Below are positions 1 to 56,451 of a stretch of 56,451 nucleotides of DNA, piece by piece. The notes below the pieces were generated by a model. It was not told where the DNA came from. It made no database searches and saw only the letters and a list, made by a program, of their open reading frames with translations. The position numbers and the translations under genes were made by a program. Origin of the DNA: Bifidobacteriaceae bacterium (GTDB lineage: Bacteria; Actinomycetota; Actinomycetes; Actinomycetales; WQXJ01); contig JAITFE010000091.1 of NCBI GenBank assembly GCA_031281585.1, forward strand, positions 1 through 56,451, given 5' to 3'. Numbering within the stretch: position 1 is the first letter of the stretch; every line of letters begins with the position of its first letter.

Positions 1-139
1 TCTCGGCCAGAGCCACCAGCGATATGGCGCCCGGGTTCGCCCTTGTCAAGGATTCAAACAGTGCGTGCGCCCTTGGCGACTGTTCCGGGTCGTCATCGGT
101 CAAGTGCCGGACGATCACATTCGTGTCGAGCCCGATCAC
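1..139 (-). CDS. VapC-like PIN-domain ribonuclease toxin, 3' part cut by window edge
   Basis: Only the first 46 codons are in the window; the gene runs off the left edge. The reading begins VIGLDTNVIVRHLTDDDP and reaches the stretch AISLVALAE. This is the start of a PIN domain, with the first metal-binding Asp in LDTN and a later acidic residue near LALAE. PIN toxins of the VapC family are Mg-dependent RNases that cut tRNA, rRNA or mRNA and are neutralised by their partner antitoxin. The GTG start overlaps the TGA stop of the upstream AbrB-type gene (shared GTGA), the usual translational coupling of a vapBC pair. The RNA target cannot be told from this fragment. The family call is firm from the motif and the partner gene. 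Confidence 0.85.
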   Translation of the reverse strand, partial: MIGLDTNVIVRHLTDDDPEQSPRAHALFESLTRANPGAISLVALAE

Positions 140-381
140 AGCGCGGCGCTCGCAATGGCGCCATCCGCTATGGCACGGTCCATCTCCTCAAGTGAAACCG
201 GACGAGCGGGCTTGGGGAGCGCCCCGGCCAGGTCGGCTGCCCGGACCGTTCTGACGGAGATCAGGTAACCGCCATCCTGTTCGGTGAAATCGACCCTGCT
301 TCCGGCCTCCAAACCCAGCTTCTCCCGCACTGCGGCTGGGACTGTTATCTGGCCTTTCGTGGTCATGGTCGCTGTTGGCAC
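136..381 (-). CDS. AbrB/MazE-type antitoxin (VapB-like)
   Basis: An 81-residue protein with a SpoVT-AbrB swapped-hairpin DNA-binding domain: the stretch TTKGQITVPAAVREKLGL is the family signature, and a short acidic C-terminal tail follows that would bind the toxin. I take the GTG at 381 as the start because a GGGAGG box lies about 9 bases upstream. An ATG at 366 (MTTKGQ) is the alternative, and a longer reading from 468 adds sequence of no family likeness. The protein should neutralise the PIN toxin encoded immediately downstream and autorepress the operon. The gene is 102 bases downstream of the DUF2786 gene on the same strand, so it may have its own promoter. Confidence 0.85.
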   Translation of the reverse strand: MPTATMTTKGQITVPAAVREKLGLEAGSRVDFTEQDGGYLISVRTVRAADLAGALPKPARPVSLEEMDRAIADGAIASAAL

Positions 382-483
382 GGCAGCCACCTCCCTCCCT
401 TTCCGATTGTAAGGAGCACGCGGGCGCCGCACAAGCCGGCGCCGGCCCTCGCGCCCGCATTCGACCAATGAACGCGCCCCGAA

Positions 484-1281
484 TCAGGCCGGCAAGAGGT
501 CGAAACCCAGCGAAGCGCGGTCGCCGCTGGCCGCTCCGGCCTCCCAACCGGCCTGGGACATGCGAGCGGCCCGGATTTGCTCGGTGGAAGTGTCCATGTT
601 GCCCTCGACCCAGTTGGCCACCCGCTCCTGACGGCCGGTGAGAACCAACGCCTTCCCGGTCCCCGCCTGGGCCTGTTCCACCTCCGTCCGCGCCGCGTCC
701 AGACGGGCGGCGATCCGCGCGATGAACCCCTTGTAGAAGCCCCGCCGGTAGGCGGCGTAGCCGCGACTGGACAACCGCACGTCGGCGTCCAACCCGCGCG
801 CGGCGAGATCCGCCCTCACCTCGGCCTCCGCCTTGGCCAGAAGCCTGCGCCAGTCGCGGCGCAGGTCCGCCGCCATGACCGCTGCGAGCATGGCGAAGAG
901 CTGCTGCACCGCGGCGACCTCCGCCGCGAACCCCGCCAAAGTCGCGCTCCTGGCGATCGCACGGGATCCCCGGCGGGCGTACCCGTCGCGGTGGAAGAAG
1001 GCCAGGCACCCGTGGGCCCGCGCCACCGCCTCCAGCAACAGGAACAACTCGAACAGGCCGGCCTTGTCCCCCGGGAGGGCGACCAGCACCGTGGTCGGCT
1101 CCTCCGCCTGACCGCCGCCGGCCAGCTCCGCCTCATCCACCACCCATTGGAGCATCAACTTCGTGGCGCGCTCGGCGGCGAGGGCCGCCTCCGCCTCATG
1201 CGGCGAGTCGGACAACGCCATGAGGCGGGTGATTCGTTCAATGACGGCGGCACGCGAGGCCTGTTGGCTCATGTCTTTCAT
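484..1281 (-). CDS. DUF2786 domain protein
   Basis: A 265-residue protein of unknown function. Its N-terminal part (about residues 8-50) matches the DUF2786 pattern: an Ile/Leu-rich helix, the MALSDSPHEAEAALAAERA segment and a Lys/Leu helix. The rest is Ala/Arg-rich and predicted helical, with aromatic-rich patches (YAAYRRGFYKGFIARI) near residue 195. No catalytic motif is visible. I chose ATG 1281 (MKDMSQQ) because it directly precedes the family domain and has GGTGA upstream; a start at 1422 would add 47 residues of low-quality sequence. It follows the MoxR and DUF2201/VWA genes on the same strand with a 144-base gap, so it is probably the third member of that operon. DUF2786 proteins are often found on phages and mobile elements. 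Confidence 0.75.
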   Translation of the reverse strand: MKDMSQQASRAAVIERITRLMALSDSPHEAEAALAAERATKLMLQWVVDEAELAGGGQAEEPTTVLVALPGDKAGLFELFLLLEAVARAHGCLAFFHRDGYARRGSRAIARSATLAGFAAEVAAVQQLFAMLAAVMAADLRRDWRRLLAKAEAEVRADLAARGLDADVRLSSRGYAAYRRGFYKGFIARIAARLDAARTEVEQAQAGTGKALVLTGRQERVANWVEGNMDTSTEQIRAARMSQAGWEAGAASGDRASLGFDLLPA

Positions 1282-1425
1282 GATGTCACCAGGCTCTGAC
1301 AGCCTGCCTACCCCTGACGGCTGACGACCCGACTTCCCGGGTAGCCAGCGGCCGGACGCCGCCACCGGGGCTGGTGACCCGCCGGGGCCGCCCGAACGGC
1401 ATCGGCCAACTGCCAAAGCCAACGC

Positions 1426-3282
1426 TCAGGCGACACGGAAGACCGGGCCGGCCGGAGCGAAAGGCAACGAGGCACCCGCCGGAATCAGGTACGCGTGTTG
1501 GCGGGCGACCCGGAGACGGTCGCACGCGCCGTCCGTGATGATCAAGATGGGCCCGTCGGCGGGGAAGTCGGGGGCCTTCTCGAGAAACCGGACCGCCGGC
1601 TGGAGGACGGTGCCGCCCCGGCCCCGGATCCGGACCCGGCCGGCGATCTGGTCGACCGGGAGATAACCCGCGTCGTACCAGGTGGCGTCGCAGAACACCA
1701 CCCGCGCGGCCGGCACGTCCTTGGCGCCCGCGTAGGCCGCGATCGCTCCGAGGGCCTTGCCCAGCAGTTGGCGGGGCATGGATCCCGAGGTGTCCAGCAC
1801 CACGCCGAAGGTGCATTCCAACTCGGCCGACTCCGGAAAGAACCGGCCGGGCCGGATGATCCCCGGCGACGCGGCCTGCCTGCGGGAAGGACGCGCGTAG
1901 CTCCGCCGTGGCTCCGGCGACCGCACGTGGGTCTCGAACCAGCGCGCCAGCGCCACGTCCCAGCTGATGGGCGGCTGGTCGAGCACCCTGATCTCCTCAA
2001 CCAGGCCGCTCGGCAGCAGGCCCCGTCCGGACGCCTGGTGGTAGGCCAAACCGGTCGTCAGCGCCCGCCGGTAGAACTCGTCCAGGCCGATGCCGCCCAG
2101 TTGCTCGCCCGCGTGGGGCAGCGACTCACCCAGGATGTCGCCCACCGGCACGCCCCGCAGCGTGGCCAGCTTCCGGAACCGCCTGGCGTCGGTGGCGATC
2201 CGCTCGTAGACGGCCTCTGCCGACAGACCCCTCAACGCCGGGTCGTGCAGCGCCCCGTTCGGCATCTCGCCGATGCCGAGTTCCGCCAACCAGCCGTTGA
2301 CCACGTAGTCCGCCGCAACGTTCCACAGGTACGGGTCCCGTCCCAGCGCCCGCGCCCCGTGCCGCAGCCCCGCGTGCAGCATCTCATGCCCCAACACGAA
2401 CACCCATTCGCTGCGCGTTAGCCCGGCCAGCGGGTTGACGTAGATTTCCGCCACAGCCGGGCCCACCGCCGCGATCGAGATCTTCTCGCGGCGGCACAAG
2501 TCCGCGTCGGCAACCACGGCGAAGCCGGCCGCCAGGCCGCCCATCAGCGGAAACGATGACGTAAACCATCCCATCGCCACGTCCCACGGCTGTTTGCCCG
2601 GTCGGCCGGCCGCGTCTTGCACGATGCCGCCCGCCGCCTCGACCGCGCCGGTGACGGCCCGCGCCAACCCGGCCGCCAGCAGCCCGGAGATGCGCTTGCC
2701 TTCATCGCCTTCCGCGGCGATCACCAAACCAGTCACGTCTGGCAGGGTGCCGGCGGTCCCGCCGCCGGTGCACTCGGCGGGCAGACCGTCCGCCCGCCAG
2801 CAGGCGGCCAGCCGCGCCTCGTCTCCTGACGGGTCATTCGGCAGGTCGAACGGCGCCCGGCCGATGCCGAGCGCGGCCAACAGGCGGTTGACGGCCAGGC
2901 AGGCGGCCGCGTGATGGGCCGGATCGCGGGCGGGGCTGGCGGTCGTGGCCGGATCGCTATGGTTCATGCCCGCGTGCAACAGGAGGTGGGAAAACACCCA
3001 GCACCATTCTTCGGGACTGGCCAGACGGGTCGGGTGGTGCCGAATGCAGAATCTCGCGTTGTTTCGGCTCCAACGGGATTCCGACACTTCCAGCTTGGCC
3101 CAGAACGGCTGGGGGCCGCCGCGCCTGCTTACCCCTTTGCCACCAGTTGGCGCGGATGGCCCGTCGGCTTCCCACCTTCCGCCGGTCGCCGCCGGATCAG
3201 CCGCCGGCTCGAGCAAAGCAGCCACACCGTGGATCACCGCCCCTATGACGGCGTTGCTTCTCGCCAGGTCCAGGCCTTCCAT
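1426..3282 (-). CDS. DUF2201 metallopeptidase-like / VWA domain protein
   Basis: A 618-residue protein combining a putative metallopeptidase domain with a C-terminal VWA-like domain, the DUF2201 architecture. A zinc-protease-like helix LGHEMLHAGLRH places H299, E300 and H303, with a further His at 308 and a downstream WNVAADYVVN segment. The VWA part has a MIDAS-like DTSGS at about residues 497-501 and ends with an IITDGA strand. Such proteins pair with MoxR AAA ATPases, and a MoxR gene lies 87 bases upstream on the same strand. By analogy with RavA-ViaA the pair may remodel or load metal into a target complex; the target is unknown. ATG 3282 has GAGG 8 bases upstream; TTG 3342 is a weaker alternative because GGGGAG lies only 2 bases from it. 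Confidence 0.85.
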   Translation of the reverse strand: MEGLDLARSNAVIGAVIHGVAALLEPAADPAATGGRWEADGPSAPTGGKGVSRRGGPQPFWAKLEVSESRWSRNNARFCIRHHPTRLASPEEWCWVFSHLLLHAGMNHSDPATTASPARDPAHHAAACLAVNRLLAALGIGRAPFDLPNDPSGDEARLAACWRADGLPAECTGGGTAGTLPDVTGLVIAAEGDEGKRISGLLAAGLARAVTGAVEAAGGIVQDAAGRPGKQPWDVAMGWFTSSFPLMGGLAAGFAVVADADLCRREKISIAAVGPAVAEIYVNPLAGLTRSEWVFVLGHEMLHAGLRHGARALGRDPYLWNVAADYVVNGWLAELGIGEMPNGALHDPALRGLSAEAVYERIATDARRFRKLATLRGVPVGDILGESLPHAGEQLGGIGLDEFYRRALTTGLAYHQASGRGLLPSGLVEEIRVLDQPPISWDVALARWFETHVRSPEPRRSYARPSRRQAASPGIIRPGRFFPESAELECTFGVVLDTSGSMPRQLLGKALGAIAAYAGAKDVPAARVVFCDATWYDAGYLPVDQIAGRVRIRGRGGTVLQPAVRFLEKAPDFPADGPILIITDGACDRLRVARQHAYLIPAGASLPFAPAGPVFRVA

Positions 3283-3369
3283 CCGCGCTACCTCGGCGGC
3301 GCGTGACCGAGACGTCCTAGCCGCCGCCAACTCGCCGCCCAACGCTCCCCGGCAAGCGCCCTCTGACCG

Positions 3370-4449
3370 TCACGACCGGGCCTGGGCCAGACGCGGAAGG
3401 TCCCGCACCACTTCGACCAGGTACCAGGCCGGCAAGACCGGCTTTCCGTCCGAGTCGTTCGCCACCACCAATTGGGCCATTTCCAACGAGATCTCGGCCA
3501 GCGAGGTCAACATCGCCTTAGACCGGTGGGCGAACTGCTTGGCGGCGGCGGAGCCGCCGGCTTTTGTCGCCGGAAGCTGGCGGATCAACCGCTCGCGGAA
3601 GTTGTCCGCCAGGAAATAGAGCACGTCGCGGTCTTCAAGGCCGACCGGCCATCCGACCTCGCCCTTGATGATCGGCTCAAGTGAATGGCGGTTGCGGATC
3701 ACCTTGATCCAGGCTCGGAAGGCCGAACCGTGCTGGGCGGTCAGCAAACCGCCGGTCAGAACCTCCAGGGTGTGGTCGGACCAGTTGTCGTCCGGATAAG
3801 AGGCCAGACAGTCGGACAGGATATGCCAGGAGCGGGGAGTCGAAAACGGCTCTTGCGCCTTTGGCGCCGGCGACCACAGATGCCCTGGGCGCTCGGTCAA
3901 GTACTGGATGATCAGCGGGTGCAGCCCCTCGCGCGCCGCCCAGGCGAGCCAATCGGCCGGATCCGCCCGCAGGTGAACGTGGACCATCCGGTTGACCAGC
4001 GCGGACGCCATCGGGCGCGCTAACGCCGAATCCGTCGCGCGATTGCCCGCCCCGATCACCACAGAATCCTCCGGCAATTGGAGCTCCCCCAGCCGCCTGT
4101 CCAAAACCAGAGAGTACATCGCCTTCTGCACGTCCGGGGAGGAGGCGTTGAGTTCGTCGAGGAACAGGCAAAAGGGCTCGGTTTGGGCGATCGCCGTGGG
4201 CGGCGCGAAGCGCGAACGCGTCATTCCGTCATCGCCTTCGACCAGTTGCGGAACCCCGATCAAGTCCTCCGGCGCCAACTGGGTGCCGAGCAGAGTCTCA
4301 CAGGGCAGGCCAAGGTCTGCGGCGAAGCGGCGCACCAGCGCCGACTTGCCAATCCCAGGAGCGCCCCAGATGAACACGGGCCGGACGGTCGCCACATGAA
4401 GCAGCAGGTCCGGGAGCTCGGCCGGCGTCACCGTGATCGTTGAATCCAC
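3370..4449 (-). CDS. MoxR-family AAA+ ATPase
   Basis: A 359-residue AAA+ ATPase. Walker A is GAPGIGKS (residues 29-36), Walker B is LFLDELN (95-101), and a sensor-1-like stretch VVIGAGNRATDS follows, with an arginine-bearing NRMVHVHL segment after it. This spacing is that of MoxR/RavA ATPases, which act as oligomeric chaperones with VWA proteins. The start is GTG at 4449; upstream sequence shows only a weak TAGGG. The gene is followed by the DUF2201/VWA gene and then DUF2786, and preceded by a small membrane-anchored protein gene 36 bases away, so the four are likely co-transcribed. The C-terminal 150 residues are helical and should hold the oligomerisation lid. Family assignment is firm; the substrate is unknown. 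Confidence 0.92.
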   Translation of the reverse strand: MDSTITVTPAELPDLLLHVATVRPVFIWGAPGIGKSALVRRFAADLGLPCETLLGTQLAPEDLIGVPQLVEGDDGMTRSRFAPPTAIAQTEPFCLFLDELNASSPDVQKAMYSLVLDRRLGELQLPEDSVVIGAGNRATDSALARPMASALVNRMVHVHLRADPADWLAWAAREGLHPLIIQYLTERPGHLWSPAPKAQEPFSTPRSWHILSDCLASYPDDNWSDHTLEVLTGGLLTAQHGSAFRAWIKVIRNRHSLEPIIKGEVGWPVGLEDRDVLYFLADNFRERLIRQLPATKAGGSAAAKQFAHRSKAMLTSLAEISLEMAQLVVANDSDGKPVLPAWYLVEVVRDLPRLAQARS

Positions 4450-4485
4450 GAGTCCGCAACCCTACCGCCTGTGCTCTGCGGCGTG

Positions 4486-5109
4486 TCAAGAGCCCAGCCG
4501 CCGCCCATCCCAAATCGCGTTCGTCGCGCCCTTTGTGGCCCATTGTTCACGACTCTCGCCCGCCCTGGCCGACGCGGCCGGGCTCCGTGCCCCAGCGCCT
4601 TCGCGCCGTCCTTCCCCGGGGCCGTTCACCAGGTCGCCTGCGCCATTGGCGTCTTGCCGCGCCCACATTGGGGCGCCGGGCGCTCGCCAGGTCGCCGAGG
4701 CCATCGACATCAAGGCGGTGAGCCAGTTCGCCAACGGGCCTTCGTCCTCGCCGATCCACGGCGGGCGGGTCGAGCCCACCGTGCCGGTCGCCTGCGCGTG
4801 AAGCGTGGCCTGCTCTCGCGCGGTCGTGGAATAGGCCGGCCTGGGTCCGCGAGGGCCCTGCGGCCCGGCGCTTCGCCCGGCGTCCGGCAGTTGCGTGGCC
4901 TCCACAGCCGGCTGCCGATTCCGTGACGCCAAGACAACCACCCCGGCCGGCCCCAGAGTTAGCGCGACGCTCAAGAGCACAGTCGCCAACTTGCCGCGCC
5001 TGGCTGGCGTCTCAGGTCCGCGACCAGCGCCTCCACCGCTCGCGTGCGACCGCCGGTCAGCCCGGAGCCCACGCCGTCGAATGTCGGCCGCCATGTTTGC
5101 TGGTGCCAC
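4486..5109 (-). CDS. Hypothetical membrane-anchored protein
   Basis: A 207-residue protein I do not recognise. The first 40 residues are Arg-rich, then one hydrophobic segment (residues 41-61, LATVLLSVALTLGPAGVVVL) could span the membrane. The remainder is Pro/Gly/Ala-rich and of low complexity. The GTG start at 5109 has AAGGGG about 6 bases upstream, which supports a real gene. It lies 36 bases before the MoxR ATPase start on the same strand. A membrane partner for a MoxR/VWA pair would be plausible but is pure inference. The opposite strand and other frames offer nothing better. Confidence 0.5.
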   Translation of the reverse strand: MAPANMAADIRRRGLRADRRSHASGGGAGRGPETPARRGKLATVLLSVALTLGPAGVVVLASRNRQPAVEATQLPDAGRSAGPQGPRGPRPAYSTTAREQATLHAQATGTVGSTRPPWIGEDEGPLANWLTALMSMASATWRAPGAPMWARQDANGAGDLVNGPGEGRREGAGARSPAASARAGESREQWATKGATNAIWDGRRLGS

Positions 5110-5321
5110 AGCGCACCCCTTTCAGCCGCGCGCAGGCGAGGACGGCCCCTGCTGGGGACAGGTTTCCGCCGCTCCGGCTGCCTAGGCTGGGGCGACATTC
5201 CCACCCTACGGACCGGCGGCGCCCCGTTCCAAGGTGCGTTGGGCCCGGTGCCGGGGCGGTGTGACGCGCGAAGCCGGACCGCGCGGCGTGGCTCGGCGGA
5301 CGGCATCGGGCAACGTTGGCG

Positions 5322-6581
5322 CTACTGGCGGCCGCAGGGGCTGGGCTCCGGGCGGGGCGCGGGGGCGTGGCGGCGGCTCAGCCGGGCGCCGCTGAACGTG
5401 GCAACGCCCATCGCGGCGATGGCGCCGGCGCAAACCACCCAGTACCCAGAGTGCGCCCCGTGGCCGTCCACCACCCGGCCCGCGACCGCTGCACCGGCGG
5501 CCATGCCGACCCCCACCGCGGTCCCGATCCAAGTCAGGCCCTCGGTCAGGTTCTCGCGCGGGACCAGCGACTCGATCAGCGCGTTGCCGCCCACGAACGT
5601 GGGCCCAATGGCCAGGCCGAAACAGAATGACACGACTGCTATCGACCAGTAGTCCCGCGCCGCCAGGAACAACACGGCCGCGCCGGTCAGGGCGAACAGG
5701 CCGATGACGAACCGCCGGTGCAGCGGCGCGCGCCAACGCCGCGAGCCGTACCAGAGGGCTCCGCACAGCGCCGCGAACGAACCCGCGGCACCCACCGGGC
5801 CGGCGAGCGCCTTGTTGCCCAGCGACTCGCACATCGCCACCAAGGTGATGTTGTTGGCCCCGAACAGGAGGCCGACCCCGACGAACACAACCGCGACCAC
5901 CCACACGCCGCGCGACCGGATCGCGCTGCCGCTGTGCTCATGGCGCCGGGTGGGCGGCTCGGACCCCCGTGCGGACAGGAACAGCGGGCCGGCGAACGCC
6001 ATCAACGCGATCAGCGCGACCACGCCCGCCTCCGGGCGGACACCCATGACCGGCCAAGCCATCGTGGCGCACACCGTGGTGAAAGTAGGAGCGAAAATCC
6101 AGGCGACCTCGTCCAACACCGATTCCAGCGCGAAGGCGGTCTGGAGCCGGTCGCGCCTGGCGGGCGTGGCCGCCTTCCCGCCCAAGAGCAGATGGCTCCA
6201 CCGGGAGCGGGTCAGCGCCCCGACCGGGAAGCTCGTGAAGCCGGTCACGGTGGCGCACGCCACCAGGGCCGGCCAGGGTCCACTGAGGCGGGCCACAATT
6301 GTGAGCCCCGCCGCCGCGACCACAAACACCGCGATCAGCGGGTAGCCCACGCTGGCCTGCCCGAACCGGTCGATCAAGCGGCCGACTATAGGCGCGCCCA
6401 CCGCGAACGCGATCGTGTGCGCGGCCGTGACCACGCCCGCCAGCGCGTACTCGCCATAGAGCCCGCTGATCATCATTGTGATGCCGATCCCGACCATCGC
6501 CGCCGGGAAACGCACCATCAACCCCGCGACGACGAACCTCTTGGCGCCTTTGGTTCGCAGCGCGTCCAGGTATGACCGCAC
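5322..6581 (-). CDS. MFS transporter
   Basis: A 419-residue, strongly hydrophobic protein with about 12 predicted membrane helices in two halves, separated near residue 215 by a charged loop (ARGSEPPTRRHEHSG). The loop between helices 2 and 3 carries the MFS motif-A-like GRLIDRFGQ, and the second half has a short GRVVDGHGAHS loop. These features place it in the major facilitator superfamily, most like drug/metabolite proton antiporters. The substrate cannot be told. The GTG start at 6581 lacks a clear Shine-Dalgarno; TAGGCG sits 6 bases upstream, in the spacing seen for leaderless starts in this window. The last 20 residues are Arg/Pro-rich and cytoplasmic. Confidence 0.9.
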   Translation of the reverse strand: MRSYLDALRTKGAKRFVVAGLMVRFPAAMVGIGITMMISGLYGEYALAGVVTAAHTIAFAVGAPIVGRLIDRFGQASVGYPLIAVFVVAAAGLTIVARLSGPWPALVACATVTGFTSFPVGALTRSRWSHLLLGGKAATPARRDRLQTAFALESVLDEVAWIFAPTFTTVCATMAWPVMGVRPEAGVVALIALMAFAGPLFLSARGSEPPTRRHEHSGSAIRSRGVWVVAVVFVGVGLLFGANNITLVAMCESLGNKALAGPVGAAGSFAALCGALWYGSRRWRAPLHRRFVIGLFALTGAAVLFLAARDYWSIAVVSFCFGLAIGPTFVGGNALIESLVPRENLTEGLTWIGTAVGVGMAAGAAVAGRVVDGHGAHSGYWVVCAGAIAAMGVATFSGARLSRRHAPAPRPEPSPCGRQ

Positions 6582-6872
6582 GGCCGGCGCCTAGCCTTGG
6601 CGCCGCGGCCGCACAGCGCGTGCCGCCTCGTAAAGGGAGGACATGGGGGCTCCTGGTCGGGTTGTGGCGGTCCGGGACGATCGCGCCAGACAGCCTACCG
6701 CTTGGCCTGGGGGCGGCGGCCCGGGGTTCGGGCCCAAAGGGCTGCGTGCCGCCGCCGGAGCGGAATGTGCGAGATTTGTTTGCCCAAATCGGAATAGCAG
6801 CCCCGGCGGCGGTGTTGGAAAAGGTGTGCGCACACGTTCGCCGGACGGGAAGGGCGGCCCGGAAGGTGAACC
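6582..6872. other. Intergenic stretch upstream of the MFS gene
   Basis: Between the MFS start and the terminator of the giant gene I see no convincing coding sequence in any frame: all open frames lack Shine-Dalgarno sequences and family likeness. It should hold the promoter of the minus-strand MFS gene. No clear -35/-10 pair was found. Confidence 0.5.
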
Positions 6873-6909
6873 AAAAAGGGGCGGTCCCAGTTAATTCTGG
6901 GGCCGCCCC
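6873..6909 (-). terminator. Intrinsic terminator of the giant surface-protein gene
   Basis: On the minus strand this is a 13-bp stem (GGGGCGGCCCCAG against CTGGGACCGCCCC, one G-T pair) with a 6-base AT-rich loop, directly followed by five T residues (6877-6873). It lies about 95 bases after the stop of the 6418-codon gene and is a textbook Rho-independent terminator. Confidence 0.85.
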
Positions 6910-6924
6910 GCTTTCATTCTTGCT

Positions 6925-6961
6925 CCCGCCCGCGGCCAGGGGAAACCTGGCCGCGGGCGGG
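6925..6961. repeat. Perfect 16-bp hairpin between giant gene and terminator
   Basis: CCCGCCCGCGGCCAGG, loop GGAAA, then the exact reverse complement. It has no U-tract. It lies between the giant gene's stop and the intrinsic terminator, so it may block 3' exonucleases or aid termination. Confidence 0.7.
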
Positions 6962-6969
6962 ATCCACCG

Positions 6970-6997
6970 GCGCCGGGGGTGGCGACTCCCCCGGCGC
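6970..6997. repeat. Perfect 10-bp hairpin just after the giant gene
   Basis: GCGCCGGGGG, an 8-base loop, then CCCCCGGCGC. It begins 7 bases after the stop codon of the giant gene on the minus strand. It is the first of three consecutive hairpins at the 3' end of that transcript. Confidence 0.65.
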
Positions 6998-7003
6998 ACC
7001 CAA

Positions 7004-10000
7004 CTACCGGATTTCTTCAGGCTCCCGCCCACGCCGTCTTGCCGCGACGAGCAGGAAGAAGCCAGCCAGCAGCAGACCAAGTCCCGCGCCGGTCAAACCG
7101 ACCAGCCCGTCTGCGCCGGTGAACGGTAGCTGGGGTGGGGTCGGCGGAGGCGGGGGCGCTTTACACGCGGAGGCGTCATAGCCCCCCGCCCAGTCTCCGG
7201 AAAGCGGACCCGTCAGGGTCACAACTTGCTCGCCCTCCCCGGTCGCGGTCGACGTCAGCCACTCGACGGTCAGAGCGCCGTCGGCGTTGGCGGTCACCGT
7301 GGTCACCGCCTCGCCGTTGACGGCAATGGCGACCTCTTCGTTTGGCTGGAAGTTGGTCGCCGCGAGGACCTGCCTGTCGCCCGCGCAGAGGGTGGCCTTC
7401 GCCATCCGCAGCTCGGGAACCCCGGCCCGCCACGGCCGCGACACCTGGTTGTGGGCGGCGTCTTCCTCCACGATGATCAACATGTCGCCCTCTGCTGCCG
7501 GCGGCTCCAACTCGCAGGACCAAGTCCGCCCTGGCTCCTCGCCGACGGTGGTGACGCAAAGCACAATCCCATCAGGGTTTTTCACGATGATCGTGTCGCC
7601 TTCGCTGTCGCCCCTGCCGGTCAGCTCTGTGCCGTCGGTGGGTTTCGGCACCGGGATTCCCGGAGGCGTGGTGTCCACCACCACCTCCGCCGGATCGGAG
7701 TCGTTGCCGGCCGGATCCTCGATCACGACATGCAGCTCTGTTCCGTCCGGCTGCCTTGGGCTGAGCGGACAATCGAAAGTCCCGTCGGCGGCGACCGGAC
7801 ACGTGGCGACCACGTTCCCGTCCTCGTCGGTGATGACCACAACCAGCTCCCCTTCGGCGGCGTCGCCCAGATCCTCCTCCGCGACCTTCCCGTCGACGTG
7901 CCCGCCATCCGACGGGTACACCTCCGGCTGGCCGGGACTTGTCGCATCCGTGAATCGGATGTGCGCGGGCGCGGCCACGCCTGGAGCCGATCGCACGCTG
8001 TCCGCCAACTCCACAGGCGCCCCGAACACCTTGGCCGTGACGTCGAAGTACCCTTCGACGCCCAAGAAGGTGACGGCCGCCTGGCCGGCGCCGGCGGGTT
8101 GGATGGCCGCCCCAAAGTCTGGCAGGCCGGTTTGGGCGGCCACCACGCCGGGACCCTCGGTGCGGGCGCCGCCGGACCCCACCCAGGTGCCCGCCGGGAA
8201 GGCGAACTCGATCTCGCACGGGATCTGCTCCCACGCGGGGCTCCAGCAGGACGCCAGGTTGCCGAACTGATCCCGCACGGTGGCGGTCACGGTTTGGCCG
8301 GCTGGGTCATCCGCGCGCGCAGGCCTGCTGGGGCTGGTCAGCTCGGTCATCGTGGCCGCGGGCGCCCCGCCCACGAAGACCGCCTGGCGGGTGTAGACCA
8401 AGCCGCCGGCTTCCGTCGGAATGCTGGAGGCGCCCAGTTTGGCGCCGACGCTCACCGTGCCGGCCGTTGTCGACACCAACTGGAACGCGACCCGGCCGTT
8501 CAGATCGGTCTCATACGACCCTGGGGTCGCGCAGGCGCCCACCGGCGGCCCTGGCGTCTTGACGTTCACCGAGTTTGGCAACTGCGGGACCACGCATTCG
8601 CCGGAAACCGGCCGTGACGCCGCTCCGGCCAGGCCGTTCATGACCGTGACCGTGAGCGTGTAAGAGTCCTCGCCATTGGCGCGCACAATGGGCGTCGACG
8701 AATCGGTCCTTTCGAGCGTGAACGAAGAGGCGGCGGCCACGCCGGCGCCCGCGTCGAACCTGACCGGCCGCTGGCCCAGCGCGATCGGTGAACCGGCGTC
8801 CGCCACCACCGCCGAAACCGGGAACACGCCCTCGTAAAGCGACGTGATCGCCACGTACGCCAAGCCTGGAGTGTAAACGCCGTCGCGCTTGCATTCCTCG
8901 GGGACCGTCCCCAGGTTGGCCGCGCAAGTGGTCACAGTCACGCGCTTCGCGCCGCCGGGGCCGCCCGTTTCCACGAACTCCGGCGTGCCGAGCGCCCCGG
9001 CCTGGCTGGCCGGAAGCTCAAACGCCACGTCGCGGCCCGGGATGCCGTTGCCGTATTGGTCGGCCACGAACACCCGCGCCCAGGACCGCTCCAGCCCGTC
9101 GTTCGCCACCGCGTCCTCAAACGTCTCGAACACGGTGTTCTCCAAGGAGACCGTTGGATGGGCCCGGAACTCCGCGCCCTTCAGCGCTTGCGGATGCGCC
9201 GGCGCCGGCTCGGCTTGGCCGACCGGCCTGAAGAGCCCGTCCACCTCGACAAACGCCTGCACCCAGATCCATTGGGCGACGTGCGCCCCGGCCAAAGTGA
9301 CGTCGGCCGGGAAGGCGACCCGCGCTACCCCGTCCGCGTTGGAGACGGCCTGGGAGGCGGTCGCGTGCGTTGTCCACGCCAGGGAGTTGGGCGCGTAGTC
9401 GGCCGCGTGCGGCCCCGCGTTGCTGCCGGGGGTGTACTGGAACTTGACCTGGGCGCCCGGAACCACGTGACCTTGCGTGTCTTTGACCAGGACCTGCGCG
9501 GTGTGGGTCGGCCCGCCCACCAACACCTGGTCCCCGGCCGTTGGGATCGACAGCTCCGAGGCCTGGGCGGAGATCGCCGTGTTCGTGAACCTGACAGTCA
9601 CCTGGCCGGAGGTGTTGACGGTCGCGTCCTCGGACGCGTTCTTGACCAACCAGATCGCCTGCTCGGGGCTCCCCTTCAGCCCCGCGGTGACGGTGAAGCT
9701 CCCCACGGCGTTTGCGGCGACCCGGATCGACGCCACTCCGCCGGCCACGTCGACCTCCACATCACACGGACCAGCCACCGAATTGGCCCCCCCGTTGGCC
9801 GTCACGCCGGCCGGAATGTGGAACACCACCGTTCCCGAGTCGGCCGGGTTGCCGTTGGCGTCATGGAGTTTCGCCGCCACGGTCAAAGTGGCGACTCCGT
9901 CCGCCGGCGCCGGCGTGCCCGGCTCGACCAGCCAGGAGCCATCCGGATCGATCGCGCCCGCCCGGAAGCGGAGTTCGAACGGCCCGCCGATGTCGTGCCA

Positions 10001-13000
10001 CGCGCCTTGGGTGTACACCTGCAGTTTGCCGGTGTAGATCCCGGCTTTGGCGCTGTACAACTGCCAGGCGAACTTGCCGTAGGTCGCCGCGTCGGCCGGA
10101 GTCCCGGTCGCCACCAGCGGACCGGACAGGTCCTTGTCCGAGAGGACGTCGGACGGGAGCCCGATCACCCGCACCGCCGCTCCGGGCACCAGCAAGTCGG
10201 CACCGTCCCTGACAACGGCGGTGAGGACGTAGGCGTCCGCCGCCAGACCGCTGGCGGTCTGGGACACGTTCGCGTTGCCCGGCCCGGCGGTGTCCGGCGC
10301 CAGAGTGTAGGAGGAATGGAGCGCGTCCGGGGCGCCGGTCCCGAACTGGACGTCCTTCGGCGACCCGTTCACGGCCACGCCCGCGACCGCCCCGGACACT
10401 TGGAAGGTGCCCGGCTCGTTCGAGGTGATGGCGGCGGCGGCGCGGCCGTCCTTGTCGGTCCGCAGGGACTTGGCCGCCTCGCCCGAGTCCAGCACGGGAC
10501 CGGCGATTTGCGGGTTCCCGATGCCGACCGTGAAGTCGACCCAAACGTCGGGGACCGGATTGCCGTGGACATCGCGGATGACCGCCCAGGCGCTGTGCGC
10601 CTGGATCCCGTCCGCCAGCGGCGTCCCGCCGCTGACGCCGAAGCTCGACGCCCCCGACACGTCCGGGTCGGAGTGGACGAAGAGCAGCCTGACCGAGGAG
10701 TCCGCGCCGGCGCCAACGGCGGCGCCGCCGTACTTCGCGGTGCCGAGCCACTCCCCCGCCGCGTTCGTGGCGAAAGCGAAGCTTGCCACCCCGTTTCCGG
10801 CGGTCTGCGCGTTCCGCTCCACGGTGGGCTGGCCGGCCAATTCAAACCGGAAGGCCACGTCGTTCCCCGACCGGAGGACCGTGTTGCCGAATTCGTCGCG
10901 CAACTCGACCTTGACCAGGTACGACTCGGCCCCGCCAACCCTCTTGGGGCCGACGTCGTCGGTCCAGATCCGCGAATGCGCGGCGGAGACTGGGCCGGCC
11001 ACGAAGTTGACGGCGGCGGGCGAGTTCCCGGTGATGGGCTCGTAGTTCCCGCCGACGCCCTTCTTCGCCTGCGCGGTCACCTCGTAGGAGGCGGCAACGG
11101 TCGAAACCAAACGCAACCGCGCCTCGCCCCGTTCGTCCACTTCCAGTTCGTCCGATGTCCCGGCCGCCAGGGAAGTGCCCTCCGGAACCGCGAACTTGAC
11201 CCAAGCGCCCAGCACGGGGTTGCCCTGGGCGTCTTGAACGGTCGCCACCACGACCTGTTCGTCGCTCCCATTGGCGATCGCCGAGGACCTGGGCGGAGTC
11301 AGGAAGGTCCGGTTCGGGTCGAAGGAGATGTCCCCGGCCACGAACTGGATCTCCTGGTCGATTCTGCGGATCTTGTCCGCGCCGATCAGGGCGTTGACCG
11401 TGTAGACGCCCGCCGTCAACGAGGTGAAGTGGACGGTCAACTCGCCGTTCGAGTCGCTCACCCAGTCCGCCGGCGGCTCCGTGATCCGGACGGCCGGGGG
11501 CACCTCAAATCCAACCCGCGTGCCGGGCTTGGCCAGGTCGCTTGGGCCCTTCGTCACAACGGTCGCCGTGAAGAACTCGACCCCGTCCGCCACCCGCGTG
11601 CCGTCCGGGGTGATGGTCCACCGCGAGTTCTCGGCCAGGGCCGGCTCCGCTGCGAAGACCACGTCGCCTTCGCCCACCAAAGTGGCGTCCAGCAGCCCGC
11701 GCACGCGCGTCGTGACTTCGGCCGTGGCGGTCAGATAGGCCCGCGCCTGCCCCGTGGCCGAGGACTTGAGCACGCAAGACTTCGGCTGGCATTCGGGGCC
11801 CGCCGCCACGAACTGCGCCGGATCGCCGGCGGGCAAGGTGAAGGTGACCGGCTCGTCCTCGATCAGATTGCCGTAGGCGTCCTTCACCACAACCTGCCCG
11901 TAGTGCGTCGCCTTGCCGTCCGGCAAGACCTCGCCCTGGGACGTGGTGAACGCCGACGCGCCCGCGTCGGCCGGACCGTGTTTGAACTCGGCCAGCCGCA
12001 CGGCGTCCGGCTCGGGGACCTGCCCAGAGGGGGCGTTCGCCCGAACCTCGTAGACTCCCGCCTGCCGGACGGTGAAGCCGGTCCAGACGGCGGTCCCGCC
12101 CACCGTGTCAATGGTCGGGCCGGGCGTCCACACGCCGCTGCCCTGAAGGCGGTAGGAGAACGCGATCGGAACTTGCGGCGTGTAAAGATTGCCGGACACG
12201 TCGTAGAGCGTCACCGTCGGATGGTGGTATTCCCGCAAAACTTCCTTCTTGACGGTGTTGCCCTGCGCGTCGGTCGCGGTCGGAATGGTGAACAGCGAGC
12301 CAGCCAGCGACAGGTCCGCGTTGACGAACCGCGCCACAGCCGGCCGGCCGCCCTCCGGAATACTGAGCCCGTTCTGCGTCGCCGTCACCGGGTATTCGCC
12401 CACCTTGGTGGACACCAGAGTCAACGTGGCGACGCCCGCCGCGTCGCCGGCCGAGGCGGTGGTCAGTGTCACGGTGGGGCCGGACAGCAACAAGCCGCCC
12501 ACCACCGCCTGCACGTCCGCCGGGATGGCGAACACGACCGGCTTGCCCAGCAAGGGGTTGCCGTTCGCGTCCCGCACGGTCGCAGTGATCACCTGGGTCT
12601 GCACGCCGTCCGCCTGCGCGGGCGCCAACGGCCCGGTCAGGAAGGACGTGCCCGCGAAGGCGGGACCGGCCTGGAAGGCCACCTGGACCCGGATGATCTG
12701 GCCGTCCGGCTCGGTCGCCAAAGACTCGTCGCCGACTTTGACCGCCACCCAATAGTCGCCCGCGGCCAGCGTCGAGACGTCGACCGAGGCGGTCCCCACG
12801 GGTGCCCCGTCGGCACCCGCGGTGAACGGGTAGATAGCGGGCGTCCCGCCCGCGACGGGAGTCAGATGCACCTCGCCGCCCAAGTTCACCGGCGTGTTGG
12901 ACGGGTTCCGGACTTGGACCGACACCCGGTAGGCATCCGCCCCGTCAGCCAAAGCCGGATCGCCGGCGTTGCCCGGCTTGGGCGCGACCGAGAACCACGA

Positions 13001-16000
13001 ATGCTTCGCGCTGACCGCGTCCCTGGTGAAGTGCGCCAGTTTGGGCGCGGTCTCGTCAGGCCCGATCAACGCGACGACCGGATAGTCGCCCGGCCAGCGG
13101 GAAACCACGCCGAGGGTGGCGATGCCCGCCTCGCCCGCGACGGTGGCGGAGAGCACGCCCAATTGAGTCTTCAAGTCATCGATGGGGGCGAGGTAGGCCT
13201 GGAGAGTCGCGTCCGCCAGGTCCGTTCCGACCCGGAACCCGATCTCATACCCGTCCACGCCGTTGCCGTTGGCGTCTTGGACCTTGACCCGGGCCTCAAC
13301 CTGCGCAACGCCATCGGCCTGCGCCGGGGTCTGGTTGACCCAGAAGGAGGCCAGCGTCTTTGCGACGTCCACCTCGCCGGGGACGAACCGCGCATGCTTC
13401 GGCGAGCCGCCCACCTCCTCGGAACCGCGGACAAACGCCCGCACCCGGTACTCCACGGCGCGGGTGGACGTGAACTCCAGTTCCGCCACGCCGTTGTCAT
13501 CCGTGAGTCGCGTCACCGTGTTGAAACTGGTCCCGTAACCGTATTCGAAGACGATCTCTTCCCTGCTCGCGGCGTTGCCGAACTCGTCGAACGCCTCGAC
13601 GCGGGCCTTGTGGGCGTCCGAGCCATTGGCCACCTTGGTGCCGGGCGTGCCCTCGGCGGTCGGGATGGTCAACGTCGACCTGGCGGCGCTAACCGGCCCG
13701 TTGACGAAGCCCAACTCGACCTTGCCGTCTTGGTCCCCGTCCAGGGCGAGTTCGGTGACGTTCTTGACCGCCAGGATGGCCCCTCCGGGAGCCGAGGCCT
13801 GGACGGTGTATTCGCCGATCTCGGTGGTTGTGTAGAAGACCTTGGCGTAGCCGTCCACGATGGGCGCCGCGATGGTGACGTTCGCGCCGCCAGTTATGGG
13901 CGCCCCGCCGGACACCGCCTTCAGGCCAGGCGGAACGGTGAAGGTGACGCTCCCCTGCGTAACGTCGTTCCTGTTGGCGTCCCTGGCGTGGACTTTGACC
14001 TCGAAAGCGTCCTCGCCATCGGCTTTGCGGGAGCCGGCGGGTTGCACCAGCCAGGATTCGCCCACGTCGATTCCGTCTGCGGCGAACCGCAACGTGAACG
14101 GCGCCGGCGCTATGTCGGCCCAGTCGTTTGTCGCGAGGTCGACTTGCAGGGTCCCCGTGAACTCGTCCGCCACCGGTGAATACAGGTGCCAGGTGTACGT
14201 GCCGTAGTGGTCGGACTGCGGGACGCCGGTGTAGCCGTCAAAACTCCCCTCCACGGCGAACACCTTGGTCGGGTCCAAGCCAGTCAGCCGCACCCGCGCG
14301 CCCGGCACCAAGATCCTGGCCGCGGACCGGATGGTGGCCGTCAACGTGTACGTCTGGCTCCCGTCAGCGGTGGCCGTCACGGAAACGTTGGACGATGCCG
14401 TGTCGGGGCTCAGCGTGTACGTGGACTCGGCCGCGCTCGGCGGCCCTGACTCGAACGAGACCGGCAGCGGCGCCCGGCGCACGGTCAGGCCGTCGATGGT
14501 GGCCGTCACCCGGAAGGAATCCGGCTCTTTGGACGTGATCGCCACCTGCGCCTTGCCCGGCTCGGTGCACCATTCGGGCTTGTCCTGGGGCGCGGCCTCG
14601 AAGTCGCAGACCTCGGCCACGCCATCGGCCGGGATCAGGGTGGGCCCGGGGACGTTCGGGCTGCCCTCGTCAAGCAGCGCAAACCGCACCTCGGCGCCCG
14701 GCAGGACCGGGTTGCCGAAGACGTCCCGTGCGATCACCCAGGCCGCGTGGCGGGCTTCGCCGTCCGCGAGGACGTTGTTGCCGCTGACGTAGAAGTCGCT
14801 GGCGCCCGCCGCCGCCTGCCCGGCCACGAACGGCAGGGCAAGCGGCGAGCCGATCTCGACCGGCCCCTCGGCGATGGTCGCGGTGGCCTTCCAGAGCCCG
14901 GCCTTGGTGGTGGCGAACGGGACGGTCGCCACGCCATGGGCGTTCGTCGCGGTGTTTTCGACCAGCGACGCCACGCCCGGCTGGGGAGCCGAGCCGTCCT
15001 CCGTGTACAGGGTGAAGGTCACGGCCACCGCCTTGCCGGCGCCCTCGACCTCGTTGCCGTATTGGTCGAACAACTCCACCTTGACGGTGTAGCTTTCGGC
15101 GCCGTCCGCCTTCTTGGGGCCGGCGTCTGCCGTGGAGATGCGCGAGTGCCCAGGGGAGGCGGGCAGGTTGGTGAAGGTCACATGAGCCGGCGAGCCGCCG
15201 ACGATCGCCTGGTAGGCGCCACCCGAGTCCTTCTTGGCCTGCGCCGTCACCTCGTAGGTGCCGGCCTTGTTGGAGACCAGCCGCAGCCGCGCCTCGCCGT
15301 TGCGGTCCACTTGCAGTTCGTCAAACGCGCCGGGCGCCAGGGAGGTGAACTCCGGCACCTCGAACTTGATCCAGGCTCCCCGCACGGGGTTGCCCTTGGC
15401 GTCCTGGACCGTGGCCACCACGACCTGCTCCTGGCCGCCGACCAACGCCGAGAATCCGGGCTCGGTCAGGAAGGTCTTGTCCGCGTCGAAGGAGATCTCG
15501 CCCGCGACGAATTCGATCTCCTTTTCTCCTGGCCGGATCCGGTCGTTGCCGATCAGGGCGCTGACCTTGTAGACGTCCGCGACTTCGGACACGAACCGAA
15601 CGGTGACTTGGCCGTTCGCGTCGCTCACCCAGGAGCTTTCCGGTTCCAGCACCCGCACGGCGCCGGGCACGTCGAACAAGACGCGCGCGCCCTGTTTGGC
15701 CAGGCCGTTGGCGTCGTTGACTTGGACCTCGGCCGTGAAGTATTCGACGCCGTCCGCCACCCGCGTGCCGCTCGGCGTGATTCTCCAGGTCGACGATGCC
15801 GCGTCGGCCTGATCCGCCTCAAACACGAGATCGGCCTCGCCCACCAGGTCGGCGCCCAACAAGCCCCGCACCCGGGCCGTTGTGGCGCGAGCCGAGGTGA
15901 TCAGGACCCGCGCCCTCCCGATGTCGGAGGAGAGGAGCTCGCAACTCCAGGTGTCGCAGCCGGGGGTGGCGAAGTGGGCGTCCCCGCCGGCCGGCAGGGT

Positions 16001-19000
16001 GAAGGTGACCAGGTCGCCCTCCCGCACGTTGCCGTGCGAATCCTTGACGACAACCTGCGCGTAGTGGGCCGAGGTGTCGTTGGGCAGGATCTTCGAGCCC
16101 GCCGAACTGGTGAATTCGGACGTCGCCGGATCGGCCGGGCCGGGTTTGAATTCGGCCAGGCGGACGGTGTTACCGTCCGGAATCTGGCCGGACGCGATGG
16201 TGGCCCGCACCTCGTAGACCCCCGCTTGGGTGACGGTGAAGTCGCCCCATGCGGCCGTGCCGTTCTCAGTCGTGAGCACGGGGCCCGGCGACCACGCCGC
16301 CGTGTTTTCCAGGCGGTAGGAGAAGGTCACGGCGGTCGGCGGCGTGTAGACGTTGCCGGAGGAATCCTTGAGGGTCACAGTCGGATTGTGGTGTTCGGCC
16401 ACGACCGCCTTCTTCACCCAATTGCCCTGGCCGTCCGTGGTCGAAGGGATGGTGAAAACGGATTGGGCTGCGGAAAGGTCGGCGTTCGTGAACCGGGCCC
16501 GTGCGGGCGAGCCGTCCGTGATGCCCACACCGCCCACGCTGGCGGTGATCAAATACACGGTCACCGGGTGCTGGGACGGGTCGTAGACGGTGGACCGGAG
16601 CACCAGCAGCGCCGTGCCGGCGGTGCCGCCGGCCGCCGGGTCGCCGGTGGGGATGGACACGGTCCCCGGCCCGGCCGTCCAGGCGCCGTCCGCTTTGAGC
16701 GCGCTGACGCCGCCCGGAATCACGAAGTCAACCGTGCCGCCGGTGACGTTGCCGTTGGCGTCCTTCAGTTCGGCGGTGACGACCTGGGTGTCCATGCCGT
16801 TGGCCCTGGCCGGCGAGGCCGGGCTGATCAGCTTGGACTTGCCGGCGTCCGCCTCCAGCGGCAGGAACTCCACCAAGGCTTCCTTGACCGCCGGATTTAG
16901 TTCGGTGCCGATCGGGTCGTCGCCGATCTTCACCTCGACTTTCCAGAGGCCGGCTTTCAAGGTGGTGAACGGAACCACGACCACGCCCGTGCCCTGGGCG
17001 CCGCCCGTCGCCTGAACGTCGAAAGCTTCCGCGCCGGGAACGCCCTGCGGCGTGAAATAGACTCTGGAGCCCGCGTTGACGAGGTGGATCTCCGAGTCCC
17101 TCAGCGTCACCGTGACCTGGTAGGACTCAACCCCGTTGGCGAGGGCTTTGGGATGGACCGTGTTGGTCGGGGCCGCCTCGACCTTGAAACTAGAGGTGTT
17201 CGGATCCGCGACCGCGTCGGAGAAGTGAACCTGCTTGTACTCGCTCCGCGTCCCTGCGAGTTCGCCGTAGGCGTCAAAGTCGCCGGCCCAGTTGGAGTAA
17301 ATCCGCGCCTCCGTCCAGCCGTCCGCGCCGGAGGTCCTGGTGGTTGTCTTGGAGCCGCCGGGCGCCGCGTTGTACAGGGGCCCGTTGCCGGTGTACTCGA
17401 GGCCGAAGTCGAGGGTCTCGCCTTCAAGCGGGTTGCCGTAGGCGTCCACCGCTCTCATCTTGGCCCAGGCGAACGCCACTCCGTTGGGCTTTTGCAGCGT
17501 GGAGTCCACGTCGAAGGTCGCCAGCGTCTTGCCCGCGTCGATGGTTCCCGCGCGGAAGGTGGCGTGTTTGGGCGAGCCGTTCGCGTCCGCCGAGGTGCCC
17601 TCAACGCGCGCGGTGATGGTCCAGGTGGTTGCCACATCCGAGCCGAATTCCCACTTGGCCACGCCGTTCGCGTCGGTCGGCGTGGGCCTCGCGGCGGTCG
17701 AGGCGGTGATCAGCCGCCCGGCGTTGTCGGTGTAGCTCCAGCTAAAGGCCACCTGGGCGGCGCCGTTCGCCACCAGGTTGTCGAAGGCGTCCTTGACGAC
17801 GACTTCCGCGCGGTGTTTGTCGGCGCCGCCAACCAACTTGGTTGGCGGATTGTCCGCCGTGGTGGGGATTGTCAGCATCGAATTGCCCGGCGCGGGATCG
17901 CCGTGGCGGAACTCCAACAGCACAATGCCGTCCGGCCGAAGGGTCCGGTCTTCGGCCGCGTTCTTGACCGTCTCCACCGGCTCGCCGCCAATGGTGGCGG
18001 TGATCTCATGGATGGCGGCCACGGTCGCCCGGACGTTGATTAGCGCCACGCCGTCCACGATGTCCACAGTCACCGGCCCCGGTCCGGCCACGCCCTCCAC
18101 CGCCGTTCCGGCGGGAATGGCGAACACGACCGTGCCGCTGTCCGCGGGGTTGCCGTTCTTGTCATAGGCCCGGACTTTGACGGGCAGCGTTTGCGAGTCG
18201 TTCGCCACGCCCGTCCCGTCCGGCTGGACCAGCCACGAATGCTCGGCGCCCGGCGCCAGGGCCTTGAAGCGCAGTTCGACCCGTGCGCCCACCTGGCGCC
18301 AGACGTTGCCCTCGGTGAGCACCTCGACCTTGCCGTAATAGACGCCGGCTTTCAGGCTGGTGGCGGTCCAGGCGTAGGTGCCGTAATGGTCCGACATCGC
18401 CACGCCGGTGGCCCTGGTGCTGCCATTGGCGTCCAGGCCCGCCAGGTCCTTGACGGCGACGTCAGGCGAGTCCACCGTGAGGCGCACGGCGGCCGCGTCA
18501 ACCTTGATGCCGTTGACGGAAATCACGGTGACGTCGACGCTGTAGGCGTCGGTCCCAGACGCCGGGACCTTCGCGGCCGGGTCCTTGTCGGTGTCCGGGG
18601 TGACGGTGCGGAAAGACTTGTCCGGATCCGGTTCGCCGGCGCTGAACATGACGTCCAACGGCGAGTGTTTGACCGGGTTGGCGCCCAAAGCCGCGGCCAC
18701 CGCGAATGTGCCCGGCTCGTTGGACACTATGTAAACCCGCGCCAGGCCCTTCTCCACGCACCAGTCGGGGGCGCCTTGAAGGCCCGGGTCGCATGATGCG
18801 GCCGTCGCCTGGGGCTGGCCCGTGCCGGTGAATTCCGGGCCGGCCACCCCTTGGGCGCCTTCGCTGACCGTGAAAGCGACCACCTGGCCCGCCACGGCGT
18901 TGCCATGGGCATCCACGACCTTGACGGTCGCACTGTGGGTCGCCTGCCCGTCCGCCAGCGGCTTGCCGGAACTCACCGACAACTCGGAGTTGGCCGCCAC

Positions 19001-22000
19001 CGCAGGGCCCGCCACGAACGTGATCTCCTGGTCGGCTGGCCCGATCTTGGCGGCGCCGATCAACGCGTTGACCCGGTAGACGTCCGCTTTGACGGTGGTG
19101 AAGCGAACGGTCACCTGGCCGTTCTGGTCGGTGACGTATGGGCCGCCGGGAGTGGCGAGCAGGTCGCCGGGGACTTCCAGCGCCACGGGATAACCCGCGC
19201 CCACATTCAAGCCGTGCTCGTCGCACAGAGTGACAACGCCGGTGTAGTGGTCAACGCCGTCCGCGGTGCGGTAATTGGCCTCGACAGTCGGGTCGGGCGT
19301 GATCACGAAGCTCGACTCCAAGGCGTTTGGCGGATCGGTGGCGAACTGGAAATCCGCCTCGCCCACCTGGGGCCCGCTCGCCGACCCAAGCCGGACCACC
19401 AAGTGTGTGGTCTCGATCTCCGAGTCCACCAGCAAGACCCGCGCCAGACCCGTGTCGGAGGAGGCCACCGTCAGCGGATTGCTGAGCCGGTTGCCCTCCG
19501 AGTCCACGAAGTAGGCCGACTTGGCGGAGTCCAGCGTGAATGTCACGTCCGCTTCCGGCACCAAGTTGCCGAAGGCGTCCTTGACCGTCACCAGCGCCCA
19601 GTGCGCCTGGACCTCGTCGTTCAGCACCTTCCCCTTGGAGTAGTCGAATGTCGCCTTGGTCGCCTCCGAATCCGGGTCGCCCGGCGAGAAAACGGCCCGA
19701 GCCTCATAGGCGGTGGGACTTGAGCCCAACACGGGGATCTTGGCGTCCGCGTACTGAACCCACACCTCGTAAACGCCCGCGACGGTGGTCCTGATCAAGC
19801 CTTTGGCCTGTCCCACAGTGCCTCCGGTGCCGGTGCGCACAACCAGGGTGTACTCGGCCCCGCCGGCGGCCAGCCGCCAATGGACGGTGGCCTCCTCGTT
19901 GTTGGCGAGGGCGCCCGTGTCGGTCTTCAGGTTGACGGTGACCTCATAAGCGTCCTGGTCGTTCGCCACAACTTTGGCGGGCGAGGCGTTCTGCGCCCAT
20001 GGCGCCACCGAGAAATCAGACAGCGACGCGTCGACCGTCACATTGGAGAAGGTGGCCACCGGCCTGGGCGGTTGCGATTCGGCGCCGGCGAAAATGCCCT
20101 TGACCGGATAAGAGCCCGCGAAGTACGAGCGGATTTGGACCAGGCACACGCCCGAACCGTCCGCCGCCACGCCGCCGGCGGTCTTCCCGCCCAGCGCGGC
20201 GTCCTCGAACTTGGCTCCTTCCTCGCCGGGATAAGCCAGTTCGAAGCCGCAACCGGTGGCGTCATTGGGCACGGGGTTGCCGAAGAGGTCCTGCACCGTC
20301 ATCCAGGCCGGCACCGCCGCAGCGCCGTCCGCCCGCGCCGTGTTCTGGCCCACCTGCAGCGACGCGACAGTGTTACCAGGGTGGGGATCGCCCGGGTGGA
20401 AACCGGCCTTGACGCCGGTGGTCGGAGCTACAAAGCCGCTGGCGCCGTCAATCAGTTCGGCGGTGATGGTCCATTCCTTCGCCACCGTGGAGGCGAAGGT
20501 CCATTCCGCGACGGCTTGGCCCTGGGCGCTTATGACCGGGGTGATCGGGGCGCTGAAACCGGTCCGCAGAACGTTCTGGTTGTCTGAGAAGGACCAGTGG
20601 AACACCACTTTGGCCCCGAGCGACGGGTTGCCGTTCGAATCTTCCAACTCGACCCGCGCCGTGTGCGGGTGCTGGCCGTCCGCGAGCATGGTTTGGGTGC
20701 CGTCAGGGCCCGTGGTCGGGATTGTGAGGCGCGAACGGCCCGGATCCGGGGCCCCGGCCTCGAAGGTGACGTTGGCCTTGCCGTCCCCGGCCACCTCGGC
20801 GTCTTCGGCCTCATTCTTGACCACGTCGATGGCTTCGGCGGTCTGCGAGTCCACCACGAGGGCGCCGGTGACCTGGTGGGTGGCGGCCTTGGTGGAACTG
20901 ACCACCAAGGTGGCGTAGCCGTTCGCGGCCGCGACGTCGATGTCCGCCGGACCGGTTATGAGCTGAGCGCCGTCCAGGGCGGAGAGGTCCCGTGGGATGT
21001 GGAACCGCACCGTGCCGCTCGCGTCGTTGCCGAAGCCGTCCTTCAGGTGCGCTTTGACCCGCAGAGTCGCGAGGCCGTCAGCGGCGGCGGCGGCGTCCGG
21101 TTGGACCAGCCACGAGGCTCCAGCGACGGCCGGACCGGCCACCATGTGGGCGTACGCGTTCCCGCCGCTGGCCAAGCCGAGGTCGACCCCCTCGATCGCT
21201 ACATTGACCAACTGGTCGCCCGACTTGGTGCCCGTGAAGGTGGCGGTGTACGTGCCGGGGTTGGCGGCATCGTGCGTGAAAGCGCTGAACGAGAGGCCCG
21301 AGCCCTGCTGGCCGCGCGGCGTCAGACCGGCGGCGGCGTTGTCGATCGGGTCGCCGCCCAGGGCGTACAGGCGAACCGTGACGGAGCCGGTGTCGACTCC
21401 GTCCGCGCGCACGTCCGCCCTCGAAACGGTGTAGTCGGAAAGATTGTGGTCAACCTCGGAGAAAGCCCAGGTCAGCTTCTTGGGCGAACCCGGGATCCCC
21501 ACCGCTTGCCCGCCAACTTCGATGGTCGCGGTGATGACGCATTCGGTCGCCGTCGAAGAGTTGACGGTGGCCGAGGCGCGCCCCATGTCGGAGGACTGAA
21601 CGGTGACGGAGGCGGCATTGCCCGTGAACCTGGCCGCGCAGACTCCGCCCGGCGCCGCGGGCGTGAGGGCGAAGGTGACGTCCACCTCGCCCACGGGATT
21701 GTTGCGGCCGCCGTCCCAAACTCGCACGTTCGGATGGAACGGCAGGCTGGTGGCATGCTCGACCGAGTCGCCGCCGTCCGGTTGGTCCGCCGGGTCGTTC
21801 CAGTCGTCTTGGCCCCCGGCCGACTCGCCGGGGAAGTTCACCGGGTCGCCCAACACGAACACCGAGTCGGCCGCGCTGGCGGCGGGTGTGACGAACCGCG
21901 CCACGACGTGGTCGAGCCCCGTCGTTTGCGCCGGCACCAGCCACAGCGGCGTGCCGCCGGGAGCGTAGGCGACCTTGATCTGGTGGTCGCCGGGATGGCC

Positions 22001-25000
22001 GGCGTGAACCGTGATCTGGTACACGCCCTCGACGCATTTGCCTTGGACCAACTGCTCGGAACAGCCAAGATAGCCGGGCCCGAACGCGGTCGGCGCGCTG
22101 TAATGCACGCCGGTCGCCGGATCGCCGTTGGTCGGGGACTGCGCCACCAGCGCGCCCTCAGCGTCCTGGATCGGGTTGCCGACCGCGTTCCCAAGGGTCA
22201 CCCAGATTGTCTGCCAGCCCCACGGGCCGCTCGGGAGCGAGGGGTCCAAGCGGTTCGCGGGCTGGTTCGGGTTGGCGCTCACGGTCATGAAGGAATCGGC
22301 GGCCGTTGGCGGGACTTCCGCGAAGGAGAACGTCTCCGCTTCGGTCAGGTAGAACAGGTCGGAGTCGGAGTTCTTGACCAAGACCCGCTTGCCGGAGTAA
22401 TCCGCAGCGGTCTGGGACCAGATCTTGACGGTGTAGGTGCCCTCTTGGCCGGCGCCAGTCCGCTCCTGGATGACCACCCTGGCGGCCGGCGGCGCCGTCT
22501 CGGCCCAAGTGAGCTTTGGGTTAGGAGTCGCGGCGGCCCCGACGATGGGATTGCCGTTCGCGTCCCGCAGGGTGATCAGGCCGGTGTGGTAAAGGTTCGA
22601 CTGGTCGTGGTTGGTGGCGGAGGTGTCCTTGTAGCCGGTCGAGGTGATGGCGAAGCTTGAGGTGCCGACGGCTGCTGGACCGGCCACGAAGGTGGCCTGC
22701 ACATAGAGCTGGGCTGGCGCGCCGGCTTTGGGCAAGGCGCCGGCCACGCCGTCCACGCGGACTCCGATGTTCTTGACGCCGGCTTTGGTGGAGGAGACCG
22801 CAACCGTGTAGTGACCCGCGACCGCCTGGTCCTCGGTGATTTGGCCGAACACCAGGCCAACGTCGGCGGGACAGGTGGTCCCGGGCGCCGTGGACGGGCC
22901 ATTCGCGCAGGTCAGGGTGAAATCGCTGGCGGGTACGCCGACGGCGTCGTTGCCGAAGGCGTCTTGCAGCCAGATGTCCAGCGTGTAGGCGTCCGCCTGG
23001 GCGGTCGTGGTGGCGTTGGCGACCTGGTCCTCGGTGTCGACAAGATCGATGGTGCCGCTCGCGCCGCGCGAGGCGGACTTGAACCAAACCTTGACCGGGT
23101 CCACGTCCGTCGCGCCGCCGCCGAGTTTCTTGACATAGGTCGTCCCGATTTGGGCTTTCAAGTCATAGCCGCCAACCCGTGTGGCGGTGATTCGGACCGG
23201 ATACCGGCAGCCGCCGTCTTGGCCCAGGACGCAGGTGTAGTCCTGGCCGGCGTCCGTCCAGGCGCTGCCATCCGCGGAGTACTGCAGAACGGCGCCCGTG
23301 GCGATGCCCGATGCCGTCCCCGGCGCCAGCGTCAAGCGCACCGCTTGGCCTTCGAGGGCCGCGTCCACCCAAGCGCCGAAGGCGTTCATGACTCGGCCGT
23401 TGACCGCCAAGTGGACGCTCGACGCGCCGCTTCCAACCACCAGGGGATCCGCTTGGTTGTCGGAGGGCGTGGCGGTCACCGACGAGGCGCTGACGCTCAT
23501 GGCCGGGACGTAGGTGAGCCGGCAGGTGATGTCCCGCGCGGCCTGGTTGCCGGGGATGGCGACCACGCCGGCGGCGGCGTTGACGGAGGCGCCCACGACC
23601 GCCTGGGTGTCCGAGGCGAAGCAGTACGTGTCGACCGGTTGGCCGGCCTCATTCCGGGTGCCCAACTGCCAGCCGTTCAGGCCGACCGCGCCGGGCGCGC
23701 CAATCCCGTTCGTGGAGATGGTGATCTCCCCGGCCGGGTCGACGACGGCGTGCCCAATGCTTGAGACCGCGAACGCCTCCGAACCGTCCGTGGCGATGGC
23801 ATCCGCGCTGGAAGAGGGGGTCGACCCCGAAACGTTGCCCAGGCCAAGGCTCACATTGGCGGCCACGCCGCCCAGGGTGCGGGCCTCCAAACGGACCACG
23901 GCGCCGGCCACGCCCAGGCGGTAGTCCTCGACTTCGCCAGCCGATGTCGGGGTGCTCGAAGTCGGGTTGGACGAAGGCCGGGAGGTGGCCGTGACGGCCG
24001 AATCCGATGAGACCCGGGCCCGCGCGTAGACGGCCGCGAGCCCGCCCGCGGGCAGACCCGTCCCGGGGGTGTAGCTGCAGTACACGTATCCCCACGCGTC
24101 CGGCCTGGAGGCGCAGCCGCCCGCCGCGCCGCCCAACAATTCGGAGTCGAACGAACCCGAAACGGCCCCGGAACCGCTCACGCTGGAGATCCAGGCGCGG
24201 ACGGTGCTGGCCGCCACCGCGGCGGAATCGCCAGTTGCCTGGGCCCGGAAGCGGTAGGTCTTGCCGGCCACCATGATCTGGTCCTGCGCCGGAACCCACG
24301 CGAGTTGGGCGTCGTCTCGGCCCGCCACATAGGGGGCCAATTCCAGACCGTCATCGGTCGGGTGGGAATCTGCGGCCTGGCTGGGCGAGCCGTCCGCGTA
24401 AAGGCCGGGCGCCGACCCGAGCAACAGGTACGGCTGGCCGCCGCGCAGCGGGTGGGCGTACGGGCCGTTCTCCGCGTTGGCGGTTTGGTACGAAGAGGGC
24501 GCATCGCCCCAGGACGCCGCCGTGGTGACGCCGAAGTCGGCCTGCACCGGAGCCAAGTCGGTGGTCATGGTGACCTTGGCGACAATGGCCGCGCCGCCCG
24601 TGGCGGCCAGCGGATTGCCGGTCTGGCCCGCCTGCTGGCCGTCCAGGGCGTCAACGCCGTCAACGCGCGCGCCGCGGCAAAGGCCGCTGACCGTCTGCGG
24701 GACGTAATCCGCTCCGCCCTGGGCGCACAACGCGGTCAGGGTGTTGGAGGATGTGTCGCCGGCCTCGGTGAAAACCCCGGCGCTCGCGTAACTCTGGGTG
24801 GCGTTGACTCCCGCCAGGGTTGGACGCTTCAGGCGCACCAAGAACTCGGTGCTGACCGAGGGCAAGAGCGCCGTGTAGTTGCCCAGCAGGTTGGTTTGCA
24901 TTTCGCCGCGCTTGGTCCAAGTGGTCGAACCGCTGGCGGCGTCGCCCTGCCACAATTCGATTGTGGCACCGGCCAGAGGAGGGTCGCCGGCGACAGAGCC

Positions 25001-26260
25001 GTCACCGTCCACGTCGTTGTAGACCGTGCCCTTCACCACGGGAGCGACCTGGGGACTGGCGAAGTCGGACGGATTGAAGCCGGACGACCCAAGTTCCGCG
25101 CTCGCGCCGGACAGCGTGTTCCACCGGTACATCATGCCGCCCGAGGTGATGGCGTAAAGGGCACCGTCCATGAAACCCATTCCCATTAAATCCGCCGCCC
25201 AGGCCACGCTGCCGTCCAGGACTCTGACGAGCTCGTAGGTCCAGGCCTCGTTGGTGAACGCGCCGGCCGAATCCCTCGGCACGTTGATTCGCATCAAACC
25301 GTAGCGACCGCCGCCGGAGTACACGATCACGTAGAAGTCGCCAAACGCGTCGATGGCCAAGTCCCCGCTGCTGCTCCAAACGTTCCCCGTGTAGGTGTTC
25401 GCCGGGCTCATGGCGTTCCACTGCTCCGAGAGGGTCCGGCCACCCAATCCTTTGACGGTGTCGGTGGCCGCCAGGCAGGTGTAGGTCCCGTTTTCCTCGA
25501 CCCGCAGGATCCTGGGCATGAAACCGATGTTGGTGGCGGTGATGCCACTCAGTTCCGGGGGCCTAGACCCGTACTTGGTTTCAACATAGTTTGCGAGGAA
25601 CTGGGGGCCCGAACGGCCGCCCAGGGCGTACAGGTAGCCGCTTCGAGCGCTGATTTCCGCGCTGTATTGTTCGCCCAGTTTGTCAAGGCCGCAGTTTGGA
25701 AGGGTTCCCCGGGCCGAACCGTCGACCTTCCCGTCGCCCTCCGCCTTGAACAGGCTCGTGGCGCCGCCGTCGGCCGATATGGAGATCATATGGACGCGGT
25801 TGTCCTGGGCGTGCTTGAACACCGGCCCCACGGCGATCGTGTCGCGGGCGCTGGCCCCGCTGCCCTGCGACGTGCCCTCGGCGTCGAACATGGCGGGCAA
25901 GTCGGCCGCGCCGTTGAGGCCGGTGATGGCGGAGGGGTTGGTGAAAGCGCGCAGCCGAGAGGTCACCGCGTAACGGGGGTCGTTCGCGTTGGTGCCAGCC
26001 CCCTTGCCGGAGTTGATCTTGACCCAAAGCTGGTTCTTCGCGAACACGCCGTTCCAGGGCGGGCTTGGCGCCCAGTTGCCGGTGCGGGTGACCGCGTTGG
26101 CGGAGTTGGAGCTCATCCAACTCTGGGCCAGCGTCACCCCGCCCAAGGCGATCGCCCCTGCCGTCAGCAGGGCGACGGGCTTCACGGCTAAGCGCGGCAA
26201 ACGCTTCAGGAAACCCGGACGGAAAGCGGAATTGGGCGCGGAAGAACCCAGTGTGGTCAT
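7004..26260 (-). CDS. Giant (6418 aa) LPFTG cell-wall-anchored Ig-repeat surface protein
   Basis: A secreted, sortase-anchored protein of roughly 650 kDa. Residues 1-56 form a signal peptide (basic start, hydrophobic ALLTAGAIALGGVTLA, cleavage near SANA). About 60-400 look like a beta-propeller-type head (GYLYALGGRSG, MDGALYAITSGG). About 407-480 is an SdrD/Cna-B-like domain (GTVYNDVDGDGS), and near 770 is a GEVEDYRLG element. From about 1,000 to 6,100 there are some 40 invasin/Big_1-like domains of 105-125 residues, each with ADG..., V.D..GNP and ...AG.Y.V.A motifs. Two Big_6-like domains (VVDTTPP, DEDGNVV) precede a Pro linker, LPFTG (6378-6382), a membrane helix and an Arg tail. ATG 26260 has GGGAG 8 bases upstream. 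No sortase gene lies in the window. Role inferred: adhesion or a stalk holding the N-terminal head far from the wall. Confidence 0.95.
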   Translation of the reverse strand: MTTLGSSAPNSAFRPGFLKRLPRLAVKPVALLTAGAIALGGVTLAQSWMSSNSANAVTRTGNWAPSPPWNGVFAKNQLWVKINSGKGAGTNANDPRYAVTSRLRAFTNPSAITGLNGAADLPAMFDAEGTSQGSGASARDTIAVGPVFKHAQDNRVHMISISADGGATSLFKAEGDGKVDGSARGTLPNCGLDKLGEQYSAEISARSGYLYALGGRSGPQFLANYVETKYGSRPPELSGITATNIGFMPRILRVEENGTYTCLAATDTVKGLGGRTLSEQWNAMSPANTYTGNVWSSSGDLAIDAFGDFYVIVYSGGGRYGLMRINVPRDSAGAFTNEAWTYELVRVLDGSVAWAADLMGMGFMDGALYAITSGGMMYRWNTLSGASAELGSSGFNPSDFASPQVAPVVKGTVYNDVDGDGSVAGDPPLAGATIELWQGDAASGSTTWTKRGEMQTNLLGNYTALLPSVSTEFLVRLKRPTLAGVNATQSYASAGVFTEAGDTSSNTLTALCAQGGADYVPQTVSGLCRGARVDGVDALDGQQAGQTGNPLAATGGAAIVAKVTMTTDLAPVQADFGVTTAASWGDAPSSYQTANAENGPYAHPLRGGQPYLLLGSAPGLYADGSPSQAADSHPTDDGLELAPYVAGRDDAQLAWVPAQDQIMVAGKTYRFRAQATGDSAAVAASTVRAWISSVSGSGAVSGSFDSELLGGAAGGCASRPDAWGYVYCSYTPGTGLPAGGLAAVYARARVSSDSAVTATSRPSSNPTSSTPTSAGEVEDYRLGVAGAVVRLEARTLGGVAANVSLGLGNVSGSTPSSSADAIATDGSEAFAVSSIGHAVVDPAGEITISTNGIGAPGAVGLNGWQLGTRNEAGQPVDTYCFASDTQAVVGASVNAAAGVVAIPGNQAARDITCRLTYVPAMSVSASSVTATPSDNQADPLVVGSGASSVHLAVNGRVMNAFGAWVDAALEGQAVRLTLAPGTASGIATGAVLQYSADGSAWTDAGQDYTCVLGQDGGCRYPVRITATRVGGYDLKAQIGTTYVKKLGGGATDVDPVKVWFKSASRGASGTIDLVDTEDQVANATTTAQADAYTLDIWLQDAFGNDAVGVPASDFTLTCANGPSTAPGTTCPADVGLVFGQITEDQAVAGHYTVAVSSTKAGVKNIGVRVDGVAGALPKAGAPAQLYVQATFVAGPAAVGTSSFAITSTGYKDTSATNHDQSNLYHTGLITLRDANGNPIVGAAATPNPKLTWAETAPPAARVVIQERTGAGQEGTYTVKIWSQTAADYSGKRVLVKNSDSDLFYLTEAETFSFAEVPPTAADSFMTVSANPNQPANRLDPSLPSGPWGWQTIWVTLGNAVGNPIQDAEGALVAQSPTNGDPATGVHYSAPTAFGPGYLGCSEQLVQGKCVEGVYQITVHAGHPGDHQIKVAYAPGGTPLWLVPAQTTGLDHVVARFVTPAASAADSVFVLGDPVNFPGESAGGQDDWNDPADQPDGGDSVEHATSLPFHPNVRVWDGGRNNPVGEVDVTFALTPAAPGGVCAARFTGNAASVTVQSSDMGRASATVNSSTATECVITATIEVGGQAVGIPGSPKKLTWAFSEVDHNLSDYTVSRADVRADGVDTGSVTVRLYALGGDPIDNAAAGLTPRGQQGSGLSFSAFTHDAANPGTYTATFTGTKSGDQLVNVAIEGVDLGLASGGNAYAHMVAGPAVAGASWLVQPDAAAAADGLATLRVKAHLKDGFGNDASGTVRFHIPRDLSALDGAQLITGPADIDVAAANGYATLVVSSTKAATHQVTGALVVDSQTAEAIDVVKNEAEDAEVAGDGKANVTFEAGAPDPGRSRLTIPTTGPDGTQTMLADGQHPHTARVELEDSNGNPSLGAKVVFHWSFSDNQNVLRTGFSAPITPVISAQGQAVAEWTFASTVAKEWTITAELIDGASGFVAPTTGVKAGFHPGDPHPGNTVASLQVGQNTARADGAAAVPAWMTVQDLFGNPVPNDATGCGFELAYPGEEGAKFEDAALGGKTAGGVAADGSGVCLVQIRSYFAGSYPVKGIFAGAESQPPRPVATFSNVTVDASLSDFSVAPWAQNASPAKVVANDQDAYEVTVNLKTDTGALANNEEATVHWRLAAGGAEYTLVVRTGTGGTVGQAKGLIRTTVAGVYEVWVQYADAKIPVLGSSPTAYEARAVFSPGDPDSEATKATFDYSKGKVLNDEVQAHWALVTVKDAFGNLVPEADVTFTLDSAKSAYFVDSEGNRLSNPLTVASSDTGLARVLLVDSEIETTHLVVRLGSASGPQVGEADFQFATDPPNALESSFVITPDPTVEANYRTADGVDHYTGVVTLCDEHGLNVGAGYPVALEVPGDLLATPGGPYVTDQNGQVTVRFTTVKADVYRVNALIGAAKIGPADQEITFVAGPAVAANSELSVSSGKPLADGQATHSATVKVVDAHGNAVAGQVVAFTVSEGAQGVAGPEFTGTGQPQATAASCDPGLQGAPDWCVEKGLARVYIVSNEPGTFAVAAALGANPVKHSPLDVMFSAGEPDPDKSFRTVTPDTDKDPAAKVPASGTDAYSVDVTVISVNGIKVDAAAVRLTVDSPDVAVKDLAGLDANGSTRATGVAMSDHYGTYAWTATSLKAGVYYGKVEVLTEGNVWRQVGARVELRFKALAPGAEHSWLVQPDGTGVANDSQTLPVKVRAYDKNGNPADSGTVVFAIPAGTAVEGVAGPGPVTVDIVDGVALINVRATVAAIHEITATIGGEPVETVKNAAEDRTLRPDGIVLLEFRHGDPAPGNSMLTIPTTADNPPTKLVGGADKHRAEVVVKDAFDNLVANGAAQVAFSWSYTDNAGRLITASTAARPTPTDANGVAKWEFGSDVATTWTITARVEGTSADANGSPKHATFRAGTIDAGKTLATFDVDSTLQKPNGVAFAWAKMRAVDAYGNPLEGETLDFGLEYTGNGPLYNAAPGGSKTTTRTSGADGWTEARIYSNWAGDFDAYGELAGTRSEYKQVHFSDAVADPNTSSFKVEAAPTNTVHPKALANGVESYQVTVTLRDSEIHLVNAGSRVYFTPQGVPGAEAFDVQATGGAQGTGVVVVPFTTLKAGLWKVEVKIGDDPIGTELNPAVKEALVEFLPLEADAGKSKLISPASPARANGMDTQVVTAELKDANGNVTGGTVDFVIPGGVSALKADGAWTAGPGTVSIPTGDPAAGGTAGTALLVLRSTVYDPSQHPVTVYLITASVGGVGITDGSPARARFTNADLSAAQSVFTIPSTTDGQGNWVKKAVVAEHHNPTVTLKDSSGNVYTPPTAVTFSYRLENTAAWSPGPVLTTENGTAAWGDFTVTQAGVYEVRATIASGQIPDGNTVRLAEFKPGPADPATSEFTSSAGSKILPNDTSAHYAQVVVKDSHGNVREGDLVTFTLPAGGDAHFATPGCDTWSCELLSSDIGRARVLITSARATTARVRGLLGADLVGEADLVFEADQADAASSTWRITPSGTRVADGVEYFTAEVQVNDANGLAKQGARVLFDVPGAVRVLEPESSWVSDANGQVTVRFVSEVADVYKVSALIGNDRIRPGEKEIEFVAGEISFDADKTFLTEPGFSALVGGQEQVVVATVQDAKGNPVRGAWIKFEVPEFTSLAPGAFDELQVDRNGEARLRLVSNKAGTYEVTAQAKKDSGGAYQAIVGGSPAHVTFTNLPASPGHSRISTADAGPKKADGAESYTVKVELFDQYGNEVEGAGKAVAVTFTLYTEDGSAPQPGVASLVENTATNAHGVATVPFATTKAGLWKATATIAEGPVEIGSPLALPFVAGQAAAGASDFYVSGNNVLADGEARHAAWVIARDVFGNPVLPGAEVRFALLDEGSPNVPGPTLIPADGVAEVCDFEAAPQDKPEWCTEPGKAQVAITSKEPDSFRVTATIDGLTVRRAPLPVSFESGPPSAAESTYTLSPDTASSNVSVTATADGSQTYTLTATIRSAARILVPGARVRLTGLDPTKVFAVEGSFDGYTGVPQSDHYGTYTWHLYSPVADEFTGTLQVDLATNDWADIAPAPFTLRFAADGIDVGESWLVQPAGSRKADGEDAFEVKVHARDANRNDVTQGSVTFTVPPGLKAVSGGAPITGGANVTIAAPIVDGYAKVFYTTTEIGEYTVQASAPGGAILAVKNVTELALDGDQDGKVELGFVNGPVSAARSTLTIPTAEGTPGTKVANGSDAHKARVEAFDEFGNAASREEIVFEYGYGTSFNTVTRLTDDNGVAELEFTSTRAVEYRVRAFVRGSEEVGGSPKHARFVPGEVDVAKTLASFWVNQTPAQADGVAQVEARVKVQDANGNGVDGYEIGFRVGTDLADATLQAYLAPIDDLKTQLGVLSATVAGEAGIATLGVVSRWPGDYPVVALIGPDETAPKLAHFTRDAVSAKHSWFSVAPKPGNAGDPALADGADAYRVSVQVRNPSNTPVNLGGEVHLTPVAGGTPAIYPFTAGADGAPVGTASVDVSTLAAGDYWVAVKVGDESLATEPDGQIIRVQVAFQAGPAFAGTSFLTGPLAPAQADGVQTQVITATVRDANGNPLLGKPVVFAIPADVQAVVGGLLLSGPTVTLTTASAGDAAGVATLTLVSTKVGEYPVTATQNGLSIPEGGRPAVARFVNADLSLAGSLFTIPTATDAQGNTVKKEVLREYHHPTVTLYDVSGNLYTPQVPIAFSYRLQGSGVWTPGPTIDTVGGTAVWTGFTVRQAGVYEVRANAPSGQVPEPDAVRLAEFKHGPADAGASAFTTSQGEVLPDGKATHYGQVVVKDAYGNLIEDEPVTFTLPAGDPAQFVAAGPECQPKSCVLKSSATGQARAYLTATAEVTTRVRGLLDATLVGEGDVVFAAEPALAENSRWTITPDGTRVADGVEFFTATVVTKGPSDLAKPGTRVGFEVPPAVRITEPPADWVSDSNGELTVHFTSLTAGVYTVNALIGADKIRRIDQEIQFVAGDISFDPNRTFLTPPRSSAIANGSDEQVVVATVQDAQGNPVLGAWVKFAVPEGTSLAAGTSDELEVDERGEARLRLVSTVAASYEVTAQAKKGVGGNYEPITGNSPAAVNFVAGPVSAAHSRIWTDDVGPKRVGGAESYLVKVELRDEFGNTVLRSGNDVAFRFELAGQPTVERNAQTAGNGVASFAFATNAAGEWLGTAKYGGAAVGAGADSSVRLLFVHSDPDVSGASSFGVSGGTPLADGIQAHSAWAVIRDVHGNPVPDVWVDFTVGIGNPQIAGPVLDSGEAAKSLRTDKDGRAAAAITSNEPGTFQVSGAVAGVAVNGSPKDVQFGTGAPDALHSSYTLAPDTAGPGNANVSQTASGLAADAYVLTAVVRDGADLLVPGAAVRVIGLPSDVLSDKDLSGPLVATGTPADAATYGKFAWQLYSAKAGIYTGKLQVYTQGAWHDIGGPFELRFRAGAIDPDGSWLVEPGTPAPADGVATLTVAAKLHDANGNPADSGTVVFHIPAGVTANGGANSVAGPCDVEVDVAGGVASIRVAANAVGSFTVTAGLKGSPEQAIWLVKNASEDATVNTSGQVTVRFTNTAISAQASELSIPTAGDQVLVGGPTHTAQVLVKDTQGHVVPGAQVKFQYTPGSNAGPHAADYAPNSLAWTTHATASQAVSNADGVARVAFPADVTLAGAHVAQWIWVQAFVEVDGLFRPVGQAEPAPAHPQALKGAEFRAHPTVSLENTVFETFEDAVANDGLERSWARVFVADQYGNGIPGRDVAFELPASQAGALGTPEFVETGGPGGAKRVTVTTCAANLGTVPEECKRDGVYTPGLAYVAITSLYEGVFPVSAVVADAGSPIALGQRPVRFDAGAGVAAASSFTLERTDSSTPIVRANGEDSYTLTVTVMNGLAGAASRPVSGECVVPQLPNSVNVKTPGPPVGACATPGSYETDLNGRVAFQLVSTTAGTVSVGAKLGASSIPTEAGGLVYTRQAVFVGGAPAATMTELTSPSRPARADDPAGQTVTATVRDQFGNLASCWSPAWEQIPCEIEFAFPAGTWVGSGGARTEGPGVVAAQTGLPDFGAAIQPAGAGQAAVTFLGVEGYFDVTAKVFGAPVELADSVRSAPGVAAPAHIRFTDATSPGQPEVYPSDGGHVDGKVAEEDLGDAAEGELVVVITDEDGNVVATCPVAADGTFDCPLSPRQPDGTELHVVIEDPAGNDSDPAEVVVDTTPPGIPVPKPTDGTELTGRGDSEGDTIIVKNPDGIVLCVTTVGEEPGRTWSCELEPPAAEGDMLIIVEEDAAHNQVSRPWRAGVPELRMAKATLCAGDRQVLAATNFQPNEEVAIAVNGEAVTTVTANADGALTVEWLTSTATGEGEQVVTLTGPLSGDWAGGYDASACKAPPPPPTPPQLPFTGADGLVGLTGAGLGLLLAGFFLLVAARRRGREPEEIR
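7945..9937 (-). repeat. Higher-order cassette 4, truncated (domains A-E)
   Basis: Begins at SWLVEP (residue 5442) with A and B (LSIPTAGD), followed by C-, D- and E-like domains (E: ELTSPSRPARAD). It then passes into the Big_6-like wall-proximal part. C and D are more diverged here than in cassettes 2 and 3, so the domain letters for these two are tentative. Confidence 0.65.
9938..14056 (-). repeat. Higher-order cassette 3 of the giant gene (12 domains A-L)
   Basis: Runs from SWLVQP at residue 4069 to SWLVEP at 5442 (1373 residues), with the same 12-domain order as cassette 2. Equivalent domains are much closer to each other than to their neighbours: F has FTIPTATDAQGN against FTIPSTTDGQGN, H has ITPDGTRVADGVE against ITPSGTRVADGVE, and I shares EQVVVATVQDA and GEARLRLVS. 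Confidence 0.85.
14057..18238 (-). repeat. Higher-order cassette 2 of the giant gene (12 domains A-L)
   Basis: Runs from SWLVQP at residue 2675 to the next copy at 4069 (1394 residues). It has all 12 domains in order: A, B (LTIPTT), C (KTLATFDV), D (FKVEA), E (KLISPASPA), F (VFTIPSTTD), G (EFTSSAG), H (WRITPSGTRVADG), I (KTFLTEP), J (HSRISTADAGPK), K (DFYVSG), L (YTLSPDTA). Confidence 0.85.
18239..21115 (-). repeat. Higher-order cassette 1 of the giant gene (8 domains: A B C D G H K L)
   Basis: Begins at the SWLVQP motif of residue 1716 and ends before the next one at residue 2675 (959 residues). By eye the domains follow the order A (SWLVQP), B (LTIPT), C (ASLQV), D (FSVAP), G (ATFDYS), H (FVITPD), K (ELSVSSG), L (VTPDT). 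Compared with cassettes 2 and 3 it lacks the pairs E-F and I-J. Confidence 0.8.
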
Positions 26261-28261
<2,001 letters not shown>

Positions 28262-28291
28262 CAGGCTGCCAACCGACTTTTCGGGATAGCT

Positions 28292-28336
28292 GCCCGATGC
28301 CGTCTGGTCACCAGACGGCATCGGGCGTCGTTTTTT
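28292..28336 (+). terminator. Intrinsic terminator of gdhA
   Basis: A perfect 16-bp stem (GCCCGATGCCGTCTGG and its reverse complement) with a 3-base TCA loop, then GTCG and six T residues. It lies 31 bases after the gdhA stop. Confidence 0.92.
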
Positions 28337-28440
28337 GGACCGCCGGTTGGCGACCGGGCCGTCGCGGTCCTGGGCGCCGGCCGCCGTCTCACCACCGCGT
28401 CCGGCCCCCGGGCGGGGCCGCGCGCCGGACGAGGCGGTGA

Positions 28441-28446
28441 TAGAAC
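28441..28446 (+). promoter_or_regulatory. Possible -10 box (TAGAAC) of a leaderless start
   Basis: TAGAAC ends 6 bases before the GTG at 28453, the same spacing as six clearer cases in this window. The last base departs from TANNNT, so this is the weakest of the set. Confidence 0.35.
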
Positions 28447-28452
28447 GGCGCG

Positions 28453-29094
28453 GTGAGGCTCACCAAATATCAGCATTCCTGCATGACTCTGGAGAAGAAC
28501 GGGCAACTGTTGGTGATAGACCCCGGGGTCTACACCGAGGACCTGCCGGCCGACCTGCGCGGGGTGGTGGCGACGGTGGTGACCCACGAGCACCCCGACC
28601 ACTTCGACCCTCCCCACCTGACCCGGTTGGCCCGTGCCAACCCTGGTATGCCGGTGATCACCGTGGCGGCCGTGGCGGATCAGCTGCCGCCCGGCGTGAC
28701 CGGACAGGCGGTTGAATCCGGCGCCCAGGTCCAGGCCGGGCCTTACGCGCTGACTTTCTACGGCTCGACGCACGCGCAGGTGGCGCCGGGAATGCCAGCG
28801 GTGCCCTGCCTGGGGGTCATGGTGGACCAAAAGCTCGCCTACGCGGGGGACGCTTTCCCGGCCCCGCCCCAGCCGCCGACGGCGGTGGCGGTCCCGGTCG
28901 CGGGCGCCTGGCTGAGCGGCGAGGACGTGATCGAATACGTCCAAACGCTGCGGGCTGGCGTGGCGTTCCCGGTGCATGAGGCGCTCGCGTCCGAACGCGG
29001 GCTGAACTTGCTCAACGCCGCCGTGGCGGGCGCCGCCGAGGCCGCCAGCCTGCGGTGGCAAGTCCTGGCGCCCGGCGAGTCGATCGAGCTTTGA
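28453..29094 (+). CDS. Metallo-beta-lactamase-fold hydrolase (UlaG-like)
   Basis: A 213-residue protein with the metal-binding motif THEHPDHFDP (H45, H47, D49, H50), an early His in YQHSCMTLE (H8), the Asp of YAGDAF and a late His in FPVHEAL. This is the short MBL-fold type related to UlaG and to metal-dependent hydrolases of unknown substrate, common in actinobacteria. The GTG start at 28453 lacks a Shine-Dalgarno at normal distance; a -10-like TAGAAC lies 6 bases upstream. It converges with the next gene, with 4 bases between stops. The exact substrate is unknown. Confidence 0.88.
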   Translation: MRLTKYQHSCMTLEKNGQLLVIDPGVYTEDLPADLRGVVATVVTHEHPDHFDPPHLTRLARANPGMPVITVAAVADQLPPGVTGQAVESGAQVQAGPYALTFYGSTHAQVAPGMPAVPCLGVMVDQKLAYAGDAFPAPPQPPTAVAVPVAGAWLSGEDVIEYVQTLRAGVAFPVHEALASERGLNLLNAAVAGAAEAASLRWQVLAPGESIEL

Positions 29095-29098
29095 GGCG

Positions 29099-30352
29099 CT
29101 AAGGCAGCGAGGTGTTCAGGAGCATTATGCCAAGCGCAATCATCACGACCGCGCCGATCAGCGCCAGAGCGCCGATCGCGCGGACCAAGTCCGTGCTGCG
29201 GGTCCGCCGCAACGAGAATCCGGATGCGATGATGCTGATCGCGGAGATCGCGATGATGGCCCAGCCGTGGAACTGGGCGGTGCTGGCGACCGCGTCGATG
29301 TTGGGGCAGCCATCGCTGCAGGCCAGCACCTGGGCGTGGATCCGACCCCAGACCACCGCCGACACGGCCACCATGATCGCGGCGCACGCCGCCAGGCAGG
29401 CCTCCACAATCCACGAATGCGGGACGGCCGGAGCCTGAGGCCGCACGGTGGACGCCTGGGCCAGGCTGCGGTAGCCGGCCCTGGACGGCGACGCGAAGTC
29501 GACTGGCGCGCTGGTCGGCCACTGCGGCTGCGCGAACGCCGGCGCAGTGGCGCCGTAAGCCGGGAACGGCCCGAAAGCCTGGGGCATTGACGGCGCCGCC
29601 ATCGGCTGGGCCATCGCCTGCATCATGGGTTGGGACATCGGCTGGGCCATTGGCTGCACCATGGGCGAGGGCATGGGCTGGGCCATCGCCTGGGGCATGG
29701 CCTGGATCATCGGCTGGCTCACCATCTGGCCCATCATTGGAACCGCCTGGACGCCGAAGGCGCCACCAGCCGCCATCGGCATGGCGGCAAGGCCCGATGG
29801 CTGCCACACCATAGCCATCTGACCGGTGGCGGGCGGCAAGACCATCGGCACGGGCGCCTGCACGAGCGGCGAATCCGGGGACGGCGCCGGACGGGGCAGC
29901 CGGTCTTGGGTTGGGCGGGCCTCAAGGCGGTTGCGAACCGCCCCGTATTCGCGGCCGCCCCCCTGGGGGGGCTGCGCGGCGCGCGGTTGCGTGGCGCGCG
30001 GCTGCACCACGGCCGCCACGGCCGCCTGAACCGCCGCTTGGGCGTCCGGCGACCCAGGACCGGTGGCGGGATGCGAAGCCTCGGGTTCGGCCGAGTCCGC
30101 CTCGGCCGAACCCACGTCGTAGACCAAGGCGCCGCAGTCGTTGCAGCTCACGTCGCCGCCCCAGGCTCGGTGGCACAGGCCACAGCGCAACGCGCCGTCC
30201 GGCACGTGCGCCGCGGTGGCCGTCTCCGGCGCGGCTGTGTATGAGGTGGCGCCGCCAGTCGGCGGATGGGTCTGGGCGACCGAGGTGAAGCTTGGCGCGG
30301 TCGACTGCAACAGCGTCTGCTCTAGAGCCAAATACTGCGGATTGCTTGTCAT
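29099..30352 (-). CDS. Zinc-ribbon, QPM-repeat, multi-pass membrane protein
   Basis: A 417-residue protein I cannot name. Residues 57-74 form a zinc ribbon (CGLC ... CNDCG, Cys 57, 60, 70, 73). A long Pro/Ala/Gln-rich linker follows, then a Met-Gln-Pro tract near residues 205-250 made of QPM, QAM and SPM triplets. The C-terminal third has three membrane helices (VEACLAACAAIMVAVSAVV; WAIIAISAISIIAS; GALALIGAVVMIALG). Such ribbon-linker-helix proteins are often envelope or secretion accessory proteins in actinobacteria. ATG 30352 has GGTGG about 7 bases upstream; GTG 30361 is an alternative. The Met-rich tract could bind a soft metal or form a sticky linker, but this is speculation. Confidence 0.75.
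   Translation of the reverse strand: MTSNPQYLALEQTLLQSTAPSFTSVAQTHPPTGGATSYTAAPETATAAHVPDGALRCGLCHRAWGGDVSCNDCGALVYDVGSAEADSAEPEASHPATGPGSPDAQAAVQAAVAAVVQPRATQPRAAQPPQGGGREYGAVRNRLEARPTQDRLPRPAPSPDSPLVQAPVPMVLPPATGQMAMVWQPSGLAAMPMAAGGAFGVQAVPMMGQMVSQPMIQAMPQAMAQPMPSPMVQPMAQPMSQPMMQAMAQPMAAPSMPQAFGPFPAYGATAPAFAQPQWPTSAPVDFASPSRAGYRSLAQASTVRPQAPAVPHSWIVEACLAACAAIMVAVSAVVWGRIHAQVLACSDGCPNIDAVASTAQFHGWAIIAISAISIIASGFSLRRTRSTDLVRAIGALALIGAVVMIALGIMLLNTSLP
29590..29740. repeat. Minisatellite coding for the QPM tract
   Basis: Degenerate 12-base units around GGCTGGGCCATC, with variants CATGGGCTGGGCC and CATCGGCTGG, repeat about ten times. On the minus strand they encode QPM/QAM triplets. Copy number could vary between strains. 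Confidence 0.7.
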
Positions 30353-30535
30353 AATGACCACCCTGGGAACGGATCACTAATGGGGAAGTGCCAGTCACCC
30401 CCATTGTGCCACTAATTCTAAATGCCGCTGGACGCGCTTTCTTTCCCGACTGCGCAGAAACGCTGATTTCATTTCCGGCAATGTGGGGGCGGACCAAATT
30501 GAAGCGGCCGCCGCCAGCCCACGCGCGCGGGCTGC

Positions 30536-30552
30536 GGACGCGGCCCGCGTCC
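30536..30552 (-). terminator. Possible hairpin downstream of the deacetylase gene
   Basis: GGACGCG, GCC loop, CGCGTCC lies 14 bases after the stop of the minus-strand deacetylase gene. No T-tract follows, so it may only pause or stabilise the transcript. Confidence 0.3.
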
Positions 30553-30565
30553 GGGCGGGGGCGCC

Positions 30566-31438
30566 TCAAGGGGTCAGCGCGCCCGTCCTGGGACCAGAAT
30601 AAATGGCCTGGTCAGGCGCTATTGGGCTATTGAACAAGCCGGCCACGGTGACCAATTGAAAGCCCTTCGCCCGCAGTCCGGCGACAATTCCCGGCAGGGC
30701 GTCGATGGTCTCCGCCACCGTGTCATGCATCAGAATGATCGAACCGGGTTTCGGATCGTTAACGGCGTGCTCCAGGATCTTCGCCCCGTCGTGGCTGGAC
30801 CAGTCCATGGTGTCCACGTCCCACAGGACGAAGATCTTGCCCGTGCAGCCGCGCAGGATGGCGTCACTCCAACTGCCGTAGGGCGGCCGCACAAAGGGCG
30901 ACTCGAACCCGGACGCGTCGCGGATCGCCCGGGCGGTCCGGTCCGCGTCCGCGCAGGCTTGCTCAATCGAGACCTTCTTCATGTCGGTGTGATTCCACGA
31001 ATGGCCGCCGACCAAATGGCCGTCCTCCACTTGGCGTTTGACGGAGTCGGGGCGGTTCGCGGAATTTTGGCCGGTGTTGAAGAAAGTCGCCTTGACGCCC
31101 AGTTCCGCGAGCTTGTCCAGCAAAGCCGTCGAATAGGCGGACGGACCGTCGTCGAACGTCAACGCGACGCAGGCGACCACCGCGCAGTCGACGCCCCCCG
31201 CCGGTGGCGGAGGGGGCGGAGGCGGCTCCGGGCTCGGCGTGGGCGGCTCCGCCTTGGCGACTTGCGGAGGGGGCGTGAAGCTGACGGTCTCACGCGGCGT
31301 CGCCTGCGCCACCGTGCCTTTGGCGGGCAGCATCGCCAAGAAAGAGACGAAACCCAGGCAGAGCACTCCAATGGCAAGGGCGATTGACGCCCGCCACGCT
31401 CTCCAGCTTTCCCCGCTGCCGCCAGAGCCCCGTTTCAA
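30566..31438 (-). CDS. NodB-type polysaccharide deacetylase, membrane-anchored
   Basis: About 290 residues. A short basic N-terminus is followed by a signal-anchor helix (ASIALAIGVLCLGFVSFLAML), a Pro-rich spacer (PSPEPPPPPPPP) and a NodB domain. The five NodB motifs are visible: TFDDGP, HSWNHT with both His ligands, RPPYG, WDVDTMDW and ILMHD. Such enzymes N-deacetylate peptidoglycan GlcNAc or surface polysaccharide outside the cell, often giving lysozyme resistance. I favour TTG 31438, which has GGGAG 10 bases upstream and gives a natural MKRG... start; TTG 31489 is possible but lacks a ribosome binding site. Two Cys flank the domain start (DCAVVAC). Divergent from cysK. Confidence 0.88.
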   Translation of the reverse strand: MKRGSGGSGESWRAWRASIALAIGVLCLGFVSFLAMLPAKGTVAQATPRETVSFTPPPQVAKAEPPTPSPEPPPPPPPPAGGVDCAVVACVALTFDDGPSAYSTALLDKLAELGVKATFFNTGQNSANRPDSVKRQVEDGHLVGGHSWNHTDMKKVSIEQACADADRTARAIRDASGFESPFVRPPYGSWSDAILRGCTGKIFVLWDVDTMDWSSHDGAKILEHAVNDPKPGSIILMHDTVAETIDALPGIVAGLRAKGFQLVTVAGLFNSPIAPDQAIYSGPRTGALTP

Positions 31439-31727
31439 AATCGCGCTACTCCCTGCCTGCCACCGCTCAACCGCTACTGCCCGTGTCAAACCAATTGTCG
31501 CCGCTTAAAGCCATCGTTCCGTCATCCCTGACGGCATTTCTCGTATTTTGGTCCCCTTGCGGGGCGGCGGGACGGCCGCAGGCCGTCTCGGGGCCCCCGG
31601 ACCCGCGTCCGCGAAGCCCGGCCGCGACCTTTACAGTGTTGGTGACGCGTGCGTCGCTCACCTAAGCTGACGCCCGGTGCCGCCACACGGCATCGTCCAC
31701 CACAGGGGACCTATAAGGAGACCGCCA

Positions 31728-32672
31728 ATGTCAAGAATCTACTCCGACGCTTCCGAAATCACGGGCAACACCCCGCTAGTCAAGATCAACCGTTTGGGCA
31801 AGAACTTGGCGCCCGGAGCGCAGGTGTTGGGCAAGCTGGAGTTCTACAACCCGGCTGGCAGCGTGAAAGACCGGATCGGCGTGGCCATAGTCGACGCCGC
31901 AGAGGCTGCCGGGGCGCTCAAACCCGGCGGGACTATCGTGGAGGGCACCAGCGGCAACACCGGAATCGCGCTGGCCTTCGTGGGCGCCGCCCGCGGCTAC
32001 CATGTTGTGCTGACAATGCCGGAATCCATGTCCAAGGAGCGCCGAGCGCTGCTGCGGGCCTTCGGCGCCGAATTGGTCCTGACCCCCGCCTCGGAGGGCA
32101 TGAAGGGCGCCGTCGCCGCCGCCGAGAAGATCGCCTCCGAGCGGCCCGGCGCGATCCTGGCCCGCCAGTTCGAGAACGAGGCCAACCCGGAAATCCACCG
32201 GCGCACCACGGCCGAGGAGATTTGGGCCGACACCGACGGCGCGGTCGACGTGGTTGTGGGCGGAGTGGGCACCGGCGGCACCATCACCGGTGTGGGCCAA
32301 GTCATCAAGGGCCGCAAGCCGTCCCTCAAGGTCATTGCCGTGGAACCCGCCGAGTCGCCGCTGCTGTCGGAAGGCACCGCCGGCCCGCACAAGATTCAGG
32401 GCATTGGCGCCAACTTTGTCCCCGACGTCTTGGACACCAACATCTACGACGAGGTCATTCGCATCGCCTCCGATGACGCCATCGCCACCGCGCGCGCCGC
32501 CGCCACCGAGGAAGGCCTCCTGGTGGGCATCTCCTCCGGCGCGGCCCTGGCCGCCGCGATCGAGTACGCCCAACGGCCTGAGGCCGCAGGCCAACTGATC
32601 GTCGCGATTGTGCCGGACTTCGGCGAGCGCTACCTCTCGACCGTCCTTTATTCCGACCTGCTCGATTCCTGA
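31728..32672 (+). CDS. cysK: Cysteine synthase A (O-acetylserine sulfhydrylase)
   Basis: A 314-residue PLP enzyme that makes cysteine from O-acetylserine and sulfide. The PLP Lys lies in [11 protein letters not shown] (K47); the substrate loop is GTSGNTG (73-79), the phosphate-binding loop is [10 protein letters not shown], and the PLP-nitrogen Ser is in GISSGAA. Length is typical. ATG 31728 has AAGGAG 7 bases upstream, a strong ribosome binding site. Serine acetyltransferase follows 29 bases later, so the operon carries both steps of cysteine synthesis and the two proteins probably form the cysteine synthase complex. Confidence 0.97.
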
Positions 32673-32701
32673 CGTCTTCGGGCGGGCTGATAATAGGAGG
32701 C

Positions 32702-33307
32702 ATGACCGCTTCCCAGTCCACCGTTTCGATCACAGGTTTGCGGCGGTTCGCGCGGGTGCTGCGCGACGATTTGGCGACCGCGCAGCGCCTCGACCCGGCC
32801 GCGCGCAACAAAATCGAGGTGGCGCTCGCCTATCCGGGCGTCCACGCCTTGTGGATTCACCGCCTGACCCACCGCATGTGGCGCGAGCCGTTGCTGCGGC
32901 TGCCCGCCCGCCTGATTTCGCAGTTGGCGCGTTTTGGGACCGGCGTTGAGATCCACCCCGGCGCGGTCTTGGGCGAACGTCTCTTCATTGACCACGGCAT
33001 GGGCGTGGTCATCGGGGAAACCGCCGAGGTGGGCGATGACGTGCTGTTGTTCCACGGGGTCACGCTCGGCGGCCGCTCAATGGTCAAAGGCAAACGGCAC
33101 CCGACGATCGGCGACCGGGTGACGATCGGCGCCGGCGCCAAAGTCTTGGGCCCCATCACCGTGGGCGACGACGCCCGGATCGGCGCCAACTCCGTGGTGG
33201 TCCACGACGTGCCCCCCGCCGGGGTCGTGGTGGGCGTGCCCGGCAAGGTCCGCCGGGTCAAGGCCCGCGAACAAGGCCTCTTGGAGGACGCGGCTCTTTG
33301 GATCTGA
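32702..33307 (+). CDS. cysE: Serine O-acetyltransferase
   Basis: A 201-residue hexapeptide-repeat acyltransferase that makes O-acetylserine from serine and acetyl-CoA. The N-terminal helical part is short (about 75 residues), as in EpsC/CysE of Gram-positives. The left-handed beta-helix holds [20 protein letters not shown] (catalytic D97/H98) and [10 protein letters not shown] (H118). The C-terminus ends in Ile, as expected for insertion into the CysK active site. AGGAGG lies only 1 base before the ATG, unusually tight, yet no better downstream start exists. A GATAAT 7 bases upstream of the ATG might also serve as a -10. Confidence 0.95.
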
Positions 33308-33322
33308 CTCCGGCGCCCGGCG

Positions 33323-35314
33323 TCACCAAATGGTAACGCGCTGGTCCGGCGGCAGGTAGAGGGAGTCGCCCGGGGCCACGCCGAAAACGTCGTAGAAGGC
33401 GTCTAGGTTGCGGACCACGCCGTTGCACCGGAACTCCGGCGGCGAGTGCGGGTCGACCGCCAAGAGCATCGCCTCCTGCTGCGGCCGCGACTTCTGGCGC
33501 CATGACTGGGACCAGCCGTAGAAGAAGCGCTCCCCGGCGGTGAGGCCGTCGATCGCCGGCCCCTCGCTGAGGCCCGCGCGGTCCAACGCTATCCGGTAGG
33601 CGCGCCAGGCGATCGCCAGCCCGCCCAGGTCGCCGATGTTCTCGCCGATCGTCAGCGCCCCGTTGACGTGCGCCGGGCCATCCGGCAAGTCGAGGCTGAA
33701 AGCGTCGTATTGGGCGATCAACGCCTTGGTTCGCTCTTCGAAGGCTTGGCGGTCGGCGTCCGTCCACCAGTCGGTCAAGCGGCCCGCGCCGTCATACTTC
33801 GAGCCCTGGTCGTCAAACCCGTGCCCGATCTCATGTCCGATCACCGCGCCGATCCCGCCGTAGTTGGCGGCGTCCTCGGCCTGGGCGTCAAAGAAGGGCG
33901 GCTGCAGGATCGCGGCCGGGAACACGATCTCATTCAGGCCGGGGTTGTAGTAGGCGTTGACGGTCTGCGGGTTCATCAGCCACTCCGTCCGGTCCACCGG
34001 GCCGCCCAGTTTGCGCAGCTCCCGGTTGGTCTCATGGGCGGCCGCCGCCCTGACGTTGTTGAGGAGGTCGCCGGGTTCCAGGCGCAGGCCCGAATAGTCC
34101 CGCCATTTGTCGGGGTAGCCAATCTTGGGCGTGAAGGCCGCCAGTTTGGCCAGCGCCTTGGCTTTGGTCTCCTCCCCCAGCCAATCGAGTTCCTGGATGG
34201 ACCGCCGGTAGGCCTCGATCAAGTCCGCCACCAGTTGGACCATGCGGGCCTTGTGGTCGGCCGGGAAATGCCGTTCGACGTAGAACCGCCCCACCAATTC
34301 GCCCAGGTAGCCGTCCACCAGCGACACTCCGCGCTTCCAGCGGTCCCGCAGTTGCTCCATGCCCTGCAAGGTCCGGCCGTTGAAGTCGAAGGCCGCCTCC
34401 ACCAACTCCTCGTTCAGAAGCGACGCGCGGGCGGCGATCACCCTCCACACCGCCCAGGCCTTCCAGTCCGCGAGCGGCGTGTCCCGCCATGTCACCGCCA
34501 TTTCGGTGACGTAGGAAGGCTCCATCAGGACGAGGGCGTCCCAGTTGGCGGAGCCGCCCACGGGGCCGTCGATCGCGCGGGCCCACTCCTCCCACGGGAA
34601 GCTCGGGGCCAGGGCGCGCAGGCCGTCGAAGCTGGTCGGGTTGTAGGTGGCGGTGGCGTCGCGGTCCTTGACCACGTCCCAGTGCGCCGACGCCAGGCAT
34701 TCCTCCAACCTGTAAACGCGCTCCGCGAGCTCCGCCGGTTCGCGGTATGGGTGGGTCACCTCAAACAACTCGGGCAGATCCTTGCCGACCAGCGCGAACA
34801 TCCGCGCTATGTGCTCGCGGTACGCCTCGCGGATGCGGGCGTGCTGGTCCTCGCGGTAGTAGGCCTCGTCTGGCAGACCAATCCCGCTTTGATGAAGGTT
34901 CAGCACGTAACGGTCCGGCGCGCCCGGATCGGTGTCGACGTACAGTCCGACCACATCGCCGATGCCGCTCCGAGACAGCCCGCCCAGCACCCGCGCCAAC
35001 GCCTCGGGGCTTTGGGCGGACCCGAGCTGCCGCAGCTCGGGGAGCAGCGGACGGGCGCCGAGAGCCTCGACCCGGTCGGTGTCCATGAAGCTGCCGTACA
35101 AGGCTCCAACCAAGCTGTCGGGCGCTTGGTCTTCGATAATTTGCCTGGTCAGGAGCTCGGAGAGGTCGCGCAGCTCGCGGAACGCCCCGTCCGAGCCCCG
35201 GTCGGGCGGGATCACGAACGTCTCCAGCCAACGCCCGTTGACGTGACGGTACAGGTCGTCCTGCGGGCGGATGGAACGGTCGAAGTTGGCGGTGACGATG
35301 CCTGATTGAGCCAT
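33323..35314 (-). CDS. M13-family (neprilysin/PepO-like) metallopeptidase
   Basis: A 663-residue zinc endopeptidase. The zinc site is VIGHEIGHGFDDQG (H494, E495, H498), with the third ligand in GENIGDLGG about 65 residues on. The substrate-binding motif NAYYNPGLNEIVFPAAIL precedes it, and the C-terminus ends with a Trp (RVTIW) as M13 members do. No signal peptide is present, so it should act in the cytoplasm on peptides. The ATG at 35314 has no Shine-Dalgarno; TAGGCT ends 6 bases upstream, suggesting a leaderless mRNA. It converges with cysE (15 bases between stops) and diverges from rpiB. Confidence 0.94.
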   Translation of the reverse strand: MAQSGIVTANFDRSIRPQDDLYRHVNGRWLETFVIPPDRGSDGAFRELRDLSELLTRQIIEDQAPDSLVGALYGSFMDTDRVEALGARPLLPELRQLGSAQSPEALARVLGGLSRSGIGDVVGLYVDTDPGAPDRYVLNLHQSGIGLPDEAYYREDQHARIREAYREHIARMFALVGKDLPELFEVTHPYREPAELAERVYRLEECLASAHWDVVKDRDATATYNPTSFDGLRALAPSFPWEEWARAIDGPVGGSANWDALVLMEPSYVTEMAVTWRDTPLADWKAWAVWRVIAARASLLNEELVEAAFDFNGRTLQGMEQLRDRWKRGVSLVDGYLGELVGRFYVERHFPADHKARMVQLVADLIEAYRRSIQELDWLGEETKAKALAKLAAFTPKIGYPDKWRDYSGLRLEPGDLLNNVRAAAAHETNRELRKLGGPVDRTEWLMNPQTVNAYYNPGLNEIVFPAAILQPPFFDAQAEDAANYGGIGAVIGHEIGHGFDDQGSKYDGAGRLTDWWTDADRQAFEERTKALIAQYDAFSLDLPDGPAHVNGALTIGENIGDLGGLAIAWRAYRIALDRAGLSEGPAIDGLTAGERFFYGWSQSWRQKSRPQQEAMLLAVDPHSPPEFRCNGVVRNLDAFYDVFGVAPGDSLYLPPDQRVTIW

Positions 35315-35320
35315 TCAGCC

Positions 35321-35326
35321 AGCCTA
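35321..35326 (-). promoter_or_regulatory. -10 box (TAGGCT) for the M13 peptidase gene
   Basis: TAGGCT on the minus strand ends 6 bases before the ATG, which would place transcription start at the A of the ATG. There is no Shine-Dalgarno. Confidence 0.6.
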
Positions 35327-35385
35327 AGGCCCCTTGGGCGACCTCGCGGCGGCGGCGGGCCCGGCCCGCCCCGATTTGAACCTCA

Positions 35386-35391
35386 TATCAT
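35386..35391 (+). promoter_or_regulatory. -10 box (TATCAT) for rpiB
   Basis: TATCAT ends 6 bases before the rpiB ATG at 35398; the intervening GTTGGG is at best a weak ribosome binding site. Likely leaderless. Confidence 0.6.
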
Positions 35392-35397
35392 GTTGGG

Positions 35398-35853
35398 ATG
35401 CGCATCCACCTGGCCTCCGACCACGCCGGCTTCGAGTTGAAACGGGCCCTGCACGACCATTTGACGGACGCGGGCCACGCGGTTGTGGACCACGGCGCCT
35501 TCGACTACGACCCCGCAGACGACTATCCCTCGTTCTGCTTCGACGCCGGCCAGGCGGTGGCGGCCGACCCGGGTTCGCTCGGCGTGGTGATTGGCGGCTC
35601 CGGCAACGGCGAGCAGATCGCGGCCAACAAGGTCTTGGGGGTGCGCGCCGCCCTGACCTGGTCCGTCCGCACCGCGCGCCTGGCCCGCCAGCACAACGAC
35701 GCCAACGTGGCGGGACTGGGCGCCCGCGAGCACACCATGGCGGAGGCGATCGCTATTGTCGAGGCTTTCATCGCGGAGCCCTTCTCCGGCGACGAGCGCC
35801 ACCGGCGCCGCGTCATGAAAGTCGCCGAATACGAGACGTTGGCCCACCAGTAG
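35398..35853 (+). CDS. rpiB: Ribose-5-phosphate isomerase B
   Basis: A 151-residue RpiB/LacAB-family isomerase that interconverts ribose-5-phosphate and ribulose-5-phosphate in the pentose phosphate pathway. It begins MRIHLASDHAGFELK, with the phosphate-binding Asp-His pair. The active-site loop is GGSGNGEQIAANK: the base is Glu72, not the Cys of E. coli RpiB, which is the mycobacterial/actinobacterial subtype. A conserved HNDANV segment follows. Length is normal for this subtype. pepN follows 69 bases later on the same strand. Confidence 0.96.
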   Translation: MRIHLASDHAGFELKRALHDHLTDAGHAVVDHGAFDYDPADDYPSFCFDAGQAVAADPGSLGVVIGGSGNGEQIAANKVLGVRAALTWSVRTARLARQHNDANVAGLGAREHTMAEAIAIVEAFIAEPFSGDERHRRRVMKVAEYETLAHQ

Positions 35854-35909
35854 GCTTCCCTGTAGCGGACCAGAGCCTGGGTGTTTTCGCACTTAGGCCC
35901 GCGAAGTGG

Positions 35910-35915
35910 GACAAT
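35910..35915 (+). promoter_or_regulatory. Possible -10 box (GACAAT) for pepN
   Basis: GACAAT ends 7 bases before the GTG taken as the pepN start. It is weaker than the TANNNT boxes elsewhere; pepN may instead be read through from rpiB. Confidence 0.35.
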
Positions 35916-35922
35916 CAGGCCC

Positions 35923-38490
35923 GTGAATCTGACTAGGACCGAAGCCGCCGCCCGCGCCAAGATCATCGCCAACCCGCACTACCGGATCGAACTGGACCTG
36001 AGGGGCGCCGGGCCGGTCTTCGACTCCCGGACCACCGTCAGTTTCGACGCCGCCAAAGCCGGCTCGACCAGCTTTATCGACCTGATCGCCCCCGAGGTGC
36101 GGACCGTGACCCTGAACGGGCGGCCCTTGGACCCGGCCGAGGTCTTCGCCGAAGACCGCGTGCGACTGGACGACCTGGCCGACCACAACGAGTTGGTGAT
36201 CGAGGCCCGGTGCGCCTATTCGCACACCGGCGAGGGCCTCCACCGTTTCACCGACCCGGTTGACGGGCAAACATACCTGTACACGCAGTTTGAGCCCGCC
36301 GACGCCCGGCGGGTCTTCGCGGTCTTCGAGCAGCCCGACCTGAAAGGGATCTTCGAGCTGACCGTGTCCGCGCCCGAGAACTGGAAGGTGGTCTCCAACC
36401 AACCGGAGGCCGCCGCCGAGCCGGCTGCAGGCCAAGCCGAGGGCGGCGCTGGGGCCGAGGGCGAAAAGCCGCCACACGGGACCCTGCACCGGTTCGAGCC
36501 GACGCCCAAGCTGTCCTCCTACCTGATCGCGCTGATCGCCGGACCGTACGCGGAATGGCGGAGCGAGGTCGTCTCGACCGACGGGCGAGCCGTGCCGATG
36601 GCCCTTTACGCGCGGGCCTCCATGGGCGAACACGTCGACGCTGAAAACATCTTCGAAATCACGCGCCAAGGGTTCGGCTTCTACGAGCCGGCGTTCGGGC
36701 GGCCCTACCCGTTCGCCAAGTATGACCAGGTGTTCTGTCCCGAATACAACTTCGGGGCGATGGAGAACGCCGGGTTGGTGACCATCACCGAGTCCTACGT
36801 CTTTCGGTCCAAGCCGATCCGCTCGCGGGTGGAGCGCCGGGCGATCACGATCCTGCACGAACTGGCCCACATGTGGTTCGGGGACCTGGTGACGATGCGC
36901 TGGTGGAACGATCTGTGGCTGAACGAGTCGTTCGCCGAATTCGTCTCCCATCTGGCCGCCGTCGAGGCGACCGAATGGAAGGACGCCTGGACCACCTTCG
37001 CGTACTCGGAAAAGACCTGGGCTTACGCGCAAGACCAGCTGCCGACCACGCACCCCATCCTCGCGCCGATCGAAGACCTCGACGACGTGCACAACAACTT
37101 CGACGGCATCACCTATGCCAAGGGCGCCTCGGTCCTGCGCCAACTGGTCGCCTGGGTGGGCCAAGACGCCTTCCTGGCGGGGGTGCGCGCCTACTTCGCC
37201 AAGCACGCCTGGTCGAACACCACGCTGAACGACCTCCTGGTCGAACTGGAGGCCGCCTCCGGGCGCGACCTCGCCACCTGGGCGGACAGCTGGCTGAAAA
37301 CTGCGGGCGTGAACACGATCTCGATCGACCCGGCCGGCGAACGGCTCCTTCAGACGGGCCAGGCCCCCTATCCGTCCTGGCGTCCGCAGCGAATCGCCTT
37401 GGGCGGGTATTCGCTGGTCGAGGCCGTGCCGGTCCGCTTCTGGGACACCGAGGTCGACCTGACGGGGCCCGCCACGGCGCTGCCGAAGCTGCGCCCCGCA
37501 GACCTGCTGCTGGTCAACGACCGCGACTTGGCCTACGCGAAGGTGCGCCTCGACGCCAATTCCCTCGACGTGGCGACCCAGGCCGTCGCCGAGCTGCCCG
37601 ATCCGCTGGCCCGCTCCGTCATCTGGGGGCTCCTGTGGGACATGACCCGCGACGGCGAGTTCGGACCCCGTGCTTTCTTGGACCGCGTGCTTGGGGGCGT
37701 GGGCCGGGAGGCCAGTTCGACCGCGATGCGCCAACTGCTCGACGAACTCGGCATTGCGCTCACGTCCTTCGTGGCGCCCGAGTTCCGACGGGCCGCCACG
37801 GCCGATGCCGCCGACCGCCTTTGGACGTTAGCCCAGACCGCCGAGGGCGGCTCGGACGCCCAATTGCAGCTGGTCAAGGCTTTCGCGCGGCAGGCCGGCA
37901 CGCCGTCGCAACTCGACCTGGTCGACGAGTTGGTGACCGGGTCGCGGTCGCTGACGGGTCTGGCGATCGACGTGGATTTGACCTGGGACTTGCTGGCGTC
38001 GCTGGTGGCGGGCGGACGGGCCGGCGAGGAGCGGATCGACCGGCAGCTTGAGGCGGACCGCACCTTGTCCGGGCTGGAGCAGGCCGCGCGGCTGCGCGCC
38101 ACCTTGCCAACTCCCGAGGCGAAGGCCGCCGCCTGGCTGCGGGCGGTCGAGGACCCGGCCACGCCGAACGGCACCCAGCGGGCCATCATCGCCGGCTGGG
38201 GGCGCGTCTGGGACGCGGCCTTGCTGGAGCCCTTTGTCGAACCGTACTTCGCGGGATTGCCGCGCATCTGGCGCGATCGCTCGCCGGAGACCGCCACATC
38301 CATCGCCGCCGGGCTCTATCCAAGCCGGGCGGCGGACCTGGCCGGCGTGGACGTGATTGGCGCCACCGACCGGTTCCTGGCCGGGCCGGGCGGATCGGTG
38401 CCGCCGCTGCGGCGACTGGTCGAGGAGGGACGGGCCGGTGTGCTGCGGGCGCTCAACGCTCAAGCCAAGGACGCCGGCGAAACGCGCTGA
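35923..38490 (+). CDS. pepN: Aminopeptidase N (M1 family)
   Basis: An 855-residue zinc aminopeptidase that removes N-terminal residues from peptides in the cytoplasm. The substrate motif GAMEN is at 278-282 and the zinc motif HELAH at 312-316, with the third ligand E335 in LNESFAE: the M1 pattern HExxH-18-E. An ERAP1-like helical C-terminal domain follows from about residue 520. Start is GTG 35923 (VNLTRTEAAARAKI), matching the usual actinobacterial PepN N-terminus; upstream frame to 35881 is non-conserved. One oddity is an Ala/Glu/Gly insertion near residues 165-190 (PEAAAEPAAGQAEGG), likely a surface loop. Confidence 0.95.
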   Translation: MNLTRTEAAARAKIIANPHYRIELDLRGAGPVFDSRTTVSFDAAKAGSTSFIDLIAPEVRTVTLNGRPLDPAEVFAEDRVRLDDLADHNELVIEARCAYSHTGEGLHRFTDPVDGQTYLYTQFEPADARRVFAVFEQPDLKGIFELTVSAPENWKVVSNQPEAAAEPAAGQAEGGAGAEGEKPPHGTLHRFEPTPKLSSYLIALIAGPYAEWRSEVVSTDGRAVPMALYARASMGEHVDAENIFEITRQGFGFYEPAFGRPYPFAKYDQVFCPEYNFGAMENAGLVTITESYVFRSKPIRSRVERRAITILHELAHMWFGDLVTMRWWNDLWLNESFAEFVSHLAAVEATEWKDAWTTFAYSEKTWAYAQDQLPTTHPILAPIEDLDDVHNNFDGITYAKGASVLRQLVAWVGQDAFLAGVRAYFAKHAWSNTTLNDLLVELEAASGRDLATWADSWLKTAGVNTISIDPAGERLLQTGQAPYPSWRPQRIALGGYSLVEAVPVRFWDTEVDLTGPATALPKLRPADLLLVNDRDLAYAKVRLDANSLDVATQAVAELPDPLARSVIWGLLWDMTRDGEFGPRAFLDRVLGGVGREASSTAMRQLLDELGIALTSFVAPEFRRAATADAADRLWTLAQTAEGGSDAQLQLVKAFARQAGTPSQLDLVDELVTGSRSLTGLAIDVDLTWDLLASLVAGGRAGEERIDRQLEADRTLSGLEQAARLRATLPTPEAKAAAWLRAVEDPATPNGTQRAIIAGWGRVWDAALLEPFVEPYFAGLPRIWRDRSPETATSIAAGLYPSRAADLAGVDVIGATDRFLAGPGGSVPPLRRLVEEGRAGVLRALNAQAKDAGETR

Positions 38491-38585
38491 CCTAAGGAAA
38501 CGCGGAAGGCAAGCACAGCCCCGCGGCTTGGTCGGTGGCCTTTTGGCACCCGCCAAGGATCGGGCCTCGTAAGCGCACACACCTC

Positions 38586-38660
38586 GGAACGGGGACGGCG
38601 CCTGGTGCTGGCGCGCCGGGCATGGCCGCCATCCCCGTTAATGGGTACCGTCCCCGTTTC
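38586..38660. repeat. 75-bp palindromic (REP/MITE-like) element
   Basis: GGAACGGGGACGG at 38586-38598 is inverted as CCGTCCCCGTTTC at 38648-38660 (12 of 13 match). A GC-rich core between them can also fold. It lies in the pepN-mscS gap just before the mscS -10 box. It has no T-tract, so it is not a plain terminator. Confidence 0.55.
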
Positions 38661-38662
38661 TG

Positions 38663-38668
38663 TAGCCT
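38663..38668 (+). promoter_or_regulatory. -10 box (TAGCCT) for the mechanosensitive channel gene
   Basis: TAGCCT ends exactly 6 bases before the ATG at 38675, with GGACGA between. No Shine-Dalgarno at normal spacing; likely leaderless. Confidence 0.55.
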
Positions 38669-38674
38669 GGACGA

Positions 38675-39304
38675 ATGACTGCGTTGGCCGCTCCCGAATT
38701 CACCGATTCTTGGCCCGGATGGGCCCGCTTCCTGATGGGCACGCCGCTGCGGATCGTCATCATCCTGGTCGCGGCGTGGGTCGCCGCGGCGGTCCTGCAC
38801 GCGGTCATTCGCCACATCGCCAAACGGGCGGCCCGGCTGCCGAGCCGGGGAGCGGCGGCCCGGGCGACGGCATCGGGCGCAGACGCCGCCTACCTGGCCT
38901 CCCGACGCGAGGCCCGGTTCATGACGTTGGCTTCGGTGTTCCGCTCCGCCTCGACCGTCGCCGTCTGGGTCTTGGCCATCTGCCTGGTCCTCGAATCCAT
39001 CGGGGTCAATCCCGGGCTGATCGCCACCTCGGTCGGCGTGCTCGGCGTGGGTCTTGGCCTGGGCGCCCAAACCCTGGTCAAGGACATGCTGTCCGGCCTG
39101 TGGATGCTGATCGAGGACCAATACGGCCTGGGCGACCTGATCGACACGGGGGACGCCAAGGGCGTGGTCGAGTCGATGAGCCTTCGGATCACCACGCTCC
39201 GCGACGAATCAGGCGTGGTCTGGTATGTGCCAAACGGATCGATCACGCGGATCGGCAACCGGTCGCAGGCGACCCAGGCGGACGCTCAGGCCGGCGCGAG
39301 CTGA
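38675..39304 (+). CDS. Short MscS-family mechanosensitive channel
   Basis: A 209-residue protein with helices near residues 25-45 (IVIILVAAWVAAAVLHAVI) and 88-108 (STVAVWVLAICLVLESI), then the pore helix VGVLGVGLGLGAQTLVKDMLSG and the LIEDQYGLGDLID link into the beta domain (GVVESMSLRITTLRD, VPNGSI). This is the MscS core, which releases osmolytes on hypo-osmotic shock. The protein ends right after the beta domain, so the usual C-terminal alpha/beta cage is absent. It overlaps the convergent EIIB-like gene by 19 bases. Confidence 0.88.
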   Translation: MTALAAPEFTDSWPGWARFLMGTPLRIVIILVAAWVAAAVLHAVIRHIAKRAARLPSRGAAARATASGADAAYLASRREARFMTLASVFRSASTVAVWVLAICLVLESIGVNPGLIATSVGVLGVGLGLGAQTLVKDMLSGLWMLIEDQYGLGDLIDTGDAKGVVESMSLRITTLRDESGVVWYVPNGSITRIGNRSQATQADAQAGAS

Positions 39305-39558
39305 CCAGGCACGCCTGCAGGCGGGGCGGGCTGTTTTAGCTCCGCCTCGATTCGTTGCGCCAGCTCAGGCGCTTCGGCGCCCACCACCACCTGGACCACA
39401 TGCCCCGAAATGACCACGCCGAACGCGCCGCGCGCGTACAGACCCGCGACGTCCACCAGGGCCGGGTTGGCCACCTCGATCCGCAAACGGGTTGGGTGGA
39501 CCGCCAAGTGGGTCACGTTTCGCGGCCCACCCAAGCATTCGAGCGTTCTAACCGCCAA
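39286..39558 (-). CDS. Stand-alone glucose-type PTS EIIB-like protein with His at the Cys site
   Basis: A 90-residue protein matching the glucose/GlcNAc PTS EIIB fold: LECLGGPRNV, then HPTRLRIEV, then NPALVDVAGL, then GAFGVVISGHVVQVVVG. In the family the phosphorylated residue is the Cys of the C-x-TRLR motif; here the aligned residue is His21 (AVHPTRLR). Family knowledge says Cys is essential for phosphotransfer from EIIA, so this copy is either inactive, regulatory, or phosphorylated on His. I take TTG 39558 as the start, with AGG upstream; TTG 39615 would be 19 residues longer. The extended tail is Pro-rich. No other PTS gene is in the window. Confidence 0.75.
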   Translation of the reverse strand: MAVRTLECLGGPRNVTHLAVHPTRLRIEVANPALVDVAGLYARGAFGVVISGHVVQVVVGAEAPELAQRIEAELKQPAPPAGVPGQLAPA

Positions 39559-39663
39559 AACGACCTGTTTTCCTCCACACCAGGGCGGCGTGGCTAACCA
39601 GATGGATAGGAGCAATGTGATGAGGGTAACACGCGAGGGGCTGCCCGTGGTTGGCGGAGGGTC

Positions 39664-41346
39664 TTAGTCGCGCCGCAAACGGCGATAGGTCACGCGGTGG
39701 GGGCGGGCCGCTTCAGGCCCCAGGCGGTCCACCTTGTTCGACTCGTATGCGGCAAAGTTGCCCTCGAACCAGAACCACCGGCTCGGGTCCTCGTCATTGC
39801 CCTCATAAGCGAGGATGTGGGTGGCCACGCGGTCGAGGAACCAGCGGTCGTGGGCGACCACCACCGCACAGCCGGGGAAGTCCAGCAGCGCGTTTTCGAG
39901 CGACGACAGGGTCTCCACGTCAAGGTCGTTGGTCGGTTCGTCCAGCAGCAGCAGGTTGCCGCCCTGTTTGAGCGTCATCGCCAGGTTGAGACGGTTGCGC
40001 TCGCCCCCCGACAGAACACCGGACGGCTTTTGCTGATCCGGCCCTTTGAACCCGAAAGCCGAGACGTAGGCGCGGGACGGCATTTCAACCTGCCCCACAT
40101 GGATGTAGTCAAGGCCGTCCGAGACGACCTGCCAGACGGTCTTGTCCGGGTCTATCCCGCTCCGCCCTTGGTCGACGTAGGAGATTTTGACGGTCTCGCC
40201 GATCTTGAGTTCGCCCGCGTCAAGCGGTTCCAGCCCCACGATCGTCTTGAACAGGGTCGTCTTGCCGACGCCGTTTGGCCCGATCACGCCGACGATGCCG
40301 TTCTTCGGCAAAGAGAACGACAGCCCGTCGATCAGGACGCGGTCGCCGAAGCCTTTCCGCAGGTTGTTCGCCTCGAGGACGATCGAGCCGAGCCGGGGCC
40401 CCGGCGGGATTTGGATCTCGTCCAAGTCCAGTTTGCGGGTCCGCTCCGCTTCCGCCGCCATCTCCTCATAGCGCTGAAGCCGCGCCTTCGACTTCGCCTG
40501 GCGGCCCTTCGCGTTCTGGCGCACCCAGGCCAGCTCGTCAGCCAGGCGTTTGGCCAGCTTGGCGTCCTTTTGGCCCTGGATCTGCAGGCGCTCCTGCTTC
40601 TTTTCCAGGTAGACCGAGTAGTTGCCCTCATAGGCGTACGCCCGGCCGCGGTCGAGTTCGAGAATCCATTCGGCCACGTTGTCCAGGAAGTAGCGGTCGT
40701 GCGTCACCGCCAGCACCGCGCCGGGGTAGGCGGACAGGTGCTGTTCCAGCCATTGGACAGATTCGGCGTCCAGGTGGTTGGTCGGCTCGTCCAACAGCAG
40801 CAGGTCGGGCTGTTCGAGCAGCAGCTTGCACAGGGCGACCCGGCGCCGCTCGCCGCCGGACAATACCGAAGCCGGGGTGTCCGCCGGCGGGCAGCGCAAG
40901 GCGTCCATGGCCTGCTCAAGGCGCGCGTCCAAGTCCCAGGCGTTCGCGTGGTCAAGCGCTTCCTGAAGCTCCCCCAACTCCGGCAGCAGGCGGTCGTAGT
41001 CGGCTTCCGGGTCGGCGAGTTCTTCGCTGATCTGGTTGAACCGGTCCATCTTGGCCTTGATGGACGCCACCCCTTCTTCGACGTTGCCGAGCACGGTCTT
41101 CGTGTCGTCCAACGGCGGCTCCTGTTGGAGCATGCCGACGGAGAAGCCAGCCGTCAGGGTGGCTTCTCCGTTGGACGGGTGGTCAAGCCCGGCCATGATC
41201 TTCAGGACCGAGGACTTGCCGGCCCCGTTGGGGCCGACCACCCCGATTTTGGCGCCCGGGTAGAAGGCCAAGGTGACGTCATCCAAGATGACCTTGTCGC
41301 CATGGGCCTTGCGGGCGCGTTTCATCACGTAAATGAACTCAGGCAC
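39664..41346 (-). CDS. ettA: Energy-dependent translational throttle protein EttA (ABC-F)
   Basis: A 560-residue soluble ABC-F ATPase with two nucleotide-binding domains. The first has GPNGAGKSS, LSGGERRRVALC and LLLLDEPTNHLD; the second has GPNGVGKTT, LSGGERNRLNLA and LLLLDEPTNDLD. Between them lies the charged linker (KGRQAKSKARLQRYEEM). EttA binds the ribosomal E site and gates entry into elongation according to ATP/ADP. GTG 41346 (VPEFIYVMKRARKAHGDKV) fits the family N-terminus. Only 4 bases separate it from the stop of the upstream surface-protein gene, but a TACCCT box 6 bases before the GTG suggests its own leaderless transcript. Confidence 0.95.
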   Translation of the reverse strand: MPEFIYVMKRARKAHGDKVILDDVTLAFYPGAKIGVVGPNGAGKSSVLKIMAGLDHPSNGEATLTAGFSVGMLQQEPPLDDTKTVLGNVEEGVASIKAKMDRFNQISEELADPEADYDRLLPELGELQEALDHANAWDLDARLEQAMDALRCPPADTPASVLSGGERRRVALCKLLLEQPDLLLLDEPTNHLDAESVQWLEQHLSAYPGAVLAVTHDRYFLDNVAEWILELDRGRAYAYEGNYSVYLEKKQERLQIQGQKDAKLAKRLADELAWVRQNAKGRQAKSKARLQRYEEMAAEAERTRKLDLDEIQIPPGPRLGSIVLEANNLRKGFGDRVLIDGLSFSLPKNGIVGVIGPNGVGKTTLFKTIVGLEPLDAGELKIGETVKISYVDQGRSGIDPDKTVWQVVSDGLDYIHVGQVEMPSRAYVSAFGFKGPDQQKPSGVLSGGERNRLNLAMTLKQGGNLLLLDEPTNDLDVETLSSLENALLDFPGCAVVVAHDRWFLDRVATHILAYEGNDEDPSRWFWFEGNFAAYESNKVDRLGPEAARPHRVTYRRLRRD

Positions 41347-41350
41347 CGCA

Positions 41351-44300
41351 CTAGGGTACCCTCGCCGCCTTCCGGCTCCGCCACGCCAGCAGGGCGACGC
41401 CGCCAAGGATCAGGCCCAAGGCGATCAGCGCCGCGAACCCCGCGCTCTGCGTGCCGGTGACCGGCAGCGCGGGCGGCGGCTGAGGCAACGGGTGGATCGG
41501 GGTGACCGTGCAGATCATCCCCTCGGCCGGGTCGCACGCTGGCGCTGCGCCCGCCTGTCGCGGATCGAACGGCGCCGAATCGTACGGCTCGGCGGCGGCG
41601 ACCACGTAATTGTGAAACCACCAGTCGCCGGCCCGCGTCGCCTTGGCGCCGTAGGACACGGTGGCGGTCTCGCCCGGCCCCAGGGCGCCGGTGATCTCGA
41701 GCCGTTGCGCCTGGGGTGCCCAGGCCGCCGCGACCGCCTGGTTGTCCGCTGTTGGAAGGCCCTGCAACTCGCCGTCGTCCAGCACCCAGCCCAGCAGGTC
41801 GTGGTGATTGAGCTCAACGCTGGTTTGGCCCCGGTTCGCGAATGTGACGTTGAAGTTGGCGACTTCCCCCGGGCGGAGGCTGGCCACGTCCACGCTCTTG
41901 CCGACGGTCAACTCTTCGACCGGGGTGACGGTGCACAAGGGGTCGCCGTCCGCGCATTCGTCCGGGACGGTCTGGCCGGGGTCCGCGATCACGAAGTTGG
42001 CGAGAAGACTGTCGCCGCGGTCCGCGAACGGTTTGACGATCACCTGGTACGTGATGACGGCGGCTGTGCCGACCGGCGACGGGATGGTCCCGGCGACCGC
42101 GATGGTCTGGCCCGCCGGGTCGAACTGGGCCGTCAGGCCTTCGGCGTCAGACGCCGGTTCGCCCGCCAAGTCCGCGTCATCCAACACGCCAGCCAGATGG
42201 TCCATTACGTTCACGGTGGCGGGCGCGGCGCCCCGGTTGGTGAAGGTGAGGGCATAGGTGACGGCCTCACCTGGTTTGGCCATGTCCCGGTCGGCCGTCT
42301 TGACCACCTGGAAGTCCTCCACCAGGGTGACGGCGCAGGCTGGGTCCCCGTCCGTGCACCTCGGTTTGGCGGACGGGCCCGGCCCTGCGGGGGTGACGAA
42401 GTTCTCCAGCCGGTGGTCGGCTCGGTCCGCTGACTGGTTGACCAGCACCTGGTAGACGATTCTCGCCGCTGTCCCGACCGGGGCGGGTATTGTCCCGGCC
42501 ACCTTGATGGATTGGGCGGTCCGGTCGAATACGGCGGTCAGGCCGGGGGTGTCTGAGACCGGCGGCCCTGCCAAGGTCGCGTCGTCAAGCACCCATCTGA
42601 GGGAGTCGAGGACGTCAACGGTGGCGGGAGCGGCGCCTCGGTTGGTGAACGCAAGCGTGTAGGTGACGACCTCGCCGGGTTTGGCGACTTGTTTGTCAGC
42701 GGTCTTCACCACCCCGTATTCGCCGACCGGGGTGTCGGTGCAGGTCCCGGCCGCCAGCCGGGCGCAGTTCGGGATGTCGTCTTCGGGGATGTCCGGCCGG
42801 CCCGGCGCGGCCGGGTCGCGGGGCGCGATGACGTTGACCAGCCGGTGGTCGCCGCGTCCCTGGAACGGTTTCACCTTGACCTGATAGGAGACGTTCGCCT
42901 CCTCCCCGGCCGCGAGCTGCCCCGTGATGGCCGCGGTCAACGCCAGGCGGTCGTAGGCGGCCGTCACGTGGGCGTTGTCCGAGGCGGGGGCCTTGACCAT
43001 GGTCGCGTCGTCCGCCAGCCACCGTGTCAGGTCCACAAGATCCACCGCCACTGGGGCGCTGCCGACCGACGCCAGTTTGACGTTGTAGTCCACCGTTTGG
43101 AACGGTTTCGCGAGCGGCGGGTCCGCTGTCTTCGCAACGGCCAGGTCGCGGACCAGATTCGTGGTGCACGGGCGTCCCAACTCCGCGCCGCAGGTCGGCC
43201 GGGCGGTCGGGATCACGGTCCTGGGGCAGGGGCTGTTCGGGTCGGCGCCGCAGACCTGGTCCGGGTAGACGACGTTCGTCAAGACCTGGTCCCCGCGGTG
43301 CTCGCGGTCGCGGACCGTGGCCTGGTAGGTGACGCGGGCGGCCGCCCCGACTTCCAGCACGCCCGAGATCGCCACGGCCTGCCCCTCCATCACGGCTTTG
43401 ACCGGCGCGTAGTCCGAGGCCAGGCCGGTCACGTCCGCGTCATCCAACACCCATTCCAGGTGGTCGTGTTCCGCGATCCGGGCCGGAACCGCGCCGGTGT
43501 TCGTGAACGTGACCGTGTAGCGGATGGGCTCGCCCGCATGGGGCGGCAAGCCGGAATCCGTGTTCGAGGTTTTCGCGACCGTGTAGGACGTCACCGGGGT
43601 GGACGTGCACAGCGGGTCGTCCGCCCGGCACTCCCCCGACCCCGGCCCAATCCTGTTCACCAGGACGCTGTCGGCCCGGCCCTGCGCCTTCACCTTCACC
43701 TGGTATGTGACTTTCGCCGACGCGCCGGCCTTCAGAGTCCCGGCGATCGACAGCACCCGCGCCGCCGGGTCGAAGCCGACGGCGATCGCGGGGTCGGTGG
43801 ATTTGACCGACCCGGACACCAAGTCCGCGTCGTCGAGCACCCCGGCCAAATGGTCGACCAGGTTCACGGGGGCGCCCGCCCGCCCGCGGGTGTTCCACAG
43901 GTCGACGGTGAATGTCGCAACCTGGCCCGGCCGCGCCACCTCCGCGTCCACCGACTTGGCGACGTGGAGGTCCGAGCCGGGCGTTTGGGTGGACACTCTT
44001 TCGCCGGGGGTCTGGTCAATCACGTCGACCGGGCGGATCCAGGCTGTGTTCTCAAGCAGCAAGTCCGAGGCCTCCCCCGAGACGTGCGGGTCGTAGGCGA
44101 CCGTGTAGGTGATCTTCGCCGACGCGCCGACCCCCAATGGACCGGACCACGCGATCCGCTTGGCGGCCGGTTCCCAGGCGGCGGTCCCGGCGGTGGCTTT
44201 CAAGGTGGCCGGGTCGAACGCCGCGTCGTCCAGCACGCCGGACAGATCGTCATAGGCGACGGCCGGGTCGGAGGCGGTGAACCCAGCCTTGCCGACGTTG

Positions 44301-46498
44301 GCCACCGTGACCGTGTAGGAGGCGGTGTGGCCCTTGGCGTGCAGCCCAGTGGTTTCAACGGTCTTTTCGATCGACAGCCCCGGCAGCGGGACGGTGTTCG
44401 ACACGGGGGTTTTGCCGCAGTAGGTGTTCACGTCCGCCGCCCCGGCCGGGCAACCGGTGATGGACGCCTGGTTCGTGCGGGACGCCTCGAATCCGGGCTC
44501 CACCGTCAGTTTGTACGTGATCGTGGCGGTCTCGCCCGCCTTCAACGGCCCCCGCCAAGTCATCTTCCCGCCCGCCGCGCTTGCCGACGCCTGCGACGGG
44601 GAAGAGCCCTTGTCATATGCCGTGGACGCGTACGCCCATCCCGAAGTGTGCGCGGGCAGCACGTCGGTCACCGTCAACGGGTCGGACACGCCGAACCCCA
44701 GCCGCTCCTGGCGTTCCGCCGCCAAACCCGCCGCGTTCGACGTGTTTTTCACCTTCACCGTGTACGCGATGGTCCGCGCCAGCGGGTTCCCGGCGGGCGG
44801 GTTCAGCGCACCCGTTTTCGACACCATCTGGGCGGCGCGCCGGTACAGGCCCACCGGGTCGGACCGCAGCGCGACGTCTTTCGACAAGTCGTTCCACACC
44901 CCGAACTGGACGGTCGCGTTGTTCCCCCAGCACGAGTCCTGTAGCCACGTCCAATCCGGCCACGGCGGGTCGGAGTTCGGATAGGACGGGTCGTAGCACA
45001 CCCACGCGTGTTTGAAACCCTGCGTGGACACCCCCGCCGCCGGAGTTTTCACATCCGCCGAACCCGCCCGCAATGACGCCACCGGGTTTGTCCCCAGCCT
45101 GAGCCCGGTCGACAACACCTCCGAGTCGTCCCAATGCACCAAAGGCCACACCGGGGCGCCGCCGTTCCTGGCCACCGCGTAGCCCGCCAACTGCCTCACC
45201 TGCACCCCGCCGGCCAGCCTCTCGGCGTCGGAGAACGTCTGGTAATACTCATCGCCCTTGAGCAACTGCACCGCCACGCCCACATAGTCCGCGACGACGG
45301 CGTTCCCGCCCGCGTCTTTGCCGTCCCACGACCACGACACGTCCCCCGCCGCCAAGGGCTTCTGACCGGTCTCCACCACGTCGCCGGGATCCGCGTACGA
45401 CCCGTTCCCGTTCACGTCGACCATGACTTGGTACTCGCCTCTGAACCCGGCTATCCCCAACGTTCCCGACGCGCCCTGATACGGCGCGCCGGCGGGCGCG
45501 GCGTGGTCGACCGCCAGCTTCGGCTGCGGCTTGTCCGGCACCCGGTAAACCGGTTTGACGAACCCCTCCTGTCCGGAATGCCCCCAATAGTCCGCCCGCT
45601 CCGGCAAGTCCGCCGCCGGCGGGTCGAAGAACAAGTTAAACTGCCGGTCGCATTCGGGCACCGGGGTGAACACTCCCCCGCCCGTCAGCCCCAGCTGGGC
45701 GGCGGGCGGGTCCAACAGCCTGGAACGGCGCAACGGCACGCAGCCGTCCTTCAGGTACAGGCCCAACCCGTCCGCGACGAACCCCGAGTTGATCCCGTCA
45801 TACCCCCGCACAGCGGTCTCGAACACGGCGCCGTCATCCGCGACCACGTAAACCTCGAAATCCACCGACAACGCCGCAGGCCGCGTTTGGGCGCCCCCGA
45901 AACCCTTCGCCCACACGCGGCCCGGCACATGCGCCCCGCCCGCCAACACCCGCAACTGTTGGCGGTAAACCCAGGACTGCGAGGGCGGGGTGTTCAGTCC
46001 CACCACCTGGGCTTTCCACACCCCGGCCTCCCCCGAGGCGGAGACCGATCCGGACACGCCGTGCCCGGACACCACCGTCGACCCAGCCAAGCCCCCGGAC
46101 GGCCGGTAAAGCTCCAAACGCACCTCCGGGGTGCCGCCCCACGTGGCATATGACCACTCCAACTCCGAGACCGCCAACTGCACCACCTCGCTGGAGTTTC
46201 TCACATACACGTAGAACACGTCATGGGCGTCGCCGCCGCCCGAAGAGCCCCAACCGGCCATGCCCACATAACCGTCCGACGCCGCCTCCGCCGGCTCCCC
46301 GCCGGCCACCCCGGACACCAACCCCGCCAACGCCAAAGCCACCGCCGCCAAGGCCGCCATCAGGCGACTGAGTTTGCGAAACGCCGGGCTCAGGGCGTGT
46401 TTGGCCGGACCCGGCCACCGGCGGAGCGTCTGGGCTCCAGGTTGTTGAGATTCTCGCGCCGCCGGCGAGCCGGCGCGCATGCTGGTTGCGATTTGCAT
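41351..46498 (-). CDS. LPVTG cell-wall-anchored protein with DUF11/DUF7927 repeats
   Basis: A 1715-residue surface protein. A long signal peptide (basic start, then LMAALAAVALALAGLVSG, cleavage near AEAA) leads to a beta-rich N-terminal region of about 500 residues with a FlgD-like stretch (GDVSWSWDGKDAGGNAVV). At least seven repeats of about 130 residues follow, each with (V/A)KTAD, AKPGE.VTYT..FTNRG and WVLDDA motifs, the DUF11/DUF7927 pattern that forms stalks. The C-terminus has a Pro stretch, LPVTG (1678-1682), a membrane helix and a basic tail for sortase. ATG 46498 has AGGAAG 7 bases upstream. It separates ssb from ettA, which are neighbours in many actinobacteria. Function inferred: adhesin or wall stalk. 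Confidence 0.92.
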   Translation of the reverse strand: MQIATSMRAGSPAARESQQPGAQTLRRWPGPAKHALSPAFRKLSRLMAALAAVALALAGLVSGVAGGEPAEAASDGYVGMAGWGSSGGGDAHDVFYVYVRNSSEVVQLAVSELEWSYATWGGTPEVRLELYRPSGGLAGSTVVSGHGVSGSVSASGEAGVWKAQVVGLNTPPSQSWVYRQQLRVLAGGAHVPGRVWAKGFGGAQTRPAALSVDFEVYVVADDGAVFETAVRGYDGINSGFVADGLGLYLKDGCVPLRRSRLLDPPAAQLGLTGGGVFTPVPECDRQFNLFFDPPAADLPERADYWGHSGQEGFVKPVYRVPDKPQPKLAVDHAAPAGAPYQGASGTLGIAGFRGEYQVMVDVNGNGSYADPGDVVETGQKPLAAGDVSWSWDGKDAGGNAVVADYVGVAVQLLKGDEYYQTFSDAERLAGGVQVRQLAGYAVARNGGAPVWPLVHWDDSEVLSTGLRLGTNPVASLRAGSADVKTPAAGVSTQGFKHAWVCYDPSYPNSDPPWPDWTWLQDSCWGNNATVQFGVWNDLSKDVALRSDPVGLYRRAAQMVSKTGALNPPAGNPLARTIAYTVKVKNTSNAAGLAAERQERLGFGVSDPLTVTDVLPAHTSGWAYASTAYDKGSSPSQASASAAGGKMTWRGPLKAGETATITYKLTVEPGFEASRTNQASITGCPAGAADVNTYCGKTPVSNTVPLPGLSIEKTVETTGLHAKGHTASYTVTVANVGKAGFTASDPAVAYDDLSGVLDDAAFDPATLKATAGTAAWEPAAKRIAWSGPLGVGASAKITYTVAYDPHVSGEASDLLLENTAWIRPVDVIDQTPGERVSTQTPGSDLHVAKSVDAEVARPGQVATFTVDLWNTRGRAGAPVNLVDHLAGVLDDADLVSGSVKSTDPAIAVGFDPAARVLSIAGTLKAGASAKVTYQVKVKAQGRADSVLVNRIGPGSGECRADDPLCTSTPVTSYTVAKTSNTDSGLPPHAGEPIRYTVTFTNTGAVPARIAEHDHLEWVLDDADVTGLASDYAPVKAVMEGQAVAISGVLEVGAAARVTYQATVRDREHRGDQVLTNVVYPDQVCGADPNSPCPRTVIPTARPTCGAELGRPCTTNLVRDLAVAKTADPPLAKPFQTVDYNVKLASVGSAPVAVDLVDLTRWLADDATMVKAPASDNAHVTAAYDRLALTAAITGQLAAGEEANVSYQVKVKPFQGRGDHRLVNVIAPRDPAAPGRPDIPEDDIPNCARLAAGTCTDTPVGEYGVVKTADKQVAKPGEVVTYTLAFTNRGAAPATVDVLDSLRWVLDDATLAGPPVSDTPGLTAVFDRTAQSIKVAGTIPAPVGTAARIVYQVLVNQSADRADHRLENFVTPAGPGPSAKPRCTDGDPACAVTLVEDFQVVKTADRDMAKPGEAVTYALTFTNRGAAPATVNVMDHLAGVLDDADLAGEPASDAEGLTAQFDPAGQTIAVAGTIPSPVGTAAVITYQVIVKPFADRGDSLLANFVIADPGQTVPDECADGDPLCTVTPVEELTVGKSVDVASLRPGEVANFNVTFANRGQTSVELNHHDLLGWVLDDGELQGLPTADNQAVAAAWAPQAQRLEITGALGPGETATVSYGAKATRAGDWWFHNYVVAAAEPYDSAPFDPRQAGAAPACDPAEGMICTVTPIHPLPQPPPALPVTGTQSAGFAALIALGLILGGVALLAWRSRKAARVP
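41353..41358 (-). promoter_or_regulatory. -10 box (TACCCT) for ettA inside the surface-protein gene's last codons
   Basis: On the minus strand TACCCT overlaps the TAG stop region of the LPVTG gene and ends 6 bases before the ettA GTG. Its spacing equals that of five other leaderless-type starts here. Confidence 0.6.
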
Positions 46499-46693
46499 GG
46501 TTGGTCTTCCTGTGATTCGGAGGATTCAAAGAGAACACGGAGCGCTTGCCGCCAGGCTCGGCGCCAACGCGGGGCCATGGCGGATGGCGCCACTGCGTTC
46601 AAACCCGCGAACGGCGGTCCTTTCGCGTCGCGGCTCGGCGCGGGCGTCGGGGATCACGCCCGCCCAGCCGGGGGACGTGAGCCCTTTTGGGAG

Positions 46694-47287
46694 CTAGACC
46701 GCGCTGGGCTCGGCCGGGGCCTCGGCGCCAGCGGCCGCGTCGGCCAGTCCGAACGCCCGCTCAACATCCCCGGGATCCTCAAAGCTGGCGAGTTCGTCGC
46801 CGTCAGGCGGGAGGTCCGGCAAGTCCTGATCGGATGGCGCCTGGGCGTTTGGGACGGCCGCGTTGCCCGGCGCCGGATCCTGAGCCCCAAGCGCGGCGCC
46901 CGCCGGGGCACCGGCCGGCGCCTCGGCCGAACGGCGGCTCCAACCGGCCTTTCCCCAGCGCAGATTGTGCCCAATCGACCTGGCGGTTATCTGCATCGAT
47001 GTGCGTTCCCGGCCGTCGCGGTCCGTCCAGAAATGCTGAGACAGACGGCCGGTGACAATCACCGCGTCGCCGTGTTTGACGGACAGCAAGACGTTCTCAG
47101 CCAGGTCTTTCTGGCTGACTTTGACGTCAAACCAGGTGGTCGGCGCGTCACGCCGTTCACCCTGCGAGTCCCACCACCAAGCGGTCGAACCCACTCTGAA
47201 GGTCACCCAAGTCGAGTCTTCGCGGCCGTAGTGCTGCGGGGGGCGGGCCACCCATCCCTCAACCGTCAGCGTGATCTCATTGTTCAT
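46694..47287 (-). CDS. ssb: Single-stranded DNA-binding protein (SSB paralogue)
   Basis: A 197-residue protein with an N-terminal OB fold (about 1-110: TLTVEGWVARPPQ, STWVTFRVGS, TWFDVKVSQKDLAENV, VKHGDAVIVTGRL). A disordered Ala/Pro/acidic tail follows without the usual DDDIPF tip. It resembles the actinobacterial SSB paralogue encoded next to ettA (Rv2478c beside Rv2477c in M. tuberculosis) rather than the main replication SSB. ATG 47287 has AAGGAG 8 bases upstream. It follows the two dynamin-like GTPases, 156 bases after the second. Confidence 0.92.
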   Translation of the reverse strand: MNNEITLTVEGWVARPPQHYGREDSTWVTFRVGSTAWWWDSQGERRDAPTTWFDVKVSQKDLAENVLLSVKHGDAVIVTGRLSQHFWTDRDGRERTSMQITARSIGHNLRWGKAGWSRRSAEAPAGAPAGAALGAQDPAPGNAAVPNAQAPSDQDLPDLPPDGDELASFEDPGDVERAFGLADAAAGAEAPAEPSAV

Positions 47288-47443
47288 TTGCAGTGCTCCT
47301 TAGGTCGATCAGGGAGCGGCCCACCCCGCGCCGGCATAGAGCCTCCGGCGAACTCGCGTTCGTCCTCCCGAAGGCCTCGCCAAAATGGTGTCCCCGATCC
47401 GCGCCGCGGATCGGCCAGAAACACAACGCCTGTGGATAACCCT

Positions 47444-48778
47444 CTAACTCGCGGGCGGACGGGCCGCCGCTTCGGCCAGAACCGAGATCTCCGCCAACTG
47501 ATCGGCCAGAGCGCGGCGGTCGTCCAACACCTGCTTGGTCGGCCGCGCCATGGTGCGGTCGACCACTGACCGCACGGCCGCGCGAACTGAATCCTCCAAA
47601 GCGGCGCGCCGCTGGCGTTCGACCTTCGCCGGGCGCAGCAGCCGGGACCAGAAGCCGCCCGGCGGGGGCGCCTTGACCGGCTCCAACGCCTGCGCCAGGC
47701 GCGCCGTCACGTTCTGCGCGGACGCCAGCGAATAGCTCACCGCCATGGCCCATTGGTCCGGCAGGGCATAAGTGGCCTCAGCCGCCCAGGCGCTGGCCGC
47801 CTGGCGCACCTCGTCAACTCCGGGCGCCGCCGGATCGGCGATCCCCTCCCGCCCAATCACCTGCTCCACCAGGGACTGGACGACCTGCGCCTCGGCCTTG
47901 CCGAGCCAGTCCGAATCGCCAGCCGGATCAACCCTGATGCGTCCCTCTGGATCCGCCAGTTGGGTCGCGGCGGCGAACTGGGAGGCCGCAGCCGCCAAGT
48001 CGGCCGCCGTGCGCAGCATCGCCATGGTCCGGTGGGCCGTGCGCTCCATCAACTGGGAGCGCAGCGCGTCGATCCCCGCGCCCGTGACAGCCGAGGTGAG
48101 CGCCACCACCGGGTCGGTCAAGCCGTCCTCGACCAGCAGCTTCGTCAGCCCCTGGGCGATCGCTTCGGCGTCGGCTGGGCTGACCGTGTCGATTTGGTTC
48201 GCCACCACGATCGCCTCCCGCCCCTGATGGGCTTTGGCCGTGGCGACGAAACGCTGGTGAAGCACCGGATCGGCGTACTTTTGCGGATCGGTCACCCAGA
48301 TCAGCACGTCCGCCAGCGGCAGGGCGCGCTCCGCGATCAGGTGGTTGGCCTCCGAGGCAGAGTCGTAATCCGGCAGGTCCAGCAGGATCATGCCCCGCAG
48401 TTCGCCGATATGCGACTCAAGGACCGAGTCGCGTTTGATCCACGCCCCGCGTTCCACGCCCAGCCATTCCAGCAGCTCCTCCGCGCCGGTCCCCCAAACG
48501 CAGGCCGTCGCCTTCGAAGTGGTCGGCCGAACCACGCCCACCTCGGAGAACGCCATTTCCGCGATCGCGTTGAACAGAGAAGACTTGCCCGAACCGGTCC
48601 CTCCGCTGATCGCCACGATGGTGTGGTCAACCCCGCGGTCGAGGCGTTCGGTGAGCAACTCGGCCACCGCCAGAGCCTCCAAGGACGGGCCCTCCTCCAG
48701 CCGCCGCGCGCTCAGCGCGGCCGCCTCACGCAGTTGGCCTATCCCGCCGCGCAGCCCTTCGATCTGATCATCCGTCAT
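47444..48778 (-). CDS. Dynamin-like/YfjP-type GTPase (second of pair)
   Basis: A 444-residue GTPase. G1 is GGTGSGKSS (59-67), a G2 Thr lies in RPTTSKATAC, G3 is DLPDYDS, and G4 is NQID. The C-terminal half is helical with an amphipathic, Trp-rich stretch (PPPGGFWSRLLRPAKVERQRR) that may contact membrane. Its ATG overlaps the stop of the upstream GTPase by 4 bases (ATGA), so the two are translationally coupled and probably form a hetero-oligomer. Paired dynamin-like proteins in Streptomyces (DynA/DynB) stabilise division septa; a similar membrane role here is inference. Confidence 0.85.
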   Translation of the reverse strand: MTDDQIEGLRGGIGQLREAAALSARRLEEGPSLEALAVAELLTERLDRGVDHTIVAISGGTGSGKSSLFNAIAEMAFSEVGVVRPTTSKATACVWGTGAEELLEWLGVERGAWIKRDSVLESHIGELRGMILLDLPDYDSASEANHLIAERALPLADVLIWVTDPQKYADPVLHQRFVATAKAHQGREAIVVANQIDTVSPADAEAIAQGLTKLLVEDGLTDPVVALTSAVTGAGIDALRSQLMERTAHRTMAMLRTAADLAAAASQFAAATQLADPEGRIRVDPAGDSDWLGKAEAQVVQSLVEQVIGREGIADPAAPGVDEVRQAASAWAAEATYALPDQWAMAVSYSLASAQNVTARLAQALEPVKAPPPGGFWSRLLRPAKVERQRRAALEDSVRAAVRSVVDRTMARPTKQVLDDRRALADQLAEISVLAEAAARPPAS

Positions 48779-50361
48779 TGGTCCACCTGCTTCGCTGCAA
48801 AGGCCAGCCGGTCCGCCGCCCAGGCCACAGTTTCCGATGCCGTCCGATCAACTTTCGCCACCGCATCGGCGAAGACGGCCAAAGCGAGCCGCACCGCGCT
48901 TTCCCGCGCCTCGCGCAAGTCCTCGCGCGCCCCTTCGGCCAACCCCGGGGCCTTGTCCCGGGCCAGCCTGCCGAGCAGATCGGCGGGCCCCTCCGCCCCC
49001 AACGCGGCGGCCTGGACCAAGGAGACCAGGCCCGAGCGGCCCAGCGCGTCGGCCGCCCGTCCCACCGCCACGTCCTCCGACTTGCGCACACGGGCGCCCA
49101 CCGCCTGGGTCCACAGGCCATAACCGGCGCTGCCGGCCAGATCGCCCGTCAACTCGGTTTGGTCCAGCCCCTCCCGAGTCAACAACGTGCGCGTGCCCTC
49201 GGGCACGTCCTCCCCCTGCCAAGCCGACACCATGGCCGCCCGAGCGTCGGTCATCGTCTGACGGAAACCGGGCCCAACGGCATCGGACACCGCCCGGCCC
49301 AACGCGGCCAACCCGGCCGCCCACCGTTTCCGCTGGGCGGGGGTGGTTTCCTGGCCAATTTCGACATGGCTGAGCGCGCCGTCGGGGCCCAACTGGTCGA
49401 GCCACGCCTCCGTCAGGCGGGCGTCCGGCGATCCGGGCGAGAAATCGGCCGCCGCCTCCATCGCCTGGGCCAACCGCGCTTCGGTGGCCGAACGCAACAA
49501 GTCGACCGAGGCCTCGTGGACGCGCTGCGCATTAGCCAACTCCGCCGTTTGCGCGGCCAGACCGGCCAAGGCGACGCGCAAGTCCGGGCTGTCGGCCTGA
49601 CGCTCGGGGATGGGGAACCGCTCCTCAAGCCACGCCCGCAGGTCGGCCACGCGGTCCGGCGGGAGCGTCTCCGGCGCGCCGGGCAGCTCCGGGATTCCGA
49701 ACAGGGCGATCCGCTCCAGACGCGCCTTCGCCAACCGCTCCCTCACATCCGCCTCGATGACCGGCCAAACGCCCTCCGGCAGGCGGTTCACCACCAACGC
49801 GACCGGCTCCGACTGGTCGGCCAGGCTCGCCAGCAGGTCCCAAACGAGCGAATCCCCGTAGCGCAACGCGGACGTCACCGCCAGCCAGGCCGACATGGGC
49901 ACGTCGGGCTGGGCCTTGAGCGCGTCGTTGCCGACCGCGAACGGGTCCCCGCAATCGAGGACCGCCCAGGTCAGGGGCGCGTCCCAGACCGCGTGGGGGG
50001 TGGCCTCCGACCGGACGCGGTGGTCGCCCTGAAGCGCCATGGTGTCCGGGTGGGCCAGCAACTGTGGATAGGAGGTGGTCGGCCGAAGCGCGCTCACCGC
50101 GCTGAACGAACCGCCGATCAAAGTGTTGGCCAAGACTGACTTGCCCACCCCGGTGGGCCCCGCCACGGCGATCAAGGCCGGTTCGCCCACGGCGTCCAAA
50201 GCCGGAATGACCGTCTTGTCGAGTTCGGCCGCCAAAGCGGCGCGCTTGGCTTCGGCGCGGGCGGAGGCGGGCGCGGGGAAGGGGAACTCGACTCCGTCCA
50301 GCGCTTCCCGCAAAATGCCCACCAACTCGCGGGAAGTGTGGGCCACGGACCGACTTTGCAT
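48775..50361 (-). CDS. Dynamin-like GTPase (first of pair)
   Basis: A 528-residue GTPase. G1 is GPTGVGKS (68-75), the G2 region is RPTTSYPQL, G3 is degenerate (LDCGDP) and the G4-like NRLP follows in VALVVNRLPEG. The long C-terminal half is Ala-rich and helical, as in bacterial dynamin-like proteins. ATG 50361 has GAAGG 8 bases upstream; TTG 50397 is a less likely start. It heads the unit GTPase-GTPase-ssb. A degenerate G3/G4 next to a canonical partner suggests one active and one regulatory subunit. Confidence 0.82.
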   Translation of the reverse strand: MQSRSVAHTSRELVGILREALDGVEFPFPAPASARAEAKRAALAAELDKTVIPALDAVGEPALIAVAGPTGVGKSVLANTLIGGSFSAVSALRPTTSYPQLLAHPDTMALQGDHRVRSEATPHAVWDAPLTWAVLDCGDPFAVGNDALKAQPDVPMSAWLAVTSALRYGDSLVWDLLASLADQSEPVALVVNRLPEGVWPVIEADVRERLAKARLERIALFGIPELPGAPETLPPDRVADLRAWLEERFPIPERQADSPDLRVALAGLAAQTAELANAQRVHEASVDLLRSATEARLAQAMEAAADFSPGSPDARLTEAWLDQLGPDGALSHVEIGQETTPAQRKRWAAGLAALGRAVSDAVGPGFRQTMTDARAAMVSAWQGEDVPEGTRTLLTREGLDQTELTGDLAGSAGYGLWTQAVGARVRKSEDVAVGRAADALGRSGLVSLVQAAALGAEGPADLLGRLARDKAPGLAEGAREDLREARESAVRLALAVFADAVAKVDRTASETVAWAADRLAFAAKQVDQ

Positions 50362-50790
50362 GCTACATACCTTCTTACGTCCGAGCCTTTTACACAAACC
50401 GCTGGGCGCGCCTTGTCTCGGATTTCAGACGGGCCGTACCACATTCTGGGCAGTTCTGGGCCTTCGGGCCCCTCTGGCCGGGTTCCCCCCGGGGTGCCCC
50501 AAGGGGAGCCTATTCAAACCTTGCCCCGTGCGCTGAGGCGTTGTATCCGTGCCGGTCCGGCGTGCGGCATGGTGTTCGACCGACTCATTGAGCGCGCCGT
50601 CGCCGCCGACCCACTCACTTACCGCGACCTCGTCCGGGTCGCGGCGCCGAAGGCCACCCGCCGCGCCGGGCACCGTCCTCGGCGTCGGCCACGTCTTCGG
50701 CCGAACCTGGCCTGGGCGGGGTCGTCAAAGTCAGGACGGGACCGTCGCCCGCTTTTCACCGCCGAGGGTCCGCTTTGTCGACGATCACGA
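50362..50790. other. Stretch without a recognisable gene
   Basis: Upstream region of the GTPase operon plus about 300 bases of unclear content. Open frames exist but show no family motifs and no good ribosome binding sites. A short helix-like reading near 50570-50660 (ERAVAADPLTYRDLV) may be a gene remnant. It adjoins the inverted-repeat element, so it may be degraded accessory DNA. Confidence 0.4.
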
Positions 50791-51049
50791 AATCGGGACA
50801 GGCCGCGTCACGCAATCGGAACAGGGCAGCGTTCATCCAGCCGGGGCCGGGATCTTGCCGTCAGACCGGAGGTTGCGCCCCTTCCTGGCTGGTCCTGTCG
50901 TGCGCTGGTGGATCTGCGCTGACCAGATCAAGGACGGCCGTCGGGGCAGTTTCCGTGGGCAATTTGCGGATGCGTCGCCAAGTGGCGATAAGGCCTCCCG
51001 ACTGCGCTGGATCTGGTGTCCCGATTACATGACGCAGGGTGTCCCGATT
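50791..51049. mobile_element. 259-bp element with 33-bp terminal inverted repeats (MITE or IS remnant)
   Basis: The left end (50791-50823) and the reverse complement of the right end (51017-51049) align over 33 bases with 27 matches. Each end carries two copies of AATCGGGACA (one with a single change) separated by 13 bases around GCGTCA. Double subterminal repeats of this kind resemble transposase-binding sites, for example those of IS21-type elements. The 193-base interior has no intact transposase. No clear target-site duplication is visible. Sequence likeness to a surface-protein gene begins right after the right end. Confidence 0.7.
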
Positions 51050-51054
51050 CCTTG

Positions 51055-51611
51055 ACGTTCGACAGCCGCGCCTCCGCCGCCGACGCTGTCGCTGTCTCGG
51101 TCCACGAGGTCGAGGGCCTTCAAGCCGGGTATTCGCTGGATTGGGCGCCGAACAGGCCCGGGAAGCTGACGGTCGCGTTCGATGTGGTCAATACCGGCAA
51201 CGCCCGCCTGGAGGTGTCCGGGTCGCCGCGGCGGAGAAGGAGGTGGCGTGGCCCGACGGCGCGGAGCAAACCGTCAAACTGCTGCCGGGCTCGGTCCGCC
51301 GCGTCGAGGTCGTCGTGCCGCGCGTTTGGCCCACGGTCAGGGTCAAGGCCGCAGTCGAGGCGAAACCCGAGGTGGTGTCCACCGCCTCGGGCGGCGGGGC
51401 GCCTCAGATGGCGCCGGTGGCGGCGGAGGTTTCGGTGTGGGCTTGGCCGTGGCCTCAACTGGTCGCGCTGGCGGGCGCGACCTTGCTGGTCGGCGCGGCG
51501 TTGGGGGCCGGGTCAGGTCGCGGCGGAGGGCGAGGGCCGAGCCGTGTCGGCGCGGCTGGTGCTCACGGCGTTGCTGCGGCACGCGGTTCGGGTGGCGATG
51601 CCTTGAGCTAG
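51055..51611 (+). pseudogene. Frameshifted, 5'-truncated membrane-anchored surface protein (DUF916-like)
   Basis: One frame reads AVSVHEVEGLQAGYSLDWAP and TVAFDVVNTGNARLEVSG. At GGG 51220-51222 likeness jumps to the next frame: VAAAEKEVAWPDG, LLPGSVRRVEVVV, VWPTVRVKA, and a C-terminal membrane helix (PQLVALAGATLLVGAALGA). Together these match the beta-sandwich plus TM layout of DUF916-type (WxL-interacting) surface proteins. One extra G would restore the frame. The N-terminal signal part is missing, cut off at the neighbouring inverted-repeat element. The shift could be a sequencing error in a G run, but the lost 5' end argues for true decay. Confidence 0.65.
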
Positions 51612-51631
51612 CTGATTCTTGTTCGCGCTGG

Positions 51632-52867
51632 TCAGCTTTGGTGGTTGTGCGTGCGCCGGCGTGCGGCACCTAGGCCGACCATCGCCAATCCGGCCGCGAT
51701 CAGGCCGAGGGCGAGTCGGCCTTCGGGTCCAACCCGCGTGAAGTCGGCCCCCGTCGGGGCCAAGGTCGGGCCGCTGCTGGTTGGGGGCAGCGTGGTCGGG
51801 GTCGGGCCGCTGCTGGTCGGGGGAGGGGTGGTCGACTCGGTGGTCGGCACTTCATAGATTGCCCAGACTGTGACGGATTGGCCGAACGTCACGACAGTGA
51901 AAGGATTGCCGCCATGCATCATCGCTGGCCAGGCACCCTCTCCGCCAACTCCCCAGCCGAGGTATTCGTAGACCGCCCCGCTCTCGTACTCGGAGCAGGT
52001 CGCCGCGACGGCCACTGTCAACTCGAAGCCACTGTAAACGAATACGGTTGCAATGTCCTCGTCAATGACTTGGTAATTCGCCCATTCGCCCAATTCGTCC
52101 CGGTTTGTCAATTCAGGCAGGCAATTCTCCAAGCCAAGAAACTCGACGAGCGGGGTGCGATCGCTGGTGGCGCGGACCGCCACTTGGAAGAGCGGCCCGT
52201 GCTCGGCCTCGCCGAGCCACTGACCGGAGCCATGGATGACCGACCAGCGCAAGTAGAAGTGGCCTTCGCGGTTGTCAACCAAGCCGTCGTTGACAAAGTC
52301 GTCATCGTTGACATGGGTGGAAGGGATTTCGGTGCCGTCGAAGCCGCCCGCGAGCGTGATCGTCCCCTGGTTGATGATCTCGCCGGAGCTGCGGATTCCG
52401 CCACGCAAGAGCGAGATGGCTCCGCCCACCCGGACCTCAATTAGGCCCGGGTTGTCCAGCGGATTCCCGTTCTTGACGAGGGTCGCGCCATCGTCGACCA
52501 CGAGCACGCCGCGATTGACAATGTCAGGCACAAGCTCGGTTTCGGTTTGGACGACAATGGTGCCCTGGTTGTCGATCTGAGCGCCGCTGGCGATGGACGC
52601 GCCCGGGCCCAAGGTCAGCGTTACGCCCGCGTTGACCACGAGCTTGGTGTCACGGGGCAGGCTCCACTGTTCGGCCAGGACGAGGTCCCGGGTCACGGCA
52701 TAGTCGGGGCCAAGGCACTCCAGACCGACGGGGCATGGCGTGTCGCTTGCGCCCTCGGCGCTGGCGGCCGATGCCGCAAGCGCCACCCCGGCACCGGCCG
52801 CTGCGAAGGCGACCGCGCCAGCAAGAGACCGGCGGAAAAACTCGGCATAGGACTTGGTTCTAGACAT
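51632..52867 (-). CDS. LAPTG cell-wall-anchored protein with beta-helix-like repeats
   Basis: A 411-residue surface protein. The signal peptide (SLAGAVAFAAAGAGVALAASAASA) is followed by stacked short strands resembling a right-handed beta-helix (GVTLTLGPGASI, DNQGTIVVQ, VNRGVLVVDDGATL, NQGTITLAGG, NDGLVDN) to about residue 215. A second beta domain with a Cys pair and a Pro/Thr/Ser stalk (TPPPTSSGPTPTTLPP) come next. The C-terminus has LAPTG (369-373), a membrane helix and ARRRTHNH. The LAxTG form suggests a class-E-type sortase. ATG 52867 has GGAG 7 bases upstream. It faces the surface-protein pseudogene, so this may be a small surface locus. Confidence 0.85.
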   Translation of the reverse strand: MSRTKSYAEFFRRSLAGAVAFAAAGAGVALAASAASAEGASDTPCPVGLECLGPDYAVTRDLVLAEQWSLPRDTKLVVNAGVTLTLGPGASIASGAQIDNQGTIVVQTETELVPDIVNRGVLVVDDGATLVKNGNPLDNPGLIEVRVGGAISLLRGGIRSSGEIINQGTITLAGGFDGTEIPSTHVNDDDFVNDGLVDNREGHFYLRWSVIHGSGQWLGEAEHGPLFQVAVRATSDRTPLVEFLGLENCLPELTNRDELGEWANYQVIDEDIATVFVYSGFELTVAVAATCSEYESGAVYEYLGWGVGGEGAWPAMMHGGNPFTVVTFGQSVTVWAIYEVPTTESTTPPPTSSGPTPTTLPPTSSGPTLAPTGADFTRVGPEGRLALGLIAAGLAMVGLGAARRRTHNHQS

Positions 52868-53045
52868 ACCCACACTCCGAGGTTGGTGGCGAATAGCGGC
52901 CCGACTTTAGGTCGTTGCGGCAATGATACGCGCCCGCCGCCGATTCGGCCGCCATCACGCGGGCACCTGACTGATTTTGAGGCACATTGCGCCCAGGCGC
53001 AATTACTGGGCCGCCGGGCAAAACGGTTGTTATGCGGGTACTGGT

Positions 53046-53075
53046 GGCGCCCCCGAGAGCGGCGCCCCCGAGAGG
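53046..53075. repeat. Tandem duplication of the tRNA-Arg 3' end
   Basis: The 15-base unit GGCGCCCCCGAGAG(C/G) occurs at 53046-53060 and 53061-53075. The second copy is the true 3' end of the tRNA gene. This is the sort of scar left at tRNA attachment sites by integrative elements, though slippage is possible. Confidence 0.6.
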
Positions 53076-53135
53076 ATTCGAACCTCCGGCCAGCTGCTTA
53101 GAAGGCAGTTGCTCTATCCACTGAGCTACGGGGGC
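53063..53135 (-). tRNA. tRNA-Arg (anticodon UCU)
   Basis: On the minus strand a complete cloverleaf is readable: acceptor GCCCCCG with CGGGGGC, D arm GCTC...GAGC, anticodon loop CTTCTAA, T arm GGAGG TTCGAAT CCTCT, discriminator G. The first anticodon-stem pair is mismatched. CCA is not encoded. UCU reads AGA/AGG codons. Confidence 0.93.
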
Positions 53136-53167
53136 CAGGCGTCCCCAGCCTACGCCAAGCCGCGATG

Positions 53168-53173
53168 TAGGCT
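53168..53173 (+). promoter_or_regulatory. -10 box (TAGGCT) for orn
   Basis: TAGGCT ends 6 bases before the GTG at 53180; no Shine-Dalgarno is present, so the mRNA is probably leaderless. Confidence 0.6.
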
Positions 53174-53179
53174 GGGCCG

Positions 53180-53824
53180 GTGAGTGTTCCGGAGAACGGC
53201 GTGGCCGACCCGATCGTTTGGGCCGACTGCGAGATGACAGGCCTTGACCTGGTGAAAGACGCCCTGATCGAAATCGCGGTGATCGTCACCGATTCCGACC
53301 TGCAGCCGTTGGGCGAGGGGATCGACATCATCATCAAGCCGCCCGCCCAGGCCCTCGACCAGATGAGCGACTTTGTGCGGCAGATGCACACCGCCTCCGG
53401 ATTGCTGGAGCAGTTGGCGGACGGGGTCACGCTGGCCGAGGCCCAAGCCCAAGTGATGGACTACGTGCGGCTGCACGTCCCGCAAGAGGGCAAGGCGCCC
53501 CTCGCGGGGAACTCGGTCAGCACCGACCGGGGCTTCATCGACCGCGACCTGCCCGCACTGGGCGGCTACCTGCATTACCGGAACATCGACGTGTCGTCCG
53601 TCAAAGAGTTGGCCCGGCGGTGGTACCCGCGTCTGTACTTCGCCGCCCCCGAGAAGCTGGGCGGACACCGGGCGCTGGCGGACATCCACGAGTCGATCAA
53701 CGAATTGCGGTACTACCGCGCGACCATGTTCGTCGAAGACCCGGGTCCCGACTCCGACACCGCGCGCGCCGCGGCCCTGGCCGTGCAAGAGGCCGCCGCA
53801 GGCGGCCCCCCGCCCGCTCTTTAG
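53180..53824 (+). CDS. orn: Oligoribonuclease
   Basis: A 214-residue 3'-5' exoribonuclease of the DEDDh family that degrades di- to pentanucleotides, including pGpG from cyclic di-GMP. Exo I is VWADCEMTGLD (D16, E18), Exo II lies in GNSVSTDRGFIDRD (D116), and Exo III is HRALADIHESI (H163, D168). The core length matches the family; about 20 Ala/Pro/Gly-rich residues extend the C-terminus. The GTG start follows a -10 box at leaderless spacing. It lies 44 bases from the tRNA-Arg gene on the other strand. Confidence 0.96.
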   Translation: MSVPENGVADPIVWADCEMTGLDLVKDALIEIAVIVTDSDLQPLGEGIDIIIKPPAQALDQMSDFVRQMHTASGLLEQLADGVTLAEAQAQVMDYVRLHVPQEGKAPLAGNSVSTDRGFIDRDLPALGGYLHYRNIDVSSVKELARRWYPRLYFAAPEKLGGHRALADIHESINELRYYRATMFVEDPGPDSDTARAAALAVQEAAAGGPPPAL

Positions 53825-53839
53825 GCCGGTTGCCCCAAC

Positions 53840-54667
53840 TCAGCCGTTCGCCGAGGGGGCCGACGGCGGAAACGGGGGCACGGCATCGGGCGACGGGGTT
53901 TGGCCGTAGGACCGCAACGCGCCCCGGGCGGGCTGGACGAACGGCGGCGGGACCTCCCAACCTGTGCCGGGCCAGGGATCCGGCGCGGCCGGGCGGGACG
54001 GGGTCTCCGGACCGCTCGCCCGTCCGCCCCCCGAACCGGGCGAAAAGTGGACCGGCTGCGGGGCGTTCCAGGCGACCGGGTAAGGCTGGGGCCACTCCGG
54101 GGCTGCGGTTTCGGGCGGGTCTGGTGCCTTTAGGGCGCGGCGCGACTGGATCAGACTGCGCGCGCCCGCCCCCATGAAAGCCAGGCCGAACAGGGCGAAC
54201 AAGCACCCGCCGACCAAGTGCGCGATGCTGTTGGCGGCCGCCTTGATCTGCTCCTTTGAGCCCACCCTGATCTCCTCGGGGCGCTCGGGGTTGTAGACGA
54301 TCACGGTCGGTTGGCCTTCGGGGAACTCCCGCTCAACCCCTTCGGCGATGACCAAGTCGCTTGTCCCGGAGCGCTGCACCTCCGCGTACCCGTCCACCTT
54401 GGCGTCCTCGATCCAAAACGTCAGCGACAGGCGAAAGGTGACGGTGAACGTGTCGTCGTCTTCCGAAGGCGACGTCCAGTTCACCGCCCGCAAGTCGGAG
54501 ACGACCGCCTGCGTCTCCGCCCAGGTGTCGAGGGTCGTGGAGGCGAACTCGCGCTCGTCCGCCCACCGCACGGCAATGAACACGCCGACCGCCACGAACA
54601 CGGCGGCCACCAGCATGAAAAGGACGGCGCCGGACGCCCCCGCGCCCCTGCGCCGAAGAGCCGCCAT
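53840..54667 (-). CDS. DUF3592 membrane protein
   Basis: A 275-residue protein with a helix at 13-34 (AVLFMLVAAVFVAVGVFIAV), an extracytoplasmic beta domain (TAQAVVSD-like ETQAVVSDL, TFTVTFRLSL, VIVYNPERPEEIRVG), and a second helix at 148-169 (IAHLVGGCLFALFGLAFM). The YNPxxPE motif near residue 125 is the DUF3592 signature. A Pro-rich tail of about 100 residues should be cytoplasmic. Function of the family is unknown. ATG 54667 has GGGAGG 9 bases upstream. It converges with orn, 15 bases apart. Confidence 0.82.
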   Translation of the reverse strand: MAALRRRGAGASGAVLFMLVAAVFVAVGVFIAVRWADEREFASTTLDTWAETQAVVSDLRAVNWTSPSEDDDTFTVTFRLSLTFWIEDAKVDGYAEVQRSGTSDLVIAEGVEREFPEGQPTVIVYNPERPEEIRVGSKEQIKAAANSIAHLVGGCLFALFGLAFMGAGARSLIQSRRALKAPDPPETAAPEWPQPYPVAWNAPQPVHFSPGSGGGRASGPETPSRPAAPDPWPGTGWEVPPPFVQPARGALRSYGQTPSPDAVPPFPPSAPSANG

Positions 54668-54815
54668 GGCCTGTCGCCTCCCTCGCCTGATTGGTCTATA
54701 TGGGGATACCCCGTTGGGCTTGTGGTTGGTCGCAACACTACTCCCCGGCCTCGCCCCCCAGTAGGATAGGATGCTCTGCGTCCCGGGCGGCCGAATTCGC
54801 GCCCGGCCGGGGCAT

Positions 54816-54892
54816 GGTGGCTATAGCTCAGTTGGTAGAGCACCAGATTGTGGTTCTGGGGGTCGCCGGTTCAAGCCCGGTTAGCCACCCCA
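54816..54892 (+). tRNA. tRNA-His (anticodon GUG)
   Basis: Acceptor GTGGCTA pairs with TAGCCAC; D arm GCTC...GAGC; anticodon stem CCAGA/TCTGG with loop TTGTGGT; T arm GCCGG TTCAAGC CCGGT. A G at -1 (54816) faces the discriminator C, the tRNA-His identity pair. CCA is encoded. Confidence 0.95.
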
Positions 54893-55215
54893 CACGGGGC
54901 AAGTTCACACGGCTGCCCGTCTGAACCGCCCTCTTGTTTGCCCGTTCTGGCTGGTTCGCCATCCGTCCGGTGTCCCCGTTCGACCGGTCGCAAAGGGCCC
55001 GTGATGATGAGCCTGGAGCGGCGCAGACCGCGGCGGACGGTTCCTTTCGAAGGCTCCTCAACGTTCTCCGACGCGGAGGCGGGCATCACGCCGGCCCACT
55101 GGAGCGCCAGGTGGAACTGCACGTCATCGGCCCGGTTGACAGCAAACCGGCCCAACCCCCGGCTCTGCGCTGGAACCAGCCCTAGACCGCCGGCAAGTCT
55201 CGCTGAACAGTCTGG
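54893..55215. other. Stretch without a recognisable gene downstream of tRNA-His
   Basis: About 320 bases with no convincing coding sequence on either strand: open frames lack ribosome binding sites and family motifs. It leads into decayed toxin-antitoxin genes, so it may be degraded accessory DNA next to a tRNA. Confidence 0.4.
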
Positions 55216-55311
55216 ATGGGAGGTCCCAGCGGGGCGACGCTGACGGTGCGCAACCTGCCTGAAGAGACGCGCCAGGAGTTGGCGGCCCGAGCGCGCGCCG
55301 CCCGGCTCTAG
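55216..55311 (+). pseudogene. FitA-like antitoxin remnant (N-terminal piece)
   Basis: A 31-residue reading with ATLTVRNLPEETRQELAARA, the ribbon-helix-helix start of FitA/VapB antitoxins, stops at TAG 55309 after AARL. Intact FitA proteins are about 70-90 residues, so the toxin-binding half is lost. It precedes a decayed PIN gene in the same order as fitAB. Confidence 0.65.
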
Positions 55312-55328
55312 GAGCCGGTGAGCTTCGG

Positions 55329-55624
55329 GTGATCCCGCTTTGCACCAACGAGGTGTCCGAGCCGCTCAAGGCCGGCGGCGCGATGGTCTCCATCGACGCG
55401 TCACGGAGGAGGTCTTCCCGCAGTTCGCCGGCCGCGTCTTGGCCTTCGACGGGGAGGCCGCGCGCGCCAACGCCACCCTGCGAGACGCCGCCCGCGCAGT
55501 TGGCCGCCCAGTCCCAAAGACCGACAGCTTCATCGCGGCCGTTGCCGTGTCCCGCGGGCTCGCCCTGGCCACCCGGAACACGAAGCAACTCGCGGCGACC
55601 GACCTCCAACCCGTCAACCCCTGA
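55329..55624 (+). pseudogene. FitB-like PIN toxin remnant (internal deletion and frameshift)
   Basis: From GTG 55329 the reading VIPLCTNEVSEPLKAGG matches the FitB start, but the first catalytic Asp of the DTN motif is Cys. After about 25 codons likeness moves to another frame: EEVFPQFAGRVLAFD, then the C-terminal PIN part RPVPKTDSFIAAVAVSRG and LATRNTKQL with stop at 55622. The middle of the PIN fold is missing. Both the active-site change and the deletion indicate a dead toxin. Confidence 0.7.
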
Positions 55625-55780
55625 CGCTGAGCACCGGAAGAGACACGGCCCTTGCCGTCCGAACGCGTGGCCGGACGGCATCGGACAACCCTGCGCAGGT
55701 CGGGAGCAGCACGGGCCGCTGTCGGACCGCCTGGCGTCGGCGCGGGCTACGGCGTGGAAGCCTGCGAAACCCGCTCAACG

Positions 55781-56237
55781 GGGGCGTGCTGTCTGGCCCG
55801 GCAAGTCCGTGTTTTCGCGGCGTCTCGGCCAAGCTCTCCGCCTTCCCGTGATCGAACTGGACAAGCTTTTCTGGGGACCTGACCTTCAGCCCACGCCACC
55901 AGGCGAATGGCAAGCCATCCAGCGAGACGCTGCCGCCGGGCCTTGCTGGGTCATCGACGGCGACCTCGGCCCCCGCGACAGCCACCTTGTGGAACGCTTG
56001 GCCGCGGCCGACGCCATTGTCATCCTGGAGCACTCGCTGCTGGTGTGCGTTTGGAGGGCCGTGCGCCGGTCCCGCGAGAACCGGGAGTTTTGGCGCCGGG
56101 TGCTCGGGTATCGCAGCTACAGCCTGCCCGCCATCCGGGCCGCGATCACATCGGCGGGCCGGGGAGACGCGGCCCGTTGGCTGAGGAACCCGGCAGACGC
56201 CGAGCGCTTCCTGGCTACGACCGGCGCCGAGGGCTGA
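55781..56237 (+). pseudogene. P-loop kinase-like gene with broken Walker A (possible pseudogene)
   Basis: The frame ending at 56237 reads GKSVFSRRLGQALRLPVIELD, KLFWGPDLQPTPPGEW, CWVIDGDLG, AADAIVILEHSLLVCVWRAV and RRSRENREFWRR: the pattern of small adenylate-kinase-like P-loop proteins. The first half of Walker A (GVLSGPA, 55782-55802) lies in a different frame, so no start gives an intact P-loop. A few bases lost near 55795-55805 would explain it. A sequencing error is possible; otherwise it joins the decay seen in the adjacent toxin-antitoxin remnants. Confidence 0.6.
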
Positions 56238-56362
56238 GGTCCGCGCGGCCGGCGCCGGTTGCCCGATGCCGCCCCAAGACGCCGGCGAAGCAGTCACCCA
56301 GGGAATCGCCTCCCAGGCGGGCGAACCGCCTGATCGCGAAGGCGGCCACCAGAGCCAATCGG

Positions 56363-56368
56363 TAATCT
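56363..56368 (+). promoter_or_regulatory. -10 box (TAATCT) for the gene at the right edge
   Basis: TAATCT ends 6 bases before GTG 56375 and is the closest of the set to the TATAAT consensus. Likely leaderless start. Confidence 0.55.
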
Positions 56369-56374
56369 GGCCTG

Positions 56375-56451
56375 GTGGACCTTGCCGACCAAGGACAAAA
56401 CACACAGGCGCGGCTCGAGGAGCACCTGGCCTCCGTGCCGTGGGACCGGCT
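56375..56451 (+). CDS. N-terminal fragment of a gene cut by the right edge
   Basis: Twenty-five codons from GTG 56375 read VDLADQGQNTQARLEEHL then ASVPWDR before the window ends. The -10 box at leaderless spacing supports a real start. The fragment is too short to assign a family. Confidence 0.45.
   Translation, partial: MDLADQGQNTQARLEEHLASVPWDR

Follow-up and report, generated by a model that had tools for sequence, protein, structure and literature searches.

How a gene for a large surface protein came to stand between ssb and ettA, and what its presence implies for the expression of ettA, is the question raised by a stretch of 56,451 nucleotides from a Bifidobacteriaceae genome (contig JAITFE010000091.1; the whole stretch is called here the window). 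On its minus strand, two GTPase-like genes are followed by ssb, a gene for a 1715-amino-acid surface protein with an LPVTG motif, and ettA. The ssb gene, the GTPase pair and ettA form a neighbourhood known from Actinobacteria, and their order and orientation match those found in relatives; the difference lies in the 5.1-kb surface gene that separates ssb from ettA in the window. Rv2478c and Rv2477c are presumably such ssb–ettA neighbours.

Gene order and the surface protein

The first gene of the GTPase-like pair (48775..50397, minus strand; start codon uncertain) has homologues 5′ of ssb in relatives and overlaps by 4 bp the second (47444..48778, minus strand), which keeps its position in relatives and gives weak MMR_HSR1 and Dynamin_N matches. 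The pair had been described in the original prediction as dynamin-like: the GTPase-like character stands, while the likeness to dynamins is weak (Dynamin_N at 27.1 against a cut-off of 27 for the second gene, zero Pfam matches for the first). Next come ssb, encoding a single-stranded DNA-binding protein (46694..47287, minus strand; PF00436 above cut-off), the surface gene (41351..46498, minus strand) and ettA (39664..41346, minus strand), whose GTG start at 41346 lies 4 bases 3′ of the surface-gene TAG (41353-41351). The product of ettA is recognized by two curated EttA models, NF008775 (909 bits, cut-off 599) and TIGR03719 (891 bits, cut-off 807). An LPVTG gene between ssb and ettA, with ettA only 4 bases past its stop, had been predicted, and this arrangement is confirmed by the open reading frames, PF00436 and the EttA models.

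The surface protein begins with a signal-peptide-like N terminus followed by a beta-rich N domain and a stalk in which Pfam recognizes DUF7927 in eight stretches (537.6 bits) and DUF11 (115.6 bits). As read directly from the sequence, its C-terminal end consists of the LPVTG sorting motif (41453..41467, minus strand), a hydrophobic stretch and the basic tail WRSRKAARVP*. Sortase-anchored fibrillar-adhesin-like proteins with DUF11 stalks are known in Actinobacteria (PMC9210967). The protein resembles them in its secretion signal, N-terminal domain, array of Ig-like repeats (DUF7927, DUF11), LPVTG motif and the presence of sortase genes (two PF04203 matches above cut-off in the window's genome). 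It differs in that its N-terminal part matches no Pfam family and no PDB sequence, and in that its LPVTG anchor is not among the matches listed in a PF00746 search of the genome at E 0.001. An AlphaFold model of the N domain is beta-rich and of low confidence (pLDDT 64), and a fold search with it gave weak beta-sandwich matches at best. Relatives of the N-terminal 475 amino acids occur in five congeners, and weak ones in further families of the order as well as in Rathayibacter, Okibacterium and Leifsonia; in the window's genome, a second gene with this domain was not found. The congeners are MAGs recorded as ‘Bifidobacteriaceae bacterium’, and their isolate codes hint at the termite gut as a possible source. 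The best guess is a wall-anchored, adhesin-like stalk protein, probably attached by sortase and possibly adhesive. Since a known adhesive N-terminal domain is missing from it, the label ‘adhesin-like’ is preferred to ‘adhesin’. The window also encodes a giant surface protein elsewhere (7004-26260, minus strand), a 6418-amino-acid frame in which Big_1 and Invasin_D3 repeats occur and PF00746 matches an anchor at 7034-7150.

Occupied and empty sites among relatives

A search for ettA succeeded in 53 of 59 genomes, counting that of the window; the sequence surrounding 51 further loci was read, and ssb near ettA was located across loci of the order by an ssb profile. At 35 loci besides the window, ssb lies closely 5′ of ettA, and none of them holds a large surface gene in between. 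The ssb–ettA gap is below about 200 bp at 25 of these loci and about 0.5–0.95 kb at the other 10, compared with about 5.35 kb in the window. Empty sites are found in the congeners G009 (gap of 4 bp), G005 (144 bp), G001 (110 bp), G003 (138 bp), G006 (124 bp) and G002 (89 bp), and ssb also directly precedes ettA, without a surface gene, in G013, G012, G011 and G014 and in other families of the order. A surface gene is thus not a general feature of this site across the order, and the empty sites mark it as an addition, as the original prediction had proposed; sequence comparison supports its being inserted rather than ancestral. Some of the 0.5–0.95-kb gaps hold a short secreted-protein-like frame, and in other families of the order (L056, L060, L079) short lipoprotein-like or secreted-protein-like frames lie between ssb and ettA.

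The insertion is not peculiar to the window's genome, as the congener G007 carries a gene of the same kind at the same site, its product being 61% identical to that of the window across most of the protein. In G007, one contig shows an ssb-tail-like frame and, 55 bp further on, the beginning of the surface gene, and another shows the end of the surface gene, 385 bp and then ettA. At the end of G007 contig C110 (L095 3840-4382), the sequence shifts abruptly inside the surface gene to an AT-richer, rRNA-like stretch and is probably chimeric; this contig end touches neither junction.

Members of the same gene family occupy other boundaries in congeners. Paralogous LPXTG-type genes (L096 4978-9540; L097 5467-9654; L098 7868-11677; L090) lie directly 3′ of rdgB in G005, between dusB and a convergent FtsX-like gene in G002 and G003, and next to dusB in G008. 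These sites have empty counterparts elsewhere, and in the window's genome neither the rdgB nor the dusB site holds a member of the family. Together with the gene at the ssb site, the paralogues indicate that the family occupies differing housekeeping boundaries across the species of one genus. In G006, another secreted-protein-like frame (L168 3-1235, minus strand) follows dusB, where congeners carry the LPXTG gene.

How many events account for the two genes at the ssb–ettA site is less clear. In trees of rpoB, gyrA and ettA, the window's genome (G000) groups with G004, and G007 is placed, with weak support, near G005 and G001, both of which are without a surface gene at this site; the assembly of G004, the closest sister, lacks the entire locus, ettA and the GTPase included. 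Given the position of G007 nearer to the gene-less G005 and G001, a single insertion requires later losses, or else lateral transfer between lineages has occurred; the sequences are compatible with either history. A variant of the explanation favoured below, from which it differs in the number of events, is that the related genes of G000 and G007 represent two independent arrivals at one site, or lateral transfer via the conserved flanks. The separation of G000 from G007 in the three trees speaks for it, as does the occurrence of the family at three different sites among congeners; nonetheless it seems rather doubtful, since the two proteins are mutually closest (62% identity in the N-terminal part versus at most 44% to the others) and the silent sites of the surface genes have diverged no less than those of the flanking genes. 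Between the window and G007, fourfold-degenerate positions agree at about 50% in the surface gene, as against about 55% in ettA, mscS and pepN, so that the surface copies appear to have split at least as early as the species, with no recent exchange. That unrelated contigs were joined by a binning or assembly artefact is hardly credible, even though the window belongs to a draft of 169 contigs and one contig end of G007 looks chimeric: composition is uniform, and the same two junctions, with conserved flanking genes, recur in two drafts, which makes such an artefact unlikely. Recent transfer marked by foreign base composition was ruled out for the surface gene, whose GC content (69.5%) and GC3 (0.88) resemble those of its neighbours. 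At its edges, neither terminal inverted repeats nor flanking direct repeats of note were found; the repeats recovered in the search for mobile elements are internal repeats of the stalk.

The start of ettA and the end of the surface gene

In 35 of 52 loci, against a background of 3.7%, a TANNNT motif starts at positions −16 to −10 relative to the first base of ettA, the usual layout in the family being TAnnnT, six to seven bases and GTG. In the window, the motif is TACCCT (41353..41358, minus strand; −12 to −7), a putative −10 box that overlaps the codons GTA and CCC and ends on the T with which the surface-gene TAG begins. The earlier proposal that ettA keeps a −10 box in the last codons of the surface gene thus agrees with a motif widespread among relatives. 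A scan for sigma-70 hexamers found nothing. In Mycobacterium tuberculosis, mapped promoters carry TANNNT 7–12 bp 5′ of the start without a conserved −35 element, and many transcripts are leaderless (PMC3898074). The putative ettA box resembles these promoters in its distance from the start codon (−12 to −7) and in being without a recognizable −35 element; it differs in overlapping the stop of an unrelated upstream gene. Given that TANNNT is widespread just 5′ of the ettA start, a leaderless promoter belonging to ettA itself is most likely, with TACCCT probably active as such in the window. EttA is essential in M. tuberculosis (PMC9159947), and essentiality would explain why the box was retained.

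The origin of the junction is suggested by G009, where ssb itself ends in GCGCGGGTACCCTAG TGCG GTG, with the C terminus ARVP* and a stop that overlaps the ettA −10 box 4 bp 5′ of ettA. The surface gene of the window ends in GCGAGGGTACCCTAG TGCG GTG, again with ARVP* and the same TAG. Because an ssb gene shares this end, the terminal codons of the surface gene are best taken for ettA-promoter DNA; C-terminal tails of their own are seen in the surface gene of G007 and in its G005, G003 and G002 paralogues. The seamless junction had been attributed to the insertion itself, a view that the spacer of 385 bp in G007 does not support; the junction may rather be secondary. The likeliest event is a deletion that removed a G007-like spacer and joined the surface gene to the TAG present in the −10 region of ettA. 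The opposite polarity, growth of the spacer in G007, is conceivable, as that spacer is repeat-rich.

It is probable, therefore, that an adhesin-like gene was inserted at a site made tolerant by the leaderless start of ettA. A sortase-anchored, fibrillar-adhesin-like gene would have entered the ssb–ettA site in the lineage of the window species and at least one congener (G007), and in the other congeners would have been lost or never gained at this site, an accessory gene at the boundary of a housekeeping operon. Its entry would have been tolerated because ettA appears to start its own mRNA from the −10 box directly 5′ of GTG, and the deletion in the window lineage would have followed. For the entry of an accessory surface gene, a single genus shows the unoccupied state, a form with a spacer (G007) and a compressed one (window), which suggests that genes such as ettA can take on new neighbours at their 5′ side when they bring a self-contained leaderless promoter with them.

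Expression of the surface gene and of ettA

Two further readings would link the surface gene to the expression of ettA. According to one, both genes form a single transcription unit in which ribosomes stopping at TAG restart at GTG, so that EttA output tracks that of the adhesin. The 4-bp spacing, too short for a separate terminator, and the lack of an obvious Shine–Dalgarno sequence near the ettA GTG are in its favour, but the TANNNT that most relatives without a surface gene have at this position predicts an independent start, and the two genes of G007 are 385 bp apart, which leaves such coupling improbable. According to the other, the ettA promoter is held within the C-terminal codons and stop of the adhesin, and transcription of the adhesin hinders or boosts ettA, tying surface display to translation control; this is considered very improbable. 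On the favoured reading, that of an insertion tolerated at this site, ettA apparently has its own promoter, so that the neighbours need not be co-regulated. The proposal that the adhesin had functionally joined a block for translation, DNA and membrane maintenance is left unsupported, and the case is one of ordinary gene gain with a neat stop/−10 junction, not a new system.

The surface gene itself is separated from ssb by a gap of 195 bp (46499..46693, minus strand) without TANNNT; this absence was dropped as a sign of co-transcription with ssb, 85% of the 195-nt stretches of the window being likewise without the motif. About 24 bp 3′ of the ssb stop, the gap contains a GC-rich hairpin (46632..46669, minus strand) without a T run, a possible partial terminator whose z value of −1.27 is not clearly distinct from shuffled sequences. 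The surface gene would be expressed as part of the ssb unit or driven by a promoter not recognized here, and an SD-like AGGAAG lies 5′ of its ATG.

Follow-up and report, generated by a model that had tools for sequence, protein, structure and literature searches.

A single-copy 289-bp element with paired, mirrored transposon-type ends and no transposase, probably a deletion relic, in a Bifidobacteriaceae genome

The element and its surroundings

The window, that is, the whole stretch of 56,451 nucleotides analysed here, carries a short element bounded by inverted repeats and placed between the remnant of a transposase gene and a truncated membrane-protein gene. The features of the locus are the following:

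50566-50661, + strand: left neighbour, C-terminal remnant of an IS1595/ISXO2-like transposase (59% over 32 aa to locus L172)
50667-50775, + strand: left flank, 83% identical to contig C61 of the host genome; the similarity stops immediately before TGTCGA
50776-51064, no strand assigned: whole element as redefined here, 289 bp, TGTCGA...TCGACA, with a 48-nt inverted repeat; the left-flank homology to the other contig ends at 50775
50776-50823, + strand: left terminal inverted repeat, read inward, matching the right arm at 37 of 48 positions
50783-50800, − strand: left outer box TGTCCCGATTTCGTGATC, 2 mismatches to TGTCCCGATTNCNTGACG
50806-50823, − strand: left inner box TGTTCCGATTGCGTGACG, 23 bp from the left outer box, 1 mismatch to TGTCCCGATTNCNTGACG
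50824-51016, no strand assigned: interior, 193 bp, without recognisable coding remnant (homology and profile searches)
51017-51064, − strand: right terminal inverted repeat, read inward (repeat search and alignment)
51017-51034, + strand: right inner box TGTCCCGATTACATGACG, 0 mismatches to TGTCCCGATTNCNTGACG
51040-51057, + strand: right outer box TGTCCCGATTCCTTGACG, 23 bp from the right inner box, 0 mismatches to TGTCCCGATTNCNTGACG
51106-51515, + strand: right neighbour, 5′-truncated, frameshifted membrane-protein gene (tblastx to locus L174, two frames)

The initial annotation had described a 259-bp element with 33-bp ends, each carrying two boxes in mirror orientation. The sequence itself, a repeat search and a box scan agree on the four boxes: TGTCCCGATT occurs exactly at 50791-50800 (−), 51017-51026 (+) and 51040-51049 (+) in the box scan, and the left inner box at 50814-50823 (−) reads TGTTCCGATT, with one mismatch to TGTCCCGATT. 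The mirrored pairs of boxes and the identity of the 33-base arms (27 of 33 positions, counted on the arm alignment) were borne out; the limits had to be revised. By repeat search and alignment, the inverted repeat runs 15 nt further outward at both sides, giving arms of 48 nt (50776-50823 and 51017-51064) with 37 of 48 positions identical (77%), and for this reason the element is better given as 289 bp, from 50776 to 51064, than as 259 bp. It starts with TGTCGA and finishes with TCGACA; TGTCGA is outermost in both arms, the boxes are equidistant from it in both, and within each arm the box-to-box spacing is 23 bp.

Among 48-nt inverted pairs lying within about 520 bp of each other, the best in the whole window was that at 50776-51064, with 37/48, and the arms of the element were the only such pair scoring 33 or more; in 12 order-1 simulations of the window the best pair reached 30-33. 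A single box is weakly surprising (six matches with at most one mismatch in the box scan versus a mean of 2.5), and the paired, mirrored box layout is not explained by chance. Inverted-repeat, alignment, profile and simulation evidence together support the proposal that these are transposon-type ends with paired boxes.

The initial annotation had found no transposase inside, and in agreement with this no recognisable transposase fragment was detected in the 193 bp of the interior. No part of it gave a convincing protein match, the matches outside the element's own copies being weak. The best similarity, 49% over 39 aa, is to the IS21-type transposase region of contig C101 and is not in the IstA frame; a weaker one to the C101 IstA (41% over 41 aa, E 0.03) is in that frame. 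When the interior was searched in six frames with an IstA profile of C101 transposase relatives (three ORFs), the scores stayed within the noise of shuffled copies, and a remnant of the C101 IstA was rejected because the similarity did not hold against shuffles in this profile search. Judged by the homology and IstA-profile tests only, the interior is non-coding, and what is supported at this locus is a pair of transposon ends without a transposase.

The neighbourhood is decayed, with the IS1595 remnant on the left and the truncated gene on the right. The ORF of L172 matches DDE_Tnp_IS1595 with 92.5 bits. In two frames the right neighbour resembles the C-terminal portion of a membrane protein from the congener G002, which led us to read it as a 5′-truncated, frameshifted gene; its homologue (L174:993-2486) has a weak match, below cut-off, to PF06030 (WxL-interacting-protein-like). 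That the homology to C61 ends at 50775 was considered as proof of an insertion site, an argument weakened by the fact that the homology does not resume right of the element. An intact target duplication is absent, the left side (..GTCCGCTT) and the right side (GCCGCGCC..) showing no match at 5 or 8 bp. Over the 15 bp on each side of the element 10 of 15 positions match (P 0.0016-0.003, over window positions and locally), short of the exact 14-16 bp duplication of IS481-type elements; this match does not distinguish a decayed duplication from chance. An excerpt of PMC3281130, concerning one element from another genus, reports that ISPve1 (IS21 family) often makes deletions beside itself, and by analogy such adjacent deletions could explain the absent duplications.

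Copy number and search for relatives

The element is present as a single copy in the host genome, a draft of 3.98 Mb in 169 contigs and 95% complete, in which copies may have been missed. The 18-base box, allowing up to 3 mismatches, occurs at 29 places in this genome versus 12 for the reversed control pattern; the four boxes of the element have 0, 0, 1 and 2 mismatches, and the other 25 places all have 3. A 290-bp query found a match in one of ten genomes of the genus, the host's own, and in none of the nine congeners, in the family (18 genomes, the host's among them) a 44-base arm pattern hit nothing but the element's two arms, and in the class (394 genomes) a two-box pattern hit the element alone. 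For the class and the order, the 394 and 396 genomes searched were drawn from larger groups. Within the host genome neither an assembled element with matching ends nor a matching transposase for these ends was found; no full-length relative with the element's boxes was found, and no element combining AATCGGGACA boxes with a transposase appeared in any search. Other copies of the 33-bp end, or an IS with the same ends, were what the initial annotation had looked to: no second copy came to light, and the match to IS ends amounts to a weak resemblance in one congener and two genomes of the same family, described below.

Some candidate relatives were discarded. A palindrome from the box scan, on another contig of the host genome (G000:C74:2017-2078, L032), is a perfect 30-bp inverted repeat with a 2-bp loop, an unrelated hairpin. 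The loci with two exact boxes, 39 in genomes and 22 in viral sequences, showed no IS by eye, judging from the flanks of all 61, the neighbouring ORFs of 20 and some of the translations.

As a separate observation, contigs of Achromobacter, of Massilia and of viruses (L045, L074-L076, L079, L080, L083, L084, L088-L090, L095-L097) carry arrays of TGTCCCGATTYGGGACTA-like repeats behind a common stretch of TTTTCTTTTGTG or TTGTCTTTTGTG.

Tandem-box ends of other elements

IS21 elements, with IS5376 as the structural model, hold two or more direct repeats 'separated by 23 bp' in each end and terminate in the dinucleotide CA; IstA requires two complete repeats, and both are needed for integration (PMC10122671, in the sections available). 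The available part of PMC11208146 likewise gives the L1/L2 and R1/R2 layout for IS21 ends. The element agrees with this arrangement, having two direct repeats about 23 bp apart in each terminal inverted repeat, inverted with respect to each other at the two ends, and a terminal CA. It differs from the IS21 family in having no istA/istB-type genes between its ends and no short target duplication, of 5 bp as for IS5376 or 8 bp as for ISPve1 in the excerpts available, and its box sequence is unlike that of the IS21 ends seen in this genus, which have TGAGCC-type boxes. In end sequence the best likeness is to ends in three genomes, the congener G002 and G410 and G408 of the same family, whose own transposase was not seen.

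These ends came from a two-arm model run over the 396 order genomes, which gave 46.3 and 45.4 bits to the element's arms and 16-17.4 bits to ten further places in eight genomes. The matches in G002, G410 and G408 have E values of 0.025-0.038 per genome, and nine of the 396 genomes (host included) have a match at E≤0.05, no more than expected by chance, so that the case for these ends is one of anatomy and kinship, not of score. Five of the ten further places are distinct by anatomy, three in G002 and one each in G410 and G408. They match the arms from position 1 and begin with TGT; those of G002 and G410 run into 23-bp box arrays with 4-5 boxes, and that of G408 is without such an array. The three copies in G002 have different flanks and all begin at the same TGT, which indicates that TGT is the terminus of that G002 element. 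Aligned to the element's arms, the ends of the three genomes score 24-25.5, and shuffled ends keeping the TGT reach at most 20.5.

The G002 tandem-box element (contigs C176, C274 and C446) and the G410 and G408 ends thus have the TGT terminus, GTCACGTAAT-type boxes and the best alignment scores to the element's arms, and the 23-bp period is common to the element, G002 and G410. On the other hand, G002 and G410 have 4-5 boxes where the element has two, TTGAGCCA replaces TCGGGACA, and one copy reaches a DUF6431-like ORF. The DNA of the ORF entered by this G002 copy shows 69% identity over 405 bp with a piece of L106, a locus retrieved because it matched an IS21-family transposase. None of the G002 copies showed the transposase: one breaks off in the DUF6431-like ORF, the other two at contig ends. 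At the terminus of this repeated element, arrays of GTCACGTAATTGAGCCA-type boxes with a 23-bp period lie in G002 C176, C274 and C446 and in G410 C43 (L242, L243, L244 and L240); in the G410 copy and in two of those in G002 a contig end cuts the sequence short after 119 bp.

A three-gene element on another contig of the host genome (G000:C95, L245:940-3927) encodes a DUF6431-like ORF, an rve/Mu-transpos_C transposase and an ATPase-like ORF, the last label being a reading of the sequence by eye; the ATPase-like ORF is kept alongside the C95 transposase in G408, G007, G428 and G447. Its rve/Mu-type transposase belongs to a class expected to use repeated end boxes, but a direct scan found no like box adjoining the C95 element, where the model reached at best 4.0 bits, and this transposon was rejected as the source of the element because its surroundings have no such box.

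The IS481-type group was made up of elements related to P0001; a homologue is assigned to the IS481 family by a plasmid record. Among the 59 loci on the list for this test, 18 had TGT/ACA ends flanked by exact duplications of 14-16 bp; as L120 and L205 are the same element, these amount to 17 distinct ones. Those with tandem 23-25 bp boxes (L121, L197, L205 and others) are like the element in their TGT/ACA ends, tandem boxes and AT-core position, most IS481-type ends having in common with it a TGT terminus and, at positions 17-19, an AT(C/A/G) core; they differ from it in being about 1.3-2.0 kb long with a transposase and in their exact duplications. In an end matrix from the 17 elements (34 ends) the left end of the element ranks 3 and the right end 55 among 112,860 window positions. 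Their scores, 11.8 and 2.4 (11.6 and 1.8 without two divergent elements), are to be set beside a minimum of 6.9 and a median of 25.8 for left-out members of the group (12.0 and 27.2 without the same two), which places the element's ends at or below the bottom of the group.

A parent of IS481 type rather than IS21, with a transposase of about 400 aa, tandem end boxes and a 15-bp duplication, would have ends of the same layout as the element's; the two matrix ranks, the 10/15 flank match and the alignment of the IS481-type ends L197R (23.5) and L121R (21.0) to the element's arms, above shuffles (at most 20.5), speak in its favour. This reading was preferred after the duplication test and lowered after the end matrix and the arm-model searches: besides the low matrix scores, the two-arm model matched none of the IS481-type loci given (98 sources; L120 and others left out), and no P0001-like transposase was found in the host genome at 1e-10. 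We now hold it to be doubtful. The preference for IS21 is slight, since the G002, G410 and G408 ends score 24 to 25.5 and the best IS481 end, L197R, 23.5.

Placement beside tRNA genes was seen among the IS481-type elements with 15-16 bp duplications. No paper describing it was found in the portions of the literature searched; in 10 of the 17 loci scanned the element ends within 4 bp of the end of a tRNA gene (L121, L131, L133, L143, L197, L200, L205, L206, L207 and L214).

Origin of the element

We consider it probable that the element is a non-autonomous relic, left in one copy by deletion from an element whose ends were IS21-like or, less probably, IS481-like. The initial annotation had offered two origins, an element moved in trans and a deletion relic. 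The latter fits, since there is a single copy in a decayed neighbourhood; movement in trans is possible, but no second copy was found. Within the relic reading, and as a matter of judgement rather than calculation, an IS21-like parent appears slightly better than an even bet and an IS481-like parent a good deal less likely, the rest being left to another rve-type family. We infer the deletion, the parent family and the mode of end recognition along the following lines. The parent IS would have lost its transposase genes by internal deletion, leaving the paired ends. Its DDE (rve-type) transposase would bind both direct repeats of an end, the outer and the inner one, which lie about two helical turns from each other, and would pair the ends and cut at the terminal CA of TGT...ACA; if the cell supplied a matching transposase, the ends of the element could still be mobilised. 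IS ends orphaned in this way are common, and the element looks like an ordinary relic and not like a novel type of element. By itself it has little significance; it shows in nature what the two-repeat end layout looks like when genes are lacking, and through it the tandem-box element of the same genus in G002 came to light.

The size, the intact paired ends and the empty interior would also fit a MITE, shaped for movement in trans and multi-copy. Several copies sharing ends with an autonomous element were not found, the draft genome holding one copy, the nine congeners none and the 18 family genomes (own included) only the two arms; with one copy only, behaviour as a MITE finds no support, and we regard this origin as unlikely. 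Slightly less likely again would be a functional non-autonomous passenger of an undescribed IS21-related lineage of this bacterial family, still mobilisable in trans, with ends made of 23-bp arrays of 2 to 5 boxes and, behind them in the full element, a DUF6431-type DNA-binding gene. That the stretch is not a transposon at all, and is instead an operator-like pair of sites for a host regulator or a structured RNA, seems very improbable: arrays of TGTCCCGATT boxes do occur elsewhere in contexts without a visible IS, and the stretch folds well (z −3.6), but the folding follows from the inverted repeat and there is no Rfam match, simple scans (sigma-70 consensus only) gave no promoter- or terminator-like site, and the flanks are remnants rather than working genes, with no congener match. 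We attach equally little weight to two unrelated element ends, facing away from each other, having been joined by rearrangement. The lack of an intact target duplication and the unrelated fragments on the left and right would be in keeping with such a junction, but TGTCGA is outermost in both arms with the boxes equidistant from it, as in one element, and TGT is the outer terminus in the G002 copies.
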